Notes under the pieces: generated by a model
Databases searched by the model: none
What the model was told of the DNA's origin: nothing
What the model saw: only the letters and a program-made list of their open reading frames with translations
NCBI GenBank assembly: GCA_003282975.1
Contig: QBYD01000001.1
Coordinates: forward strand, 62,001-126,000
Direction of reading: 5' to 3'
Origin: Pelagibacteraceae bacterium AG-325-C10
GTDB taxonomy: Bacteria; Pseudomonadota; Alphaproteobacteria; Pelagibacterales; Pelagibacteraceae
DNA: 64,000 nt
Made by a program: the position numbers and the translations under genes
In this document: one piece after another, positions 1 to 64,000 of the stretch
How positions within the stretch are numbered: position 1 is the first letter of the stretch
How the letters are laid out: every line of letters starts with the position of its first letter

Positions 1-311
1 GTACAGCAGTAGAATATGGAATTAATACAACAACAATAGTAATGAATAACCAAAGCTGGGGGGCAGAAAAAGCCTACCAAAAAGATTTTTTTGGAAAAAG
101 ATATTTAGGTGCAGATATTGCTAGCCCCTCATTTGATAAAGTTGCTGAATTATATGGTGCAAAAGGCTTCAAAGTAAAAAAAATTTCTGAAATAAGTGAA
201 GCAGTAAGAGCTGCAGTGAAATCTAATAAACCTGCTGTGGTTGATGTGGATGTTGATCCAAGTGCATTATATAGTTTTAGAAGGGATAGTTTTAAACATA
301 GGCAAAAATAA
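1..311 (+). CDS. xsc: Sulfoacetaldehyde acetyltransferase-like TPP enzyme, C-terminal part
   Basis: The reading frame is open from base 3, so the gene starts before the window; only about 102 C-terminal residues are visible. They begin at the end of the thiamine-diphosphate-binding domain: the double Asn in VMNNQSWGAEK matches the NN that closes the GDG-X(n)-NN motif. NNxxWGAEK, DFFG and a late FRRDSF are features I associate with Xsc, which converts sulfoacetaldehyde and phosphate to acetyl phosphate and sulfite. The stop codon is immediately followed by the ATG of the methyltransferase gene, so they are co-transcribed. A sulfite-exporter-family permease (5978-6739) nearby fits, but it is on the other strand. 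A different acetolactate-synthase-family enzyme cannot be excluded without the N-terminus. Confidence 0.6.
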   Translation, partial: TAVEYGINTTTIVMNNQSWGAEKAYQKDFFGKRYLGADIASPSFDKVAELYGAKGFKVKKISEISEAVRAAVKSNKPAVVDVDVDPSALYSFRRDSFKHRQK

Positions 312-941
312 ATGTCACAAAAAGATATTGGTAACAAAATCCCAATTTATAAATTAAAAGCGGGCAAAGAAGTTGAGGATTATTATGATGAGTGGACAGT
401 TAAAAATAAATATGACAAAGATATGGTCGACTGGAAATATTCTGGACCACAAGAAACAGTTACTCTTTTTAAAAAACATAATTTTAAAAAAGAAATAAAA
501 ATATTGGATGCAGGTTGTGGAACTGGATTAGTAGGTGTTGAGCTAAAAAAGAATGGTTATTTCAACATAGATGGTGCTGATTTTTCTCAAAAAATGTTGG
601 ATTTAGTGCCTAAAAATATTTATCAGAATTTATTTAAAATTGATCTTAATCAAAAAGTAAATATTAAAGATGATACTTATGAAGGAATAACTTGTGTTGG
701 AACTTTTACTTTTGGTCATGTAAATCCACCGGCGCTAGATGAAATGGTTAGAATTTGTAAAAATAAGTCTTTGGTTTGTTTTACAATAAATGTTGGAATT
801 TATGAGGAATATGGGTTTGACAAAAAGATCAAAGAGTTAGAAGATAATAATTCTTGGAAAATAATTGAATTTATTAAATCAGATTATATTGCAAGCAAAG
901 GAGTAAATGCCTGGCTAGTTTTGGCTCAGGTAACTAAATAA
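312..941 (+). CDS. Class I SAM-dependent methyltransferase
   Basis: A 209-residue cytosolic protein with a Rossmann methyltransferase core. The SAM-binding motif I is ILDAGCGTG (residues 64-72), followed by the acidic strand-2 motif DGADFSQKML (about 87-96). This is the pattern of small-molecule methyltransferases of the Williams-Beuren/UbiE-like type. Its ATG directly abuts the stop of the TPP enzyme gene and it is 4 bases from the DUF1185 gene, so it belongs to the catabolic operon. The substrate cannot be read from the sequence. It may modify a pathway intermediate or remove a toxic product. Confidence 0.8.
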   Translation: MSQKDIGNKIPIYKLKAGKEVEDYYDEWTVKNKYDKDMVDWKYSGPQETVTLFKKHNFKKEIKILDAGCGTGLVGVELKKNGYFNIDGADFSQKMLDLVPKNIYQNLFKIDLNQKVNIKDDTYEGITCVGTFTFGHVNPPALDEMVRICKNKSLVCFTINVGIYEEYGFDKKIKELEDNNSWKIIEFIKSDYIASKGVNAWLVLAQVTK

Positions 942-945
942 ATAT

Positions 946-1533
946 ATGGAAATTAATTTAAGAAAATTTACAAAATTTGTTGATAAAACTTTTATCGAGG
1001 GTGGTAAAGAATCTAAAGAACCGGTCTTATTAGTTTCAGTTGCGGCTGTTTTTAAAAATCCATGGCATGGACAAGGTTTTGTTGAAAACTTGAGACCAAC
1101 TATTTTAGACTTGGCGCCAAAATTAGGTGATTTATTGGTTCCTGAGCTTATTAAAGAAATTGGATCTCCTGAAAAAATATTAGCTTATGGTAAAGCAGGT
1201 GTGGTGGGATTAGATGGTGAGATAGAACATGCATCTGCTTTTATTCATACATTAAGATTTGGAAATAAATTTAGGGATGCGGTAGGTGGAACTTCTTATT
1301 TAAGTTTTACTAACACTAGAAGTCCAGCTGGATCTAAAATTTCAATACCTATGATGCACAAAACAGACTCTGGTTTAAGACCTTATTATTTAACTCATGA
1401 ATTTACTATTCATGATGCTCCATTTGATGACGAAATAATAATTGCTATAGGTGGTGCTTCAAGTGGAAGAGCTCATGCAAGAACTGGTGATAGATATCAA
1501 GATATGAAAGAAATGGGTATTGAGCCCAAATAA
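946..1533 (+). CDS. DUF1185 'amino acid synthesis' family protein
   Basis: A 195-residue protein matching the AA_synth/DUF1185 family in length and motifs: an early KNPWHGQG segment (about residues 37-44), a central KAGVVGLDGEIEHASA block, and the C-terminal IAIGGASSGRAHAR. The biochemical role of this family is not established; it is often found in catabolic operons of proteobacteria. There is no signal peptide or membrane segment. Gaps of 4 bases upstream and 3 to 6 bases downstream show operon membership with the methyltransferase and the alpha/beta hydrolase. I recognise the family but cannot assign a reaction. Confidence 0.8.
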   Translation: MEINLRKFTKFVDKTFIEGGKESKEPVLLVSVAAVFKNPWHGQGFVENLRPTILDLAPKLGDLLVPELIKEIGSPEKILAYGKAGVVGLDGEIEHASAFIHTLRFGNKFRDAVGGTSYLSFTNTRSPAGSKISIPMMHKTDSGLRPYYLTHEFTIHDAPFDDEIIIAIGGASSGRAHARTGDRYQDMKEMGIEPK

Positions 1534-1539
1534 TACTTG

Positions 1540-2322
1540 ATGACAACAGGAACATCGGCATCTGGTACTTTTTATATTTTAAATCAAAAAGAACAATCAA
1601 TACCAATAGTATTTATACATGGTGTTGGCCTTTCTTACGAAATTTGGCAACCACAATTAGATTTTTTTACAAACTATAGTACTCTTGCATATGATATTTT
1701 AGGACATGGAAAATCTTCTTTAAAAAAACAAAATATAAGTTTTGATGATTTTTCTGATCAACTAATCAAATTGATTGATGAGCTTAATTTTCAAAAAATT
1801 CATCTAGTTGGTTTTTCAATTGGTTCTTTAATTGCTAGAAATTTTGCAACAAAATTTAATGATCGATTACAATCGTTAGTTCTCTTAGGTTCAATTTACA
1901 AAAGGACTGAACAACAACAAAAAATTGTTAATGAAAGATTCAATCAAGCCAAAAAGGAATTAAAGCTATCAAAACTAGCTCTTAAGAGATGGTTTACAGA
2001 TAAGTATTTAGAAAATAATCCAGATACCTATAATAAAATAAGTTCTATTTTATCCTCAAATAATATGGCAAATTTCATAAAAGTTTATGAACTTTTTGTT
2101 AATCATAAAAATGATGAAGATTTTGAAAAAATCACGGTTAATACATTAATTACGACAGGAGAAAATGATATAGGCTCAACAATTGAAATGTCACAAGAAT
2201 TAAACAAAATTATAAAAAATAGTCAATTGAAGATCATCAAGAATGGTAAACATCTTTGTGGTATTGAATGTGCAGATGATGTAAATTTAACAATCAAAAA
2301 TTTTATAGACAGTAATGAGTAA
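1540..2322 (+). CDS. Alpha/beta hydrolase
   Basis: About 260 residues with the full catalytic layout of an alpha/beta hydrolase: oxyanion-hole HGVG (residues 27-30), nucleophile elbow GFSIGS (Ser93), acid Asp210 in TTGENDIG and His238 in NGKHLCG. Overall it resembles 3-oxoadipate enol-lactonase-type hydrolases. A TTG lies just before the ATG at 1540; I chose the ATG. The 3' end overlaps the aldehyde dehydrogenase gene by 8 bases, implying translational coupling. It probably hydrolyses an ester, lactone or thioester intermediate of the operon's pathway; the substrate is unknown. Confidence 0.85.
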   Translation: MTTGTSASGTFYILNQKEQSIPIVFIHGVGLSYEIWQPQLDFFTNYSTLAYDILGHGKSSLKKQNISFDDFSDQLIKLIDELNFQKIHLVGFSIGSLIARNFATKFNDRLQSLVLLGSIYKRTEQQQKIVNERFNQAKKELKLSKLALKRWFTDKYLENNPDTYNKISSILSSNNMANFIKVYELFVNHKNDEDFEKITVNTLITTGENDIGSTIEMSQELNKIIKNSQLKIIKNGKHLCGIECADDVNLTIKNFIDSNE

Positions 2323-3796
2323 ATTAAAACAATATAAAATGTTTATTAACGGTGAGTGGGTCGACTCTGAAAATAAAAAAACTTTTGAAACTTTAAATCC
2401 AGAAAATAACGAACCTTGGGCAATTGTTCCTGAGGCTAGTGCTAAAGATGTAGATAAAGCTGTTAAGGCTGCGCAAATAGCATTCGAGGGTGAATGGCCA
2501 AAATTACTTCCAAGAGAGAGAGCAAAATTCTTAAGAGCTATAGGAGATCAATTAAGACAGAACGCAGAAATGTTAGGTGAAATTGAAACTATCGATACTG
2601 GAAAACTCTTTAGAGAAACAAAAAAACAAGCAATATATATTGCTGAGTATTATGATTATTATGCAGGACTTGCAGATAAAGTTGAAGGAACAGTTTTGCC
2701 AATTGATAAACCAAATGTTCAGGCAATAACAACAAGAATACCAATTGGAGTTATAGCAGCAATCATCCCATGGAACTCACAAATGTTTCTTACTGCAACA
2801 AAGTTAGCTCCCGCACTCGCAATGGGTAATACTGTTGTTATTAAATCCTCTGAGCTTGCCCCAGCTGTAATGTTTGAGTTTGCAAAATTAATTGAAAAAA
2901 CTGGAATTCCTAAAGGAGTAGTCAATGTGATTACTGGCTTTGGTGATCCTTGTGGAAAAACTTTAACTAGTCATAACTTAGTTGAAAAGATTGCATTTAC
3001 AGGTGGTCCTGAAACCGCAAGACACATAATTAGAAATTCAGCTGATAATCTTTCTGAAGTGAGTTTAGAATTGGGTGGGAAAAGTCCAGTTGCAGTATTT
3101 AACGATGCTGATCAAGAAAATGCTATTAATGGAATTACTGCTGGTATTTTTGGTGCAAGTGGCCAAAGTTGTATAGCTGGTTCAAGACTATATATTCAAA
3201 AAGATATTTATAATGAGTTCCTTGATAAACTTTCTGCTCGAGCTTCAAAAATTAAAATTGGAACACCTATGGATCCAAATACAGAAATGGGACCATTAAG
3301 TAGTTTTAAACAGTTAGAGACGATAGAAAAAAATATAGAGGCTACTGTTGATCAAGGTGGAAAAATAAAATGTGGTGGAAAAAGAGACTCGTTTTCAAAT
3401 AAAGGTTATTACTTCCCTCCAACAATTATTGAATGTGACAATCATAATCTACCTGTAGCAGAAAATGAGTTATTTGGACCTGTTTTATCTGTTATGAAAT
3501 TTGATACTGAACAAGAAGTAATAAATAAAATGAACGACAATCAATATGGTTTATCTTCTGGAGTTTATACTAGTAATCTTTCAAGAGGAATGAGAGTTTC
3601 AAAAGCTATAAGAGCTGGCATAACATTTGTTAATACTTATAGATTAATTTCACCTTCGGCACCTTTTGGTGGTATTAAAGATAGCGGCTATGGAAAAGAA
3701 GCAGGAATTGAGTCAATTAAAGATTATACAAGAATTAAAACAACTTGGTTTTACACATCTGACGAGCCATCTTTAGACCCTTTTTCAATTAGATAA
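2315..3796 (+). CDS. NAD(P)-dependent aldehyde dehydrogenase
   Basis: A full-length 493-residue ALDH. It shows the oxyanion Asn154 in PWNSQ, Lys177 in VIKSSE for cofactor binding, the FTGG coenzyme motif near residue 229, the general base Glu252 in LELGGKSP and the nucleophile Cys286 in GQSCIAG. The C-terminal FGGIKDSGYGKE motif is intact. It resembles betaine-aldehyde/phenylacetaldehyde-type ALDHs, but substrate class cannot be fixed by eye. It overlaps the hydrolase gene by 8 bases, so an aldehyde is probably oxidised to its acid in the same pathway. It is followed after 4 bases by an EamA permease with a TTG start. Confidence 0.9.
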   Translation: MSKLKQYKMFINGEWVDSENKKTFETLNPENNEPWAIVPEASAKDVDKAVKAAQIAFEGEWPKLLPRERAKFLRAIGDQLRQNAEMLGEIETIDTGKLFRETKKQAIYIAEYYDYYAGLADKVEGTVLPIDKPNVQAITTRIPIGVIAAIIPWNSQMFLTATKLAPALAMGNTVVIKSSELAPAVMFEFAKLIEKTGIPKGVVNVITGFGDPCGKTLTSHNLVEKIAFTGGPETARHIIRNSADNLSEVSLELGGKSPVAVFNDADQENAINGITAGIFGASGQSCIAGSRLYIQKDIYNEFLDKLSARASKIKIGTPMDPNTEMGPLSSFKQLETIEKNIEATVDQGGKIKCGGKRDSFSNKGYYFPPTIIECDNHNLPVAENELFGPVLSVMKFDTEQEVINKMNDNQYGLSSGVYTSNLSRGMRVSKAIRAGITFVNTYRLISPSAPFGGIKDSGYGKEAGIESIKDYTRIKTTWFYTSDEPSLDPFSIR

Positions 3797-3800
3797 TATA

Positions 3801-4658
3801 TTGCCATTTAAACATATCTTAATTTTATTATTTATAATGGCAGCCCATGGTAGTGCCTTTCCTGTTGCAAAATTAGCATTAAACAACTCAGTTCCTCCAA
3901 TATTGATGGCATCATTAAGAATGGGTTTGGTATTAGTCATTTTAATTCCATTCTGGAGATTTAGAATTCCAAATAAAAAATATTTTCCACCTTTGATAGC
4001 TTTTTCAATTTCTATGGGAGTTTTAGTTTATGTTTTTATGAATTTATCACTTTACCATTCATCAATTATTTCTCCTATTATAGTTGGTTCACAATTAGCA
4101 ATTCCATTTGGAATTCTTGCTAGTGCATTTATGCTTGGTGAAAATATTAGTTCAAAAAAATGGGTGCTTATATTTACTGCTTTTGTGGGAATTATTATAA
4201 TTTTTTTTGATCCAAAATTAGCTAATAATTTATTAGGATTATTTTTTGCTAGTTTAATGGCATTATTTTTTGGTTTAGCTCAAGTTTATTCTAGACAGTT
4301 AAAAAATTTAGATACCAGCATTCTTAACTCTAGTGTGGCTTTATTTGGTTTTATAATCTTATTCATTATCTCTAACTTTATTGAAGGAGAAACTATCTTA
4401 AATATTAAAAATATTAGCTCAAGCTCATGGATGTTAATTTCATACCAGGCTATTGTGGTATCACTTTGTGCACATCTTTTAATGTTTTACTTATATAAAT
4501 TTTATACAGTTGGAAGAATTTTTCCCTTTTATTCTTTGTTTCCTATATTTGGGATAGCAATGACTTTCTTCATTTTTGGGGAAGTTCCGACAATATTGTT
4601 TGTTATTGGGGGTATAATTGTAATTAGTTCGGTCTTTTTCCTTCATAAAATAAGATAA
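3801..4658 (+). CDS. EamA/DMT-family permease
   Basis: A 285-residue integral membrane protein with about ten hydrophobic helices, the usual size and two-repeat layout of EamA (drug/metabolite transporter) proteins. The N-terminus MAAHGSAFPVAKLAL resembles the first-helix signature of the family (W/G..F...K). The start is a TTG, 4 bases after the aldehyde dehydrogenase stop; no in-frame ATG gives a complete first helix. It is the last gene of the catabolic operon and probably exports a metabolite or amino-acid-like compound related to the pathway; the direction and substrate are inference. Confidence 0.8.
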   Translation: MPFKHILILLFIMAAHGSAFPVAKLALNNSVPPILMASLRMGLVLVILIPFWRFRIPNKKYFPPLIAFSISMGVLVYVFMNLSLYHSSIISPIIVGSQLAIPFGILASAFMLGENISSKKWVLIFTAFVGIIIIFFDPKLANNLLGLFFASLMALFFGLAQVYSRQLKNLDTSILNSSVALFGFIILFIISNFIEGETILNIKNISSSSWMLISYQAIVVSLCAHLLMFYLYKFYTVGRIFPFYSLFPIFGIAMTFFIFGEVPTILFVIGGIIVISSVFFLHKIR

Positions 4659-4666
4659 TTTACCCA

Positions 4667-4720
4667 TTGAATATTAATAATAATCATATTTTAATTATCT
4701 TTTTATAAATTGTTAACAAT
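4667..4720 (+). promoter_or_regulatory. Putative sigma70 promoter and 12-bp palindrome upstream of the binding-protein gene
   Basis: TTGAAT at 4667-4672 and TTTAAT at 4690-4695 are separated by 17 bases, a good -35/-10 spacing. A perfect palindrome ATTGTTAACAAT lies at 4709-4720, between the -10 box and the AGAGGAAG ribosome binding site, where an operator would act. The second binding-protein gene (19389 leftwards) has the same -10 box, a TTGCAT -35 box, 17-base spacing and the same AGAGGAAG site, but not the palindrome. Confidence 0.4.
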
Positions 4721-4734
4721 CAAAGAGGAAGATA

Positions 4735-5925
4735 ATGAGAAAACTATTTATTGCCTTATTTATGTTTGTTTCAAGTTTTGGAACTAATGTAATGGCTGAC
4801 GGACATTCGATTAAGATGGGAATTATTTTAGGATTTACTGGTCCTATTGAGTCACTTACGCCTGCTATGGCTGCATCTGCTGAACTTGCTTTTAAAGAAG
4901 CTTCAGACTCAGGTTCACTATTAGGTGGAAAAAAAATTGAACCAGTAAGAGCAGACTCAACTTGTGTGGATTCAGCAGCAGCAACTGCAGCAGCTGAAGG
5001 TGTTATTTCACAAGGTGTTGCAGCTATAATGGGTGCTGACTGTTCAGGTGTAACTGGTGCAATAGCATCAAACGTTGCTGTACCAAATGGTGTGGTGATG
5101 ATTTCACCATCAGCAACTTCTCCAGGTTTAACAACTCTAGATGATAAGGGATATTTCTTTAGAACCGCACCATCAGATGCTAGAGGTGGACAAATCTTAG
5201 CTGATATAACAAAAGATAGAAAAGTTAAAAGTGTAGCAATTACTTATACAAATAATGACTATGGAAAAGGTTTAGCCGATGTATATGAAGCAGCAGTTAA
5301 AGCTCATGGTATTAAGGTTACAACAGTAACTGCTCACGAAGATGGAAAAGCTGATTACTCATCTGAAGTAGCAACACTTGCTTCAGCAGGTGGTGACGCA
5401 GTAGCAGTGATTGGTTACCTTGACCAAGGAGGAAAAGGAATTATTCAAGCTTCTTTAGATTCAGGTGCGTTTGATAGATTTATTTTATCAGATGGAATGA
5501 TTGGACAATCTTTGGTTGATGCATTTGGAAAAGATTTAAGTAAATCTTTTGGTTCAATGCCTGGTTCAACTGGAAAAGGTGCTGGTGTGTTTACTGAAGT
5601 GGCAAAAGCGGGTGGAATAGATTCTTCTGGTCCATACACTGGTGAGTCATATGATGCTGCTGCCTTAATAGTTTTAGCTATGCAAGCTGGTAACTCAGCG
5701 GATAGAGCTTCTATTGCAAAAAATGTAATGGATGTTGCAAATGAGCCTGGAACTAAAATCTATCCTGGTGAACTTAAAAAAGGTTTAGACTTACTTGCAA
5801 AAGGAAAAAAGATTAACTACGAAGGTGCAACGGGTGTGAATTTTACTAGCGTTGGTGAAGCTGAAGGTTCTTTCTTAGAGCAAGAAGTAAAAGGTGGAAA
5901 GTTTAAGACTAAAAAACAAAGATAA
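4735..5925 (+). CDS. livK: Branched-chain-amino-acid-type ABC transporter substrate-binding protein
   Basis: A 396-residue periplasmic protein. Residues 1-21 are a signal peptide (hydrophobic core, cleavage after VMA), followed by the type I periplasmic binding fold (Peripla_BP_6) starting IKMGIILGFTGP. It captures a small ligand for an ABC importer; a Liv-type family does not fix the ligand. It has a strong ribosome binding site (AGAGGAAG), its own putative promoter and a strong terminator, so it is probably highly expressed alone. The most likely partner is the LivMHFG set at 7977-11851, which has no binding protein of its own on the same strand. Ala/Gly/Ser-rich composition is typical of abundant SAR11 binding proteins. 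Confidence 0.88.
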   Translation: MRKLFIALFMFVSSFGTNVMADGHSIKMGIILGFTGPIESLTPAMAASAELAFKEASDSGSLLGGKKIEPVRADSTCVDSAAATAAAEGVISQGVAAIMGADCSGVTGAIASNVAVPNGVVMISPSATSPGLTTLDDKGYFFRTAPSDARGGQILADITKDRKVKSVAITYTNNDYGKGLADVYEAAVKAHGIKVTTVTAHEDGKADYSSEVATLASAGGDAVAVIGYLDQGGKGIIQASLDSGAFDRFILSDGMIGQSLVDAFGKDLSKSFGSMPGSTGKGAGVFTEVAKAGGIDSSGPYTGESYDAAALIVLAMQAGNSADRASIAKNVMDVANEPGTKIYPGELKKGLDLLAKGKKINYEGATGVNFTSVGEAEGSFLEQEVKGGKFKTKKQR

Positions 5926-5938
5926 TTAATATAAATTT

Positions 5939-5974
5939 AAAACCCCGGTAATGAAAATTACTGGGGGTTTTTTA
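5939..5974. terminator. Bidirectional intrinsic terminator
   Basis: The left arm AACCCCGGTAAT (5941-5952), a GAAA loop and the right arm ATTACTGGGGGTT (5957-5969), with one wobble and one bulge, are followed by a T-run on the + strand (5968-5973). The A-rich 5' flank gives a U-rich tail on the - strand. It separates the convergent binding-protein gene (+, stop 5925) and the TauE/SafE gene (-, stop 5978). Confidence 0.85.
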
Positions 5975-5977
5975 TAT

Positions 5978-6739
5978 CTAAATATTACTTATAATTCTTA
6001 GAATACCAAAAATTGATATTACGATTAAAAAATTAAATACTACTTTTCTATAAAGAGCCTCTTTACTTTTTACAAAAAATTTATCTCCAATATAAACTCC
6101 TACCGGTAGAATTATAATTAGAGGAAGAGTTCTATAAATTGTAATCATATCTACAATTCCCCCAAAAAAACTTAAAATAAATGCATATACATCTGTTAAA
6201 AAAAATAAAGCTGCCAAAGATCCTCTTATTACAGCTGGTTGAATACTTGTGACTAATAAAAATAGAGCGACAGGCATTCCACCTAATGTTGTTAATCCAT
6301 TTAAAGTTCCAGAAATTATTCCTGTAAAAATTTTTGAGCCATTATTATTAATTTTTTGATTTGAGTAGCCTTTCATTAATAAAAGAGAGAAAAATATAAT
6401 TATTACACATACATACAAATGAGTCGTTTGTGGTGATAAGTATTTTAGTAAATATAAACCAATTGGTGAACCAATAACAATTCCTATCAATAGTTTAAAA
6501 ACAAAATTCCAATCTATTTTGTTCCAAATATAGGGTGCCATAAAAATACTTATAAAAACTTCAAGAATTAATATAATTGGTACTATCTCTATTGCGGGAA
6601 GAATAAAGGAAAATCCAGAAATACAAGTTGCTGAAAATCCAAATCCATTAAAACCCCTAATTATCGAAGCTATGAAAACAGTAAAAATTATTAATGAAAA
6701 TTCAGATAAACCCAAATTAAAGTATGACAAAAGATCCAT
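5978..6739 (-). CDS. TauE/SafE-family sulfite/anion permease
   Basis: A 253-residue membrane protein with about eight hydrophobic helices and the TauE/SafE fold signature: an early helix IIRGFNGFGFSAT (about residues 28-40) and a second-half repeat GTLNGLTTLGGMPVALF (about 145-161). Family members export sulfite, sulfoacetate or other C2/C1 anions. Its start abuts the stop of the MFS gene, so the two are co-transcribed. An Xsc-like enzyme at the window's left edge would release sulfite, so sulfite export is possible, but the genes are on opposite strands and the substrate is not proven. Confidence 0.8.
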   Translation of the reverse strand: MDLLSYFNLGLSEFSLIIFTVFIASIIRGFNGFGFSATCISGFSFILPAIEIVPIILILEVFISIFMAPYIWNKIDWNFVFKLLIGIVIGSPIGLYLLKYLSPQTTHLYVCVIIIFFSLLLMKGYSNQKINNNGSKIFTGIISGTLNGLTTLGGMPVALFLLVTSIQPAVIRGSLAALFFLTDVYAFILSFFGGIVDMITIYRTLPLIIILPVGVYIGDKFFVKSKEALYRKVVFNFLIVISIFGILRIISNI

Positions 6740-7903
6740 TTAACTTCTTTGTTTTAAATCTGCTCTTAAAGTTGAAATAATAATAATTATTAAAAAAATA
6801 ATACAAACTAAATTCATTGTTTTCCAGCTTGTAAGGCTTATGAATATCCCAGCTGATAAACTTGCTATCGCTTGAACTGTATAGACAATTAAATCATTAA
6901 ATCCTTGAGCTTTAAACTTTTCTTCTTCTTTATAAGACAAAACTAATAAACTAGTTCCTGATATAAATAAAAAATTCCAACCAAACCCTAAAAAGATTAA
7001 TGCTATTAAATAATTTATAAAATTTTGCTCAAATAAGCTTGTCAAAATTGTTATTGAAAACAAAATAACACCTAAATACATAATTTTACTATGTCCAAAT
7101 TTTTTGATCAAATTTCCTGTGATTAATGAAGGTAAAAACATTGCTGCAATATGTAGCTGAATAACTAATCCAGTTTTTGCCAAGCTAATTTTTTCCATTA
7201 CATGCATACTTATGGGTGTAGCTGTCATTAAAAATGACATCACAGCATAAGCAAAAGATGATGCTACTAAGGCTTGTAAAAATCTTGGTTGTGCAATTAA
7301 TTCATAGTAACTTCGTGCATTTTTTTTAACAAAATTATTTGGTCTATGATTATCCTCATAAAATAATAAAAAAATTGTTGAAGATAGTGTTAATATTGCA
7401 AGTGAAATATACGAACCTGCATACAAATGATCTGAGATTATTCCTTTTGAAATATTTGCTAAATTGGGACCTATAAAAGCTGAACCAATTCCTGCTAATA
7501 ATATTATTGATATAGCTTTTGGGGCCATATCTTTATTTACAGTTTCAACTGCAGCAAAACGATATTGATGACTGAAAGCTACTCCTGCTCCCAGCAAAAA
7601 ACATCCTAAATTAAATAATAGAAAACTCTCAATGATTATTGAATATGCAGCCATTAATGCGGCTAGAGAACTTCCAACTGAAGCCATAATAAAACCTGCT
7701 CTTCTTCCAATAATACTCATAACCTTTGCAGCAAAGATTGCAAAGATTGCAACACCTACAATCGATAATGCCATTGGCAAAGTTGCTAAGGATTTAATTG
7801 GACTAAACTGTGAACCAATAATTCCACTTAAAAAAACTGTGACAGGTGCAGCGGTGAAGGCAAAAATCTGGCTTAAAATTAACAACCAAAGATTTTTATT
7901 CAT
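6740..7903 (-). CDS. MFS transporter
   Basis: A 387-residue protein with about 12 hydrophobic helices and the short MFS loop-2/3 motif around GRRAGFIMASVGS (residues 65-77). It is a single-polypeptide secondary transporter of the inner membrane, of the sugar/drug-type subfamily; the substrate is unknown. The start codon overlaps by one base (TAATG) the stop of a 22-codon reading frame (7903-7971), and its own stop abuts the TauE/SafE start, so all are probably translated from one message that may extend from the upstream liv operon. Confidence 0.85.
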   Translation of the reverse strand: MNKNLWLLILSQIFAFTAAPVTVFLSGIIGSQFSPIKSLATLPMALSIVGVAIFAIFAAKVMSIIGRRAGFIMASVGSSLAALMAAYSIIIESFLLFNLGCFLLGAGVAFSHQYRFAAVETVNKDMAPKAISIILLAGIGSAFIGPNLANISKGIISDHLYAGSYISLAILTLSSTIFLLFYEDNHRPNNFVKKNARSYYELIAQPRFLQALVASSFAYAVMSFLMTATPISMHVMEKISLAKTGLVIQLHIAAMFLPSLITGNLIKKFGHSKIMYLGVILFSITILTSLFEQNFINYLIALIFLGFGWNFLFISGTSLLVLSYKEEEKFKAQGFNDLIVYTVQAIASLSAGIFISLTSWKTMNLVCIIFLIIIIISTLRADLKQRS

Positions 7904-7971
7904 TAAAACATATACTTATCTGCCATGTACATAGTCCAAGCAATTGCGGCACCTAATATGATATATTTCAT
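7903..7971 (-). CDS. Candidate 22-residue membrane microprotein
   Basis: Between the livM stop (7977) and the MFS start lies a minus-strand reading frame from ATG at 7971 to TAA at 7903-7905. It encodes a 22-residue peptide starting MKYIILGAAIAWTMYMADK. The first 16 residues are one hydrophobic segment long enough to enter a membrane, flanked by a Lys. The frame fills the gap exactly and its stop overlaps the MFS ATG as TAATG, the coupling used by real genes in this window. No clear ribosome binding site is visible. It could be a tiny transporter-associated peptide or a coupling leader; chance remains possible. Confidence 0.4.
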   Translation of the reverse strand: MKYIILGAAIAWTMYMADKYMF

Positions 7972-7976
7972 TTCAG

Positions 7977-9347
7977 TTACTTTATTTCTATTTTTTCAGG
8001 AAGTATACCTTTTGGTCTGTATCTCATGATTAATAATAACCCAAGGCCCATCATTAAGAATCTAAAATAAGGTACGCTTTCAATCAAATGAGCTTTAAGT
8101 GCATTTGACTCTGAAATACCAGCTGTAAAAAAATTAATTAGAAATAATGCAATAGGAGCAGCCTCAATCCACAAGAACCAAACTACGAAACCTCCTAAAA
8201 TAGCACCAAAATTATTACCACTTCCACCAACAATTACCATTACCCAGATAAGAAAGGTGTATCTCATTGGTCTGTAGCTACCTGGTGTGAATAAACCATC
8301 TTGAGTAACCAGCATTGCACCAGCTATTCCAACAATTGCAGAACCTAAAATGAAAATTAATAAGTGTTGCTTAACAACATTTTTTCCCATCGCATTTGCA
8401 GCTTCCTCATTATCTCTAATAGCTCTCATCATTCTTCCCCATGGAGAATAAAGTGCTTTCTGTGTTAAAATTAAAAGAATTATAACTACAGTTAAAAATA
8501 AACCCGAATAACACAATTTTACAAATACAGATGATCCCTCTATTACAAGTTGATTGAGAGCTGACTGCCTTTCTGCTAAATTTGAGATTACATCCAATTT
8601 TCCTGAGTTAAATTTTTCAACTAAGTTTATAAACCAGTCTGTTGTTTGAAGATCAACTTCATAAGGGACTGGTCTCTTAAGACCTATGACATTTTTAACA
8701 CCTCTCGTTAACCAATCTTCATGCTTAATAATTGCAATAACAATTTCAGAAATCAGAAGTGTAGCAATCGCCAGATAATCAGCTCGAAGACCCAAAGCTA
8801 CTTTTCCAACTATGAATGCCAAACCTCCAGCAAATAAAGCTCCAACAATCCATGAAAAGACAATTGGTAAACCAAATCCACCTAGAAAACCAGTTTTAGC
8901 TGGATTAACTGCTTCAATAGCTTCTATGCCAGGTTCAGCAGTTACTCTTATAATTATTATTCCAGCAATTATAATTGATGCAATTCCATATGTCCTAAAT
9001 TTTGATTTTTCAAAATTTTTTAAGATAAATCTAATAGCTAAAATCATTACTATTATCAGCCACAAGCACATCAATATATCAAAACCACCAGCACGCCATG
9101 CTTCTTGAATAGGATCTACTGAAATTAGAACTGCTGCGAGCCCACCTAGTGCTGTGTATCCCATAATTCCAAAGTTAATTAATCCTGCATAACCCCATTG
9201 AATATTAGCTCCCATTGTCATTACTGCAGAAATTAAGCAAAGATTAAAAATAGATAACGCAATATTCCAAGATTGAAATATTCCTACCAAGATTATCAAT
9301 CCCATCATAATACTATAAGCTGCAATTACGTTTAAATTTTTTTTCAC
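7977..9347 (-). CDS. livM: Branched-chain-type ABC transporter permease LivM
   Basis: A 456-residue polytopic inner-membrane permease. It carries the LivM hallmarks: an early GYAGLINFGIMGYTALGG segment, the cytoplasmic coupling loop GRMMRAIRDNEEAANAMG (about residues 328-345) that contacts the ATPases, and the late GGSGNNFGAILGG motif. It is longer than typical LivM (about 350-425) because of extra hydrophobic segments near residues 95-175. The start is GTG at 9345-9347, overlapping the LivH stop as GTGA. It acts with LivH, LivF and LivG immediately upstream. Confidence 0.9.
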   Translation of the reverse strand: MKKNLNVIAAYSIMMGLIILVGIFQSWNIALSIFNLCLISAVMTMGANIQWGYAGLINFGIMGYTALGGLAAVLISVDPIQEAWRAGGFDILMCLWLIIVMILAIRFILKNFEKSKFRTYGIASIIIAGIIIIRVTAEPGIEAIEAVNPAKTGFLGGFGLPIVFSWIVGALFAGGLAFIVGKVALGLRADYLAIATLLISEIVIAIIKHEDWLTRGVKNVIGLKRPVPYEVDLQTTDWFINLVEKFNSGKLDVISNLAERQSALNQLVIEGSSVFVKLCYSGLFLTVVIILLILTQKALYSPWGRMMRAIRDNEEAANAMGKNVVKQHLLIFILGSAIVGIAGAMLVTQDGLFTPGSYRPMRYTFLIWVMVIVGGSGNNFGAILGGFVVWFLWIEAAPIALFLINFFTAGISESNALKAHLIESVPYFRFLMMGLGLLLIMRYRPKGILPEKIEIK

Positions 9348-10354
9348 AATACTTTTCCTTTAAATATTCCTGAAGGTCTATAAAGCAGAACAATAACTAA
9401 TATTGAAAATGATACTGCAAATTTATAGTCTGTTGATAAAAGTTGAACTAAACTTTCAGGTTCCATACTCTCTGGTAAAATATACATAAAAAATTTCTTA
9501 TAAGCGTAAGTTAAGAATATTTCTGAAAAAGCAATAACATATCCTCCCAAAAATGCTCCAAATGGATTTCCAATCCCTCCAACTATAGCTGCAGCAAATA
9601 TAGGAAGCATATTGTTAAAATAGGTAAATGGTTTAAAACTTTTATCTAAACCATATAAAGCACCGCCAATAGTTGCTAAAATTCCAGCAATTATCCAAGT
9701 AATCATTACTATTTTTTTAGGATCAATACCTGAAAGAAGGGCCAAATCCTCATTATCAGAATATGCCTTCATACTCTTTCCTGTCTTAGTTTTATTTAAA
9801 AACCAAAACAATAAAGAAACCAAAACTACTGTTACAAATATTGTAAGTACCTGAGTTGATTTTAAGGCAAGACCTTCATTTAATCCCGTCATTTCTTTAA
9901 ATTCACGAGCTTTAATAATAAACTTTTCTCCATCAAAAAATCTTCTATCTGATGGACCAATAATTATTCTAACTACCGCTTGAGTGACAAACATAACTCC
10001 AATACTCACCATAGCTAGTTGAACAGGTGGGCTTTTGTTTGTTCGATAATACTTAAATACAAATTTATCAATACTTAACATGTATAAAATCATGAATATA
10101 ATTGCAAAAGGAATAGCTAATAGTGCTGTAGGTAGAATACCAAGTGAAATTCCTAAAGATTGAAAATACCAGGTAAACAAAATAGTAACCATTGTACCAA
10201 ATGACATCATGTCTCCAGTAGCAAAATTAGCAAATCTTAAGATACCATAAATTAATGTTACAAAAATTGCTCCAAGGGCTAATTGAGATCCATATGTTAA
10301 GGCTGGAATAAAAATATAATTAAGTAAAAGTATTATCGCATTTAATATATCCAT
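9344..10354 (-). CDS. livH: Branched-chain-type ABC transporter permease LivH
   Basis: A 336-residue inner-membrane permease of the LivH family. It has the N-terminal LTYGSQLALGAIFVTLIYGILRF region split over helices 1 and 2, the coupling-loop segment SMKAYSDNEDLALLSGID (about residues 193-210) and GGIGNPFGAFLGGYVIAF in the second half. It forms a heterodimeric channel with LivM, with which it overlaps by 4 bases; it lies one base after livF. The order livG-livF-livH-livM on the minus strand is a complete importer lacking only a local binding protein. Confidence 0.9.
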   Translation of the reverse strand: MDILNAIILLLNYIFIPALTYGSQLALGAIFVTLIYGILRFANFATGDMMSFGTMVTILFTWYFQSLGISLGILPTALLAIPFAIIFMILYMLSIDKFVFKYYRTNKSPPVQLAMVSIGVMFVTQAVVRIIIGPSDRRFFDGEKFIIKAREFKEMTGLNEGLALKSTQVLTIFVTVVLVSLLFWFLNKTKTGKSMKAYSDNEDLALLSGIDPKKIVMITWIIAGILATIGGALYGLDKSFKPFTYFNNMLPIFAAAIVGGIGNPFGAFLGGYVIAFSEIFLTYAYKKFFMYILPESMEPESLVQLLSTDYKFAVSFSILVIVLLYRPSGIFKGKVL

Positions 10355-10355
10355 A

Positions 10356-11063
10356 CTACCCGCCTAAGAATGAGCTTCTAACTCTTGGATCGTTTAGTAA
10401 TTCATTTCCTGTTCCTGAATATCGATTTTCTCCAGTTACAAGAACATAACCTCTGTCAGAAATATTTAATGCTTGTTTAGCATTTTGTTCAACCATCAAA
10501 ATTGCAACATTGGTTCTTTTTACTTTAATAATATGGTCAAACAATTCATCCATTACTATAGGGGATACACCTGCTGTAGGCTCATCCAACATTAAAACTG
10601 TTGGTTTGATCATTAGTGCTCTTCCAAGAGCAACTTGTTGTCTCTGACCACCTGACAATTCTCCAACAAGCTGGTTTCTTTTTTCTTTTAAGATTGGAAA
10701 TAGCTCATAAATTTCCTCAATAATATTTTTTATGTCATCATTTATTAGGAATGCACCCATTTCTAAATTTTCTTCAACTGTCATACCAGCAAATACATTT
10801 TTTGTTTGTGGAACGAATGAAATTCCCTCTTTAACTCTATCTTGTGGAGATAATTTTGAAATATCTTTTCCATCAATTTTTACTGATCCAGATTTTAAAT
10901 TAAGTAAACCAAGCATAGCTTTCATTGCTGTAGATTTTCCAGCTCCATTTGGTCCTAATATGGAGACAATTTCTCCCTTGTTTACAGTTACTGAGCATGA
11001 GTTAATAATATCTGGTCCATTTCCATAACCGCCTGTCATCTCTATACCTTCGAAGTACGCCAT
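10356..11063 (-). CDS. livF: Branched-chain-type ABC transporter ATPase LivF
   Basis: A 235-residue cytosolic ABC ATPase of LivF size. It shows Walker A GPNGAGKST (residues 37-45), Q-loop SFVPQTKNVF, signature LSGGQRQQVALGRAL and Walker B VLMLDEPTAGVSP, followed by a switch His/Gln region ILMVEQNAKQAL typical of LivF. All catalytic motifs are intact. The stop of livG and the start of livF overlap by one base, indicating coupled synthesis of the two ATPases. Confidence 0.92.
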   Translation of the reverse strand: MAYFEGIEMTGGYGNGPDIINSCSVTVNKGEIVSILGPNGAGKSTAMKAMLGLLNLKSGSVKIDGKDISKLSPQDRVKEGISFVPQTKNVFAGMTVEENLEMGAFLINDDIKNIIEEIYELFPILKEKRNQLVGELSGGQRQQVALGRALMIKPTVLMLDEPTAGVSPIVMDELFDHIIKVKRTNVAILMVEQNAKQALNISDRGYVLVTGENRYSGTGNELLNDPRVRSSFLGG

Positions 11064-11851
11064 TATTTTGTATCCTTAAGTTTTGAACCTCTTCCAAGAT
11101 AGCTTTCAATTACTTTTTCATCTTTTTTTGCTTCCTCAACTGATCCTTCAAATAAAACTGATCCCTCAGCCATTACTATTACTGGTTCACACAGTCTACC
11201 AATAAAATCCATATCATGTTCAATCATACAAAAAGTATAGCCCTTATCCTTATTTAATTTTTCAATCGCAGTTCCAAGATCTTTTAATAATGTTCTATTT
11301 ACCCCAGCACCAACTTCATCAAGTAACACAAGTTTTGCATCTACCATCATTGTTCTTCCAAGTTCTAATAACTTTTTTTGTCCTCCAGAGAGATTTCCTG
11401 CTAATTCATTTGATAAATGTCCTAAATTTAAAAAATCAACTACTTCTTTTGCTTTTTCTTTAATGACTGCTTCCTCCTCAGCTACTAAGTTAGATTTAAA
11501 CAAAGCTGTCATAATTTTTTCACCAGATTGATTTCCAGGAACCATCATTAAGTTTTCTAATACAGATAAATTAGTAAATTCATGAGCTATTTGAAAGGTT
11601 CTTAAAAGTCCTTTTGAAAATAATTCATATGAAGGTACATCGGTAATATTTTCTTCATCAAAAATGACATTCCCACTCGAAGATTTTAAATTTCCTGCAA
11701 TCAAATTAAATAATGTTGTTTTGCCTGATCCGTTGGGTCCAATAATTCCTGTAATAGTTCCTCGCTTAACATTTAAAGAACAATCAGATACAGCAGCAAG
11801 ACCCCCAAAATATTTTGATAAATTATTAATCTCTAAAATATTTTCAGACAT
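11063..11851 (-). CDS. livG: Branched-chain-type ABC transporter ATPase LivG
   Basis: A 262-residue ABC ATPase with the LivG layout: Walker A GPNGSGKTT (about residues 37-45), the long LivG-type helical insert after LLRTFQIAHEF, signature LSGGQKKLLELGR, Walker B LVLLDEVGAGVN and the switch His in CMIEHDMDF. It pairs with LivF to power the LivH/LivM channel. It is first of the four transporter genes in the run and lies 5 bases after the P5C-reductase-like gene. Confidence 0.92.
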   Translation of the reverse strand: MSENILEINNLSKYFGGLAAVSDCSLNVKRGTITGIIGPNGSGKTTLFNLIAGNLKSSSGNVIFDEENITDVPSYELFSKGLLRTFQIAHEFTNLSVLENLMMVPGNQSGEKIMTALFKSNLVAEEEAVIKEKAKEVVDFLNLGHLSNELAGNLSGGQKKLLELGRTMMVDAKLVLLDEVGAGVNRTLLKDLGTAIEKLNKDKGYTFCMIEHDMDFIGRLCEPVIVMAEGSVLFEGSVEEAKKDEKVIESYLGRGSKLKDTK

Positions 11852-11856
11852 CTAAT

Positions 11857-12624
11857 TTATTTATTTAATCTTCGATGAATACTGTCTAAAGTTTTTTCAA
11901 GGGATTTATAAAAACCTACTTTAGTTAATTCCTTCACTCCTTGTTCATTCAATCCTTTTGGTGTTTGAGAATCTTTAACTAAATTTTTTAAGTTTTTTTT
12001 TGAATTTACCACAGCATCTTCAGATAATGCTGAAAACAGAGAGGTAATATATTTTTGAGCATTACTTCTTTCTACTCCTCTTTTTACTAGCCAATCAGTC
12101 ATAACTCTCAACACCTCATAAAAAGGTGCCATCATTCCAGAAGTTGACCAAAAATTTATTGAAAATTTTTCATTTTTAATTTCGACTGAAGTTCCAAGCT
12201 TATTAAAAAATGCTTTCACTTTTGGATTAGGAGGGCAAATAGGTACCGGACCTTTCTTTAATGCAATCGGAGGAAGAGGTATTGCTCTAACAATTGTTAC
12301 TTTTTCGTTAATTGCTTTTCTTAATTGAGACAAAGTTATAGTTGAAATAAAGCTAACAACAGTTTGTTTGGATTTAAATTTTAAATCTTTTATAATTTTT
12401 TCACCAACAATTGGTGTAACAGATAAAAATACCCAATTAGACTGATCTACAATTTGCTGGTTATTTTTAGCAATAACAATTTTTTTAAACTTTTTTTTTA
12501 AACCTTGTGCTATTTTTTTATTTCTTGGTGAAATAATTATTTTTTTGTAAGAAATATTTGACTTACATATTCCAGTAATCACTGAAGAAGCAATTTTTCC
12601 TGTACCAATAAAACCTAAAATCAT
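11857..12624 (-). CDS. Pyrroline-5-carboxylate reductase-like NAD(P)-binding protein
   Basis: A 255-residue protein with an N-terminal Rossmann nucleotide-binding motif GFIGTGKIASSVI (residues 4-16) and the P5C reductase core features VSFISTITLSQL and RAIPLPP (about residues 113-119). It then has a C-terminal helical dimerisation region with DAVVNSKKNL and QTPKGLNEQG, equivalent to the family's TPGG..E motif. Family members reduce P5C to proline with NAD(P)H. The sequence is basic and diverged, with SQTPKGLNEQG replacing the canonical TPGGTT, so a different imine or keto-acid substrate is possible. It lies between glaH and livG. Confidence 0.7.
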   Translation of the reverse strand: MILGFIGTGKIASSVITGICKSNISYKKIIISPRNKKIAQGLKKKFKKIVIAKNNQQIVDQSNWVFLSVTPIVGEKIIKDLKFKSKQTVVSFISTITLSQLRKAINEKVTIVRAIPLPPIALKKGPVPICPPNPKVKAFFNKLGTSVEIKNEKFSINFWSTSGMMAPFYEVLRVMTDWLVKRGVERSNAQKYITSLFSALSEDAVVNSKKNLKNLVKDSQTPKGLNEQGVKELTKVGFYKSLEKTLDSIHRRLNK

Positions 12625-12656
12625 AATTTTGGTTACTTTATATTGATTATATTGAA

Positions 12657-13568
12657 TTAATTAACAAAAAAAGAACCTCTAATTCTGAGTAATTCTCTAC
12701 TTAATTCCTTATTTTCTTTGAAGGGTTTTCTACCATGAAGCCAGAAATAATTATTTGCGATCACAGAGTAACCAACAGGTAATTTAGTAATTATTTTATT
12801 AGTACTCTCCTCTAATCCATCAGATAATCTCTGCAAAAAATTTCCTTGCTCCATATTTTGTGGTTCAGGAAATTGATCTATGTATGAAATTGTTGGTCTT
12901 CCCTCTTCATCTGACGAAAAAACTGGGTGTTCAACTTTATAATCAATATTTTTACTTTTTGGTGATCCCCAAACGAACTTTTGTTTCCCTACAGGATCAT
13001 TATATAGATCGAAACAATGTTCCCAGTCATCAAGGTGTAACATTGCAGTCTCTCCACCTTCTACATTTTGTTCATCAATTTTTGTCATAATTAACCAATC
13101 AGTAACATCTTTGACATATGTTCCATCTGTGTGAAGATCCATATTTCTATAAGCTTTTCTTAAATAAGAGTCACTACTATCTTCATGTTTAACATGAAAC
13201 CTTGCATAATATTTTCCAGCCATAGCATCATGATTTGGTATACCTATAAGATAAGCTATTGCAGTTGATAACTTTACTAAAAATGTTTCGTTAATTTTAG
13301 ATGAAATATCTTTTGGTCCGATTATAAAACAACCAGTTGATCTATCTCTGATAATTGAATTCATTAATTCACTTAATTTATTATCAGTAAGATCGTCCAA
13401 ACTTTTAGCTAAAGTAAATCTTGTAAAAGGTTTAAGTTCTAATGCTGTTACATCAAATTTATTAAATAGAAAAATTAATTTTTCAATAATTTCATTTTCT
13501 AAACTAATTTTGAATATTCTATTTGACTTATCGTGTTTTTGAATATCAATGCCAGGTATTTTTTGCAT
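12657..13568 (-). CDS. glaH: Glutarate 2-hydroxylase (CsiD/GlaH family Fe(II)/2-oxoglutarate dioxygenase)
   Basis: A 303-residue protein that matches E. coli CsiD/GlaH closely over its whole length, for example HDAMAGKYYARF, SDSYLRKAYRNMDLHTDGTYV, KIDEQN and HLDDWEH. The Fe(II) facial triad is His146 and Asp148 (LHTDGTY) plus His278 (FWLHGRK), with Arg291/Arg295 available for 2-oxoglutarate. GlaH converts glutarate to L-2-hydroxyglutarate in lysine/5-aminovalerate breakdown. The usual next enzyme LhgO is not visible in this window. Linkage to a Liv importer and AzlCD suggests uptake and use of an amino-acid-derived substrate; this is inference. Confidence 0.9.
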   Translation of the reverse strand: MQKIPGIDIQKHDKSNRIFKISLENEIIEKLIFLFNKFDVTALELKPFTRFTLAKSLDDLTDNKLSELMNSIIRDRSTGCFIIGPKDISSKINETFLVKLSTAIAYLIGIPNHDAMAGKYYARFHVKHEDSSDSYLRKAYRNMDLHTDGTYVKDVTDWLIMTKIDEQNVEGGETAMLHLDDWEHCFDLYNDPVGKQKFVWGSPKSKNIDYKVEHPVFSSDEEGRPTISYIDQFPEPQNMEQGNFLQRLSDGLEESTNKIITKLPVGYSVIANNYFWLHGRKPFKENKELSRELLRIRGSFFVN

Positions 13569-13608
13569 TCTAGATTTTAATTTAACTTAGTTTATAAATC
13601 AATTTTAA

Positions 13609-13932
13609 TTAAATATAATTATTGATAATTGTCATACAAATAGCAGAAAAGACAGTTGGGTAAATATAGTTTTTCTTTGAAATAAAAAATACAAATAAAG
13701 ACAATAAAACAACTATAAGTCTACTAGAATAAGTTGAGTCTACTAAAACTCCTGCAGGAAAAATTATAGTTCTTGCAATCAAAGCTGCTAAAGTTGCATA
13801 AGCTAAACAATTAAACCATCTAAATAATTTTGATGTCTCTTTAATACCTTGTGAACTAATTACACCTAAAAATCTTGATAAAAATGTTGCAAGAGATGTG
13901 ACCAAAATTGCGTATACAATATTAGCTGACAC
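13609..13932 (-). CDS. azlD: AzlD-family branched-chain amino acid exporter small subunit
   Basis: A 107-residue protein with three to four hydrophobic helices and the AzlD features: an early FLSRFLGV segment and LAYATLAALIARTI (about residues 48-61). It overlaps azlC by 11 bases. AzlD is the small partner of AzlC in exporting branched-chain or related amino acids (best known from azaleucine resistance). It is the last gene of the second liv/azl operon. Confidence 0.85.
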   Translation of the reverse strand: MSANIVYAILVTSLATFLSRFLGVISSQGIKETSKLFRWFNCLAYATLAALIARTIIFPAGVLVDSTYSSRLIVVLLSLFVFFISKKNYIYPTVFSAICMTIINNYI

Positions 13933-14626
13933 TGTGTTCTCCTATTAAATATGCAATAGTTCCACCAATTACCCCTGCTAATAATATTGACCACTCCGGT
14001 GAATATAAATAAATAACAGGCCCTAATATTATTCCAAGCGAAACTGAAAGAGTAATCTGTATAGTTTTAGATGCTCCAACCATCATGCATAAAAAATAAA
14101 CTGGATTTAATATTGCTAAGCCTATCATCATATCTTTATTGAAATAATCTGAAAAAGAAAAGCCAATATATGTTCCTAAAACAGATACACTAACTGTGGC
14201 ACTTCCAATACCAATCCAATAATCAATCCTGTGTTTTTTTGGTATTTGCTTATAGTTACTTCTCATAATCAACCACGCAGAAACAGCAATAAAATGGCAC
14301 GAAAAATAATATTTCCATTTAGGTTGACTCTTATGCATCATTAACGGAAACAAAGACACAGTCATTGGATAAAGTCTTGCATTTACAAACCACACAGCTA
14401 AAAAAATATTGAACAACGATGCTCCAATCAACATAGACTCAGCCATCACTAATGAACCAGGTAAAGCATATGTTAGCATTGTAGAAAATATACTTTCTTG
14501 AATATTAAATCCTAAATTTTTGAAAAGAGCTCCAATAGCAATAAAGCAACAAGTTAGAGCAATCGCTGGGCTATCATGAGTTAGGATTGATCTATATCCT
14601 TTAAAAAAAAATTTTTTGTTGATCAT
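13922..14626 (-). CDS. azlC: AzlC-family branched-chain amino acid exporter large subunit
   Basis: A 234-residue membrane protein with five to six hydrophobic segments and AzlC signatures. These include FSTMLTYALPGSLVMAE near residues 46-62 (family pattern ...AGS.Q) and FLAVWFVNARLYPMTVSLFPLM (split across 74-95). The start overlaps the livF stop as TAATG. Presence of an exporter pair in the same message as a Liv-type importer suggests balanced uptake and overflow of one amino-acid class. Confidence 0.85.
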   Translation of the reverse strand: MINKKFFFKGYRSILTHDSPAIALTCCFIAIGALFKNLGFNIQESIFSTMLTYALPGSLVMAESMLIGASLFNIFLAVWFVNARLYPMTVSLFPLMMHKSQPKWKYYFSCHFIAVSAWLIMRSNYKQIPKKHRIDYWIGIGSATVSVSVLGTYIGFSFSDYFNKDMMIGLAILNPVYFLCMMVGASKTIQITLSVSLGIILGPVIYLYSPEWSILLAGVIGGTIAYLIGEHSVS

Positions 14627-15411
14627 TATCCGCCAAGGAAAAGTCTACCTACGTCTGGATTTTTTAATAAATCATTTCCTTTACCAGCAATTGCGGTTTG
14701 ACCAGATACCAATACATATCCAATATCAGCAAACTCTAAACCTTTTTTGGCATTTTGCTCAACAAGTATTATTGTTTTTTTTTCATTTTCTTGAAGATCC
14801 CTTAAAATTTCAAAAACCATATCAATATATCTTGGCTCAAGACCAATCGATGGTTCATCTACTAAAAGAACTGATGGTTTCATAACTAGAGCTCTAGAAA
14901 TTTCTAACAATCTTCTCTCTCCACCAGATAAAACTTTTGCTGGCTGGTTTCTTCTATTTCTTAATCTCTCATATTTTTCAAATATTCTTTCAGCTTCCTG
15001 ATAAGATTCATCCGTTTTTTCTTTAATATATCCACCCATTAATAAATTTTCTTCAACAGTCATATCGGGAAATACAGAATTATCTTGAAGTATATAAGCT
15101 ATACCAACTGACTTTAATTTTTCAGCAGGAGTAAGATTTGTAATCTCTTTTCCTTCTATTTCAATCTGACCAGAAAATATATTTGTAAATCCATATATAG
15201 AATGAAGTATTGTAGATTTTCCCGCACCATTTGGTCCAATTAAACATAATGATTGAGCTTTGTTGACAAACAAATCAAAGTTATGAAGAATTTCCATCTT
15301 TCCATAACCGGCATTTAAATTTTTAATTGTTAAGTGAATTTCATCTGGGGATAATTTTTTTAAGTCTTCTGCTGTAGGAGCTTTCCCTAAAACCTCATAT
15401 TGATTTGACAT
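14626..15411 (-). CDS. livF: Branched-chain-type ABC transporter ATPase LivF (second set)
   Basis: A 261-residue ABC ATPase. After a roughly 28-residue N-terminal extension it shows Walker A GPNGAGKST, signature LSGGERRLLEISRAL, Walker B VLLVDEPSIGLEP and the LivF-type ILVEQNAKKGL. It is distinct from the LivF at 10356-11063 (signature ERR against QRQ), so the two transporters are separate systems. It overlaps livG and azlC by one base each. Confidence 0.92.
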   Translation of the reverse strand: MSNQYEVLGKAPTAEDLKKLSPDEIHLTIKNLNAGYGKMEILHNFDLFVNKAQSLCLIGPNGAGKSTILHSIYGFTNIFSGQIEIEGKEITNLTPAEKLKSVGIAYILQDNSVFPDMTVEENLLMGGYIKEKTDESYQEAERIFEKYERLRNRRNQPAKVLSGGERRLLEISRALVMKPSVLLVDEPSIGLEPRYIDMVFEILRDLQENEKKTIILVEQNAKKGLEFADIGYVLVSGQTAIAGKGNDLLKNPDVGRLFLGG

Positions 15412-16151
15412 TATTGAGCTCCTAAATACGCATCTATAACACGTTTATCATTTTTTATTTCATCTGGTGAACCATTGGCTAACATTTTACCATGAGCTAA
15501 ACAGAAGATGCTTTCAGCTAATTGCATAATTACTCTCATATTATGTTCGATTACTAAAAGAGTAATTCCAAAATCCTTATTCACTTTAATTAATCTATCA
15601 ATAATTCCATTTATCAATGTTGGATTAATGCCTGCAGTTGGCTCATCTAGCAACAGCATTTCAGGCTCATTCATTAATGCCATTGCAAGTTCTAATAACT
15701 TTTGTTGACCAAATGAAAGATCTCCTGCTCTAAGTTTTCTTTTTTGAAATAACCCTACAAAATTCAGTAAATTTTCAGCTTTATCTGTTAGTTCTTGTGG
15801 AATTTTTGAAAAAATTTTCATTAAATTTGTGTCACTACCTTTGTGGCTAATAAGCATATTCTCAATGCAGTTAAGCTTTCCATAAATTCTTGTTTGTTGA
15901 AATGTTCTTAATAAGCCTAATTTTGCAATAACTGGTACTGGTAATTCTGAAACTTCTTTACCATTAAATTTTATAGATCCTTGGTCGATTGGATAAGTTC
16001 CAACTATTGAATTAAATAAAGTTGTTTTTCCAGATCCATTTGGACCAATTAATCCAACTATTTTTCCTTTTTCAACGTTCATTGAAATATCAACATTAGC
16101 TTTAACACCACCAAATGATTTGCTTACATTACTAACTTCTAAAATACTCAT
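15411..16151 (-). CDS. livG: Branched-chain-type ABC transporter ATPase LivG (second set)
   Basis: A 246-residue ABC ATPase with Walker A GPNGSGKTT (residues 35-43), LivG helical insert beginning LLRTFQQTRIYGKL, signature LSFGQQKLLELAMAL, Walker B MLLLDEPTAGINP and the switch His of LLVIEHNMRVI. The signature carries Phe in place of the usual Gly (LSFGQ against LSGGQ), a known variation among LivG proteins. It works with LivF, LivM and LivH around it; its start overlaps the livM stop by 4 bases. Confidence 0.92.
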   Translation of the reverse strand: MSILEVSNVSKSFGGVKANVDISMNVEKGKIVGLIGPNGSGKTTLFNSIVGTYPIDQGSIKFNGKEVSELPVPVIAKLGLLRTFQQTRIYGKLNCIENMLISHKGSDTNLMKIFSKIPQELTDKAENLLNFVGLFQKRKLRAGDLSFGQQKLLELAMALMNEPEMLLLDEPTAGINPTLINGIIDRLIKVNKDFGITLLVIEHNMRVIMQLAESIFCLAHGKMLANGSPDEIKNDKRVIDAYLGAQ

Positions 16152-17197
16152 TTAAGCTCTACCTGTGCCTTACGATCTTTTTCATCTACTACTTCACCAA
16201 ATCTATCTGGATATTTTTCTCTTAACCATCCCATAATTCCTTCAGGGAAATAAATTACAATCACAACAATCAAGACTCCTAAAGCAACATACTGCCAACC
16301 TAAAAAGAATGTCCAAAAGCCTTCTTTAAATATATGAAATACAGTTGCGCCAATAATTGGGCCCCAAAGTGTTCCTTTACCTCCAAGTATTGCCATCAAT
16401 ACCATGAATACTCCCATCTCTCTTCCATCAAATGCAACATCAGTAGAGTCAATGTATCCAACTAAGCCACCCATTATTCCACCTGCTAATCCACAAAAGA
16501 AAGCTGAGATCATCCAACCAATAATTTTATATTTCATTGTTTCAATGCCCATTGCTTCAGCTTTATCCTCGTTATCTCTAATAGCATTAAGTATTAATTT
16601 AAATCTTGTAGGATATATTGAACGAACAGCAACGAATGTGAGCACCAATGTAAAGAAGCTCAAGAAATAAAAAAATTCACCTCTTAACTCTAAACTTCCA
16701 ACATTAGGAAATGGTGGAGTAGTAAAGCCTTGTCCAGCTCCAATGATTTCAATTCCTCCAGAAATTTCACCTGCCGCAACTCCTAATCCTAATGTACAAA
16801 TTGCAAAATAATGTCCTCTAAGTCCTAAAATAGAGTATCCAATTAAACCTGCTACAATAGTTGGTACAACCGCAGCAACTATCAATCCAACGGCCATTCC
16901 TTGAAAAAACTGAGTCGGAGTATGAACAAATGTTTTTTCACCTCCACTTTCTGTCCACTCTGCTAATGGAAAAAACATTCCCACTTGTACTGATGCACAT
17001 AAATACATACCAAGACCATAAAAGAGAATATTTCCGAATGAATTATATCCCATTTCACCACCTTGAATATTCCAGGTTGTAGCGAGAATAATTAGTACAC
17101 AAAGAATAGATAACTGCACCTTAAAAGCTGGAAATATAAATGGAGCAGCTATACCAAAAATTAAAATTCCAATGTATAGAATTAAATTATTTTTCAT
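16148..17197 (-). CDS. livM: Branched-chain-type ABC transporter permease LivM (second set)
   Basis: A 349-residue polytopic permease of normal LivM length. It has ATTWNIQGGEMGYNSFGNIL near the N-terminus, the coupling loop LILNAIRDNEDKAEAMGIE (about residues 206-224) and the late ILGGKGTLWGPIIGA motif. The C-terminal tail after YFPEGIMGWLREKYPDRFG is charged and cytoplasmic. It overlaps livG by 4 bases and livH by one. Confidence 0.92.
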   Translation of the reverse strand: MKNNLILYIGILIFGIAAPFIFPAFKVQLSILCVLIILATTWNIQGGEMGYNSFGNILFYGLGMYLCASVQVGMFFPLAEWTESGGEKTFVHTPTQFFQGMAVGLIVAAVVPTIVAGLIGYSILGLRGHYFAICTLGLGVAAGEISGGIEIIGAGQGFTTPPFPNVGSLELRGEFFYFLSFFTLVLTFVAVRSIYPTRFKLILNAIRDNEDKAEAMGIETMKYKIIGWMISAFFCGLAGGIMGGLVGYIDSTDVAFDGREMGVFMVLMAILGGKGTLWGPIIGATVFHIFKEGFWTFFLGWQYVALGVLIVVIVIYFPEGIMGWLREKYPDRFGEVVDEKDRKAQVELK

Positions 17198-18090
17198 TAT
17201 TTTAAGTACTCTCTTTTTCTAGAAAGTTTAAATCTTCTGTAAACAAGTATTAAAACTAAAAGCAAAAATACTGATCCTATTCTAAATTCTGTTCCTAAAA
17301 TATAATCAGCAAATTCTTCAAATACTCCTAATCCCATTCCAGACATTGCAACACCAGGTAAATTTCCTAATCCGGCAACAATGACAATCATAAATGATCT
17401 TATTGTGTAGGGTAAACCCATATAGGGATGTATAGTAAATGTTATAGATATTAATGCACCAGCAACACCACAAAGAGCTGCATTAATACCAAAAGTAGCT
17501 GCGTAAACTTTTTCTGTATCTACACCTAAAATCTTTGCTGCTCTTGCATTTTGTGCTGTAGCTCTAATTGCACGACCAAGCTTAGATTTTTTCATGTAAA
17601 TTACTAAACAAATTGCAAATAAAATGCTTATAAAAGCTGAAAATATTTTGGAATTTGGCAACACAACATTATTATTAAATAACATGGTTGTTCCATAATC
17701 TGAGTTTGCAAGAACAACGTCGGCTCCAAATGCAAAGTTCATTAATTGCATGAAAAGAATACTTATTCCAAAAGTAGCTAAGATTGATATAAACAAATCT
17801 CTATCTACAACTTTATTAATTACTAATTTGTAAATTGCTATACCTACAAAAAACATTATTATTGGAGCAACAATTACTCCCCACGCTGGGTGTATGCCGT
17901 AAAGGTACATAAAATAAGCAATGTATCCTCCTAAAATAACTAGATCTCCTTGAGCAATATTAATTATATTCATCACCCCCCATTGAAGTGCCATACCATA
18001 AGCAATCAATGCAAATAAAATTCCAAGTAAAATTCCATCCAAACATGCTTGAACAGAAATCATTGGATATTGGAAGACCATGAAATCCAT
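17197..18090 (-). CDS. livH: Branched-chain-type ABC transporter permease LivH (second set)
   Basis: A 297-residue LivH-family permease with LDGILLGILFALIAYGMAL and the INIAQGDLVILGGYIAYF motif (about residues 40-57). The coupling loop is GRAIRATAQNARAAKILGVD, followed by IVAGLGNLPGVAMSGMGLG. It is the first permease gene of the second set, separated from its binding-protein gene by a terminator-like hairpin (18101-18140) that would lower permease synthesis relative to the binding protein. Confidence 0.92.
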   Translation of the reverse strand: MDFMVFQYPMISVQACLDGILLGILFALIAYGMALQWGVMNIINIAQGDLVILGGYIAYFMYLYGIHPAWGVIVAPIIMFFVGIAIYKLVINKVVDRDLFISILATFGISILFMQLMNFAFGADVVLANSDYGTTMLFNNNVVLPNSKIFSAFISILFAICLVIYMKKSKLGRAIRATAQNARAAKILGVDTEKVYAATFGINAALCGVAGALISITFTIHPYMGLPYTIRSFMIVIVAGLGNLPGVAMSGMGLGVFEEFADYILGTEFRIGSVFLLLVLILVYRRFKLSRKREYLK

Positions 18091-18100
18091 AATGAACTTT

Positions 18101-18140
18101 TTAAAAAAATACCCCCTACATACAATATATTAGGGGGTAT
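18101..18140 (-). terminator. Intrinsic terminator/attenuator between livK and livH
   Basis: A perfect 9-bp stem, ATACCCCCT at 18109-18117 and AGGGGGTAT at 18132-18140, encloses a 14-base loop. On the minus strand the hairpin is followed by seven T residues (18102-18109 read in reverse). It lies after the binding-protein stop and before livH, so it probably ends most transcripts and lets a minority read through into livHMGF. Confidence 0.8.
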
Positions 18141-18153
18141 TTATAGATTTGTT

Positions 18154-19389
18154 TTATCTTTTAGACCAAGAAGGAATTGGGTGAATTAATTCAGCTGAAG
18201 CCCATTTTGTTGGAGCTACAACTTTATTTTCACAATTATCCCCATCACACATAACTTGGAATAAAACCATCGGCTTATCAACATTCTGACCACCTGCTGC
18301 AAATTTTATATTACCATAAAAAGTTTGCATGTTTGTAGCAGCAAGAGCATCTCTAACTTTCTTTTGATCAAAAGTGTCTGCTCTCTCAAATGCATCTTTA
18401 AATACCAATAGAGCAGCTGATGACTCTGCTGCTTGATATGGAGGTGCATAACCAAACTCTTTTGTAAAGTCTGCATCGTATGTCATACCATCTTTAAAGA
18501 AGTTATCTTTATAAGTTAATGTTTTATGCCACTGAGAAGCGCATAAAGCATATTGTGAGTTTTTGCCATGTTGTTTTGACAATTTTGCAGCATCACAATG
18601 TGTCATTGCTAACATTGGAACATCTACTTTCATCTCAGATATTTGTCGAATAGCAGTTAGAGCACCTTTGGTATGACCTGAAACAACTAAAACATCTGGT
18701 TTCATTTGTTTTACTTTTACTAAAGTAGCAGCCATATCATTAAGCTCTTTTGGTAATTTATCATCAATTACTTTTTTAGAGCCAGTTCTCTTAATTGCTT
18801 CCAAAACACCAAGTCTTACATCTTGAGAAAAAGCATCTTGTTCAAATGCCATTGCAACACTTACTGGTTTTCCGTTATTTTTCTCAACTGCTAGATCAAT
18901 AGCAACATCAAGATATAAATTAGCAGGAGCTAATACAGCAAATAGATACTTGTAACCTTTTGTAAACAAAGATCTAGATGCACCATTTGCTTCAACCATT
19001 GGAACACCATATTTTTCAGTTACTGGAGCAATCGCTTTTGTTAAACCAGAACTATATGGGCCAAGCATAAACTCAACACCGTCTTGTGATATTAATCTCT
19101 CTGCAAGCTGTGCAGCTCTTTTTGGATTTGACTCATCATCATAATAGATAATGTCAAACTTATAAGTTTTTCCACCAACTTTAACACCACCCATGCTGTT
19201 AATTCTGTCAACGGCCATGTTATAACCATTTTGAGTATGAACACCATTAGATGAGTATTTACCAGTTAGGGAAATCGCAGCACCTAAAATAATTTTGTCA
19301 CCAACAACTTTTGCAAAAGATGCAACAGATGTTGAAAATAAAATTACTAATGCAGAAACAAAACTTAAAATTATTTTATTCAATCTCAT
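18154..19389 (-). CDS. livK: Amino acid ABC transporter substrate-binding protein (Liv type)
   Basis: A 411-residue periplasmic protein. Residues 1-26 form a signal peptide (cleavage after SFA), followed by the Peripla_BP_6 fold beginning KIILGAAISLTGKYSSNG and a LGPYSSGLTKAIAP ligand-contact region typical of the family. Two Cys near the C-terminus (CDGDNC) may form a disulphide. It has its own promoter and a strong AGAGGAAG ribosome binding site and is the first gene of the livK-livHMGF-azlCD operon. The ligand is probably an amino acid or derivative; the exact ligand is unknown. Confidence 0.9.
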   Translation of the reverse strand: MRLNKIILSFVSALVILFSTSVASFAKVVGDKIILGAAISLTGKYSSNGVHTQNGYNMAVDRINSMGGVKVGGKTYKFDIIYYDDESNPKRAAQLAERLISQDGVEFMLGPYSSGLTKAIAPVTEKYGVPMVEANGASRSLFTKGYKYLFAVLAPANLYLDVAIDLAVEKNNGKPVSVAMAFEQDAFSQDVRLGVLEAIKRTGSKKVIDDKLPKELNDMAATLVKVKQMKPDVLVVSGHTKGALTAIRQISEMKVDVPMLAMTHCDAAKLSKQHGKNSQYALCASQWHKTLTYKDNFFKDGMTYDADFTKEFGYAPPYQAAESSAALLVFKDAFERADTFDQKKVRDALAATNMQTFYGNIKFAAGGQNVDKPMVLFQVMCDGDNCENKVVAPTKWASAELIHPIPSWSKR

Positions 19390-19392
19390 TTT

Positions 19393-19452
19393 ACTTCCTC
19401 TTTAATTAATTAATTATTATTCCATTAAATAAACAAATTTAAATTTATGCAA
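19393..19452 (-). promoter_or_regulatory. Putative sigma70 promoter and strong RBS for the second binding-protein gene
   Basis: On the minus strand TTGCAT (19447-19452) and TTTAAT (19424-19429) are separated by exactly 17 bases. They are followed by AGAGGAAGT (19393-19401), a strong ribosome binding site just before the ATG at 19389. The -10 box, spacing and ribosome binding site match those of the other binding-protein gene at 4735. Confidence 0.45.
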
Positions 19453-19478
19453 GTGGCATTAAGCGACACTTATTGCTG

Positions 19479-20093
19479 TTAATATTGTTGAATTACGGCA
19501 ATAATAATTGCAATGATAATTAAAACACTCGCAGAAATTGTATTAATTACCTTTGGATTTGCTTTTATCCAAACAATTAATTTTCTAGCAAGTACAGCAT
19601 AAGCAACTAAAGATAAAAAATCTAAAACTACATAAGTTGTGATTAAAATAAAAAATTGAACTACATAATTTGAATTAAAATCAATGAATTGTGGAAAAAT
19701 CAAAGGAAAGAACATCCAAGCCTTAGGGCTTGTTCCTGCAACTAAAAAACCATCTCTAAAAAAAGAGAAAAAACTTTTTGATGAAATATTATTTGAACTT
19801 ATATCTTTTGGTTTTGAGTTATAAAGATCATAAGCAAGATATAATAAATAAACTATTCCTATCCACTTAAAGATATTTAAAAAATTCGGATTATCTAAAA
19901 AAAATGAACCAATGACAAAGATGACAAGAGTTGCCTGAATAAAGTTTGCACTGATATCTCCTAATGCAGTCCAAATACATTTTTGAACACCATAATTCAT
20001 TGAATAAGAAATAATGACAATTCTAGGGGTGCCAGGTGTTATAAACAGAAATAAGATTATCTGTAAAAATAGAAAATAATTTATGGGGAACAT
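19479..20093 (-). CDS. LysE-family amino acid exporter
   Basis: A 204-residue membrane protein with about six hydrophobic helices and the LysE/RhtB layout. PGTPRIVIISYSMNYGVQKC (residues 20-39) resembles the family's PGP....V...G...G motif but carries a Thr between Gly and Pro. It then has ALGDISANFIQ (43-53) and SPKAWMFFPLIFPQF (about 122-136), the conserved central NPK(A/T) region with Ser for Asn. It probably exports an amino acid. It is monocistronic; upstream lies a perfect 10-bp inverted repeat at 20102-20148 within its leader. Confidence 0.8.
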   Translation of the reverse strand: MFPINYFLFLQIILFLFITPGTPRIVIISYSMNYGVQKCIWTALGDISANFIQATLVIFVIGSFFLDNPNFLNIFKWIGIVYLLYLAYDLYNSKPKDISSNNISSKSFFSFFRDGFLVAGTSPKAWMFFPLIFPQFIDFNSNYVVQFFILITTYVVLDFLSLVAYAVLARKLIVWIKANPKVINTISASVLIIIAIIIAVIQQY

Positions 20094-20101
20094 TTTGAGT
20101 A

Positions 20102-20148
20102 GATAGTCCTTAAAAACCGGGAGCTAAAGATGGCTAAGAAGGACTATC
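20102..20148. promoter_or_regulatory. Perfect 10-bp inverted repeat between divergent lysE and TIGR03643 genes
   Basis: GATAGTCCTT at 20102-20111 is exactly complementary to AAGGACTATC at 20139-20148, with a 27-base interior that itself contains AGC/GCT complementarity. It begins 9 bases upstream of the lysE start codon on the minus strand, inside the probable 5' leader. It is too long and too spaced for a chance AT hairpin. It could be a leader RNA controlling the exporter or a dimeric operator. It matches no riboswitch class that I can recognise. Confidence 0.5.
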
Positions 20149-20213
20149 AAATTAGATAATATCATGCTCTAAAAAAAAATGCATTAAACATTTTTTTCAA
20201 ATATAAAGGATTT

Positions 20214-20510
20214 ATGAAAAAAAAAGGTCACACCCCCATTACTAGAGTCAAAAATCCAGAGCCAGATGATAATGACCCAGATTGGGTTATTTGGGCAGCT
20301 TGGGCTGATCGGATCACTTTTGAAGATATTGAAAAGAAAACTGGAAAAACAGAGTCTGAAGTAATCAAAATAATGAGACGATCTATTAAGCCTGCCTCAT
20401 TCAGGTTGTGGCGAAAACGAGTTAATCAGAAAAGTATCAAACACAGAAAAAAATTTGAATACTCAAGAAAACAAATAACTAGTAAAATTAAAAAGAATGA
20501 TTATTTGTAA
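20214..20510 (+). CDS. TIGR03643/DUF2805-family small protein
   Basis: A 98-residue basic protein with the family pattern DPDWVIWAAWADRITFEDIE (residues 22-41) followed by a helix-turn-helix-like KTGKTESEVIKIMRRSIKPASFRLWRKR split over 44-71. The function of the family is not established; the layout looks like a small DNA- or RNA-binding protein. The start has an AAAGGA ribosome binding site 5 bases upstream. It lies 3 bases before the glutaredoxin gene, forming a two-gene unit. Confidence 0.8.
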   Translation: MKKKGHTPITRVKNPEPDDNDPDWVIWAAWADRITFEDIEKKTGKTESEVIKIMRRSIKPASFRLWRKRVNQKSIKHRKKFEYSRKQITSKIKKNDYL

Positions 20511-20513
20511 TTC

Positions 20514-20768
20514 ATGAAATCAGTAACCATATATACAGGTCCTCTTTGTAATTATTGTGATGCAGCAAAAAGATTATTAGCTAGAAATAATGTTGAATAT
20601 AAAGAAATCAACATTGCAACAGTTGAAGGTGCAATGGAAGAAATGATTAAGAAAGCAAATGGCAAGAGAACAATACCTCAAATCTTTTTTGATGACCAGC
20701 ACATCGGTGGATATGATGAAACCAGAGCTTTAGAAAAAGAAAATAAGTTATTAGATTTGCTTAAATAA
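20514..20768 (+). CDS. grxC: Glutaredoxin
   Basis: An 84-residue class I glutaredoxin. The redox-active site is CNYC (residues 12-15; CPYC in most relatives), with the cis-proline segment KRTIPQIFFDDQHIGGYDE (about 52-70) that binds glutathione. It reduces protein disulphides and glutathione mixed disulphides in the cytosol. Pro to Asn in the active site should shift redox potential slightly; both Cys are intact. Confidence 0.92.
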   Translation: MKSVTIYTGPLCNYCDAAKRLLARNNVEYKEINIATVEGAMEEMIKKANGKRTIPQIFFDDQHIGGYDETRALEKENKLLDLLK

Positions 20769-20799
20769 ATTTAAACCTATTTTGGTTTATAAAAATGAC

Positions 20800-21651
20800 T
20801 TAATTAGCTTCCATTATTGCTTGGAAAGGTCCACTACCGATATAAATTTTATCAGCACCTGCTGTATTTAATGACATTCCTTCACCCAAGTTAAAACTCA
20901 TCGTCAAAGAAGTAGTATCGGGTGACACATTGATAGCACTAGCAAAAGCAACTACTCCCTCTAATTTAACAACCTCTCCCTCAGTTGCAGCTAAATGTCC
21001 ATTACTATCAACAAGTATTCCTGTTATTGAAGCTGAAGTACCATTAATATCACTAGCTGTATCTTGTACTTTCCAATCCTCACCAACACCATCAAAATGA
21101 GTTAAGGTTTCTGTATACTTTCCAGCTGCTACTTCAGTACTAGAACATACCGACTCATCGTTATGTGTAGCTGTAGATGAATGAGTACCAGATCCTGCAA
21201 CAGTTCTACAGAAGACTCCAGATCCGCTAGCTTGACCATCCATTGAACCATCTATTTCAAATGAAGCTGTTATTCCAAAAGTATTATCCATCCTCGCATA
21301 TCCGTGAGTATAACTTCCATCAAGCGGCCTAGTATATGTTCCAGTTAAATCTACAGAAGCTCCTTGAGAAACATTAGCTGTAGCTCCTGATGCATTATTG
21401 AATATCTGAGAACAGTTTGTTAAATCTGCAGTTGCTGAAGTTGTGGGTGTAGTAGGTGCGCTCGTACATAAATACATTTCAAAAATTACAATTTCATAAG
21501 AGTCGGGTGTGTGATGGCATCCATTTTTAATTTCTGTTTCTGATAAAACCCCACTAGTGACTGTACAAGTAGCATTAGCATCTTTAGAATTAGTTATCTC
21601 AAAAACTAAAATTAATGATAAAAATAAGATAAAATATTTGAAATTTTTCAT
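20800..21651 (-). CDS. Secreted cysteine-containing surface-island protein, paralogue 3
   Basis: A 283-residue exported protein: signal peptide residues 1-27, mature N-terminus near TCTVTSG. It is recognisably related to the proteins at 25539-26642 and 27655-28899 through a shared core C-x-x-TPDSYEIVIFEMYLC...DLTNC..IF.N (residues 45-85) and a C-terminal region TTSLTMSFNLGEGMSLN. It ends IGSGPFQAIMEAN and lacks the RGAWR tail of its two relatives. The start abuts the stop of the beta-barrel gene at 21652-22500, so barrel and secreted protein are co-translated. The function is unknown; a surface-displayed or secreted partner of the barrel is the simplest proposal. Confidence 0.65.
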   Translation of the reverse strand: MKNFKYFILFLSLILVFEITNSKDANATCTVTSGVLSETEIKNGCHHTPDSYEIVIFEMYLCTSAPTTPTTSATADLTNCSQIFNNASGATANVSQGASVDLTGTYTRPLDGSYTHGYARMDNTFGITASFEIDGSMDGQASGSGVFCRTVAGSGTHSSTATHNDESVCSSTEVAAGKYTETLTHFDGVGEDWKVQDTASDINGTSASITGILVDSNGHLAATEGEVVKLEGVVAFASAINVSPDTTSLTMSFNLGEGMSLNTAGADKIYIGSGPFQAIMEAN

Positions 21652-22500
21652 TTAAAATCCTCCCGCCTTAACAGAGAAACTCTTTGATTTAACAATTAAG
21701 TTTTCTCTTCTAACTTTTTCATATTTTTTGTCTTTCATTGAAACTCTTTCAAAAGCTTCATCACTTACAAAACTTGTATTAGGGTTAATTTTACTTAAAT
21801 TAAATGTCAGATTAAAAAACCATTGATCGTCATAGCTGGCATTTCCAAAATCCTTATATCCAACTTCAAAATCAATACCAGAATTTGGTATACCAATTTT
21901 TGAAGAGTACTCTAATCCCTCGAAATCTGATCCACCTGGAATTTCATACTCAAATAACTTAGTGTAAATTTTTGCAGTTGGCATATATGGAATATGCGCT
22001 CCAATTTCTAAATCATAGCCATCTGCAACTTCTTCTTTGACATTATTTTTGCCAGTTTTTTCATTTGATATTGCAAAATAATGATTAGTGTTTAATTCTA
22101 AAATAGAAGATTTGATTTCTGCACCAATACTACCTCTTTGATGATCGTAATCTAATTCATGATCATAAAAAGCATTCAAACCATATATGAAATTTTCATC
22201 ATCGCTCAATATTCTTTTTCCAAAACCAAGGTTAAGTGTTTCACTTTCATCGTGGGCGAATAAAGATCCTTGAAAAAAAGTTATTTGATTTTCTGTATCA
22301 TTTAATGGTTTAAAAGTTTTTATACCAAATTCAGGTTTATTACCCTCTTTTGACTTAATTGAGATATCAGTATCACCAAATTTACCATCAAAAAAATTTT
22401 CAATAGAATTAAAGAAATTGTTTTTTAATTGAGAGGTGTCTGCTACAGCCGCAGCAGAAAAAAAAATTACAGTAAATAAAGTAATGAAATATTTTTTCAT
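21652..22500 (-). CDS. Inverse-autotransporter-type beta-barrel protein without passenger (copy 2)
   Basis: A 282-residue outer-membrane protein with signal peptide (residues 1-20, VADTS). It has a beta-domain like that of intimin/invasin (IAT_beta): SETLNLGFGKRILSDDENF, YGLNAFYDHELDYDHQRGSI, then VADGYDLEIGAHIPYMP, with alternating strand patterns to about residue 240. After the barrel comes only a short linker including YEKVRRENLI (the post-barrel KREN motif of the family), and the protein ends VKAGGF. Ordinary inverse autotransporters continue into long Ig-like passengers; here none is attached. It is followed immediately by a secreted-protein gene. Confidence 0.7.
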   Translation of the reverse strand: MKKYFITLFTVIFFSAAAVADTSQLKNNFFNSIENFFDGKFGDTDISIKSKEGNKPEFGIKTFKPLNDTENQITFFQGSLFAHDESETLNLGFGKRILSDDENFIYGLNAFYDHELDYDHQRGSIGAEIKSSILELNTNHYFAISNEKTGKNNVKEEVADGYDLEIGAHIPYMPTAKIYTKLFEYEIPGGSDFEGLEYSSKIGIPNSGIDFEVGYKDFGNASYDDQWFFNLTFNLSKINPNTSFVSDEAFERVSMKDKKYEKVRRENLIVKSKSFSVKAGGF

Positions 22501-22591
22501 AATTTCTTCTTGATAATAATATATATAAAAAAAATTAAAATCATTAATTTAGGCTCAAAAACTAAATAAAATCCAAATGGTTGCTAAACAC

Positions 22592-23647
22592 TTATTCAGC
22601 TTTATATTTCTTAGCAGTTGACTCAACTGTTGCACTATATCTTACAACGCTATCTTTAAATGTGTTTTTTTCAGTATTATTACAAGAAGATCCACATGAA
22701 GCTGAATTTGATGCTTCAAAAGATGCAACTGATTTTCCAGGTGTGCCAGACCCTGTTGTTAAAAATCTTGCTTGAACTAAAACATTTTTGTCTCCACCAG
22801 TTCCATGAGCAACATTTTTAACCATATCAGCCAAGTCATCTTCTGGTGCTCCGCCTTGTGCAGCAGGAAGATAAGGTGAAATATCACCACTTGCGTCTAG
22901 CAAGCTATTTAAAAAATTATCATTATTTTTTAAATAAGCATAAGGCTCAGCATTTCCATTTAAGGATGGTGTGCCAGTTCTATCTAAAGGTAATTTTGTT
23001 GTACTACTTACTGTATGAATTAATTCTTTGTCTACTGGCAAAGATGTAATAGCAGAAGAAGATCCTGTATATGTATTTGTCATTTGGGATGCCCCCGTTA
23101 GAGTAATTCTAGACTCTACATCTCCCCATAAAACTTTTCTTTTGAAATCAACATAGACTTTTACTCTTGCTTGTTGTGCTCCTGACGCTGCATCAAAAAT
23201 TGTATTAGATCCATCATCATTATAATTGCCTCCCTCTTTAGTTAAGGTCATAAGTCCTGTATCGTAGACAATTGTGTCTAGGGTAGGTTCTAAATCTTCT
23301 CTTCCTTCATATAAGTTTTTTGGTCCACCGATTTGAACTAATTGTTTATTAGTACTAGTAATACCTGACTCTCTTGCAAGCGCAGCTTCATTAACTAATA
23401 ATCCAAATGTTTTAGCATCTTGTTGAACAGATTTTCTTAATTCTTTACCATTGATAACTGTACTTGTAGTATTTTGAATTACATTTACGTTTTGAACACT
23501 ACTTTGGCTAGTTGAGGTGAAGCTAGTTGCGCTAGCTATCTTCTGAATTATATTTGTTGGTGTGCTTGCAGTTATTTCAGCTAAAACTGATATAGAATTA
23601 AAACTCAAAATAATTATTAAATAAAATAAATTTTTTACAATTTTCAT
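22592..23647 (-). CDS. Exported protein of the FecR/TPR-barrel gene group, function unknown
   Basis: A 351-residue protein with a signal peptide (residues 1-23, cleavage after VLA), a Thr/Ser-rich N-terminal region, a segment VKVYVDFKRKVLWGDVESR (about 157-175) with beta-strand character, and a CGSSC pair near residue 316. Its start overlaps the FecR-domain gene by 4 bases, placing it in a three-gene set with that gene and the TPR plus barrel gene. I do not recognise a family. The VDF...G...R pattern faintly recalls small-barrel domains found in substrates of Slam/type XI secretion, which is speculative. Confidence 0.55.
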   Translation of the reverse strand: MKIVKNLFYLIIILSFNSISVLAEITASTPTNIIQKIASATSFTSTSQSSVQNVNVIQNTTSTVINGKELRKSVQQDAKTFGLLVNEAALARESGITSTNKQLVQIGGPKNLYEGREDLEPTLDTIVYDTGLMTLTKEGGNYNDDGSNTIFDAASGAQQARVKVYVDFKRKVLWGDVESRITLTGASQMTNTYTGSSSAITSLPVDKELIHTVSSTTKLPLDRTGTPSLNGNAEPYAYLKNNDNFLNSLLDASGDISPYLPAAQGGAPEDDLADMVKNVAHGTGGDKNVLVQARFLTTGSGTPGKSVASFEASNSASCGSSCNNTEKNTFKDSVVRYSATVESTAKKYKAE

Positions 23648-24219
23648 TTAAATACCACCGATTGAAATCCTGGAGTTGAAATATTGATAGTATTAAAACC
23701 ATCAGTGACATTAAGTGTTCCAGGTATCATTCCTAATGTATTTTTTTTACCAGGTCCCAATAATACTACAGTGCTTTTTTCATCTGACTCTGTAACTACA
23801 ACAAATTCTGTTCCTCTCGCACCAACAGATCCTGTTGGAATGTTAACTTCTAAATTGTCAGGATCTTTTTTACTAATTTCACCTGTAATTATTTTAACTG
23901 TTCCAATTTTAATATTTGATACAATTTTTCCCACTTTAGATTGTGGATCATAAATAAATTCATCAATAGTTATTTCAGATTTTTCACCTACTGTTAAAGC
24001 TGTTTCGTCTAAAAGAAGTATTTGAGCATTAGACTGAGCTTTAACAATTATTGTATCACCAAAATATATTTTTGAACCTGTTGAAAGCTTTTCATTTTTT
24101 TGATTTAAGATATCACCAACTCCAGCTGCGATTACTCCAATAAATTCATTAGCAGATGATATCGAAATTAAAAATAAAGATAATAATACTGATATAATCA
24201 AAGTTTTAATCTTATTCAT
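23644..24219 (-). CDS. FecR-domain exported protein
   Basis: A 191-residue protein with signal peptide (residues 1-23, SSA|NEF) and a FecR domain over about residues 30-160: GSKIYFGDTIIVKAQSNAQI, LLLDETALTVGEKSEITIDEF and the key NIPTGSVGARGTEFVV. Stand-alone periplasmic FecR domains of this kind are common next to outer-membrane beta-barrel and surface-protein genes; they are not limited to iron-citrate signalling. It overlaps the upstream TPR-barrel gene by 8 bases and the downstream exported-protein gene by 4, so the three are translated together. Confidence 0.82.
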   Translation of the reverse strand: MNKIKTLIISVLLSLFLISISSANEFIGVIAAGVGDILNQKNEKLSTGSKIYFGDTIIVKAQSNAQILLLDETALTVGEKSEITIDEFIYDPQSKVGKIVSNIKIGTVKIITGEISKKDPDNLEVNIPTGSVGARGTEFVVVTESDEKSTVVLLGPGKKNTLGMIPGTLNVTDGFNTINISTPGFQSVVFK

Positions 24220-25525
24220 ACAATGAAAACCTTTTTACTATACTAAAACTAGTATTTTTTCGCATTGAACTATTCTGCAACAAGGATGAGTCAGAGTCAA
24301 TTTCAGTATATTTAAAATTATAAAAAATTTTACTTTCTGGATCAAATTTTTTGATAAACGGAAATATCTGAGTAAGTCTTCCAGATAACTGAGCTTGTGA
24401 AGTTTCAATGTCATCTTCTCTACTTATTGTTGAGTGAATAAATGTGTTTTTTTCCTCATAATTATTTGATTGAAATGTTTTTTCAAATTTCAAAGTTCCA
24501 AAAGGTAAAATTCTTGTATAACCAAAATTTAAGCCAGGTCCAGCGTAGGCGTTGTAATCTTTTAAAGCATCTTTTTCAGTATAAGAAATTTTAGAACTAA
24601 TTAAATTTACATCTGAAAAACTAAAATTATAACCAATACTTGTTGTGTAAATTTCATTATCTGCATTTGCTGGCTCATTATCCATATTTGCAACTGTTGT
24701 ATTATATTCAGTGGTACTAAAACTAGAGCTATAACTTATGCTATTATTTTTGTTAATATTATATGAATTATTGAAACCAATTCCTTTAGTGCTCAAGTCA
24801 GCAGTGAATCTCTCATTTGATTTTGAGTAAAAAATATATGGAAGAATAAAATGTTTACCTATTACTTTTGAATAACTAATTGAACCTGAGCTTAAATCAC
24901 TTTCATTTTCTTCACCTTTGTTTTGTGTATTGATGCTTAATCCTCCGTTAAAACTAATTGCAGATGTCGGGCTTAAATTTTTACCGATTGTAATTGAACC
25001 ACCTCTTGAGTAAGTTTTGTCATATCTTAAACCTGGAAATTCACTAATATTGTCCTGGGCATAAAGATTTCCAGTCTTAGACACACCGTCAATATTTGAA
25101 TTATCTGTTTGCATATAATTTAAATCAACATATGCAAACCATTTTCCTTTTGGTTTAGACTGTTCTCTAATAGTATTCAAAATTCCTTCAATATAATCTC
25201 TGGTTTCTTTTGTTGTATTTGGATCTTGAAGCATTGTCTCTATCATTAGTTGCAGCTTTGCTTCTGAATCCATTTTTAACAAAATTGAAATTAAATAAAG
25301 TTTGATATCTGTATTGACTGGGTACAACATATTTAATCTCTCTAATGTTGAAAGAGTTGCTTTGTATCTTCCTAAAGCTTCTTGTTCAGTTGCATACTTT
25401 AAATTGATTTCTAAATCAGAAGGATTTTCCAAAATTTCTTGAAAAGTAACTTCAGCTATTGAAGGTTTAATACAAAAAATTAATAATAAAATTATTAAGA
25501 AAGTTTTTTTAAAATTTAAACTCAT
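24212..25525 (-). CDS. TPR plus beta-barrel outer-membrane protein (Slam/type XI secretion-like layout)
   Basis: A 437-residue protein: signal peptide residues 1-24, a periplasmic helical TPR-like region (about 30-115, ATEQEALGRYKATLSTLERL), then from KGKWFAYVDLNYMQTDNSN (about 128-146) a series of amphipathic strands to an aromatic C-terminal strand. An N-terminal TPR domain followed by a roughly 14-strand barrel is the layout of Slam/DUF560 translocons that move proteins across the outer membrane. I infer a translocon or assembly role but cannot verify homology by eye; a plain outer-membrane porin-like protein is the alternative. Confidence 0.6.
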   Translation of the reverse strand: MSLNFKKTFLIILLLIFCIKPSIAEVTFQEILENPSDLEINLKYATEQEALGRYKATLSTLERLNMLYPVNTDIKLYLISILLKMDSEAKLQLMIETMLQDPNTTKETRDYIEGILNTIREQSKPKGKWFAYVDLNYMQTDNSNIDGVSKTGNLYAQDNISEFPGLRYDKTYSRGGSITIGKNLSPTSAISFNGGLSINTQNKGEENESDLSSGSISYSKVIGKHFILPYIFYSKSNERFTADLSTKGIGFNNSYNINKNNSISYSSSFSTTEYNTTVANMDNEPANADNEIYTTSIGYNFSFSDVNLISSKISYTEKDALKDYNAYAGPGLNFGYTRILPFGTLKFEKTFQSNNYEEKNTFIHSTISREDDIETSQAQLSGRLTQIFPFIKKFDPESKIFYNFKYTEIDSDSSLLQNSSMRKNTSFSIVKRFSLYE

Positions 25526-25538
25526 AATTCAATGAGTC

Positions 25539-26642
25539 CTATCTCCAGGCACCTCTAGTTCTTCTTGTTTTTGTTTGAACTTCAACAGTAAAAGGATCTG
25601 CACCAACTTTTGTCATGAATATATTTTCAGAACCATCTTGCCCAGCGTCTAAAGAAACACCTCTAGTTGTTGCAAAGTTTAATTTAAACCCAACTGTATT
25701 TTCTGAAATCACTATTGGATTAGTATATTTAAAATGTGCATTAATTCTTAAAGCATTATCTAAGTCGTCTGCAACTGAAACGTTGTCAGTTTTAAGCATT
25801 GTTGCCGCTAATTCTACATCAACACCTGTATCAGCTAACATGCTTGAATAAGCTAAATTGGGACGTAAGGAGGTTCCATCACCTCCAAGACTATCGATAA
25901 TTTCAGTAGCATAATCATAATCTGTACTTGGATCTCCTGATGTACATTCCATTCTAGAACCACTGCTGGTGTTATCAGATGATTGAACAGTTACACCATG
26001 AGCAGAATTATAACTAGCATCATGTGTTGAACCGGTGTAAGTAGTTACTGCAGCTTTAGTGTAGCATAGATCAGTGTTAGAATTAGCACCACCGGTATCA
26101 CCACTTCCATACATTACTGCTCTTGAACCATCAGCGTAAACGTATTTTTGTTTAGTTTTAATATGCAGATGATTTGAAAGTATAACAGTTAAATACTTAT
26201 AGTTTCCAAGAGGTAATAAAAGATTGTCATCTAACAAATCAACTTCTTTATCTGGTTCAACAATAACTTCTTTACCGCTTGGATTACTAAATATATCCGT
26301 ACAAGAACTATAATCAGGATTTGCATTTCCAGTATATGGATCTGCCGTACACATCGCTACCTTATAAAATTTAATCTTATAAAAAAGTGGCTGTGTTTGA
26401 CATGCGTCTGTATTATTCGATGAAAATTCTGAGTCTACATAGCTATTTTCATAATTGAATGGAGCTTTAGTTTCTTCTTCACCAGAGCCATAGGTTTGGT
26501 TGCCTAATTTTCCAGCTGCAGAAATCACAATACTTCCGTTTGTATCAGTAACACATTTTCCTGTAACTTCTGCATTAGCAAAAGTAGATGATAGAACTAA
26601 AGTTACAAATAATACTAAAAGTGTAATCAAATATTTTTTCAA
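25539..26642 (-). CDS. Secreted cysteine-containing surface-island protein, paralogue 2
   Basis: A 367-residue exported protein with signal peptide (residues 1-24, FANA|EVTG). It shares with the 27655-28899 protein the N-terminal CVTDTNGSI motif, the core YKIKFYKVAMCTADPY...SSCTDIFSNPSGKEV, the DLLDDNLLLPLGNY block, the C-terminal ISENTVGFKLNFATTRGVSL and the final tail KTRRTRGAWR. At least five Cys occur in conserved positions, suggesting extracytoplasmic disulphides. It follows the first barrel gene by 4 bases and precedes the TPR-barrel gene by 13. The function is unknown. Confidence 0.68.
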   Translation of the reverse strand: MKKYLITLLVLFVTLVLSSTFANAEVTGKCVTDTNGSIVISAAGKLGNQTYGSGEEETKAPFNYENSYVDSEFSSNNTDACQTQPLFYKIKFYKVAMCTADPYTGNANPDYSSCTDIFSNPSGKEVIVEPDKEVDLLDDNLLLPLGNYKYLTVILSNHLHIKTKQKYVYADGSRAVMYGSGDTGGANSNTDLCYTKAAVTTYTGSTHDASYNSAHGVTVQSSDNTSSGSRMECTSGDPSTDYDYATEIIDSLGGDGTSLRPNLAYSSMLADTGVDVELAATMLKTDNVSVADDLDNALRINAHFKYTNPIVISENTVGFKLNFATTRGVSLDAGQDGSENIFMTKVGADPFTVEVQTKTRRTRGAWR

Positions 26643-26646
26643 GAGA

Positions 26647-27576
26647 TTAAAAACCTCCGACTACAACACCTGACGCATCAATTTTAACTACTCTAATTTT
26701 ATTTTCTCTTTTAACTGGCTGATATAGTTTGTCACTTACATCTTGGAAAGACTTGGAATTTGAAGCAGATTTGTTTTCATTTTCAGATCCAAAATTTAAT
26801 ACATAATTAATGTTTCCAAACCAAGCATCATTATCTTGATTATCATCCATATAACCACCTTCTAAATGAAAATTACCTAATTTTGCACTTGCGCCATATT
26901 TGTTACCTGTTTCTTTATAAGTACTAACGTCTTCAGGGTTTTCAAATTCAAATGCACTAAAAAATAAATTTATGTCTTGCTCGATTGGTAATTTATAATC
27001 TCCCCTTAGATCCCAACCATCCATAGCTCTTTCTATAGTTCCCTCGCTATTAGTTCTTCTTGCACTCAAAGCATTATAATAATTTCCTCTTAGATCAAAC
27101 ATACTAGAGAGAGCTTCTACACCAACACCTACTCTTTCATGACTTTCTGTTAACTGATGATCGTAAAAAGCATTAGCACCTAATATTAAAGTATTATCAT
27201 TTAATAATTTTCTTGTTCCAAATCCAATGTTAATAGTCTCATCACCATCATGAGTATTAATACTTGTTTGATTAAAAATAGTTCCAGAGTCTATTTTCAT
27301 TATCTCATTTACACTCATAATGCTAAAAGTTGGTTTTAAGTAATCTTGAGTGTTAATTGAAAAATCTAGATATTTATTATTTGGCAAATTATCTTTTATA
27401 AAAGAGGATATTCTTTTGTTAAACTCATTTGTATATGCGTTAATTTTAACGTCTTTGAAAGCAGAAATTTTATCTTTTGCTTTTTTTTTAAGATCAATGT
27501 TAAGATCTTGAGAAAATACATTGGTTGCTATTAATAAAGTTAAGGTTGCTGGTAGTAAATAGCGTAAAATTTTCAT
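26647..27576 (-). CDS. Inverse-autotransporter-type beta-barrel protein without passenger (copy 1)
   Basis: A 309-residue outer-membrane protein: signal peptide residues 1-22, a helical/charged periplasmic stretch to about residue 65, then an intimin/invasin-like beta-domain with DETINIGFGTRKLLNDNTL (112-130), LGANAFYDHQLTESHERVG (132-150), AMDGWDLRGDYKLP (184-197) and closing strands near 250-262. The post-barrel linker YQPVKRENKI (285-294) is typical of the family, yet the protein stops at residue 309 with VVVGGF and no passenger. It is homologous to the 21652-22500 protein. Secreted paralogous proteins are encoded on both sides, suggesting that the passenger is a separate polypeptide. Confidence 0.72.
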   Translation of the reverse strand: MKILRYLLPATLTLLIATNVFSQDLNIDLKKKAKDKISAFKDVKINAYTNEFNKRISSFIKDNLPNNKYLDFSINTQDYLKPTFSIMSVNEIMKIDSGTIFNQTSINTHDGDETINIGFGTRKLLNDNTLILGANAFYDHQLTESHERVGVGVEALSSMFDLRGNYYNALSARRTNSEGTIERAMDGWDLRGDYKLPIEQDINLFFSAFEFENPEDVSTYKETGNKYGASAKLGNFHLEGGYMDDNQDNDAWFGNINYVLNFGSENENKSASNSKSFQDVSDKLYQPVKRENKIRVVKIDASGVVVGGF

Positions 27577-27654
27577 GTTTATTGTCCTTTGTATGCTCTT
27601 TTCTTTTTTTTGTCTTTATCTATTATCGCTAAATATTTCTTGTTAATTCTCACT

Positions 27655-28899
27655 TTATCTCCAAGCTCCTCTTGATCTTCTTGTTTTTACCTGAACACTT
27701 CCAAAGATTGTTCCACCATATATTTGATTTGCCATTAATTCAGTATCAAAACCTTCTCCGGTCGCATCCTGATGGATTTGCATTGTCATTGCATTATTTG
27801 TTTTAAAATTTATTTTTAAACCAATGGTATTTTCTGTAATATTTATAACGTTATTTGTATCATGTTGTATCCACATTATTCTTTCAACATTTTCAGGAGT
27901 AGTTGCAATAGTATTATCACTTTTTAATAAATAATATCCTTGTGCCACTGTTGGGAAATTATCATTAAATCCTCTATCTTGTTTACCCGCATTTCTAAAT
28001 TTACTCGTATCTCTAGTACACGTACTCCCAGGTGAATATCTACACATATTACTTCCTAAATTATTTAATATAGTTGCAAACCAATCAAGACCTGCATTAC
28101 CAGATCCAATTGCAGCTGCACACCTAAATAAAGACGAAGGTTGTACTCCCGTATACCTTACTGGAAGAGTATATCCTCTTAATGTTGTAGCACCACTTAC
28201 TCCAAGTTCATTTGAAAATGTAGAAACCAAAATATTACCAGCATCATTTCTAGAAGTGTAACAAATTTTTCCCTTATGATCCGAGTCAGCTTTATCATTT
28301 AAATCTGGATTATAACCCAATATATTAAAATCAGCTGCGCCTGGAGCGGCCACAAATTCTTGGGTATGTTTTATTAGAACTACGTTATCTATTATAGAAA
28401 ATTGAAATGGATATGTGCCAATTGGTATTACTATTCCACCTTCTAATAAATCTATCTCTTTACCTGGCTGTATATTCACTTCTTTACCGTCATTATTATC
28501 AAACATAACAACGCATGAGCTTAAATCTGCACTAATTGTATTGCTTGCTGAGTCTTCAGGTTCTCGATAAGGATTTTGTGAACAAAAACCGGTTTTAAAA
28601 ATTTTAAGTTTATAATTATCAGGAGTAATATCGCAATGAGCACCTACATCTACTTCAACATCATTAACATTTCCTCTGGATGTAAGATTAAAACTGGTAG
28701 AACTTGTATCAAGCGCATAATCTGATTCATATGCAAAAGAGCTTACATCACCGTCACCTTCATCATTAACATATATCGCTCCATTTGCATCGGTTGCACA
28801 CGTTACATAACCAGATACATAGTTTTTGACCTTCGAAGCATAACTAGGAACTGAATAAGAAATGCAAAATATAAAAATAAAAAAAAATATTTTTTTCAT
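27655..28899 (-). CDS. Secreted cysteine-containing surface-island protein, paralogue 1
   Basis: A 414-residue exported protein with signal peptide (residues 1-21, SYA|SKV). It contains CATDANGAI near the N-terminus, the family core CDITPDNYKLKIFKTGFC...DLSSCVVMFDNNDGKEV (split over about 92-146), GKEIDLLEGGIVIPIGTY and, near the end, ITENTIGLKINFKTNNAM. The last residues VKTRRSRGAWR are almost identical to those of the 25539-26642 protein. It is the first gene of the surface-island operon. No known enzyme or adhesin domain is recognised; homology to its two neighbours is the main evidence that it is real. Confidence 0.68.
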   Translation of the reverse strand: MKKIFFFIFIFCISYSVPSYASKVKNYVSGYVTCATDANGAIYVNDEGDGDVSSFAYESDYALDTSSTSFNLTSRGNVNDVEVDVGAHCDITPDNYKLKIFKTGFCSQNPYREPEDSASNTISADLSSCVVMFDNNDGKEVNIQPGKEIDLLEGGIVIPIGTYPFQFSIIDNVVLIKHTQEFVAAPGAADFNILGYNPDLNDKADSDHKGKICYTSRNDAGNILVSTFSNELGVSGATTLRGYTLPVRYTGVQPSSLFRCAAAIGSGNAGLDWFATILNNLGSNMCRYSPGSTCTRDTSKFRNAGKQDRGFNDNFPTVAQGYYLLKSDNTIATTPENVERIMWIQHDTNNVINITENTIGLKINFKTNNAMTMQIHQDATGEGFDTELMANQIYGGTIFGSVQVKTRRSRGAWR

Positions 28900-28972
28900 A
28901 AAATAATATAAATTTAACTAACTTTTAATAAGTTTAGAATTATTGTAAACTAAATAAAAACCTAAAATGAGC

Positions 28973-29353
28973 TTATTTTTTTTCTTTTGGTTTGAAAACT
29001 AAACAAACGCCGTTATTGCAATATCTTTTACCAGTAGGATTTGGACCATCATCAAAGATGTGACCATGATGACCACCACATTTTATACAATGATACTCAG
29101 TTCTTGCATAACCTAAAAGATGATCTGTTTTAGTCTCAAATACATCGGGTAAAGACTCATAAAAAGATGGCCAACCTGAGCCACTTTCATACTTTGTGTT
29201 TGAATCAAACAATTTTTCTCCACAATTAACACAGTGAAAACTTCCCTCTCTTTTTTCATTATTTAGCTCACTTGTTCCAGCCATTTCTGTGCCCTCTTCA
29301 AATAAAACTAATTTTTGTTCAGAAGTTAAATTTTTATTTATTTTTTTAGTCAT
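28973..29353 (-). CDS. msrB: Peptide-methionine (R)-S-oxide reductase
   Basis: A 126-residue MsrB. The zinc site is two CxxC pairs (CVNCG and CIKCG), the fold motif is GSGWPSFYESL, the substrate motif is GGHHGHIFDDGP and the catalytic Cys lies in GKRYCNNGVC. It reduces methionine-R-sulfoxide in proteins. It lacks a signal peptide, so it is cytosolic. The segment after the catalytic Cys (NNGVC) departs from the usual INS(A/V)S, adding a nearby Cys that could act as resolving residue. It lies 3 bases after the deacetylase-like gene. Confidence 0.92.
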   Translation of the reverse strand: MTKKINKNLTSEQKLVLFEEGTEMAGTSELNNEKREGSFHCVNCGEKLFDSNTKYESGSGWPSFYESLPDVFETKTDHLLGYARTEYHCIKCGGHHGHIFDDGPNPTGKRYCNNGVCLVFKPKEKK

Positions 29354-29356
29354 AAC

Positions 29357-30250
29357 TTAAATAAATTTAGCACAAGATTGATGTAATAAGGAATGTAATT
29401 CTATCAATTTATTAAAGTCTTTATTATATCCACCTCCTAAAACACCACAAATAGGTATTCTTTTTGACGAAAAATTTTCAATTACTAATTCATCTCTTTG
29501 TTTTACTCCTTCATCTGATATTTTTAACTTACCTAACCGGTCATTAAAATGAATATCAACACCTGCTATATAAAAAACATAATCAAAGTTTTCATTATTT
29601 AACTCATTTAAATAAAATTTAAGTGTTTTTATATATGGATCATCTTCAAGATTATCTTCAAGCTCAACATCTAAATCACTTATTGATTTTTTAGCAGGAT
29701 AATTAGTTTTTGAATGCATGCTAAAAGTAAAGACATGCCTGTTGTCTTTAAAAATTTCTGAGTTTCCATTTCCTTGATGAACATCTAAATCTACAATTAA
29801 AATTCTATTTGCAAATCCTCTATCTAACAAATAATGAGCAGCAACTGCCACATCGTTAAAAACACAATAGCCAGCACCACTATCATAATTAGCATGATGA
29901 CTTCCTCCTGCAGTGTTACAAGCGAGTCCAAAATTTAATGCAAGTTTAGATGCTAAAACAGTTCCCCCAGTTGCTACTAAGGACCGTTGAACTACGCTAT
30001 CAACTAATGGAAAGCCAATTTTTTTAATTTTATTTTTATCTAAAGTTTTATTTTTTATGTCATTTATATAATCTTCTGAATGAGCTCTATTTAAAGTGTC
30101 AAAAGAACAAGCAATGGGATTATGAAATTTTTCAACAATTTTTTGATCAATTAAATATTGAGCAAGCGCACCAAATTTATTGATTGGAAACTTATGGTCA
30201 TCCCCAATTTTAGCAACATAGTCTTTGTGGTTTACTACCGGTAGTTCCAT
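29357..30250 (-). CDS. Histone-deacetylase-family amidohydrolase
   Basis: A 297-residue class II HDAC-like enzyme. It shows the catalytic GGSHHANYDSGAGYCVFNDV (His-His pair, about residues 116-135), zinc-binding DLDVHQGNG (about 155-163) and the third metal ligand in IAGVDIHFNDRLGKL. Bacterial members deacetylate acetyl-polyamines, acetoin-related proteins or other amides. Zn ligands and the His dyad are intact, so it should be active. It is in an operon with a D-2-hydroxyacid dehydrogenase, whose stop overlaps its start by one base. Confidence 0.88.
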   Translation of the reverse strand: MELPVVNHKDYVAKIGDDHKFPINKFGALAQYLIDQKIVEKFHNPIACSFDTLNRAHSEDYINDIKNKTLDKNKIKKIGFPLVDSVVQRSLVATGGTVLASKLALNFGLACNTAGGSHHANYDSGAGYCVFNDVAVAAHYLLDRGFANRILIVDLDVHQGNGNSEIFKDNRHVFTFSMHSKTNYPAKKSISDLDVELEDNLEDDPYIKTLKFYLNELNNENFDYVFYIAGVDIHFNDRLGKLKISDEGVKQRDELVIENFSSKRIPICGVLGGGYNKDFNKLIELHSLLHQSCAKFI

Positions 30251-31203
30251 TATTTTTCAATAACACGAATAGGCTTACCATTTACGCATGCTTCTAAATC
30301 TTCAATCATTTGCGTATAATAGATACTATAATTTTCAGCTGTCACATAACCAATGTGAGGAGTTAGTAATGCATTAGGTAAAAATCTTAATTTATTAGTC
30401 TCAGGCAGAGGTTCTTTTTCATATACATCAATTCCTGCTCCCATAATAACATTGGTAGATAAAGCAATAATTAAATCATCTTCATTTACTATTGGACCAC
30501 GTGCAGTATTAATTAAAAAAGCTGTTTTTTTCATTTGATCAAACTCTTTAATCGTGATGCAATCTTTATAACGTTCTCCACCTTGAACATGTATTGAAAT
30601 ATAATCTGAAGTTTTAACTAAATCTTCTTTACTACACGGTAAAACATTTAATTCTTTACATTTATCTAAATCTAAATTTTCACTCCATGCCATTACTTGC
30701 ATACCAAATGCATTAGCTATTTTTGCAACTTGCGAACCTACTTTTCCAAGGCCAATTAAACCAATAATTTTACCTTTAAGTTCAAAGCCAACCGTTGTTT
30801 GCCAATATCCTTGATACATATTATCAATTTCTGTTTTTAAATTTCTTGATAATCCCAAAATCAATGCCCAGGTTAATTCACAAGTTGGATTTGTGTTACT
30901 CTCAGTGCCACAAACTATGATTTTTCTTTTTTTTGCAGCTTCAAGATCAACAGATTTATTTCGCACACCACTAGTAATTATGTATTTAAGATCATTAAGA
31001 TTATCGATCAAATTCTTAGAAATAGGGGTTCTTTCTCTCATAATTAATAAAGCCTCAAAATCAGATAATTGTTCAATAGCATCTGCTTCATCAATAAATG
31101 GCTCGCTAAAAATTTTAAATTCATACTTCCCAGACAATTTTTTAAGATCCACAAACTCTTGTGAAACGTTTTGGTAATCATCTAAAATTGCAACTTTAAG
31201 CAT
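30250..31203 (-). CDS. D-2-hydroxyacid dehydrogenase family protein
   Basis: A 317-residue NAD-dependent dehydrogenase with the Rossmann motif GLIGLGKVGSQVA (about residues 148-160). The catalytic set is Arg in LINTARGP, Glu in GIDVYEKEPL and His in LTPHIGYVTAENY, all intact. Family members interconvert 2-keto and D-2-hydroxy acids (for example, glycerate or phosphoglycerate dehydrogenase). The substrate is unknown. It overlaps the EamA gene by 8 bases and the deacetylase gene by one base, so the three are co-transcribed. Confidence 0.88.
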   Translation of the reverse strand: MLKVAILDDYQNVSQEFVDLKKLSGKYEFKIFSEPFIDEADAIEQLSDFEALLIMRERTPISKNLIDNLNDLKYIITSGVRNKSVDLEAAKKRKIIVCGTESNTNPTCELTWALILGLSRNLKTEIDNMYQGYWQTTVGFELKGKIIGLIGLGKVGSQVAKIANAFGMQVMAWSENLDLDKCKELNVLPCSKEDLVKTSDYISIHVQGGERYKDCITIKEFDQMKKTAFLINTARGPIVNEDDLIIALSTNVIMGAGIDVYEKEPLPETNKLRFLPNALLTPHIGYVTAENYSIYYTQMIEDLEACVNGKPIRVIEK

Positions 31204-32092
31204 TTGTAACTTTTTTGTTTGATAAAAATAAACCTAATATAATTAAAACAGATCCAATGAAATGATAAAATAAAAATTTTTCATTAAAAAAAATCATTGC
31301 AAAAATTGTACTGAATAATGGAATTAATGATAAGAAAATTCCAGCTCTATTAGCACCAATGATTGAGACAGCTCCAGCCCAACAATAATAAGATCCAATA
31401 CTTGGAAAAATTGCAATGTAGAGCAAAATGTAAATGAGATTGCTATTAATTTCTGTTGTTTTTCCTTGAACTAATTCAAATAAAAAAGCTGGTAAAAGAA
31501 TAATCAACCCAAATGTACAAACAACATGAACTAATGAAAGTAAGGATATATTAAATGTTTTTTTTTTCAAAAAGGCTGAATAAATTCCCCACGAGATTAT
31601 TGCAATTACCATATAAATATCTCCTTTATTAAAATTTAAAGTTAACAGAATATTTAAGTCAAGACGTGTAATAATTGCTAAAATTCCAAAAACTGAAACT
31701 ATCAAGCCAGATATTTGAAAAATATTCGTTTTTTCAATTTTAAGCAAAAAACAGACTAAAATTATTGATACCGGAATTGCGGTATTAAAAAGTGAAGCAT
31801 TAATCACTTGGGTATGATTAAGTGCATTATAAGTAAACGCTGAAAATATACCAACACTGGTAAAACCTAAAATAAAAAATAATGATAAATTATTCTTAAC
31901 TTCTTTTTTTATTTTCGAAATTTCTTTATAGGTAAAAGGAGTCAATATTATCCAAACTAAAATCCATCTAAAAAAAGCTAATGAATACGGAGGTACATTT
32001 TCTGTGTATGCAAATTTACCAATAGTAAAATTTCCTGCCCAAAATAATGTTGCAAGAATTAACATCATATATGCTTTTGTATTTCTGCTCAT
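31196..32092 (-). CDS. EamA/DMT-family permease
   Basis: A 298-residue protein with about ten hydrophobic helices in two repeats. The first EamA repeat starts TLFWAGNFTIGKFAYTENVP (residues 15-34), the canonical FWG.....K motif of the family. The second repeat covers about residues 160-290. It is the first gene of the operon with the hydroxyacid dehydrogenase, deacetylase-like enzyme and MsrB. It is probably a metabolite exporter. Confidence 0.85.
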   Translation of the reverse strand: MSRNTKAYMMLILATLFWAGNFTIGKFAYTENVPPYSLAFFRWILVWIILTPFTYKEISKIKKEVKNNLSLFFILGFTSVGIFSAFTYNALNHTQVINASLFNTAIPVSIILVCFLLKIEKTNIFQISGLIVSVFGILAIITRLDLNILLTLNFNKGDIYMVIAIISWGIYSAFLKKKTFNISLLSLVHVVCTFGLIILLPAFLFELVQGKTTEINSNLIYILLYIAIFPSIGSYYCWAGAVSIIGANRAGIFLSLIPLFSTIFAMIFFNEKFLFYHFIGSVLIILGLFLSNKKVTNA

Positions 32093-32202
32093 TTTAACAG
32101 TTTTCGTTTTATAATTATAATTTTCACAGAGATTAAACCTGATGTCTATCTTTAATGAATTAATTTAGAATATTAAATTTAAAAGAAGTTCTATTTATTG
32201 AT

Positions 32203-32493
32203 TTATTTGCAATCTTGCTTTTCTAATTCGTTAAAAAATATACTTCGTAAACTAGTGCTATTTGTATCATTGCATTCTTGATTTTCAGCATCATTTCCAA
32301 ATAAACCCAAAGCATGATCGCTTACATTTTTACCTGTCTTATTCTTTACTCCATAGTTTATTGTTTCACCAACTAGTGCTTGTTGAACTCCACCAGTTTT
32401 AGCTATTGAAAAGGCCGGGCCCAACAGTGCTAAATTTTGAGCACATCCTGTTAAAATTATAAAAAAAAAAAGAAGAAAATAAATTTTTTTCAT
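32203..32493 (-). CDS. Small lipoprotein
   Basis: A 96-residue protein with a lipoprotein signal: residues 1-16 are basic then hydrophobic and end in the lipobox LTGC. The mature part contains LLGPAFSIAKTGGVQQALVG and KNKTGKNVSDHAL, a pattern I associate with small Pelagibacter-type lipoproteins of unknown role, then two or more Cys near the C-terminus. There are gaps of 110 bases upstream and 80 bases downstream, so it is probably transcribed alone. No function can be given. Confidence 0.65.
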   Translation of the reverse strand: MKKIYFLLFFFIILTGCAQNLALLGPAFSIAKTGGVQQALVGETINYGVKNKTGKNVSDHALGLFGNDAENQECNDTNSTSLRSIFFNELEKQDCK

Positions 32494-32573
32494 GAAGGTA
32501 GATTACTATCTAAATTTATTTACAAATAAAGTTAAAATTAATCAATATAAAATTAAATATGACCATTTTGATT

Positions 32574-34805
32574 TTATTTTCCAATACCAATTATCGTTAA
32601 ATCATCATCAAGAATATCATTCTTTTCTCTAATACCTTTTTCAGAAGTACCTTTTTTCAAACTTTTAAGTCGAATTTCTTCCGTTGCATCTTCTAATTCT
32701 TTTTTTAAAGAAGAATTTTGATGTTTAATGATCAATTCTTTAACACCACTTATGCCAATTTCTTGTTTTTTTTCATTCATGCATTCAGAAAAACCGTCTG
32801 TAAAACAATAAATTCTACCTCCATTTAGATTAAAACTTTCTAATTTATATACACTTTCATCTTTATGTTTTGTAACAGCTAATGGTACTGAGCTAGATGA
32901 AAATTCTTTAAACTTTTCTCCATGTCTTAGTAATGCTGGTTGATGTCCAGCATTTGCAATTTCAACTAAATCCGTATTTAAATTATATCTTCCAACAATT
33001 GAAGTGACAAATGTTCCTGCAGGATTTGTTTCATTTAAATCATTGTTCATTTCAAATAGAATTTCATTAGGTCTAAATTTTTGTCTAGCAAAAATTTTAA
33101 ATAATGTAATAGCTTTAGCCATTACCATCCCTGCATTTACACCCTTGCCAGATACATCCGACAAGGTGAAATAAATTTCATCATTATGAAGAAAAAAATC
33201 ATAAAAATCTCCTGAAATTTCTCTAGCTGGAATATTTAGACCAAATATTGGAAAATTATCTGTGTCTCTTTTTGGCATTAAACGTTTTTGAACATTCATT
33301 GCAAGTTTGATTTCCTGTGAAACTCTATTTTTCCATTTATTTTTTTGTTTTTCAGATTGTTCAAGCTTATCCATTAAAATATTATATTGAGTTCCAATAA
33401 TACCACTATCTGTAAATGGATCTTGGGGAGCTCTATTTGAATAATCCTCTGATTTAGCTTGTTTTGTTAAAACTTCTAACAATTCATGTGTATCTGTTGA
33501 AGCATTGTGTTCTGAAATATTTAGTCCCAACTCTTCTTCAATTTTTCCCACTCTTAATGGAAAAAATTTATTAATGGTTTTAAAAACTATATAAGAACCA
33601 AAAAAACAAAAACTTCCAATTGAACCAATTCCAATTAGTTGAATAGATAATTGTTCTAATCTTGTTTTTTCAACTCCCATCATTTCGAAATTTCCAAATA
33701 TTGCAACAGCGATAGTTCCCCAAATTCCAGAAGCTAAGTGAACAGGGATTGCACTAACCACATCATCAATTTTAATTTTTTCTAATAATACAATTGTAGA
33801 TCCAGAAATAATTCCACCAATACTTCCTATTACAATTGCATCAGATGGATCGACATAAGCACACGAAGCAGTAATAGAAACTAAGCCTGCGAGTGGTCCT
33901 GTTATCATAAATAAAGGCTCAGGTTTTTTTAAAACTAGTATTCCCATTATGCTTGAAAAAATAAGTCCAAAAGAAGCGGATAAAAAAGTATTAATTAAGA
34001 TTAATGGTATCTTCAGATCCATTGCTCCATTAGCTCCACCGTTAAATCCAAACCATCCAAACCATAAAATCAAAGCTCCAAGTGCAGCTATCGGGGTATT
34101 GCTACCTTGAAAAGTTTTACGAGAACTATCTTTTCTAAATCTTCCAGTTCGATTACCTACAACTAATAAAACTGCTAGTGCGATCCATCCTCCAACTGAG
34201 TGAACAACAGATGCTCCAGCAAAATCTAGATAACCTAATTTTCCTAACCAACCAAATTTTTCTGTCGGATTATCAAAGTTAAAAGCCCATGACCAATGTC
34301 CTACAATTGGATAAAAAAATCCTGACGCAAAAAACGTAATTATTACATATGAAAAAAATTTTAATCTCTCAGCTACGGCTCCAGAAATGATGGTTGCTGC
34401 AGTTGCAACAAACATTGCCTGAAAAACAAAATAAGTTTGGTAGCCAGCAACTTTTGTCGTAAAAAAATAAAACTTATTTCCAAACAATCCAGAAACACTA
34501 GTTCCATACATTAGTGCAAAACCAAATGCCCAAAAAATTACTACCGCTATTCCAAAGTCAGTGACATTTTTAAGAGCAACATTAATACTATTTTTATTCC
34601 GAGATAAACCGGACTCTAAACACATGAAACCTGCCTGCATTAAAAAAACAAGTATCGCACATATCAATAACCAAAATGTATCTAGATTTGCTTGTAAAAT
34701 AGCATCAAGTCGAAATTCTAAAGCTTTAAGTGTGCCCTTGGTTGGAAGTTGATCAACTTTTAACTGCAGCTCGTTAAGCAAGATCTGGGTTTCAACCGCA
34801 GTCAT
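32574..34805 (-). CDS. Ammonium transporter fused to SpoIIE/PP2C-type phosphatase
   Basis: A 743-residue fusion. Residues about 40-420 are an Amt ammonium channel with 11 membrane segments: start FWLLICAILVFLMQAGFMCL, Phe-gate region FQAMFVATAATIISGAVAER (128-147), twin-His pore His202 (VHSVGGW) and His356 (VHLASGIWG), and FGWFGFNGGANG. Residues 475-510 form a coiled coil. Residues about 515-743 are a SpoIIE phosphatase with metal ligands in SGDFYDF (531-537), DVSGKG (550-555), NAGHQP, TDGFSE and DDDLT, all intact. It probably senses ammonium transport or PII state and dephosphorylates a STAS protein. It is co-transcribed with the HMA-like gene 12 bases upstream. Confidence 0.9.
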   Translation of the reverse strand: MTAVETQILLNELQLKVDQLPTKGTLKALEFRLDAILQANLDTFWLLICAILVFLMQAGFMCLESGLSRNKNSINVALKNVTDFGIAVVIFWAFGFALMYGTSVSGLFGNKFYFFTTKVAGYQTYFVFQAMFVATAATIISGAVAERLKFFSYVIITFFASGFFYPIVGHWSWAFNFDNPTEKFGWLGKLGYLDFAGASVVHSVGGWIALAVLLVVGNRTGRFRKDSSRKTFQGSNTPIAALGALILWFGWFGFNGGANGAMDLKIPLILINTFLSASFGLIFSSIMGILVLKKPEPLFMITGPLAGLVSITASCAYVDPSDAIVIGSIGGIISGSTIVLLEKIKIDDVVSAIPVHLASGIWGTIAVAIFGNFEMMGVEKTRLEQLSIQLIGIGSIGSFCFFGSYIVFKTINKFFPLRVGKIEEELGLNISEHNASTDTHELLEVLTKQAKSEDYSNRAPQDPFTDSGIIGTQYNILMDKLEQSEKQKNKWKNRVSQEIKLAMNVQKRLMPKRDTDNFPIFGLNIPAREISGDFYDFFLHNDEIYFTLSDVSGKGVNAGMVMAKAITLFKIFARQKFRPNEILFEMNNDLNETNPAGTFVTSIVGRYNLNTDLVEIANAGHQPALLRHGEKFKEFSSSSVPLAVTKHKDESVYKLESFNLNGGRIYCFTDGFSECMNEKKQEIGISGVKELIIKHQNSSLKKELEDATEEIRLKSLKKGTSEKGIREKNDILDDDLTIIGIGK

Positions 34806-34817
34806 ATTTATTTTAAA

Positions 34818-35153
34818 CTAATCTACTAGTTTTTTAGCTTCACCAGCATCAGAAATTATTTTATCAACACTTACAACTTTTATTACTTCAAATCCTGTTC
34901 CAAGAATTGCATTTTTATAATCTTCTTCGCTAAGATTTGATTTATCTCCAAAAGAGGATACAGCCACACCTTCAGGCCACGAAACTGTAACAGTTGCATT
35001 TGGGCTTGCCTCTTGAATTGCTTTTGTTACTAACTTTTGACATTTAATACACATCATGCCATTTACTTGAGCAATTTGACTTTGAGCGGCAAACAAATTA
35101 GTTGAAAAAAATATTAATGTTAATGTAAATATTATTTTTTTTAAAGTTTTCAT
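34818..35153 (-). CDS. Periplasmic heavy-metal-associated-domain-like protein
   Basis: A 111-residue exported protein: signal peptide 1-22 (LFA|AQS), then a ferredoxin-like HMA fold with GMMCIKC (about residues 32-38) equivalent to the GMTCxxC metal-binding loop, and GTGFEV near residue 90. It resembles periplasmic MerP-type proteins and would bind Cu(I) or a similar metal through the two Cys. It is 12 bases upstream of the Amt-phosphatase gene on the same strand. No transporter partner for metal is encoded nearby, so a redox role or sensor role cannot be excluded. Confidence 0.7.
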   Translation of the reverse strand: MKTLKKIIFTLTLIFFSTNLFAAQSQIAQVNGMMCIKCQKLVTKAIQEASPNATVTVSWPEGVAVSSFGDKSNLSEEDYKNAILGTGFEVIKVVSVDKIISDAGEAKKLVD

Positions 35154-35276
35154 ATTTTCATCTCAATATTTATAATTAAAATCTTAGCTTTATATTTTTT
35201 TAAAATCTATGAAAAAAATTATATAATTTAACAAGGTATTGAAATTAATCGCTCATTTTGGGCTAATTAATCTATT

Positions 35277-35549
35277 TTATTCTTTAAAATGGTTTGAACT
35301 TTTTGAACCTTTTTTATTATTCCATATGAAATAAAACAAATATGGAGCTAGTGCTGGGACAACACCAAACCAAAACCACTCATCCCATCTAAAACTTTTG
35401 TCTAAAGACATACTTTTTAAACCATTCCACCATGTCAAATAACCAATTAGAATAATCCAACTTAAACTTAAAGTTATATATAGCTTGCTCTTATCATTTA
35501 AATTTATTTGAAATTTTTCAATAAATATCTTTATTTTTTCAAAATTCAT
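35277..35549 (-). CDS. Small two-helix membrane protein
   Basis: A 90-residue protein with two hydrophobic segments (about residues 25-42 and 60-80) separated by a charged loop containing SFRWDEWFWFGVVPALAPY. No family role is known to me. The start directly abuts the stop of the pilin gene at 35550, so it is the last gene of the pilin transcript. It could be an accessory of pilin assembly or unrelated. Confidence 0.65.
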   Translation of the reverse strand: MNFEKIKIFIEKFQINLNDKSKLYITLSLSWIILIGYLTWWNGLKSMSLDKSFRWDEWFWFGVVPALAPYLFYFIWNNKKGSKSSNHFKE

Positions 35550-35999
35550 TTACGGGCAAGGAGTTTTGTCGAGTTCATTACTTGAATTGAGAATAATTAT
35601 ACAAGCGCTACCTGTTGTGACTTGTTCAGCTTGAATTTCATAGTCTCCAATAAGAGGATCATCAACACAAAAGTTAAAATCAAATTTTGGCCTACGACCC
35701 CCACTGCCATCTGGCTCAGTAAGTACACCTAAACTCCCAAGAAGAGTAGTTTCTATTTCTTGAGTAGTGTCTAAATCAGCTGGGCAAGCAACATCTGCAT
35801 CAACTTTATATTCTCTATTTTCAGAAAAATATTCAGTTTGTGCCAAACCTATTTGGTACAAAGAATTTACAGCTGTTTTTTTTTTGGATGAATTAACGTA
35901 ACCACTATAGGATACAACACCTACTGCTGATATAATTCCAATTATTGCTACAACTACCAGAAGCTCTATTAAAGAAAAACCAGAGCTTCTAGTAATCAT
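35550..35999 (-). CDS. pilE: Type IV prepilin (PilE-like)
   Basis: A 149-residue prepilin. The leader MITRSSG is cleaved before FSLIELLVVVAIIGIISAVG, with the essential Glu at mature position 5. The alpha1 helix continues into GLAQTEYFSENREYKVD, a PilE-type stretch, and the globular head holds several Cys (CPAD, FCVDD, SACII, TPCP) that can form the D-region disulphide. It is a structural or minor pilus subunit, 19 bases after the other pilin gene. It is processed by PilD (58953-59717). Confidence 0.88.
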   Translation of the reverse strand: MITRSSGFSLIELLVVVAIIGIISAVGVVSYSGYVNSSKKKTAVNSLYQIGLAQTEYFSENREYKVDADVACPADLDTTQEIETTLLGSLGVLTEPDGSGGRRPKFDFNFCVDDPLIGDYEIQAEQVTTGSACIIILNSSNELDKTPCP

Positions 36000-36018
36000 A
36001 AATAATTTTAATTTAAGA

Positions 36019-36489
36019 TTAGTCTATAGTGAGGCTGCTCGCTAATTGACCATCATCCCCTTCAGGTCCATCAAAACATGTTGTAATAGTGACTGTCCCT
36101 CCAGTTGAATTATCAACGTAAGTTGTTCCTTGAGAAGTTGTATCACAATCTTCTGCTGCGCCTACTTCTATCGCTGCTTCTCCAGGAGTGAAAGGATTTG
36201 AAAAATCTGCTAGAGCTAAATTAACCGCTGTATCAACAATATCAGCATCTAATCGTTCATCACAATCTAAATTTCCGTCCATAGCATCACCGCCATCTAA
36301 TTCACATTTTTTAAGTTCTGCTGCAATATATTTAGCAATTGTCGAATGATTTGTTTTCGATGCTGATATTTTTGCACTTGCAGTGTAGCCTGAATAAGCT
36401 GTAACACCTACTGCTGCTAATATTCCAATAATTGCAACAACTACTAGTAATTCAATTAAAGTAAATCCTTTGTTATTGTTTTTTTTCAT
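36019..36489 (-). CDS. pilA: Type IV prepilin, probable major pilin
   Basis: A 156-residue prepilin with leader MKKNNNKG and mature N-terminus FTLIELLVVVAIIGILAAVG (Glu5 present). The head is acidic and carries paired Cys (KKCELDGG, LDCDERL, AEDCDTT, TTCFDGP), allowing two disulphides. A good ribosome binding site (AAAAGG, 7 bases before the ATG) and first position downstream of a 187-base AT-rich divergent region suggest high expression, as for a major pilin. Major versus minor role is inference. Confidence 0.88.
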   Translation of the reverse strand: MKKNNNKGFTLIELLVVVAIIGILAAVGVTAYSGYTASAKISASKTNHSTIAKYIAAELKKCELDGGDAMDGNLDCDERLDADIVDTAVNLALADFSNPFTPGEAAIEVGAAEDCDTTSQGTTYVDNSTGGTVTITTCFDGPEGDDGQLASSLTID

Positions 36490-36676
36490 TTTTTTTACCT
36501 TTTATATTTTAACATTAATATATTAATAAATTTTTATTATATAATAAACCTATATTTATAAATATGACTAATCAAAGCATTTAAATCATAAAATTTGCTC
36601 ATATTAAGTTAAAAATCTCAAATTTTGTGATAATTCTTGATTTTATATCTTAAATATTAATTATACACATAAACAT
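36490..36676. promoter_or_regulatory. Divergent promoter region between pilin genes and STAS gene
   Basis: 187 bases of extremely AT-rich sequence between divergent start codons, the longest gap in the window. Several -10-like hexamers are present on both strands (for example TATGAT with TTAACT 16 bases upstream on the minus strand), but none stands out clearly. No sigma54 (GG-N10-GC) site is visible. Promoters must lie here for both the pilin and STAS/HATPase transcripts. Confidence 0.5.
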
Positions 36677-36976
36677 ATGACATATAAAATTACACGTGAC
36701 GGAGATATTTCCACTATTTATCTAACAGGAGAAATAGATATGGATGTTACAGAGCAAGCTAAAGAATTAATTATGCCTGTGATTGAAGAGAAGAAGGAAG
36801 TACATCTAAATTTAAAAGATGTTGAATACATGGACTCATCTGGGATTTCAGTTTTAATTGAAAGTCACCAAAAAGCAATGGAGCTTGGCACTAGAGTGGT
36901 TCTTAAAGAAATTAGTAAGTCTGTATTAAAGGTGATCATGATGGCAAAGTTAGAACAAATACTAATTCTTGAATAA
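36677..36976 (+). CDS. STAS-domain anti-sigma-factor antagonist (RsbV/SpoIIAA-like)
   Basis: A 99-residue single-domain STAS protein. YLTGEIDMDVTEQAKELI (residues 15-32) and LKDVEYMDSSGISVLIESHQ (46-65) are the family signature, with the phosphorylatable Ser in DSSG (residues 54-57). In partner-switching systems the dephosphorylated form binds the kinase/anti-sigma protein and frees its target; phosphorylation blocks this. The next gene encodes just such a kinase, and three SpoIIE phosphatases in the window could reactivate it. It is encoded divergently from the pilin genes. Confidence 0.9.
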   Translation: MTYKITRDGDISTIYLTGEIDMDVTEQAKELIMPVIEEKKEVHLNLKDVEYMDSSGISVLIESHQKAMELGTRVVLKEISKSVLKVIMMAKLEQILILE

Positions 36977-36983
36977 AAAATTC

Positions 36984-37394
36984 ATGGATATATCTGAAAT
37001 CAAAGATTTTCCAGTAAACAGTAAAAGTCTAAGAGAAGTAAGAGAATTTTCAAGAGAAGTAATAAGTAAGTCTTCAATATTAGAAGAGAGTAAAGAAGAA
37101 TTAGTTTTAGCAATCGGAGAAGCTGCTCAAAATATTGTTAAACACGCTTATAAAGATAATCTTGATACTAATGATAAAATGCAAATAAAGATTTCATTTA
37201 AAAATAAAATATTAGAAATTGGTTTTTTTGATAAAGGTAAACCAATTGTAGAAGAGAATATTAAACATCGAAGTTTAGATGATATAAAACCTGGTGGACT
37301 AGGTACTTATTTTATTCAACAGATAATGGACGAAGTTGTTTTTAAAGAAGCCACTGGATGGCATAATAATTTAGTTTTAACAAAAAAGTATTAA
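36984..37394 (+). CDS. RsbW/SpoIIAB-like HATPase serine kinase (anti-sigma type)
   Basis: About 136 residues with a GHKL/HATPase_c_2 fold: N-box ELVLAIGEAAQNIVKHAY, G1-box GFFDKGKPI and G2-type KPGGLGTYFIQQIMDEV. All ATP-binding elements are present. It should phosphorylate the STAS protein and bind a target such as a sigma factor or a pilus regulator. I chose ATG 36984, 7 bases after the STAS stop; an upstream in-frame TTG (36969) would overlap the STAS gene by 8 bases. No sigma-factor gene is visible in the window. It converges on pilC with a 5-base gap. Confidence 0.87.
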   Translation: MDISEIKDFPVNSKSLREVREFSREVISKSSILEESKEELVLAIGEAAQNIVKHAYKDNLDTNDKMQIKISFKNKILEIGFFDKGKPIVEENIKHRSLDDIKPGGLGTYFIQQIMDEVVFKEATGWHNNLVLTKKY

Positions 37395-37399
37395 AGCCG

Positions 37400-38638
37400 T
37401 TAACCCATAATAGCACCAACGTTAAATATCGGTGCATACATTGCTATCATTAAGCCACCTATCATAGAACCCATAAATACAATCATGATTGGCTCAATTA
37501 AACTAGACATATTATCCACAGCTGTATCAAATTCTTCTTCGTAATAAGATGAAACAGATCCGAACATTTCATCTAGATTACCTGTTTGCTCTCCAACAGA
37601 AATTAATTGACTAAAGGTGGGTGGAAAAACTGGCTCTTTTAAAAAAAGTTTAGTAAGTGTGTCTCCAGAAAAAACTCCTTTTTTAACATTTTCTAAAGCT
37701 TGGGTTACTACATCATTATTGCTTACTGATTTTGCAATTTCAATACTTTCTAAAAGATTTACACCAGCTGCACTTAGATTTCCCATAATTAAGGCAATTC
37801 TTGCAAGCAAAGATTTTAAAATCATTTCACCAAATACTGGTAATTTAAGAACTACTCCGTGCCATTTATATCTAATACTAGGAATTTTGGTTGTAACATA
37901 TTTAAAAATAATAAACGAAGTTAAGGAAATAATTCCTAATGTAAGACCACCAGATCCTCTCATAAAATTACTAGCTGTCATAATTACAGCTGTAGGAGTT
38001 GGAAGTGGAACTCCCATTCCTGAATACATTTCAGCAAATACTGGAACCACTTTAATTAACATAAAAACCATTACGGTAATTGCAACGCTAAACATTACAG
38101 CCGGATACATTAATGCACCTTTAATTTTTTTCTTAACCTTCTCTCTTTTTTCAAGAGAATCTACCAATTTTAATAAAAACAAATCTAATTTACCACTAGC
38201 TTCTCCTGCTTTAATTAAATTAATATAAACATTATCAAACACAGCAGGGTATTTTTCAAAACATTTTGATAAAGTAACACCTCCTTCTAAACTTTTTCTT
38301 ATATCTTCTACAATTTCTTTTACAGTCGGGTGTTCTATTTGATCCCGTATCATTTGAAGTACATTTAAAATAGGTAAACCAGCTTTAACCATAGTTGCAA
38401 ATTGCTTAGAGAAAATCACTACATCCTGAGGTTGGACTTTTTTCTTACCGAAAGAAAAGGATGATTTTTTACTTTTTTCTTTGATTTTTTTTTTAATTTT
38501 TTCTCTAGCGATATTAGTAATTATTATTTTTTTTTCTTTTAATTTAAATGAAGCTTCTTCTAAACTTAGAGCTTCTATATTACCTTCAACATATGCACCT
38601 GCTGAAATTCCCTTATATTTGTAATTTTCTGATGACAT
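37400..38638 (-). CDS. pilC: Type IV pilus inner-membrane platform protein PilC
   Basis: A 412-residue platform protein: two T2SSF domains (about residues 75-200 and 275-400) with three membrane segments (about 175, 225 and 385). Typical motifs are FSKQFATMVKAGLPILNVL, GEASGKLD and, in the second half, ISVGEQTGNLDEMF. It couples the PilB and PilT motors to pilin extraction. The N-terminal about 70 residues are very basic (KKKIKEKSKK), which may bind the ATPases. It follows pilB by 3 bases and ends the pilMN-O-P-Q-B-C operon. Confidence 0.93.
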   Translation of the reverse strand: MSSENYKYKGISAGAYVEGNIEALSLEEASFKLKEKKIIITNIAREKIKKKIKEKSKKSSFSFGKKKVQPQDVVIFSKQFATMVKAGLPILNVLQMIRDQIEHPTVKEIVEDIRKSLEGGVTLSKCFEKYPAVFDNVYINLIKAGEASGKLDLFLLKLVDSLEKREKVKKKIKGALMYPAVMFSVAITVMVFMLIKVVPVFAEMYSGMGVPLPTPTAVIMTASNFMRGSGGLTLGIISLTSFIIFKYVTTKIPSIRYKWHGVVLKLPVFGEMILKSLLARIALIMGNLSAAGVNLLESIEIAKSVSNNDVVTQALENVKKGVFSGDTLTKLFLKEPVFPPTFSQLISVGEQTGNLDEMFGSVSSYYEEEFDTAVDNMSSLIEPIMIVFMGSMIGGLMIAMYAPIFNVGAIMG

Positions 38639-38641
38639 GAT

Positions 38642-40390
38642 TTATTCCATTGATAAAACACGGTCGAATTCTCTAAAATTTAAATCTCCACTTAAAATTA
38701 AAGCACGACCCATATCTTGCATTGTTCTAAATCCTTCTTTTAAAGCAATTGCTTTAAGTTCAGGAGTAGTAGCTTTTTTTAATATCGCTTCTTTAATAGG
38801 TTTAGTTACACTTAGAATTTCATAAATTCCCATTCTGCCTTTATAACCAGAGTCTTTACATGATGAACATCCCTTACCTCTTGAAGCTTTCGCTGAAGAA
38901 ATTTGATCATCTGTGAAATTCATTTCTTTTAGAACTTCTGGTGTAACATCTGGGTCTGGCTCTCTACAATTAGAACAATTTTTTCTAGCTAATCTTTGAC
39001 CTAACACTAAAGAAACTGCAGCACTAATCAAATAATCTGGTGTTCCCATATTCTGTAATCTAGTAATTGTACTTGGTGCATCATTAGTATGAAGAGTGCT
39101 AAATACAAGGTGACCTGTTAAAGCTGCTTTTAATCCAATATCAACTGTTTCTTTATCTCTCATTTCTCCTACAAGAATAATTTCTGGGTCTTGTCTTAAA
39201 AATGACCTAAGAGCTCTCCCAAAATCATAACCTATATCATCTTTGATTTGAACTTGACCAACACCATCTAATTCATACTCTACTGGATCTTCAGCAGTTA
39301 AAATATTTAAGTGAGGTTTAGATACTTCTTTTAAAATACTATATAAAGTTGTTGTTTTACCAGAACCAGTTGGACCCGTAACTAAAACTAATCCTTGGGT
39401 AGAATGAATTGCTTTTCTAAGATTACTTAAGTCATTTTCTTCAAAATTAAGTTGTTCTAAACTTATATCTCCAGCGTCTTTATTAAGTACCCTCATTACT
39501 ATTCTTTCATTTGTTGCTGTCGGTAAAATTGAAAGTCGGAGATCAACTACCTTCCCATCAATTTTAAAAGGAATTGCACCATCTTGTGGTAATCTTCTTT
39601 CGGCGATATCTAATTTTCCCATAATCTTAAATCTAGTCACTACAGCGCCATAATTAGAATGTAAAAATTTTGAGAAATGTTCTTGTTCCTTAAGCATACC
39701 ATCCTGTCGATATCTTACTCTTGAGCTAAATCTATATGGCTCGATATGAATATCTGAAACTCCAGATTTAATAGCTTCAGCAACTACAGCAGTACTAAAT
39801 TTTATTACTTCAGACTCATTTTCAATTGCCTCAATATCTTCCTCTGTATCCTCTAAAACTTCTGCTTGTTCATCAACTTCATAATCAAATGTTTTAGTTT
39901 TTTCCGCATTTGCTTCTTTAATTGAATTAATAGTAGTTTCTCCACCTTCTTTTAGTAAATTTTCTATGAAATCTGAAATTTCAGATACTTTTGCGGCATG
40001 TAATTCGATATTTTTTTTTGTAATTGTTTTTAGGTTTCTCATTAGACTTAATTTTGAGCTATCAGAAATGGCAATATGAAGAACGTCATTTTCTAATTTA
40101 AAGGGAGCGATAAAATTCATATTAATATAATTGGTCGGAAGAACAGATCTAATCTCATCAGAAATTTCGATATTTTTAAGATCAACGATTGAAAGCGACT
40201 GTTCTTTTACTAGAAGATCTAGAATAGCGTCTTCATTAGTTAAATTTAACTCAAATACAGCCTCAATTTGAGATTTATCACCATCATTTGAAGCTTTTTT
40301 AATATTTATTAAATCTGTACCCGAAATTATATCCTGATCGATTAGAATATTAATTAAATTTATCTCTGACTCTCTACTTATCTTTAACAT
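38642..40390 (-). CDS. pilB: Type IV pilus assembly ATPase PilB
   Basis: A 582-residue GspE/PilB motor. An N-terminal MshE-type domain (about residues 10-140) and a Glu-rich linker (171-194) precede the catalytic part: Asp box SDIHIEP (212-218), Walker A GPTGSGKTT (339-347), EDPVEYELDGV, Walker B ILVGEMRD, HTNDAP His box and the tetra-Cys zinc site (CSNC...CSSC). It drives pilus extension from the cytosolic face. All motifs are intact. It overlaps the secretin gene by one base. Confidence 0.95.
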   Translation of the reverse strand: MLKISRESEINLINILIDQDIISGTDLINIKKASNDGDKSQIEAVFELNLTNEDAILDLLVKEQSLSIVDLKNIEISDEIRSVLPTNYINMNFIAPFKLENDVLHIAISDSSKLSLMRNLKTITKKNIELHAAKVSEISDFIENLLKEGGETTINSIKEANAEKTKTFDYEVDEQAEVLEDTEEDIEAIENESEVIKFSTAVVAEAIKSGVSDIHIEPYRFSSRVRYRQDGMLKEQEHFSKFLHSNYGAVVTRFKIMGKLDIAERRLPQDGAIPFKIDGKVVDLRLSILPTATNERIVMRVLNKDAGDISLEQLNFEENDLSNLRKAIHSTQGLVLVTGPTGSGKTTTLYSILKEVSKPHLNILTAEDPVEYELDGVGQVQIKDDIGYDFGRALRSFLRQDPEIILVGEMRDKETVDIGLKAALTGHLVFSTLHTNDAPSTITRLQNMGTPDYLISAAVSLVLGQRLARKNCSNCREPDPDVTPEVLKEMNFTDDQISSAKASRGKGCSSCKDSGYKGRMGIYEILSVTKPIKEAILKKATTPELKAIALKEGFRTMQDMGRALILSGDLNFREFDRVLSME

Positions 40391-41916
40391 TATAAAATTC
40401 TAGGAGCTATAAATACTAATAATTCGTTTAAAGTATCCTTTTGTGCTTTTCCTTTAAAAAGATTACCAATTACGGGAACATTGCCTACGCCAGGTGTTTG
40501 ATTTTTATTATTAGAATCATATTCTTTTTTTATTCCACCTATTACTACCACATCACCATCCGCAACTAATAATTTAGTTAAAATTTCCATAGTATTTATC
40601 GGGATACCTCCCTCAACAGGAGCTCCTGCACTATTATTTTTCAAATTTATATTAAGAAGAACATTTCCGTCTCCAACAATACTTGGAGTTACCTCTAAGC
40701 TTAAATCAGCTTTTGCAAAAGAAACTCCTCCTGTCTCTCCACCAGACTCATAAGGTATATTTGTACCTTGAACTACATTCGCGACTTGGTTATCTAAAGT
40801 AAATATTTTAGGATTAGAAATTTGTCTGACCATACCTAACTTTTCAAGAGCTGTTATCTCGGCTTTCAATACTGCAGAACCTGTTCTTTTTATTACTCCT
40901 ATACCACTAGTAGCGCCCGCTACACCAAAGCTTGTTATTGTGTCTGTAGAAGAGCCTAGCGCAGCAGATGCTGAGGTTAAGCCAGCTGATCCTGATGAAG
41001 TACCTGCAACCCCACCAATTGCTTCATTATTTCTACCGTAGTATCCTCCTAGATTAGCTCCTAAAGCTCTCTCAAATTCTGAGCTTGCTTCAACAATAAA
41101 AGCTTCTATGAGAACTTGCTCTGTCTTAATATCAATTTCTCTCAAAACTTTATTTACTACGTCAAGATCTTTTTCTTTTCCTCTAACAATTATTGACCTT
41201 GTGGTTAGTTCTTCTGTTATTTGAATTGATGCAGAATCCCCTGAACTAAATAGTTCTGAAATAGTCTTCTTTGCTTCGCTTGGTGATATATAATAAAGTC
41301 TAAAAATTTCTGAGTAAATTGGATCCGTGCTATTTTCAATCTCAAATTTTTTCTTTATTACATCTGCACGTGCAGATTTATAACTTTCTTGCTGAGTTAA
41401 AGTTGATGGTAAATGAACTCTGATCAAATTTCCATCAGTATCAATATCAGCTGCATAATTTTTCATATCTAAAAGTGCTTGAAAAGCTTTGTCCCATGGC
41501 ACATTTACAAGCTCTGCAGAAACCGTTCCTGCCACTTCCTCTCCAACTAAAATATTAATTTCGCCAATTTTCCCCATTAATTCCATAGCTTCTTTAAATT
41601 CTATGTTTTTATATTTAAAAGTGACACTTTGTTTTAATAAAGGATATTCATTAGATATCGTTAAATAGTTTTTTCTAATTTCAGATGAGATTTTTTTTCT
41701 CTTTTGAAGTTTTTTCCCTTCACCTGAAACAGGCTTAGGTCCTAATTCAACTGTTTTTGCAATTTCAGCTTTTCCTTGCTTTTTAATATCTCCTTTTATT
41801 AATGGAGTATTATGTTTAAAGTCTTTGTTATATCTTTTATTTAAATCCGCACATCCGCTAAGAATTAATGAGACAAATAGCAAACCTAAAATTTGATTAA
41901 TATTTTTAATACTCAT
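40390..41916 (-). CDS. pilQ: Lipoprotein secretin (PilQ/MshL type)
   Basis: A 508-residue outer-membrane secretin. The chosen ATG at 41916 has an AGAGG ribosome binding site and yields a lipoprotein signal ending LILSGC (Cys22); an upstream ATG at 41946 would overlap pilP by 41 bases and bury the signal. Domains: secretin/TonB-short N-terminal part (VTFKYKNIEFKEAMELM), N-domain SEIFRLYYISPSEAKKTI, and the secretin core closing with DGDVVVIGGI and GNLFKGKAQKDTLNELLVFI. Being lipidated and lacking AMIN domains, it is more like MshL than classical PilQ; no separate pilotin is seen. Confidence 0.9.
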   Translation of the reverse strand: MSIKNINQILGLLFVSLILSGCADLNKRYNKDFKHNTPLIKGDIKKQGKAEIAKTVELGPKPVSGEGKKLQKRKKISSEIRKNYLTISNEYPLLKQSVTFKYKNIEFKEAMELMGKIGEINILVGEEVAGTVSAELVNVPWDKAFQALLDMKNYAADIDTDGNLIRVHLPSTLTQQESYKSARADVIKKKFEIENSTDPIYSEIFRLYYISPSEAKKTISELFSSGDSASIQITEELTTRSIIVRGKEKDLDVVNKVLREIDIKTEQVLIEAFIVEASSEFERALGANLGGYYGRNNEAIGGVAGTSSGSAGLTSASAALGSSTDTITSFGVAGATSGIGVIKRTGSAVLKAEITALEKLGMVRQISNPKIFTLDNQVANVVQGTNIPYESGGETGGVSFAKADLSLEVTPSIVGDGNVLLNINLKNNSAGAPVEGGIPINTMEILTKLLVADGDVVVIGGIKKEYDSNNKNQTPGVGNVPVIGNLFKGKAQKDTLNELLVFIAPRIL

Positions 41917-42370
41917 CTGCCTCTCTAATTTGGTTATTAAAATCAATTATTATGAATTTTTTATCCTCATTTTCAAAAATGGCTTCATTTAATCTTAGAT
42001 CTACTAATTTTATTTTTCCAAGATATTGGCCAATGGTTAATGAATATGGTTCTCCATTTGATTTCATCATTGAAATATAGCTATTTTTTTCTCCAGCAAT
42101 TAAACCTACCAACTTGAAGTTGTATAAGCTCATTTCATCAAGAAGTTGATCCTCTGGGATGGACATAGAAGAGTTTACACTATTATTATTTGAACTTTGT
42201 CCAGCGAAAGGATCATTCAATGGTAGCTCCTCATTTAACGAGTCTAATTCCTCTGTAATTTTTTTAACTTCATTAACTAATTTTTTTTCTTTATCATGAT
42301 TATCAGCACTTACTATTGTGCTTAGTAAGAACAATGTCAAAAATATTAATGGAAGTTTAATTAAATTCAT
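41906..42370 (-). CDS. pilP: Type IV pilus alignment protein PilP
   Basis: A 154-residue protein with signal peptide (residues 1-22, cleavage near VSA|DNH), a disordered Glu/Asn-rich linker with LPLNDPFAG (PilP-typical), and a small beta-domain LYNFKLVGLIAGEKNSYISM (about 82-101) followed by GQYLGKI. It links PilN/PilO to the secretin in the periplasm. Unlike many PilP it has no lipobox; here the secretin is the lipoprotein. It overlaps pilO by 14 bases and the secretin gene by 11. Confidence 0.85.
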   Translation of the reverse strand: MNLIKLPLIFLTLFLLSTIVSADNHDKEKKLVNEVKKITEELDSLNEELPLNDPFAGQSSNNNSVNSSMSIPEDQLLDEMSLYNFKLVGLIAGEKNSYISMMKSNGEPYSLTIGQYLGKIKLVDLRLNEAIFENEDKKFIIIDFNNQIREADEY

Positions 42371-43007
42371 TTGGCAATCCTACTATCGTTAATTGTCCAG
42401 TGGCAATTATCTTGCCACCATCATCTTTTTTAACTTTTACAACCTCTTGGTCAAAGTTTAACATTTTTTTTGATTTTGCAACAGCTCTTTTAAACTTAAT
42501 AAAATCTAAAAAATTTCCACTAATTTCATAAGTTACAGGAATTTCATAATAAGAAACTTTTTTAGCTTTAGCTGATTTCTTTTTCTTTTTCTTTTTCTTT
42601 TTCTTTCCCTTTTTTCCCGACGTAATCGGTATTGGTGGTTTTTTTTCTATTTTAGATATTATTAAATTATAATTAGTCGCAAAAATACTTAAACTATCAT
42701 AAAGATCCTCTACTTCAGCTTTAGAATGAAATAAACTTGAATTCTTTTTATATTTTGGGGTAATTTTTTTTATCTTATTTTTTAATAATTTAATTTCTTT
42801 ATTAAATTTTTTAGTTTCATTTAATTTCAAAATTTGATCTTTTTCAATATTCTTTTTTTTATCTACAATTGGCTTTAATATAGCTAAGTATATAATAAGA
42901 AATAAAATTAACGCACCAAAACCAATCCCAAACTTGATAAGAGTTTTTTTATCAAGTTTTAAAACTTTTTCTTTTAAATCATTTATATTTATAGTTTTCA
43001 AATCCAT
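42357..43007 (-). CDS. pilO: Type IV pilus alignment protein PilO with poly-lysine insert
   Basis: A 216-residue protein: short cytosolic N-terminus, one membrane helix (about residues 25-46), a periplasmic coiled coil (50-90) and a PilO-type ferredoxin-like C-terminal domain (about 95-210). Residues 132-150 are almost all Lys and lie in a loop between the first helix/strand and the YYEIPVTYEISGNF strand; the DNA there is a 6-base tandem repeat. PilO forms the alignment complex with PilN and PilP. The insert is unusual and may contact the cell wall or polyanions. It overlaps pilP by 14 bases and lies 5 bases after pilMN. Confidence 0.85.
   Translation of the reverse strand: MDLKTININDLKEKVLKLDKKTLIKFGIGFGALILFLIIYLAILKPIVDKKKNIEKDQILKLNETKKFNKEIKLLKNKIKKITPKYKKNSSLFHSKAEVEDLYDSLSIFATNYNLIISKIEKKPPIPITSGKKGKKKKKKKKKKSAKAKKVSYYEIPVTYEISGNFLDFIKFKRAVAKSKKMLNFDQEVVKVKKDDGGKIIATGQLTIVGLPNEFN
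42579..42606. repeat. Hexanucleotide tandem repeat in pilO
   Basis: On the + strand CTTTTT is repeated four full times with a partial fifth unit (C at 42579, 42585, 42591, 42597 and 42603). On the coding strand this is AAAAAG, giving Lys-Lys per unit. Because the unit is 6 bases, slippage would change the number of Lys residues without shifting the frame. Confidence 0.85.
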
Positions 43008-43012
43008 AATTA

Positions 43013-44707
43013 TTATGCTTCCAATCTACAAATTATCTTAAATCCTTTATTCTCTTGACCGTTAGGGGATTTAACTGATGACATTGTTGCGAGTGTTGCT
43101 TGTCTTATTGATTTTTTATCATTTAAATTTCTTATCAATTTTAATATATTTTGATCGTTAGCTGATGACCCTGTAATAATTAATCTTTTTTTTCCATCAT
43201 ATTCGATAGACTCAAATCTTAATCCTCTTGGAACAGATGACGCAACTTGAGCTAAAACTTTAAAACTGACTATTTTATTAGATTTGATTGATTTACTTAG
43301 TTTTAATGAGGTTGTCATTCTGCCTAGTTCTTTAGCAAATTTATTCTTTTCTTTTTCAGTGGACTTATGTTCTTTGACAATTTTTTCATAATTAACAATC
43401 TTTTTGTTTAAATTTGAGATTTGCCAAAAAGAAAAAGAAAATAAAAAAATATAAACTACTGCAACAATACTAATGACCCCTTTAAATGCAAAATTAGAAA
43501 ACATTTTTGCTTTCTTTTCTGAAATCATAGCATCTCTGTTTGGAAGTAAGTTAATATTTTTTACTGCAGTTACAAATTTATAATATCCAAAAACATCTAG
43601 TTTTCTAAATGCTAATCCTATCACTGAGGTAAAATAAGATCTGTTGGACTGATCTACATTTTGTTTTAATTGTTCTTGAACATTTAAATCTTGAATAGGA
43701 TCAAAAAGCACAAAACCTGTATTAGTTAAATTTTTTCTAAAGCTTTCCAAATAAATATCAATTTTCTCTAAGTTAGATATAACTCTTATATTTCTAACTC
43801 TTTTTTCATACTTAGTTTCAAAATCTTGAATAGCTTGTTTAACTTGTGTAACATATCTTCTCACAAGTGCCTCTACATCTTCAATATTGTCAGAGTTTAA
43901 CAAAATTTGTCTATCCTGCCCTCTTATGAATATATCTGTGATAATTGGATTATTATCATATAAAATCATCACGTAATTTTCGTCTAAACCAAATTCAAGT
44001 AAGACCGTTAAATTTTCTTCTTCTAATCCAGATGAAATTTGGTTAATTTGGTCAACTGCAGATTTTAATGAAAAACACTTAACATCAATTATAACTGGGT
44101 TTAAACCACCTTTTTCAATTATTGAGGTATATGCATTTACATCAGATAGTTTAGATGCAACAAACAAAATATCCATTGTGTTTGCTGTTTGATTTCTATT
44201 TACAACTTGATGAAATATTGAATAATCAGATAAGTTATCTGTTAATTGAACAAGATTTTCCCAAAGTGAGTCTGATTTAATTGCAGTAGTTAACTCCTCA
44301 TCTGTCATTAGTGGGCTCGTTACAACTCTTATTATCGCAGAGGTTACTGGAATAGCTACTGCCGCATTACTTGTTGAAATTTTTGATTTTTCTACAGCTA
44401 TTTTTAATTGTTCAGAGACTAAATCAGCATGATCTGTTATATTTGCTTCTTCTGGTAAACCTATAATTTTATGAATATAAAATTTATTTAAATTCCATTT
44501 ACCTGAGTTTGCTTGGCTGATTTGTGCCAGCCTTATCTCTCCCCCACTTATTTCTACACCAACAACATCCTCTCCTTTTGCTTTATTTCCAAGACGCTTT
44601 TTGAAAAATTTTTCAAACCAACCAGATTTATTTGAATTTGTTGATGAAGGAGTTATTTTTTGATCTTCAGATTTTTTTTTAAATAGATTTAAAAAAAGAT
44701 TTTTCAT
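43013..44707 (-). CDS. pilMN: Fused PilM-PilN type IV pilus assembly protein
   Basis: A 564-residue fusion. Residues about 45-370 are a PilM actin-like fold (VVGVEISGGEIRLAQIS, VIIDVKCFSLKSAVDQI, RRYVTQVKQAIQDFE). Residues 384-389 read NINLLP, the motif at the N-terminus of free PilN proteins that docks into PilM. A membrane helix (410-431), coiled coil (435-470) and PilN-type periplasmic domain with VPRGLRFESIEYDG follow. The fusion makes the normally non-covalent PilM-PilN contact permanent. An N-terminal basic extension of about 45 residues precedes PilM. It is the first gene of the minus-strand assembly operon, divergent from pilT. Confidence 0.88.
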   Translation of the reverse strand: MKNLFLNLFKKKSEDQKITPSSTNSNKSGWFEKFFKKRLGNKAKGEDVVGVEISGGEIRLAQISQANSGKWNLNKFYIHKIIGLPEEANITDHADLVSEQLKIAVEKSKISTSNAAVAIPVTSAIIRVVTSPLMTDEELTTAIKSDSLWENLVQLTDNLSDYSIFHQVVNRNQTANTMDILFVASKLSDVNAYTSIIEKGGLNPVIIDVKCFSLKSAVDQINQISSGLEEENLTVLLEFGLDENYVMILYDNNPIITDIFIRGQDRQILLNSDNIEDVEALVRRYVTQVKQAIQDFETKYEKRVRNIRVISNLEKIDIYLESFRKNLTNTGFVLFDPIQDLNVQEQLKQNVDQSNRSYFTSVIGLAFRKLDVFGYYKFVTAVKNINLLPNRDAMISEKKAKMFSNFAFKGVISIVAVVYIFLFSFSFWQISNLNKKIVNYEKIVKEHKSTEKEKNKFAKELGRMTTSLKLSKSIKSNKIVSFKVLAQVASSVPRGLRFESIEYDGKKRLIITGSSANDQNILKLIRNLNDKKSIRQATLATMSSVKSPNGQENKGFKIICRLEA

Positions 44708-44862
44708 TTTAATTCGACAACTCTTACACGAATTTCATGATTCTGCACTAAAAATTATGTTTTTTCATCTCTTGTGAGTCTAATGCCAATTAATTTAAAT
44801 TAAAAATATGTAGAGTTAATTAAAACTAGAGTTGTTTAATATAATGTATATAAATTTAACTG
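44708..44862. promoter_or_regulatory. Divergent promoter region between pilMN and pilT
   Basis: 155 AT-rich bases between divergent starts. A perfect -10 hexamer TATAAT lies at 44840-44845, 17 bases before the pilT ATG, with only a weak -35 (TTAATT region) at standard distance. No clear ribosome binding site precedes pilT. A -10 this close to the ATG would give a very short leader. Confidence 0.4.
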
Positions 44863-45879
44863 ATGTTTGAAAAATTAGAAGATCTTGCAAAAAATAACAA
44901 AAAAATATCTGATTTTCACTTAAGGGCTGGCTCACCAATGGCATATCGACAAACTGGTGAAATTATAAAAGTAAATGAAGTATCTGTAACAGCCCAAGAC
45001 CTAAAAGATTTACTTTCTATGAACTGTAATGAAGTTGAATTAGAAAGATATGATAAAACACATGAGCTAGACTCCGCGGTCATGTTAAGTGGACTTCGAT
45101 TTAGGGCAAATTTTTACAAAACTATAAATGGTCCAGCAGCAGTTTTACGAAGAGTGGAAAGTAAAATTCCAAATATGGAGGATTTTAATTTACCACCAGC
45201 ACTTTATGATATTGTAGATTTTCATAAGGGTTTAGTTTTGGTTACTGGCCCTACTGGATCTGGAAAATCAACAACCCTTGCTGCAATTGTTAATGAGATT
45301 AATAAAACTAAAACACACAATATATTAACAGTTGAAGATCCAGTAGAGTTTATACATAAAGATGACAAAAGTATTATTTCTCACAGAGAGGTTGGAAAAC
45401 AAACTCAATCATTTGCTAATGCTCTAAAAGCAGCATTAAGAGAAGATCCAGATGTAATTTTAGTTGGAGAGTTAAGAGATCTTGAAACTGTAAGTTTGGC
45501 TCTTACCGCTGCTGAGACTGGACATTTAGTATTCGGCACACTTCATACAAGTGGTGCACCAGCAACAATCAATAGAATTATTGATGTATTTCCACCTGAT
45601 CAGCAAGAACAAATTCGAGCACAAATATCTACATCATTAAAAATGGTAGTAACACAAAGATTATTAAAAACAAAAGATGGTGCTGGTAGATGTGCAGCTT
45701 TCGAAATTATGAAATGTACTCCCCCAGTTCAAAATTTAATTCGAGAAGCTAAGATTCATCAAATACCAAGTGTGATGCAAACCTCACTAAGAGATGGAAT
45801 GATCACAATGGATAAATCTATAGAAGCACTGGCGCAAAGTGGAAAAATAAATCCAGCAGATGCAAAATCAGAACACTAA
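44863..45879 (+). CDS. pilT: Type IV pilus retraction ATPase PilT
   Basis: A 338-residue hexameric motor that depolymerises pili (twitching, DNA uptake). It has the PilT N-terminal SDFHLRAGSPMAYRQTGEI, Walker A GPTGSGKST (129-137), EDPVEFIHKDDKSIISHREVG, Walker B ILVGELRDLET, HTSGAP His box, and the C-terminal NLIREAKIHQI region that matches the AIRNLIRE retraction motif. All motifs are intact. There is no PilU paralogue in the window. It is first of the plus-strand operon pilT-fimT-pilV-pilW-pilX; fimT starts 20 bases inside its 3' end. Confidence 0.95.
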   Translation: MFEKLEDLAKNNKKISDFHLRAGSPMAYRQTGEIIKVNEVSVTAQDLKDLLSMNCNEVELERYDKTHELDSAVMLSGLRFRANFYKTINGPAAVLRRVESKIPNMEDFNLPPALYDIVDFHKGLVLVTGPTGSGKSTTLAAIVNEINKTKTHNILTVEDPVEFIHKDDKSIISHREVGKQTQSFANALKAALREDPDVILVGELRDLETVSLALTAAETGHLVFGTLHTSGAPATINRIIDVFPPDQQEQIRAQISTSLKMVVTQRLLKTKDGAGRCAAFEIMKCTPPVQNLIREAKIHQIPSVMQTSLRDGMITMDKSIEALAQSGKINPADAKSEH

Positions 45880-46483
45880 AGGATTTACATTATTGGAATT
45901 ATTAGTAGTGGTTCTAATCATAGGTGTAATCGCAGGCGCAGGTATCCCAAATTTTATAGAATGGAGTAAAGATAGAAAAGTGCGTAAAGCAGCAGAGCAA
46001 GTTGCAGGATTGATCTCATCTTTAAATACTCAAACACAAAGAGGAGTGTATCCATTTACTCAATTATTAATAGATCCACAGACTAACTCTGTAACAATTG
46101 AAGCCAAAGGAAAAAATAAAAGTTCGTTAAATACTTTGCTAAATAGTGGAAATCCTCTCAGTTGTGATACAGCAAGTAATGATTTTTGGGACGAAACTTT
46201 AAGAACAAATACTCTCAACAACGTATTTGTACATTTTCAAAATCAAAGTGCAATTTGCTTCTCTAAAAATGCTGATAATTATTTTGCTACAGATGACTTG
46301 ATTGATAATGACGGATTAGAAACAGATGACGGAGTTGAAATTAAAAATTATTTAATTATTTGTAATTCTGGGACAGATTGTGATGTAACACCACAAATGC
46401 CCGCATACATGGTAGTTTGGTCAAGATTTGGCAATACTAGTAAATTTAAGTATAATTCATCAGACGAATGGATAAGACAATAA
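45860..46483 (+). CDS. fimT: Minor prepilin FimT/GspH-like
   Basis: A 207-residue prepilin with leader MQNQNTKG and mature FTLLELLVVVLIIGVIAGAG (Glu5 present), then the GspH/FimT-type region WSKDRKVRKAAEQVAGLISS. The head has Cys pairs (LSCDTAS, AICFSKN, ICNSGTDCD). Minor pilins of this class initiate pilus assembly; FimT can also bind DNA in competence pili. It starts 20 bases inside pilT and overlaps pilV by 16 bases. Confidence 0.85.
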   Translation: MQNQNTKGFTLLELLVVVLIIGVIAGAGIPNFIEWSKDRKVRKAAEQVAGLISSLNTQTQRGVYPFTQLLIDPQTNSVTIEAKGKNKSSLNTLLNSGNPLSCDTASNDFWDETLRTNTLNNVFVHFQNQSAICFSKNADNYFATDDLIDNDGLETDDGVEIKNYLIICNSGTDCDVTPQMPAYMVVWSRFGNTSKFKYNSSDEWIRQ

Positions 46484-47031
46484 GTTTAATTAAACAAAAA
46501 GGCACAACCCTTTTAGAAGCACTTGTTGCAACAGCAATAATTGGTATTGGTTTTATAGCAATTTTTCAAATGGTTACCTATTCGGTAAGATCGATTGATG
46601 TATCGGGAGAAAGAACAAAAATAAACTATTTAACTGATACAATTTTGGAAGATCTTACAGCTTACAAAACATCAGAAAAAGATTCCAGAAAATTATATGA
46701 TGCATTAATGTTAGATGATAATGGAGATCCATACCCTGATAATGCTTTTTGGAATTTGAGTCAGTGTGAAGCAGATGAAGGAATTACTGTTAGTCCACCA
46801 TTAAATAATGCTGAAGACATTATTAAAAATAAATGGGACAATAGATTTTCAAATAGACGTATTAAATGTGGTCAAGATGACAACAAAACTTTAAAAACCT
46901 ATACTATTTGTAGAGACTCGCCAGCTGTTTGCACAAATCTAAATAATGGTGTTTATGATAAATTATATTTTGGAAAACTAGAAGTTTTAGTAAGCGGTAA
47001 ATCTAAAAATTTATATTTTCGAATACACTAA
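46468..47031 (+). CDS. pilV: Minor prepilin PilV
   Basis: A 187-residue prepilin: leader MDKTISLIKQKG, mature start TTLLEALVATAIIGIGFIAI (Glu5), typical of PilV/GspI with the EALVA motif. The globular part contains conserved Cys (SQCEADE, IKCGQDD, TICRDS, AVCTNL). It forms part of the priming complex with PilW, PilX, FimT and PilY1. It overlaps fimT by 16 bases and pilW by one base. Confidence 0.85.
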   Translation: MDKTISLIKQKGTTLLEALVATAIIGIGFIAIFQMVTYSVRSIDVSGERTKINYLTDTILEDLTAYKTSEKDSRKLYDALMLDDNGDPYPDNAFWNLSQCEADEGITVSPPLNNAEDIIKNKWDNRFSNRRIKCGQDDNKTLKTYTICRDSPAVCTNLNNGVYDKLYFGKLEVLVSGKSKNLYFRIH

Positions 47032-47846
47032 TGAATAAATTCAATAATAATTCTGGAGTAACCTTAATTGAAATTTTAATAGGAATAGTTATTTCTATTA
47101 TAATTATGGCAGCTATGTTTGCCTCATATACTGCAATAAATAATTCTTATTCTCAAGTTACTGATAAAGCAAAAGCTTCACAATCTGGTAGAAATATAAT
47201 GGGTATGATGATTAGAGATATAAGGCAAGCAGGATTTAAATATTTTGAAGATACTATTGCTAATTCAGATGAACCAGTTAGGATTACAAAAGATAAGGGT
47301 GGTGTTAATGCAACTGTTGATTCAGATTGTGATCATATAAGAATTGTTTTTGGCGATGTTTCTTACGATGCAAGCGGTGACGAGGTTTATGAAAGATATC
47401 GACTAACTTACTTTTGTCTAGATTCAGAAATCGAGCTTCCTGATGGCACTAATGAGTTGACTAATGCAATATACAAACAAAAAGAGAAATTGGATAATAG
47501 TGGAGACTGGCAAACCAACATTAATGGTTCTTACGGCCCACAGCTAATTACAGATTATATAGAGGATTTAATCTTTGTGCCAAAAGATATAAATGGAAAA
47601 GAAATTGATCCAGCTCCAACAAATTCAGAAAATGAGGATAAAGTATACGATATAAGATCTGTTGAGGTTGCTTTAATGACTAGATCAGTAAAAAATTTTT
47701 ATAAAAGTGATGAACAATTAGACGGAACACAACGGTCAATTATAGGTATAGAAGATGATGACAATCTTATGGAAGATATAAGTGATCGGTTTTTAAGAGA
47801 AACATTTGTAATGTCAGTTAGCACAAGAAATATTGGATTAGAATGA
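47031..47846 (+). CDS. pilW: Minor prepilin PilW
   Basis: A 271-residue prepilin: leader MNKFNNNSG, mature VTLIEILIGIVISIIIMAAM (Glu5), then the PilW-typical QSGRNIMGMMIRDIRQAGF (about residues 54-72). It is larger than other minor pilins, as expected of PilW/GspJ. It overlaps pilX by 4 bases. Confidence 0.88.
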   Translation: MNKFNNNSGVTLIEILIGIVISIIIMAAMFASYTAINNSYSQVTDKAKASQSGRNIMGMMIRDIRQAGFKYFEDTIANSDEPVRITKDKGGVNATVDSDCDHIRIVFGDVSYDASGDEVYERYRLTYFCLDSEIELPDGTNELTNAIYKQKEKLDNSGDWQTNINGSYGPQLITDYIEDLIFVPKDINGKEIDPAPTNSENEDKVYDIRSVEVALMTRSVKNFYKSDEQLDGTQRSIIGIEDDDNLMEDISDRFLRETFVMSVSTRNIGLE

Positions 47847-48487
47847 AAAATATAAAAGAAAGAGGTTTTGCATTAATCTTATCTTTAGTTTTATTGTTAG
47901 CAATGTCGTTAATGGGTGGTGCTTTAATTCTAATTACATCTGAAGATCATAAAAGTAATAACTTGGTAGATGTTAATCAGCAAACTTTCTATGTTGCTGA
48001 AATGGCTCTTTTAGAAGGAGAAAGATATTTAACAAATCAATATAACGGTCCTTGGAGCACAACAACTCATACAAGACAGACTAATCTTAGAAATTTACCT
48101 CAAAATGACGCAGCAGTATTTAATGGCACAATGACGCCTAACAATAATGACCAAATATGTAGAAATAGTTTCAGTGATTTACCAAATGATATGAGTGTTA
48201 CTGTGGCTGAAAGCTTTAATTTTGGAACTTTTTTAGAAAATTCAAATATTCCAACTGGAAATGATCAAGTTTTTTTAAATAATTTCTTCTATGAATATTT
48301 TATAACAAGAATAGGTGCTGCAAATTTTAAAAGCGCAGGCAGCAGCGCAAAAAGAGGTTCTGGAGGTTCAGGGTCTGGAAAAAATGGAATGGCATATAGA
48401 GTGTACGGATGTGGTATTTACGCAGATCCTAATACGGATGACCAAACAGTTGTTACATTAGAAAGTGTGGTTATACTTCCATTATAA
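47843..48487 (+). CDS. pilX: Minor prepilin PilX
   Basis: A 214-residue protein with short leader MKNIKERG and mature start FALILSLVLLLAMSLMGGAL, lacking Glu5 as PilX/GspK-type proteins do. It is followed by the PilX signature SEDHKSNNLVDVNQQTFYVAEMALLEGERYL (split over about 38-69). A Gly/Ser-rich stretch (SAGSSAKRGSGGSGSG) lies near the C-terminus. Absence of Glu5 fits the tip position of GspK-like subunits. It lies 2 bases before the next gene. Confidence 0.87.
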   Translation: MKNIKERGFALILSLVLLLAMSLMGGALILITSEDHKSNNLVDVNQQTFYVAEMALLEGERYLTNQYNGPWSTTTHTRQTNLRNLPQNDAAVFNGTMTPNNNDQICRNSFSDLPNDMSVTVAESFNFGTFLENSNIPTGNDQVFLNNFFYEYFITRIGAANFKSAGSSAKRGSGGSGSGKNGMAYRVYGCGIYADPNTDDQTVVTLESVVILPL

Positions 48488-48489
48488 TT

Positions 48490-49035
48490 ATGAGAAATAA
48501 AATTTACGAAATTTCAATTTTAATATTATTTTTTTTACTAAGTACAATAAAAATAGTCAGCGCTGAATGTAATTTTAAAATAAGATTTGGTGAAAATGTT
48601 TTAAAAATAAAAGATTTTATAGATATCAACACTGAAGATAATTTAATCTTAGAGAAATACTCTATATCTTATTTGGATGTGTGTCCTAATGAGAATTTAG
48701 ATGAAAATACCAATGTGAGTTACACTTTTATAGACGATGAATTGGCTAATATTAGAATTGTAGTTAACAACTTTAATGAAAACAATGATGCATCAAATAC
48801 ATTAAAATTAATGAAATATGTTAAACAAAATTTTGGAGATTTTGATACCGGACAAAATCCTAAAATTTATAATTATTTTAATTCTTGGAAAATAAATAAT
48901 GAAATTATTATTTACAAAAGAATTAGAAATCAATTTAATATTATTGAGGAAGAACTTTTTATTACGAATGAAAAGTATGATGAAAAAATGAACAGAATTA
49001 ATGCAAGGATTGAGAAAGGTGAAATTAAAAGATAA
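48490..49035 (+). CDS. Exported protein of unknown function in the minor-pilin operon
   Basis: A 181-residue protein with signal peptide (residues 1-25, VSA|ECN) and a mixed alpha/beta sequence containing two Cys (residues 27 and 77). It lies 2 bases after pilX and 4 bases before the pilY1 ATG, in the place where other bacteria may carry PilE or accessory proteins. It has no prepilin leader. I do not recognise a family. Position suggests a periplasmic factor for minor-pilin or PilY1 assembly. Confidence 0.7.
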   Translation: MRNKIYEISILILFFLLSTIKIVSAECNFKIRFGENVLKIKDFIDINTEDNLILEKYSISYLDVCPNENLDENTNVSYTFIDDELANIRIVVNNFNENNDASNTLKLMKYVKQNFGDFDTGQNPKIYNYFNSWKINNEIIIYKRIRNQFNIIEEELFITNEKYDEKMNRINARIEKGEIKR

Positions 49036-49039
49036 CCTA

Positions 49040-52000
49040 ATGATAAAAATATTTTTTTTATTTAAAGTTATTATATGTTTTTTAATTTTACAAAATCATG
49101 TTTTAAGTAAAGGGTTGCCGCCTGGAACAGGTTCTAATGATATACCTGCCAACGTTTTAATCCTTCTAGATAAATCAGGAAGTATGAGTACTTCTATTTC
49201 TACTGGTGGCATTAGATTGCCACAAGCAATAGCTGTTGATAGTAGTGACAGTGCATCTTATGTCGGTATGACGTCTTCTATTAAAAAATTAAACTACACT
49301 AATTCAGCAGGAAATATGGAAGTTGATGACAATTGGTCATTTGCAGGAACCGGTGGCTGTGCTATGGGTGATATTAGAGAGCTTAGACTCCACAATAATA
49401 AACTATATGTAATAGATTTAAATAAAGATAAACTTTTTAGAATTGATATTAACACAACAAATTGTGACTGGTCAGTTTCAATAAGTAATCCAGATTCTAT
49501 GGATATAAAAAATAATATTTTATATGCCTTAGGTGATGAAATGTTAGTTTATGATTTATCAAGTGCAACTCCTTCTCAAATTAATTGTAGTTATAGTGGA
49601 AATTTAAAAGATGATGGTAAAAATGCACAATCATTAGCGATTGACTCGTCTGGTTCAAATTTATATTTGCATAGAAATAGTAATTTAAAAAGATATGAGA
49701 TTGATGGGAGTTCATGTCCAAGCACTTCAAGAACAAGTGATATAAGCACATCCATTAGCACAGTTCACAGTTTTATTTTTGAACCAGGTAGCGATACTGT
49801 TGTTTATATACCTAAATATATGGATAGATTTTACAAAGTTACACTTAATGCAAGTAAAAATGGTATGGCAAGTAAAATAGAGGCTAATGCTAGCTATATT
49901 GGTAGTGGTGTATCTACTGTAAGTCCTAACAAAATTAATGTCGATTATCCATATGCAATTGATATTGATAGTACAAATAATAGAATTCATTTTGTCAGTA
50001 GAGGACATGCAAAATCGACTGTTCATGTAATAGATTTCAATCTTCAATTTATAAAAGAGAGTGGTGCAGGAGTTAATAAAACTAGGATGACTGGTGCTGT
50101 TGAGGCAATACAATCTATTGTAACTGACTCATCATTAACTTCACATGTCGATTTTGGTTTTGGAGTTTGGTCTGAGTCTGGCGCTAATTTCACAGGTTGG
50201 AGTGGAGATATTACTAATGGAACTGCTATTCCATGTCATTCGAAAAATTGTTTAAAAGTGAGAGTTCATAGACAAGGTGCAGCTAAAATTAATACTGTTG
50301 CACCAACTATAGCAGCTGATGGTTGGGCTACTTATTCTAAGTCTTTTGCTGATCTTGCGGAGAAATATTATTTACATAGTACTCTATCTCCTATTGACGA
50401 TAATCTTGATTGCCAAAATTCACATGTAATTGTAATTGGTGATGGTGCTTTTACAGATAATATCACTGCTGCAAAAAGTATAATATCTAATTTAAATCTA
50501 GTGCATGAAATTAAAACTCATGTAGTTGCTTATGGTGGCGGAATTGGTTCATCTGCATTACTTAAGTTTGATGAATTTGCAGATGCAGGAGGTACTGACG
50601 ATGTGATAATTGCTGACACTCCAAACTCTCTTAAAACTCAACTAAGAGCAAAGATAAGTCAAATAATAGTAAATAATTTTGCTTTTACTGCACCTTCAAT
50701 ACCACCAAGCAAAAATGAAACTTCATCAGCTGTTTACCAATCTTCATTTAAGCATAGCTCTAATCAAGCTTGGCGTGGACAATTAATTAGAACCACTATT
50801 GATGCTAATGGAAATTTAGACCTTAGTCATCCTGATAACTGGGATGCTCAAGAAGAACTACCTGATCCAGACGATAGAAAAATTTGGTCGGTTATACCTG
50901 GTACTGACTATAGAACTGATCACAATAACTTTGTAGAGGCCAACGCCAGTGAAATAGCAGATAGTTTAAGATCATTTAATTACGAAGTTCAAGATTTTCA
51001 TAGTGTTACTGGAACACCTACTTCTACAAGAAGATGCGCTGGTACAGCTCCTGGAGTAGCAGATGGTAATGATGACGATGTAATTGGACTAATAAATTTT
51101 TTAAGAGGAGAAGACTATTTTGATTATGATAATGATTGTAATTTAACAGAGGCAAGAAAAGATGGTCAAGGAAATAAAATTTACTTAGGAGATTTTTATC
51201 ACTCAGAATTATTAGTTGTAGGTGCTCCTGATGCGAATACTGCGTATACTAATAAATCCCAAGAAGCTTATTGGAGATCCATCAAAGGTTATGGTGCTTG
51301 GGCGAAAAGTCCCACATTAGCAAATAGAAAAGAAATGATTTATGTGGGAGGTAATGATGGGATGCTTCATGCCTTTAATTCAGAAGATGGAAAAGAGGAA
51401 TGGGCTTTTATTCCACCTTTATTAATGGGAAATTTACCAACGATGGTTGATAAAGCATTAAATAAGTCTACAGGTGGTGGGTCTAATGCTATTTATGGAG
51501 TAGACGGTTCCCCTATAGTTCATGATATGTTTTTTGATGGACCTAATGACTCTGGTCCTGTTTGGCATACTATTTTAATGGTACCTTACGGAAGAGGTGG
51601 AAAAGGGTTTTCAATTTTAGACGTGACAAACCCAGATGACCCTATACATCTACAATCTGTTTTTAACGACTCGGTTACAAAAAATGTTTATATCATAGAT
51701 AGCTCAGGTGTTCGTCCACCTTTACCATATGTGGGTCATGATTATGCAATTAATCAACTGAAAGAATCAATCCAAGTTACTCAAAATTATTCAGCTGATC
51801 CTCAAGTTGGCAGTGAAGTATGTAACAGTACTGGAAATGATCAATGCTATGAATCCAATGTTTGGACTCTTGAAACTAATCCAAAAATACCTGGGATGAT
51901 AAAAACTGATTTTGAGGTATTTAAGGATGGAAGCATCTATGACAATTTCAATATAAATTATAATGGAAGTGGAGATGTGGTGTTTACTTTTGGTGATAAT

Positions 52001-53209
52001 ATGAGATACGTTGCTTACGGCGATCCAAGTTTACCAAGCAGTGATTTGTTGATAAAGATTAAATCTGGAAGTGCATCTTTAGGAGTTCAATCTGAACCAC
52101 GTTATGATTATAGTAGACTTGGTGAAACTTGGTCCCAACCTAGAATAATTAGAATGCCTAACCAAGGTGCTGGTGACAGTAATATCGAAGATGATATTTA
52201 TGTAGCAATACTAGGTGGTGGATATGGTGCTCAAAATCCCGAAATAGGATCTGGTTTATTTATTTTAAATCTGGAAGTTGAACCTACTACTGGCTTGTAT
52301 GGAACAGTTGAAAAATATATTGATATTGAAGATATAAATGGAAATGGAATTACAAATTCTACACCAGCTCTTCCAACAGTTATTACATCTGATGAGATTT
52401 CAGCTAATTATACAGGAGCCTTAGTTTATTTAAATGATTTTGAGGGTAAAGTAACAAAATTTAATTTAACCAACATGTCAACTGATCAAGATGGTAACTC
52501 GATAGCATTATACGATAACACCACTTTGTTTAGTGCAGAGTCCACAAATATTAACGGTAGATACATGTATCATTCAATGGATGCAGGTAGATTAAAAGGC
52601 TCAAATAATTTTTGGATGTATATGGGTACTGGTGACTATGAAAGACTTACTGCAAAAGAGGCAAGTCCAACCGATCCAGAATTTGATAACTTGCTAATTG
52701 GAATAAGAGATAAAGATTTTCCTTATTATAAAAATGTTGCAACTGTTCAACTAGCAGATAATCTAGACGATTGTAGTGATACAACAACTGATGACACTGG
52801 CATTCTATGCCCAAGCTCTTCTCAAAGAGGTTGGGTAATTCACTTAAGTAATGCAGAAAAGGTTACTGCCGAACCTACTCTTAATAAAGGAAGAGTTTTA
52901 TTTCCAATATTTCAACCAACTCAAAGTGTAAATACTTGCACAACTGGAAAAGCTTTAATCTGTAATGTAGATGCAAAATGTGGAACTCCAAAAAATACTG
53001 AAATAGGTAGCGCCAATGACTTAGATTGTCTAGAAGTTGGAACAGGAGTGCTATCGAAAATCGTTGTATTTGGTAATAAATTATTTGCAAATATAGCAGG
53101 TGAAGCAAATGTGGGTTCCAGCCAACCTGGTAAAACAGATCTTGTTTCAATTAATGCTGCTTCAACAATAATAGAAAGCTTTAGGAGCAGCTGGAGAGAA
53201 AATTTTTAG
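49040..53209 (+). CDS. pilY1: PilY1-type pilus tip adhesin with insertion in vWA domain
   Basis: About 1389 residues from ATG 49040, which follows the previous stop by 4 bases and gives a clean signal peptide (residues 1-24). A vWA domain begins ANVLILLDKSGSMS (MIDAS D-x-S-x-S, 44-48), is interrupted by about 285 residues with propeller-like repeats (55-340), and resumes at about 345 (VNKTRMTGAVEAIQ, VIVIGDGAFTDN). The C-terminal half (about 690-1330) is the PilC/PilY1 beta-propeller (KEMIYVGGNDGMLHAFNSED) with a Ca-site-like DYDNDCN. PilY1 acts as tip adhesin, mechanosensor and antagonist of retraction. No sortase or anchor motif is visible. Confidence 0.9.
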   Translation: MIKIFFLFKVIICFLILQNHVLSKGLPPGTGSNDIPANVLILLDKSGSMSTSISTGGIRLPQAIAVDSSDSASYVGMTSSIKKLNYTNSAGNMEVDDNWSFAGTGGCAMGDIRELRLHNNKLYVIDLNKDKLFRIDINTTNCDWSVSISNPDSMDIKNNILYALGDEMLVYDLSSATPSQINCSYSGNLKDDGKNAQSLAIDSSGSNLYLHRNSNLKRYEIDGSSCPSTSRTSDISTSISTVHSFIFEPGSDTVVYIPKYMDRFYKVTLNASKNGMASKIEANASYIGSGVSTVSPNKINVDYPYAIDIDSTNNRIHFVSRGHAKSTVHVIDFNLQFIKESGAGVNKTRMTGAVEAIQSIVTDSSLTSHVDFGFGVWSESGANFTGWSGDITNGTAIPCHSKNCLKVRVHRQGAAKINTVAPTIAADGWATYSKSFADLAEKYYLHSTLSPIDDNLDCQNSHVIVIGDGAFTDNITAAKSIISNLNLVHEIKTHVVAYGGGIGSSALLKFDEFADAGGTDDVIIADTPNSLKTQLRAKISQIIVNNFAFTAPSIPPSKNETSSAVYQSSFKHSSNQAWRGQLIRTTIDANGNLDLSHPDNWDAQEELPDPDDRKIWSVIPGTDYRTDHNNFVEANASEIADSLRSFNYEVQDFHSVTGTPTSTRRCAGTAPGVADGNDDDVIGLINFLRGEDYFDYDNDCNLTEARKDGQGNKIYLGDFYHSELLVVGAPDANTAYTNKSQEAYWRSIKGYGAWAKSPTLANRKEMIYVGGNDGMLHAFNSEDGKEEWAFIPPLLMGNLPTMVDKALNKSTGGGSNAIYGVDGSPIVHDMFFDGPNDSGPVWHTILMVPYGRGGKGFSILDVTNPDDPIHLQSVFNDSVTKNVYIIDSSGVRPPLPYVGHDYAINQLKESIQVTQNYSADPQVGSEVCNSTGNDQCYESNVWTLETNPKIPGMIKTDFEVFKDGSIYDNFNINYNGSGDVVFTFGDNMRYVAYGDPSLPSSDLLIKIKSGSASLGVQSEPRYDYSRLGETWSQPRIIRMPNQGAGDSNIEDDIYVAILGGGYGAQNPEIGSGLFILNLEVEPTTGLYGTVEKYIDIEDINGNGITNSTPALPTVITSDEISANYTGALVYLNDFEGKVTKFNLTNMSTDQDGNSIALYDNTTLFSAESTNINGRYMYHSMDAGRLKGSNNFWMYMGTGDYERLTAKEASPTDPEFDNLLIGIRDKDFPYYKNVATVQLADNLDDCSDTTTDDTGILCPSSSQRGWVIHLSNAEKVTAEPTLNKGRVLFPIFQPTQSVNTCTTGKALICNVDAKCGTPKNTEIGSANDLDCLEVGTGVLSKIVVFGNKLFANIAGEANVGSSQPGKTDLVSINAASTIIESFRSSWRENF

Positions 53210-53330
53210 TACAAAATAAATTTAGAAAAAGCTATCAAGCTAAACTCATTTTAGGTTTAAATTAACACTATATACAAAAATAATAATTTTTAATAGACTA
53301 TTTCTTAACTTATAATTTGTTTTAAATTTT

Positions 53331-56300
53331 ATGAAATCAATATTTATAAAAATTATATCTCTGTTATTTTTTTTTTCTTTTGGAGTAAATGTTGCGCAGG
53401 CTATAACATTCAAAAATTATGATGAATTAAACAATTGTGTAGACTTTTATAATACATTTTCTCAATATAAAAAAAATCTTCAAAAATGTTTTGAGGAAAA
53501 AGACATCAAAATTAATAAAGACAGTTTAAAATTAATAAAAAAAGATTACGGATTAATTGAAAACATCATTGATCTTAATTTGCCTGAAGAAAAAATTATA
53601 AAAAAACCAAAAAAAAGAAAACTATCTGAAATTTTAAACAATATTTTTAAACCTGACTTGGAAAAAATAGAACAAAAAGAGAGTATCTTTAATAAACCAT
53701 ATCAATCGGTGGGAGTAGACGAAAGTAATAAATTTACACTAAACGATAAAGATTTTAAAAAATTGAATGATCATATTAGAAATAATCCAGAGAATATTTT
53801 TTCAATTACAGAAGATATAAATATCTTAACTTATAAAAATAATTATTTGTCTGAATTTAAAAGACAAGAGGTTTTACTAAATGTTTATAATTCATTTGAT
53901 GTCACGGTATTGGCCTCTAAAGTTCCTCCCACAGAAGCGACAGCTTTTGGGGGTGCAGGAGGTATAGCGGCTGTTGCTGCTGTAGCTGCTGCTGCCGGTG
54001 GTGGCGGTGGAGGAGGCGGTAGCTCTGCACCTACTCTATCTTTTGCAATTTCATCTACATCAGTTGGTGAATGTGATTCGGATGTAACTATAACTGCTAA
54101 CCTTACAGCAGCACATAGTTCAGATGTAACTATTATCTATACTGTCGGCGGTACTGCAACAAAAGATACTGATTATACTATTTCTACAACAACATCTACG
54201 CTTGTTGCTGGATCAACTTCTGTATCGATTACTATAAGCCCTACTAACGATACAACAGTAGAAACATCTGAAACAGTAACTTTAGCTGCAAACGTATCTG
54301 GAGTTTCAACAACTGGAAATACATCTTCTACAATTACTATACATGATTATGTTTTAAAATGTAATGCTACTGCTTTTTCAGAAGGAACTACTAGTGAACA
54401 AAATACTATTAAAAATAGATCATCATGGGCTGCGGTTGATCAATCTTCCAATAACGTTCATCCTTATGAACTATTTAATTTACATAAAGTTCATTCGTTT
54501 AAATCTGGCGCAACAACTTTAACTGGAAATAGCCAAACAATTTATATTATGGACAACCAGATGGATAATGATCACGACTCATTTGATGGCAAGACTGTTA
54601 CAATGTTAGATTCGCCTGCTGTAAGTACTACAGAAGCTAATCATGGAACCCATGTAGCTAGTATTGCTGCAGGAATTGTGGCTGGTACTACACATGGGGT
54701 AGCTCCAGATGCAAGTCTGGTATTTTCAACTTTTGATGATAACGGAACTGCACAAGCCACAGATATAGATACTGCTAGGACCACTCATGATGCTATAGCA
54801 ATGAATAATAGTTGGGGATATCAGCAAGGTTGTGTTGGAGATGTATGCACAAGTTCGCTTGAATGGTCTGAAGTAGTATCAACTGCTAATTCTAATGGAA
54901 GAAGTATTAGAGAAGAGTTGAATAATGCTTCTCAACATGTATTTGGGTCACATACTTCAACTTATTTAACTGCGTTAGATAATTTTCAAAATAATGGTGT
55001 TATCGTATGGGCAAATGGGAATTTTCCAAATGATACTGATGCAAGTGCCATGGCTTCTCTACCTGCTTACTTTAATGGAACAGATGACTCTTTAGATCTT
55101 TCTGATGCTTGGCTTACAGTTATGTATGCAGAATTTACTGGTACATCTTTATCGGGTGCTTCAACATCAGATTTTACAAGAAGAGGTAATCCATGTGAAT
55201 CTGCCAAAGAATGGTGCTTAGTTGTCGATGATAGAGAAATTGGAGCTGCAGGATTTATCAACGGAAGCGGAACAAGTATTTATAATACTTTGCAGGGATC
55301 CTCAATGGGAGCGCCTCAAGTTTCAGGTATGATCGCTTTACTTGGTCAAGCATTTCCAAATCACAATCCTGAACAATTAACAGATAGACTTTTAGCATCT
55401 GCAAATAATTTATGGTTTACGCCCAGTGGTGTAACAACTTTTACAACCCATGGGGCTTCAATAAAGCATGGATATAATGATGAATGGGGACATGGAGTGC
55501 CAGATTTATATGCTGCTTTATCTCCTATTACTTCAAGCTCAAATCCAGGGTCTTTTGGTTTTGGATCTCCATCAGGTGGTGGGGGTAGTGGTGGTGGTGG
55601 TGGTGGATCTGTTCCTTTTTCACAAATTACTAAATTAGCAGTTTCTGCGACTGGCATGAAAGTTTCAAGTTCTCTTGGTGATGGAATTATGAACGGATTA
55701 AAAGGTAAAACAGCTTATGCGTATGATGCTTTAAATGGTGGATTTAAATATGATGTAAATGAATTTATTAATTACGATGCATTAACTGAACAAAAGATTG
55801 AACACACCTTAGATCAAGAAATAAGTTTTTTAAAAAATTTTAAGTTTAGTAAGAATAAAACTGCTAAAGATTTTGATGTTTATGCTGGAGAATTCATTAA
55901 TTTCAGAGATAAATATAATAGAGGTCTAAGTCTTACTTTAGATCAACCTAATATAGCTCTTCAAAATTTTAATCTTTATAATAATAATGATTATAAAAAT
56001 CCATTTACATCAGAAAATAAAGGAGTTGGATTTAATAATAAGTTCTACTTTTTTGGAAATAACGTTTTACTTGGATACAATAATTCTAAATTTAATCCTT
56101 TAACTAGTGTTAATGAAAACCTTGTTGTACCGATGGAAACATTGGCACTGTCAGTTAATTTAGATAATGATAATTTTGATTTACTATCTTTTACAACTGG
56201 ACTTATAAAAGAAGAAAATACTTTTCTACTATCAGAAGGATCTGGTGCCTTTAATCTAAATGATCAAGATAATTTATCAAACTTTTATGGATTTAACTTT

Positions 56301-56741
56301 TCAAAAAATTTAAATAATTTTGGTAATATTTACTTTAGTTCTATGTTTGGAAATTCAAGATTAGATAACATTAAAAATTCACTAATAGTTGATACGTCAA
56401 ATGTCCTATCATCTAGTTTTGAGGTTAATTATGAGCTTAAAAATCTATTTAGTAATGATCAATTAAATATCTCTTTATCTCAGCCGAATAGAGTGGAGCA
56501 AGGTGATATGACATTTAGATTTATGGGGTTAGCAGATAAAAATGGTGTCCTACCCTATCAAGATCACAAAGTAAGCTTATCTCCATCAGGTAGACAAAAA
56601 GATTTAACGCTAAGTTATTATAAAAATCACTCTAAAAATTTAAAAACTGGGATAAAAGCAGTTTTAACTGATGATTTAGGGCATGTTAAAAATAATAGTT
56701 TAGATACAAATTTATTATTATCTGCTTCTTATAATTTTTAA
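53331..56741 (+). CDS. Subtilisin-like (S8) serine protease autotransporter
   Basis: 1136 residues: signal peptide 1-24 (AQA|ITF), a unique Lys-rich N-terminal region to about 200, an Ala/Gly linker (205-232), a Calx-beta-like domain (234-340), and a subtilase domain with Asp408, His438 (NHGTHVAS), oxyanion Asn region NNSWGY and Ser658 (GSSMGAPQ). A Gly/Ser hinge (749-760) leads to a C-terminal autotransporter beta-barrel (about 860-1136) ending in ASYNF. The catalytic triad is complete. It probably cleaves proteins at the cell surface or releases itself or PilY1-type adhesins. A promoter-sized 121-base gap separates it from pilY1. Confidence 0.88.
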   Translation: MKSIFIKIISLLFFFSFGVNVAQAITFKNYDELNNCVDFYNTFSQYKKNLQKCFEEKDIKINKDSLKLIKKDYGLIENIIDLNLPEEKIIKKPKKRKLSEILNNIFKPDLEKIEQKESIFNKPYQSVGVDESNKFTLNDKDFKKLNDHIRNNPENIFSITEDINILTYKNNYLSEFKRQEVLLNVYNSFDVTVLASKVPPTEATAFGGAGGIAAVAAVAAAAGGGGGGGGSSAPTLSFAISSTSVGECDSDVTITANLTAAHSSDVTIIYTVGGTATKDTDYTISTTTSTLVAGSTSVSITISPTNDTTVETSETVTLAANVSGVSTTGNTSSTITIHDYVLKCNATAFSEGTTSEQNTIKNRSSWAAVDQSSNNVHPYELFNLHKVHSFKSGATTLTGNSQTIYIMDNQMDNDHDSFDGKTVTMLDSPAVSTTEANHGTHVASIAAGIVAGTTHGVAPDASLVFSTFDDNGTAQATDIDTARTTHDAIAMNNSWGYQQGCVGDVCTSSLEWSEVVSTANSNGRSIREELNNASQHVFGSHTSTYLTALDNFQNNGVIVWANGNFPNDTDASAMASLPAYFNGTDDSLDLSDAWLTVMYAEFTGTSLSGASTSDFTRRGNPCESAKEWCLVVDDREIGAAGFINGSGTSIYNTLQGSSMGAPQVSGMIALLGQAFPNHNPEQLTDRLLASANNLWFTPSGVTTFTTHGASIKHGYNDEWGHGVPDLYAALSPITSSSNPGSFGFGSPSGGGGSGGGGGGSVPFSQITKLAVSATGMKVSSSLGDGIMNGLKGKTAYAYDALNGGFKYDVNEFINYDALTEQKIEHTLDQEISFLKNFKFSKNKTAKDFDVYAGEFINFRDKYNRGLSLTLDQPNIALQNFNLYNNNDYKNPFTSENKGVGFNNKFYFFGNNVLLGYNNSKFNPLTSVNENLVVPMETLALSVNLDNDNFDLLSFTTGLIKEENTFLLSEGSGAFNLNDQDNLSNFYGFNFSKNLNNFGNIYFSSMFGNSRLDNIKNSLIVDTSNVLSSSFEVNYELKNLFSNDQLNISLSQPNRVEQGDMTFRFMGLADKNGVLPYQDHKVSLSPSGRQKDLTLSYYKNHSKNLKTGIKAVLTDDLGHVKNNSLDTNLLLSASYNF

Positions 56742-56945
56742 TTATTTGAAGATTTTAAAGAAGAAATAAATAATCCATAAAAACATTGTTGTCATTGTTA
56801 CAAATATTAAAGCAAGACCAACTAAAGTATCTTGACCAACTTTTTTTCTCCATTTTTTTGGAAAAAAATTTAAAGAATAAGCATAAATAATTATAAAAAC
56901 ATTAAGGGCTGAGATAACAATGCTTAAAAATAATAACTGATCCAT
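56742..56945 (-). CDS. Small two-helix membrane protein
   Basis: 67 residues from ATG 56945 with two hydrophobic segments (about residues 5-25 and 42-63) and a basic loop FFPKKWRKKVGQ between them. An upstream TTG (56969) is in frame but overlaps the phosphatase gene; the ATG starts 8 bases after the phosphatase stop. It is the last gene of the pilD-phosphatase transcript and abuts the end of the protease gene. No family is recognised. A role with the CHASE2 phosphatase is only suggested by position. Confidence 0.55.
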   Translation of the reverse strand: MDQLLFLSIVISALNVFIIIYAYSLNFFPKKWRKKVGQDTLVGLALIFVTMTTMFLWIIYFFFKIFK

Positions 56946-56952
56946 ATTTGGT

Positions 56953-58956
56953 TTATAATTTAATTCCAAGAGCAGTTATATCATCTCTTAAATTATACCC
57001 TTTTTCAGTTAATATTTTAGTTGCATGGTTGATAATTGTTTCAGGTGAAGTTGTATTCAATTTTTTTATTTCTTTTTCAAGTCCCTCTACCTCTAATTCT
57101 TTACCTTCATCAATATAACCTTCTGTAACTCCATCTGTATAAATTAAAATAGTTTTATTTGATATATTCATGGTAGTAGTTTTAAAAAAACTTTCATCTT
57201 TAACAGACATTAAACCAGATGGAGGAAGAGTAGATTTTATATATTCAAAATTAAAATTTTCATCTAAAACCATCATTGGCTCATGACCCATATTAATAAA
57301 TTCCATCTCTTTTTTCTCAATATTTACTCTTCCTAAAATGGCTGTAATAAACATAGACTGGTAAGATGAGTCTTTTACTTGGTTATTTATATACAATGCT
57401 GTCTTAGCAACTGAAGAATTCATTTTTGCAAGTGATCTGAAAACAGCTGCAGCATTTGCCATTAATATTCCAGCTTTAATTCCCTTTCCTGTTACATCAC
57501 CCAAAATAAAATAAATTTCATTATCGTTTATTTGATAATAATCAAAATAATCACCAGACACATCTTTTGCAGGCGTATTTTTTGCAAAAATATATTGTTC
57601 AATTTTTTTATTTTTTGGAAATAATTTTTTTTGAACTTCTCCTGCTATTTCTCTTTCTTTTTTTAAAATAGATTGTTTTTTGTCATTTTCTATTGCAATA
57701 ATATTTTCATCTAAATATCTAAAATATAAAGAAGTCATAAAAACAACTGTAGCTGTAATTGTTGAAAATAAAGAATCTAAATAAAAATTAAATTGATAAA
57801 TAATTATACTTATTAAATTAATAAAAACTATTGATCCAATAAAAAATATAATACTGAACTTTGGTTTTATCTTTATTGGTATAAAAACTAAAAAAACAAT
57901 CAATAAAATAAAGATTATGTTTTCACTTACTTGAGTATAAAAATTTTTAATAATGCTCTCATTATTTAAAATATTATCAATAATATGGGCATGTATTTGC
58001 ACACCTGGAACTACTTTTCCATTTGCTGTTTTAACTATATCAAAAAGTGCTTGAGCAGAAGAACCTATTAAAATTATATTGTTTTCAATTCTTTTTTTAT
58101 CAAAATCATTATTAATTACGTCTATTGCTGGAATATAATTTTCTTTATTAAAATCTCTGAATTTAATATTAATTACTCCATTTTGATCACTTATAATGTC
58201 ATTTTTTCTGGTTTTAATTAATTCAATTCCATAATTACCTGTTTGAACTAATAAATTCTTTTGATTTGTGGCAATTCTAATTGTTTCCAGAGCAATCGAA
58301 GGCCATATTAAATTATCAATATTATATAAAACAGGAATTTTTCTTATGATACCATCAATGCTTGGTATCAGTGAAATAGAACCAATTCCGCTAGCTGCAT
58401 TATTTATTTGCTCTAATGAGGTGATCTTATTTTTATATTTATAAACATAATTTCTTGGATCATTTCCTCTTGTAATAACTGTGAGTTTTGGCTTTGAATT
58501 ATTCTTAATATAACTATCGTTTGGCTCTCCAAGTATAGGTAAAATAACTTTTGATTGTTCAAGACTTTCAATAAAAATTTGATTTGTATCAGCTACCTCT
58601 ACATTTATTAATTCATCCGTTTGTTTTTGAAGTTGAGAAAGTAAGTCTTTTGGATTTTGTTTATCTTGTTCACTAAAAACAATATCAAATGCTATGGCAG
58701 ATGGATTATATTGGTTTAAATTATCTAAAATTTTAGAATAAATATCTCTACGCCATGGAAATTGACCAATTTTAGCAATACTTTTTTCATCAATATCCAC
58801 AATTGTTATATTTGTAACTTCACCTCTATTAAAAAATTTTTGATAAAGGTCATAATTGATTAAAGAAATTTTTTGTATTGATTGAGGATTAATAACTTTT
58901 AAAGTTATAAAAAAAATTAATAAAATACCTAAAAAAATTATCTTTTTATTTTTCAT
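56953..58956 (-). CDS. CHASE2-sensor SpoIIE-type phosphatase
   Basis: 667 residues: N-terminal membrane helix (5-20), periplasmic CHASE2 sensor (about 30-330, with DIDEKSIAKIGQFPWRRDIY, AIAFDIVFSE and LIGSSAQALFDIV), three membrane helices (about 340-425), a short coiled coil, then a SpoIIE phosphatase (about 455-667). Metal ligands are in VSGDYFDYY, GDVTGKG, NMGHEP, YTDGVTEG and RDDITALG; all are intact. It should dephosphorylate a STAS protein such as that at 36677-36976 in response to an extracytoplasmic signal. It overlaps pilD by 4 bases, tying the sensor to pilus biogenesis. Confidence 0.9.
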   Translation of the reverse strand: MKNKKIIFLGILLIFFITLKVINPQSIQKISLINYDLYQKFFNRGEVTNITIVDIDEKSIAKIGQFPWRRDIYSKILDNLNQYNPSAIAFDIVFSEQDKQNPKDLLSQLQKQTDELINVEVADTNQIFIESLEQSKVILPILGEPNDSYIKNNSKPKLTVITRGNDPRNYVYKYKNKITSLEQINNAASGIGSISLIPSIDGIIRKIPVLYNIDNLIWPSIALETIRIATNQKNLLVQTGNYGIELIKTRKNDIISDQNGVINIKFRDFNKENYIPAIDVINNDFDKKRIENNIILIGSSAQALFDIVKTANGKVVPGVQIHAHIIDNILNNESIIKNFYTQVSENIIFILLIVFLVFIPIKIKPKFSIIFFIGSIVFINLISIIIYQFNFYLDSLFSTITATVVFMTSLYFRYLDENIIAIENDKKQSILKKEREIAGEVQKKLFPKNKKIEQYIFAKNTPAKDVSGDYFDYYQINDNEIYFILGDVTGKGIKAGILMANAAAVFRSLAKMNSSVAKTALYINNQVKDSSYQSMFITAILGRVNIEKKEMEFINMGHEPMMVLDENFNFEYIKSTLPPSGLMSVKDESFFKTTTMNISNKTILIYTDGVTEGYIDEGKELEVEGLEKEIKKLNTTSPETIINHATKILTEKGYNLRDDITALGIKL

Positions 58957-59717
58957 CCAAATAATAAATTTTTATATTGTTCTATAAAGATTATATATAA
59001 AATGCACCCTATAATAATAAAAGGACCAAATGGAATTTCTGATGAAAATTTTTTACTTTTATTAATTAAACTAGGCAAAACAGAGATTAGTGCTACTATT
59101 GAAGAACTAAATATTACAAATGGTATCGCAATCCAACCAAACCAAAAACCGATTGCAGATAATAATTTTGCATCTCCTAATCCCATCCCCTCTTTATTTC
59201 TTAAAATTTTATAAGAAAAGATAATTGCCCAAATAATTCCATATCCAAATACTCCACCAATTAAAGAATTAATATAATGTGGAAAAAGTTCATTTAAATT
59301 TGGATCAAAAGATTTGATAAAACCTAAAAACATTAAAGGATAAGTTAGACTATTTGGAATGATATAATGTTTTAAATCAATAAAAAAAATTATTACAAAA
59401 GTTAATGCCAAAATTATAAACCATAGTGTTGTAAAAGTTATTCCATAAAAAAAGTAAATCGCTCCAAAAGATATAATGCTTAGAAGTTCAACAATTAGAT
59501 ATTGTATTGATATTTTTTTTTTACAATTCCTACATTTTCCTCGAATAAATAGATAAGAAAAAATTGGTATATTATCATACCAAGAGATTTTTATTTCACA
59601 CTTAGGGCAATATGATCTTCCAGCAACCACTCCTCTTTCCTGTGGAATTCTATAAATACAAACGTTAGCAAAACTTCCCCACAATCCTCCCATTACTATG
59701 ATGAAAATAAAATCCAC
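58953..59717 (-). CDS. pilD: Prepilin peptidase/N-methylase PilD
   Basis: A 254-residue polytopic membrane enzyme. The N-terminal domain has WGSFANVCIYRIP and the zinc-binding Cys pairs CPKCEIKISWYDNIP...CRNCKKKI typical of bifunctional peptidase/methyltransferases. The catalytic aspartates are in FFIDLKHYIIPN (first Asp) and GMGLGDAKLLSAIG (second Asp, GxGD). It cleaves prepilin leaders before Phe/Thr/Val and methylates the new N-terminus. It is the only such enzyme here and would process PilA, PilE, FimT, PilV, PilW and PilX. Confidence 0.93.
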   Translation of the reverse strand: MDFIFIIVMGGLWGSFANVCIYRIPQERGVVAGRSYCPKCEIKISWYDNIPIFSYLFIRGKCRNCKKKISIQYLIVELLSIISFGAIYFFYGITFTTLWFIILALTFVIIFFIDLKHYIIPNSLTYPLMFLGFIKSFDPNLNELFPHYINSLIGGVFGYGIIWAIIFSYKILRNKEGMGLGDAKLLSAIGFWFGWIAIPFVIFSSSIVALISVLPSLINKSKKFSSEIPFGPFIIIGCILYIIFIEQYKNLLFG

Positions 59718-59893
59718 TGAAGAAATAATATTATTTAAATTTTAAATTGGCCCGCTATTTCAATGAAACCATTAAATAGTATTTGAACTACAACAACTGC
59801 GTCGTGTAAATGAACAACCAAATTTGGCGTATATAATATGATTTCCATATTTGATAAATTTACCAAAAACAGGTTAAAATACTAGCGAATAAA

Positions 59894-61186
59894 ATGCTCT
59901 TTTTTAAAACAAAAAAACCCATTCTTAATGAAACAAGAAATGAAGCTCAAGATAACGTTGATTTACAAATTATAAATAAAATGAATCAAGAGTTTGCAAT
60001 ATCTCTTGATTTAAAAGAAACCTTAAATACTGCACTTAAGATAATTATTACGAGATTAAATGCACAAGCAGCCAATATTTTTTTAATTAATAATAAAACT
60101 AAAAAATTTGAATGTATTGCTTCTTTGAATCAAGATTATTTAGATGAATATCAACTTGATTTAAAAGATGGTGTCATGGGTAAAGCAGTAGAGCTTAGAA
60201 AATGTATCAGAGTTGGAGATGTAAGAAAAGACGTAAGAGAAATTGCTGAGTTTTATTTTGACCTAGATAATAAAACAAATTTTACAACTTTTTCTGTATT
60301 ATGTTCACCATTGATTGCTGCAAACGAATGTATTGGTGTAATTCATTGTTTAAATAAAAAAACAAATGATAAGTTATTTATTGAAGATGATCGTAAACTC
60401 TTAGAGTTATTATCAACGCCTGCTGCTTTAGCAATCAGAAATGCAAAAATGGCAAAAGATATGGTTGAGCAAAATAAATTGCAAAAAGAAATTGAGATTG
60501 TTGGTGAAATCCAAAAATCTCTTTTATCTTCAAACCAAAAAGAATCCTTTCCATTAGCTGGAATAAATATACCTGCAAAAATTGTGTCTGGAGATTTTTA
60601 TAATTTTAATGACTTGGGTGATGGGAGATATGGGTTTGGTGTAGCAGATGTATCTGGCAAAGGAATAAAATCTTCATTATTAATGTCGAAAGCTTCAAGT
60701 TTATATAGCTGCTTAAGTAAAACTAATTTTTCACCGGGAAACTTACTCACTCAATTGAATAATGAGATATGTGAAACAATTTCAAGAGGCATGTTTGTAA
60801 CTATGTTAATTGGAATTTATGATAGTAATTCAAACGAATTATTACTAGCTAATGCTGGACACGAACCTCCAATTATAATGGATAAAAATAATAATTTTTC
60901 AAATTTTGAAGAGGCGGGACCGCCTTTAGGAATTGTAAAAAAAACTGAATATAAAGAATATAAATTAAATTTTGAAAAGAGCTCAATGTATATTTTTACT
61001 GACGGTATTACAGAAATAAAGAATCCCGAAGGTAATGAATTGGGATCACAAGGATTTCAAAACTATATTATTAGATTTAAAGACAAACCAAACAATGAAA
61101 GATTAAAATTAATAATTGATAAAGTTTTAGAGTCAAAATATGTCCAAAAAGATGATTTAACAATTGTTGCTTTAGATTCTAAATAA
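59894..61186 (+). CDS. GAF-sensor SpoIIE-type phosphatase
   Basis: A 430-residue cytosolic protein without membrane helices: GAF domain (about residues 30-190, FSVLCSPLIAANECIGVIHC), a coiled linker MVEQNKLQKEIEIVGEIQKS, then a SpoIIE phosphatase (about 218-430). Metal-site motifs are VSGDFYNF, ADVSGKG, NAGHEPP, FTDGITEI and QKDDLTIVAL. The first motif has Asn where the other two phosphatases have Asp (GDFYD/GDYFD), which may change activity. It would give an intracellular input to the STAS/HATPase switch. It is divergent from pilD and convergent with dadA. Confidence 0.88.
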   Translation: MLFFKTKKPILNETRNEAQDNVDLQIINKMNQEFAISLDLKETLNTALKIIITRLNAQAANIFLINNKTKKFECIASLNQDYLDEYQLDLKDGVMGKAVELRKCIRVGDVRKDVREIAEFYFDLDNKTNFTTFSVLCSPLIAANECIGVIHCLNKKTNDKLFIEDDRKLLELLSTPAALAIRNAKMAKDMVEQNKLQKEIEIVGEIQKSLLSSNQKESFPLAGINIPAKIVSGDFYNFNDLGDGRYGFGVADVSGKGIKSSLLMSKASSLYSCLSKTNFSPGNLLTQLNNEICETISRGMFVTMLIGIYDSNSNELLLANAGHEPPIIMDKNNNFSNFEEAGPPLGIVKKTEYKEYKLNFEKSSMYIFTDGITEIKNPEGNELGSQGFQNYIIRFKDKPNNERLKLIIDKVLESKYVQKDDLTIVALDSK

Positions 61187-61188
61187 TT

Positions 61189-62430
61189 TTAAGAAAATCT
61201 TAAAGAACTATATGGCTCAAGATCTAGATTCGTATTTTCATTTGCTATCATTCCAGAAACAATTTTTCCTGAAATAGGTCCCAATGTCCAACCAAGATGA
61301 TGATGTCCAAAGCAATAAAAAATATTTTTATAATTTTTTGAAGGTCCCATTACTGGAAGAAAGTCTGGTAAAGATGGTCTAAATCCTAGCCATTCATCTT
61401 CATGTTCTGGTAAATCACCCATCATATACTTGGCATTATCAATCAAATTTTTTATTCTAGATTTTGATAATGGGTTATTTAAACCACCAAATTCAACTGT
61501 ACCAACTACTCTTAAACCTTGCTCCATTGGTGTAATTCCAAATCCACGGTTAGAAAATATAACAGGTCTTTGTAGTAAGTGATCACAATTTTTGAAATGA
61601 ACATGATACCCTCTTTCAGTATCAAGAGGTATTTTTTCACCAATATTATCAGTTAATTTTTTTGAAAAAGCACCACAAGCGATTACAGCTTTATCAAAAA
61701 TAAAACTTTGATTTTCAGTCTTAAATAAAGGTTTTTCTTCATCAAAATTTATTTCTTGAATGTTTGTTTTATTAAATTTTCCACCTTTTTTTATAAATAG
61801 ATCAAAAAGTTTCAAAAGAATCTTTTTAGGATTTCTTGCATGTCTTGCATAAGGATAATAAACACCAGCATGATATATGGGTTTTATATGTGGTTCTAAA
61901 TCATGAATTTCAGATTTATTTACAAGCTGTTGCTTTACTCCTAATTCGTCTCTCACTCTAATCTCTAGCTCTCTACTCTTTAGATCTTTATCATTCCAGA
62001 TATAAAGAATACCTTTATTTTCAACTAAGCCCTCTAATTCAATTTCGTCAAATAATTCATCATAGGCAGGGAGTGCTAAATCTAAAATTTGATGCATATT
62101 TTTTGCTGTATGCATCATATTTTTTTTTGTTGAATTCATAATAAATTTCAAAAACCAAGGGATCATTTTTGGAACATAGTTCCATTTCAAAGCAAGAGGA
62201 CCTGTTGAACTTAGAAGCATAGAGGGTACATCTGCTAAAACATCAGGTCTATTCAAAGGAACAGAAGCATAAGGTGAAAAATGACCAGCATTGCCATAAG
62301 ATGCAGCTTGGGCTCCTGGATTATCTCTATCAAATATAGTTACGTTAAATCCTTTTTTTTGCAAAAATAAAGCATTAGAAATACCTTGAATTCCAGCGCC
62401 AATTATTCCAATTTTAATATTTTTATCCAC
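61189..62430 (-). CDS. dadA: D-amino acid dehydrogenase-family FAD oxidoreductase (DadA)
   Basis: 413 residues with an N-terminal FAD-binding motif GIIGAGIQGISNALFL (residues 8-23) and the DadA-type segments AASYGNAGHFSPYASVPLNR, ERGYHVHF and, near the end, GHHHLGWTLGPISG. It oxidises D-amino acids or related amines and feeds electrons to the respiratory chain. The start is GTG (62428-62430); no in-frame ATG precedes the dinucleotide motif. No linked racemase is visible. It is probably transcribed alone. Confidence 0.85.
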   Translation of the reverse strand: MDKNIKIGIIGAGIQGISNALFLQKKGFNVTIFDRDNPGAQAASYGNAGHFSPYASVPLNRPDVLADVPSMLLSSTGPLALKWNYVPKMIPWFLKFIMNSTKKNMMHTAKNMHQILDLALPAYDELFDEIELEGLVENKGILYIWNDKDLKSRELEIRVRDELGVKQQLVNKSEIHDLEPHIKPIYHAGVYYPYARHARNPKKILLKLFDLFIKKGGKFNKTNIQEINFDEEKPLFKTENQSFIFDKAVIACGAFSKKLTDNIGEKIPLDTERGYHVHFKNCDHLLQRPVIFSNRGFGITPMEQGLRVVGTVEFGGLNNPLSKSRIKNLIDNAKYMMGDLPEHEDEWLGFRPSLPDFLPVMGPSKNYKNIFYCFGHHHLGWTLGPISGKIVSGMIANENTNLDLEPYSSLRFS

Positions 62431-62489
62431 GAAGGATCTTATAATTAAAATATTAAATATTTAATAGTGACATTTTTTACTCAGCTAAT

Positions 62490-63614
62490 TTATGCAATCA
62501 CCTGCTTACTATGGATTTTTGCACTGAGCACAATACCAAAACCAATCATGGTTGCTAACATAGAAGAGCCTCCATATGACATAATAGGTAAGGGAGATCC
62601 AACGATAGGTAATAACCCTAATACCATTGATAAATTAACTGAAATATAGATAAATATTGCAAATGCAAAACCGAAACAAAATAATTTTGCAAAACTACTA
62701 CGTGAAAGTACACCAATTCTAACTATTCTTATAATTATAATTATATATAATAATAAAAGTCCTACCGAGCCGATAAAACCAAATTCTTCTGAAAATAGAG
62801 TAAAAATGAAATCAGTATGTTTTTCAGGAAGAAAATCTAAATAACTTTGAGTGCCTTGCAAGAAACCTTTACCTGAGAAACCTCCAGAACCTATGGCAAT
62901 TTTGGATTGGATGATTTGATAACCTGCTCCTAACGGGTCTCTATCAGGGTCTAAAAACGTTAAAATTCTAAGTTTCTGATATGGCTGAAGGTACGAAATG
63001 ATAAAAGGTAATGAAATCAAAAAAGTTATCAATGATAAAAAAAAATATTTTATCTTAACTCCCCCAAGCCATAATATAATCAATCCACTACAAGCTATTA
63101 ATACTGATGTACCCAAATCTGGTTGCGATAAAACTAAGATAATAGGGATAATTATTACGGTAAGTGCAAATGAAATGCTAATAAATGAATTTACTTTTTC
63201 AATATTTACTCGATGATAATATTTAGCAAGACAAAGAATTACTGCTATTTTCATCAACTCTGATGGCTGTAATACTAAAAAATATAAATTAATCCATCTT
63301 TGAGAACCAGATACCCTTATCCCATAAAAAGATACCCAAATTAGTAATAAGATTGTAGCAATATATAAAAAATAAGAACTAACGTGCCAAAGTTTGATAT
63401 TAAAAAAAGAAATCACTATCATCAAAACAAAAAATACAGATAATTTAATTAAATGACTTTTAGTATGAAAAAGAAATTCGCCTCCATCAGTAGAATACAT
63501 AACAAATAAACTAACTATTGATAAAATGAGGATACAAAATATTAAAATAAAATCTAAGTTTTTAACTTTTTGAAAAAAATTTTGATCTGAATTTAATCGA
63601 GTGTGTTGAAACAT
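62490..63614 (-). CDS. rodA: Rod-shape-determining peptidoglycan polymerase RodA
   Basis: A 374-residue SEDS-family membrane glycosyltransferase with about ten helices. It shows GSQRWINLYFLVLQPSELMK (about residues 103-122), SQPDLGTSVL (catalytic-region Asp), GAGYQIIQSKIAIGSGG, LPEKHTDFIFTLFSEEFGF and the final PLPIMSYGGSSML signature. It polymerises glycan strands with PBP2 in the elongasome. It starts directly after the PBP2 stop codon, the usual mrdA-mrdB arrangement. Confidence 0.95.
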   Translation of the reverse strand: MFQHTRLNSDQNFFQKVKNLDFILIFCILILSIVSLFVMYSTDGGEFLFHTKSHLIKLSVFFVLMIVISFFNIKLWHVSSYFLYIATILLLIWVSFYGIRVSGSQRWINLYFLVLQPSELMKIAVILCLAKYYHRVNIEKVNSFISISFALTVIIIPIILVLSQPDLGTSVLIACSGLIILWLGGVKIKYFFLSLITFLISLPFIISYLQPYQKLRILTFLDPDRDPLGAGYQIIQSKIAIGSGGFSGKGFLQGTQSYLDFLPEKHTDFIFTLFSEEFGFIGSVGLLLLYIIIIIRIVRIGVLSRSSFAKLFCFGFAFAIFIYISVNLSMVLGLLPIVGSPLPIMSYGGSSMLATMIGFGIVLSAKIHSKQVIA

Positions 63615-64000
63615 TTAAATATTAAACTCTTTATAATCTGGAATCTGTTTTCTATATTGATGTCGATCAACTATTAATTTAAATAGTTTAGTTGCCATTG
63701 GAGCTGCGGCTGAACTACCTGAGCCACCATGTTCTACAATGATACTTAAAGAATATCTTGGATTTTTATAAGGACCAAATGCAACGAATAAAGCATGGTC
63801 TCTTTCTTCATAGGGAATTTGAAATGTTTTTAAATCAAGTTCTCGTTCTCTTTTACTAATTCGTTTAACTTGTGCTGTGCCTGTTTTACCAGCAAATTGA
63901 TATTTAGGATCTTCTATTCTTGATTTATAAGAAGTTCCATATAATTCATTGGTAGAACTAAACATTGCTTCTTGAATAATTCTAATATTTTTTGGATCAT
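63615..64000 (-). CDS. mrdA: Penicillin-binding protein 2, C-terminal part
   Basis: The frame is open to the right edge of the window (reading DPKNIRIIQEAMFSSTN), so the gene begins beyond it. About 127 C-terminal transpeptidase residues are visible, including the KTGTAQ motif in FAGKTGTAQVKR, the family's third active-site motif, and ALFVAFGPYKNPRYSLSIIV. It cross-links peptidoglycan during elongation together with RodA, which follows without a gap. Confidence 0.93.
   Translation of the reverse strand, partial: DPKNIRIIQEAMFSSTNELYGTSYKSRIEDPKYQFAGKTGTAQVKRISKRERELDLKTFQIPYEERDHALFVAFGPYKNPRYSLSIIVEHGGSGSSAAAPMATKLFKLIVDRHQYRKQIPDYKEFNI

Follow-up and report, generated by a model that had tools for sequence, protein, structure and literature searches.

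What does a gene that joins an ammonium transporter (Amt) domain to a protein phosphatase do in a bacterium of the SAR11 group, and where might its signal go? The gene lies in a stretch of 64,000 nucleotides from Pelagibacteraceae bacterium AG-325-C10 (termed the window herein) and is read as one uninterrupted frame of 743 codons. The encoded protein matches the Pfam family Ammonium_transp at residues 45 to 436 (361.8 bits) and, in its C-terminal part, the family SpoIIE at residues 542 to 738 (101.8 bits), and it scores above the amt cut-off of TIGR00836. In an AlphaFold model (mean pLDDT of 82.9), the Amt fold superimposes on the Shewanella denitrificans receptor Sd-Amt1 (8qj3; Z score of 63, rmsd of 1.5 Å over 394 residues, 47% identity over the fold). 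The modelled PP2C fold superimposes on the SiaA phosphatase domain (Z score of 24.3, rmsd of 2.5 Å over 237 residues) and also matches Rv1364c and SpoIIE; by sequence, it matches the 3eq2 response regulator. An earlier note on this DNA had proposed a covalent fusion of an Amt to a PP2C/SpoIIE phosphatase, and the single frame, the two Pfam domains, and the two modelled folds confirm it. Our reading, to which we assign a probability of roughly 0.55, is that the fusion acts as an ammonium-gated PP2C that sets a STAS/RsbW-like switch (STAS protein and RsbW-like serine kinase), with an output on the type IV pilus and not on an alternative sigma factor. The features of the locus are listed in Table 1.

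Table 1. Features of the window around the Amt-PP2C gene (nucleotide positions in the window unless residues are stated)
Feature	Position	Strand	Remark
Amt-PP2C fusion, 743 aa	32574..34805	-	A-type paralogue
Layout of the fusion	residues 45-436; about 437-510; about 517-741		Amt domain; helical linker; SpoIIE-type PP2C
Small HMA-like CxxC protein (GMMCIKCQK)	34818..35153	-	separated from the fusion by 12 bp, on its upstream side; signal peptide likely, as judged by eye
Two type IV pilin genes	35550-35999, 36019-36489	-	between fusion and switch; N-methylation motifs
STAS protein, SpoIIAA/RsbV-like, 99 aa	36677..36976	+	MDSSG with Ser55; presumed phosphatase substrate
RsbW-like serine kinase (HATPase_c_2), at most 141 aa with a TTG start	36969..37394	+	later ATG at 36984 possible
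Type IV pilus assembly genes: pilC, pilB, pilQ, possible pilP, pilO, pilMN	37400..44707	-	presumed switch output locus
1402-aa protein	49001-53209		in the pilus cluster
1136-aa protein	53331-56741		adjoins the pilus genes
CHASE2-PP2C sensor phosphatase	56953..58956	-	putative second switch input
GAF-PP2C phosphatase	59894..61186	+	putative third switch input

The four metal-binding aspartates of the PP2C (533, 550, 670, and 734) are invariant in the fusions and, together with the SpoIIE match, bear out the claim that the phosphatase is complete. The Phe gate (F132/F254), W171, D194, H202, and H356 are all present in the window copy and invariant across 27 fused sequences. The Amt pore had likewise been called complete, and this holds for the Phe gate and the two histidines but not for the external ammonium site, where the serine (S219 in Escherichia coli, S227 in the Kuenenia protein Ks-Amt5) is replaced by Ala258. 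Between the two domains, helices are predicted with low confidence at residues 438 to 452, 466 to 481, and 485 to 509; since the ten-residue means of pLDDT across residues 430 to 510 are only about 48 to 68, the geometry of the linker is not fixed by the model. No Pfam HAMP match was obtained in the fusion, and two low-pLDDT predicted helices are seen in the linker. The coiled coil that had been described there is a plausible structure at the low confidence of the structure prediction.

A frameshift or an assembly error that joined two genes was ruled out by 27 fused ORFs, some of them near-identical, from many assemblies, and full-length fusions in many independent assemblies identify the fusion as one gene, not two misjoined. 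The relatives are uncultured Pelagibacteraceae (SAR11): full-length fusions occur in 14 of the 37 genomes of the window's SAR11 genus and also in single-cell assemblies, and the full-length homologues match at 53 to 83%. A second family in the order, represented by 24 genomes, had none. Outside the genus, no match running from the Amt C terminus through the linker into the PP2C was found among about 780 sampled Pseudomonadota genomes (385 Alphaproteobacteria and 398 Pseudomonadota, in overlapping samples, so that rare occurrences elsewhere are possible); the spread beyond the Pseudomonadota was judged from the best 80 sequence-pattern candidates. One candidate for a second Amt-PP2C, in genome G290 (match at 4-174), proved to be an Amt-histidine kinase.

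Amt domains fused to histidine kinases or GGDEF domains are known ammonium sensors, according to the earlier note. When 82 Amt domains were placed in a tree (built with a quick method with SH-aLRT support, and with Ks-Amt5 and Sd-Amt1 not among its sequences), the PP2C-fused Amts formed one clade (SH-aLRT of 99), nested in a group (SH-aLRT of 96) that otherwise consists of Amts fused to GGDEF, PAS-GGDEF-EAL, or histidine kinase domains, as read by eye from the sequences. The members of this group have linker sequences similar to that of the fusion, whose AS2-like pattern G.I..YN...L is common to sensor fusions with other outputs. A Vibrio Amt that seems to carry a chemoreceptor signalling domain shares this kind of linker, yet it was placed just outside the group. 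The two ordinary Amts of the genome were placed elsewhere in the tree (support of 100), and the tree thereby ruled out that a resident SAR11 Amt had been fused to a PP2C. The closest solved structures are Sd-Amt1 (8qj3/8qj4) and Ks-Amt5 (a Kuenenia ammonium sensor histidine kinase, 6eu6), ahead of transport-type Amts. Like the fusion, both combine an Amt with all of the classical motifs and a cytosolic C-terminal region; the output is a PP2C phosphatase in the fusion, a histidine kinase in Ks-Amt5, and, as we presume, a diguanylate cyclase in Sd-Amt1. Because the Amt part nests with sensor fusions and its closest structures are receptors, the gene most likely arose by exchange of the output domain within a sensor-Amt lineage.

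We compared the fusion with Ks-Amt5 at the ammonium sites. Q57, E64, N80, D83, and T138 of the fusion match an ammonium site of Ks-Amt5; at this second, intramembrane site, five of the seven ligand residues are identical, one is conservative, and one is different (T51 of Ks-Amt5 is Phe in the fusion and T112 is Ser). This set of five (Q, E, N, D, T) occurs in 27/27 fusions, and the SAR11 transporters do not have it in full. The same five residues occur in 35 of 76 unfused Amts, so they are no proof of sensing, and they were rejected as unspecific for a sensor test. Could the fusion instead be a working transporter, taking up ammonium and not sensing it, with a phosphatase tail that serves mainly to regulate this transport or a neighbour? 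The intact Phe gate, twin histidines, and tryptophan would fit, as would the absence of two of the three bulky residues that reportedly help to block the pore in Ks-Amt5, both of which are Leu in the fusion (L63 and L67). We consider this very unlikely, since the genome already has two ordinary Amt genes, the fusion Amt groups with sensor Amts in the tree, and the window copy has lost the serine of the external (S1) site; furthermore, Ks-Amt5 has all of the transport motifs and binds ammonium without efficient transport (PMC5764959), showing that intact motifs can go with inefficient transport.

Sensing by a phosphatase-coupled Amt is the reading that we favor, and the ligand of the window copy has to be considered with respect to its paralogues. 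The fusions fall into two types, A (the window, L004, L005, G011, and G018) and B (22 sequences). The residue at the external ammonium site, corresponding to S227 of Ks-Amt5, is Ala in every A-type sequence (5/5) and Ser in every B-type sequence (22/22). A heptad-rich N-terminal extension (in the region of residues 1 to 40) is likewise restricted to the A type, and a gene for a small HMA-like protein with a conserved CIKC lies directly upstream of A-type fusions only. None of the external-site Ala, the extension, or the HMA-like gene was found at the B-type loci examined, and the alternative neighbourhoods of B-type fusions gave no functional clue. L005, G011, and G018 each carry an A-type and a B-type gene in tandem, separated by the HMA-like gene, and this coexistence suggests a divergence of input; the window has the A type only. 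Ala258 and the HMA-like CxxC partner make ammonium less likely as the ligand of the window copy, which may sense something else or sense otherwise. A stronger version of this idea is that the A-type copy is no ammonium sensor and that the phosphatase output is driven by a different signal, such as copper or redox state, with the HMA-like protein as the go-between. The Ala, the upstream gene, the extension, and the tandems speak for it, but the remaining pore residues, including the Phe gate, the Trp, and the twin His, are intact, and the weak HMA match, at 20.0 bits, falls short of the Pfam cut-off of 24.8. We regard it as unlikely and retain ammonium as the most likely signal.

The phosphatase has a candidate substrate close by. 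The STAS and kinase genes overlap and lie 2 kb from the fusion, and in the genome assembly (80% complete) they are the single STAS match and the single HATPase_c_2 match above the cut-off. The three SpoIIE phosphatases of the assembly (the Amt fusion, CHASE2-PP2C, and GAF-PP2C) are also all in the window. Every full-length SAR11 STAS copy seen keeps the DSSG motif, and the RsbW-like kinase is conserved together with the STAS gene in relatives. The order fusion-pilins-STAS-kinase-pilC is repeated in loci L005, L006, L008 to L011, L013, and L014 and in genomes G010, G011, G018, G027, G029, and G036 (some of the L loci are possibly from the same organisms as the G genomes). The fusion is apart from the switch in some genomes (G016, G017, G020, G026, and G035), either 20 to 30 kb away (G016 and G035) or on another contig, and the switch occurs without the fusion in G012, G015, G028, and G033. 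STAS was detected in 10/14 genomes with the fusion and in 4/23 without it (Fisher P = 0.0017), and the kinase was detected in 11/14 and 4/23, respectively (Fisher P = 0.0004), neither P value being corrected for phylogeny or incompleteness. The suggestion that an Amt sensor could feed nitrogen state into partner switching is thus well supported by the position, in conserved synteny, of the only STAS and RsbW-like kinase genes found in the genome beside the fusion. The earlier note had not anticipated the place of the switch in the type IV pilus locus, the lack of an alternative sigma factor and of P-II throughout the genus, or the loss of the S1-site serine in the window copy.

Besides the single-STAS arrangement of the window, two tandem STAS genes with DSSG beside one kinase were observed in L006, L008, L009, L013, L014, L119, L126, L137, and L139. 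In other Alphaproteobacteria (L108, L112, L113, L114, and L116), PP2C, STAS, and HATPase matches lie within 3 to 4 kb of each other, and these loci are likely relatives of the SAR11 switch.

Known switches of this kind use other targets. RsbU/RsbV/RsbW and SpoIIE/SpoIIAA/SpoIIAB act on an alternative sigma factor, and the Sia and Hsb systems act on c-di-GMP. The Bacillus systems and those of Pseudomonas (SiaA and the 3eq2 response regulator, RssB) share the same three protein families with the SAR11 module, but their inputs are other than Amt domains. In the SAR11 genus, no alternative sigma factor was found, the only Sigma70_r2 proteins being of RpoD size and RpoH size (two in the complete genome G012), and GGDEF proteins were found in 0/15 genus genomes searched, so that both a sigma-B-type target and c-di-GMP are apparently unavailable. 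P-II (PF00543) was found in 0/37 genomes of the genus, compared to 21/24 in the sister family; the earlier remark that no glnK lies beside the fusion was correct and an understatement. An output coupled to GlnK or to c-di-GMP was rejected on these grounds. AmtB-GlnK likewise ties an Amt protein to nitrogen sensing but uses P-II, whereas the signal of the fusion would leave through its covalent phosphatase domain. With sigma-B-type and c-di-GMP targets apparently absent, the output is best sought in the pilus locus itself, and the examined STAS genes of the genus are near pilin, pilC, or pilD genes. A likeness, by description, is HmpU/HmpV/HmpW of Nostoc punctiforme, a phosphatase/STAS/kinase switch in a motility locus whose direct target is unknown (PMC8256260); the organism is unrelated, and no Amt input has been described for it.

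The same sensor and switch could also end in transcription: the kinase might sequester RpoH or RpoD as a true anti-sigma factor, in which case ammonium would set global transcription and the linkage to the pilus would be incidental. The kinase is a full HATPase_c_2 protein of the anti-sigma type, the genus has sigma factors of RpoD and RpoH size, and the Rsb network of Chlamydia is reported, in a reference cited in PMC8256260, to control the primary sigma factor. However, the STAS and kinase genes are near pilus genes in the examined genomes, and close relatives without the switch (e.g., G004 and G009) keep the same two sigma factors, and we therefore consider this alternative unlikely.

In the mechanism that we favor, an ammonium-gated phosphatase acting on the pilus, the Amt-type domain, presumably a trimer in the membrane as in known Amts, would respond to a signal from outside the cell, ammonium being the most likely one, and its conformational change would pass through the helical linker to the cytosolic PP2C. 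The PP2C would dephosphorylate Ser55 of the neighbouring STAS protein and thus oppose the RsbW-like kinase, CHASE2-PP2C and GAF-PP2C may bring other signals into the same switch, and the switch would act on the surrounding type IV pilus locus, that is, on pilus activity, pilin expression, or DNA uptake. The fusion, its conservation, its intact catalytic residues, and the gene linkage are directly supported; we infer that ammonium is the ligand, that STAS is the substrate, that the pilus is the output, and in which direction the response runs. For SAR11 lineages without P-II, we tentatively put forward the wider possibility that an Amt receptor with a direct phosphatase output sets a sigma-independent switch on the pilus and that external ammonium may thereby control pilus activity or DNA uptake.

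Our literature search found no description of an Amt-SpoIIE fusion and no direct precedent for partner switching with type IV pili or for a SAR11 RsbW with pili. Amt receptors with other outputs are known, such as the histidine kinase of Ks-Amt5; a phosphatase output on a partner switch is apparently undescribed and would give streamlined marine bacteria, which have few regulators, a P-II-free path from ammonium to behaviour. In a 2025 study of the cultured SAR11 strain HTCC1062, an RsbW kinase was found in the proteome and no annotated phosphatase was predicted to act on proteins (PMC13198564), a gap on which the SAR11 fusion may bear. If our reading is true, one of the ocean's most abundant bacterial groups would have its pilus activity or DNA uptake directly controlled by ammonium supply; the model predicts that ammonium alters the phosphorylation of STAS Ser55 and thereby the pili.

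Two further proteins were observed at the pilus genes of the window. The 1402-aa protein has a PilY1 beta-propeller match and is encoded by a gene that is very large for SAR11, and the 1136-aa protein matches Calx-beta weakly and contains a subtilase domain (Peptidase_S8).
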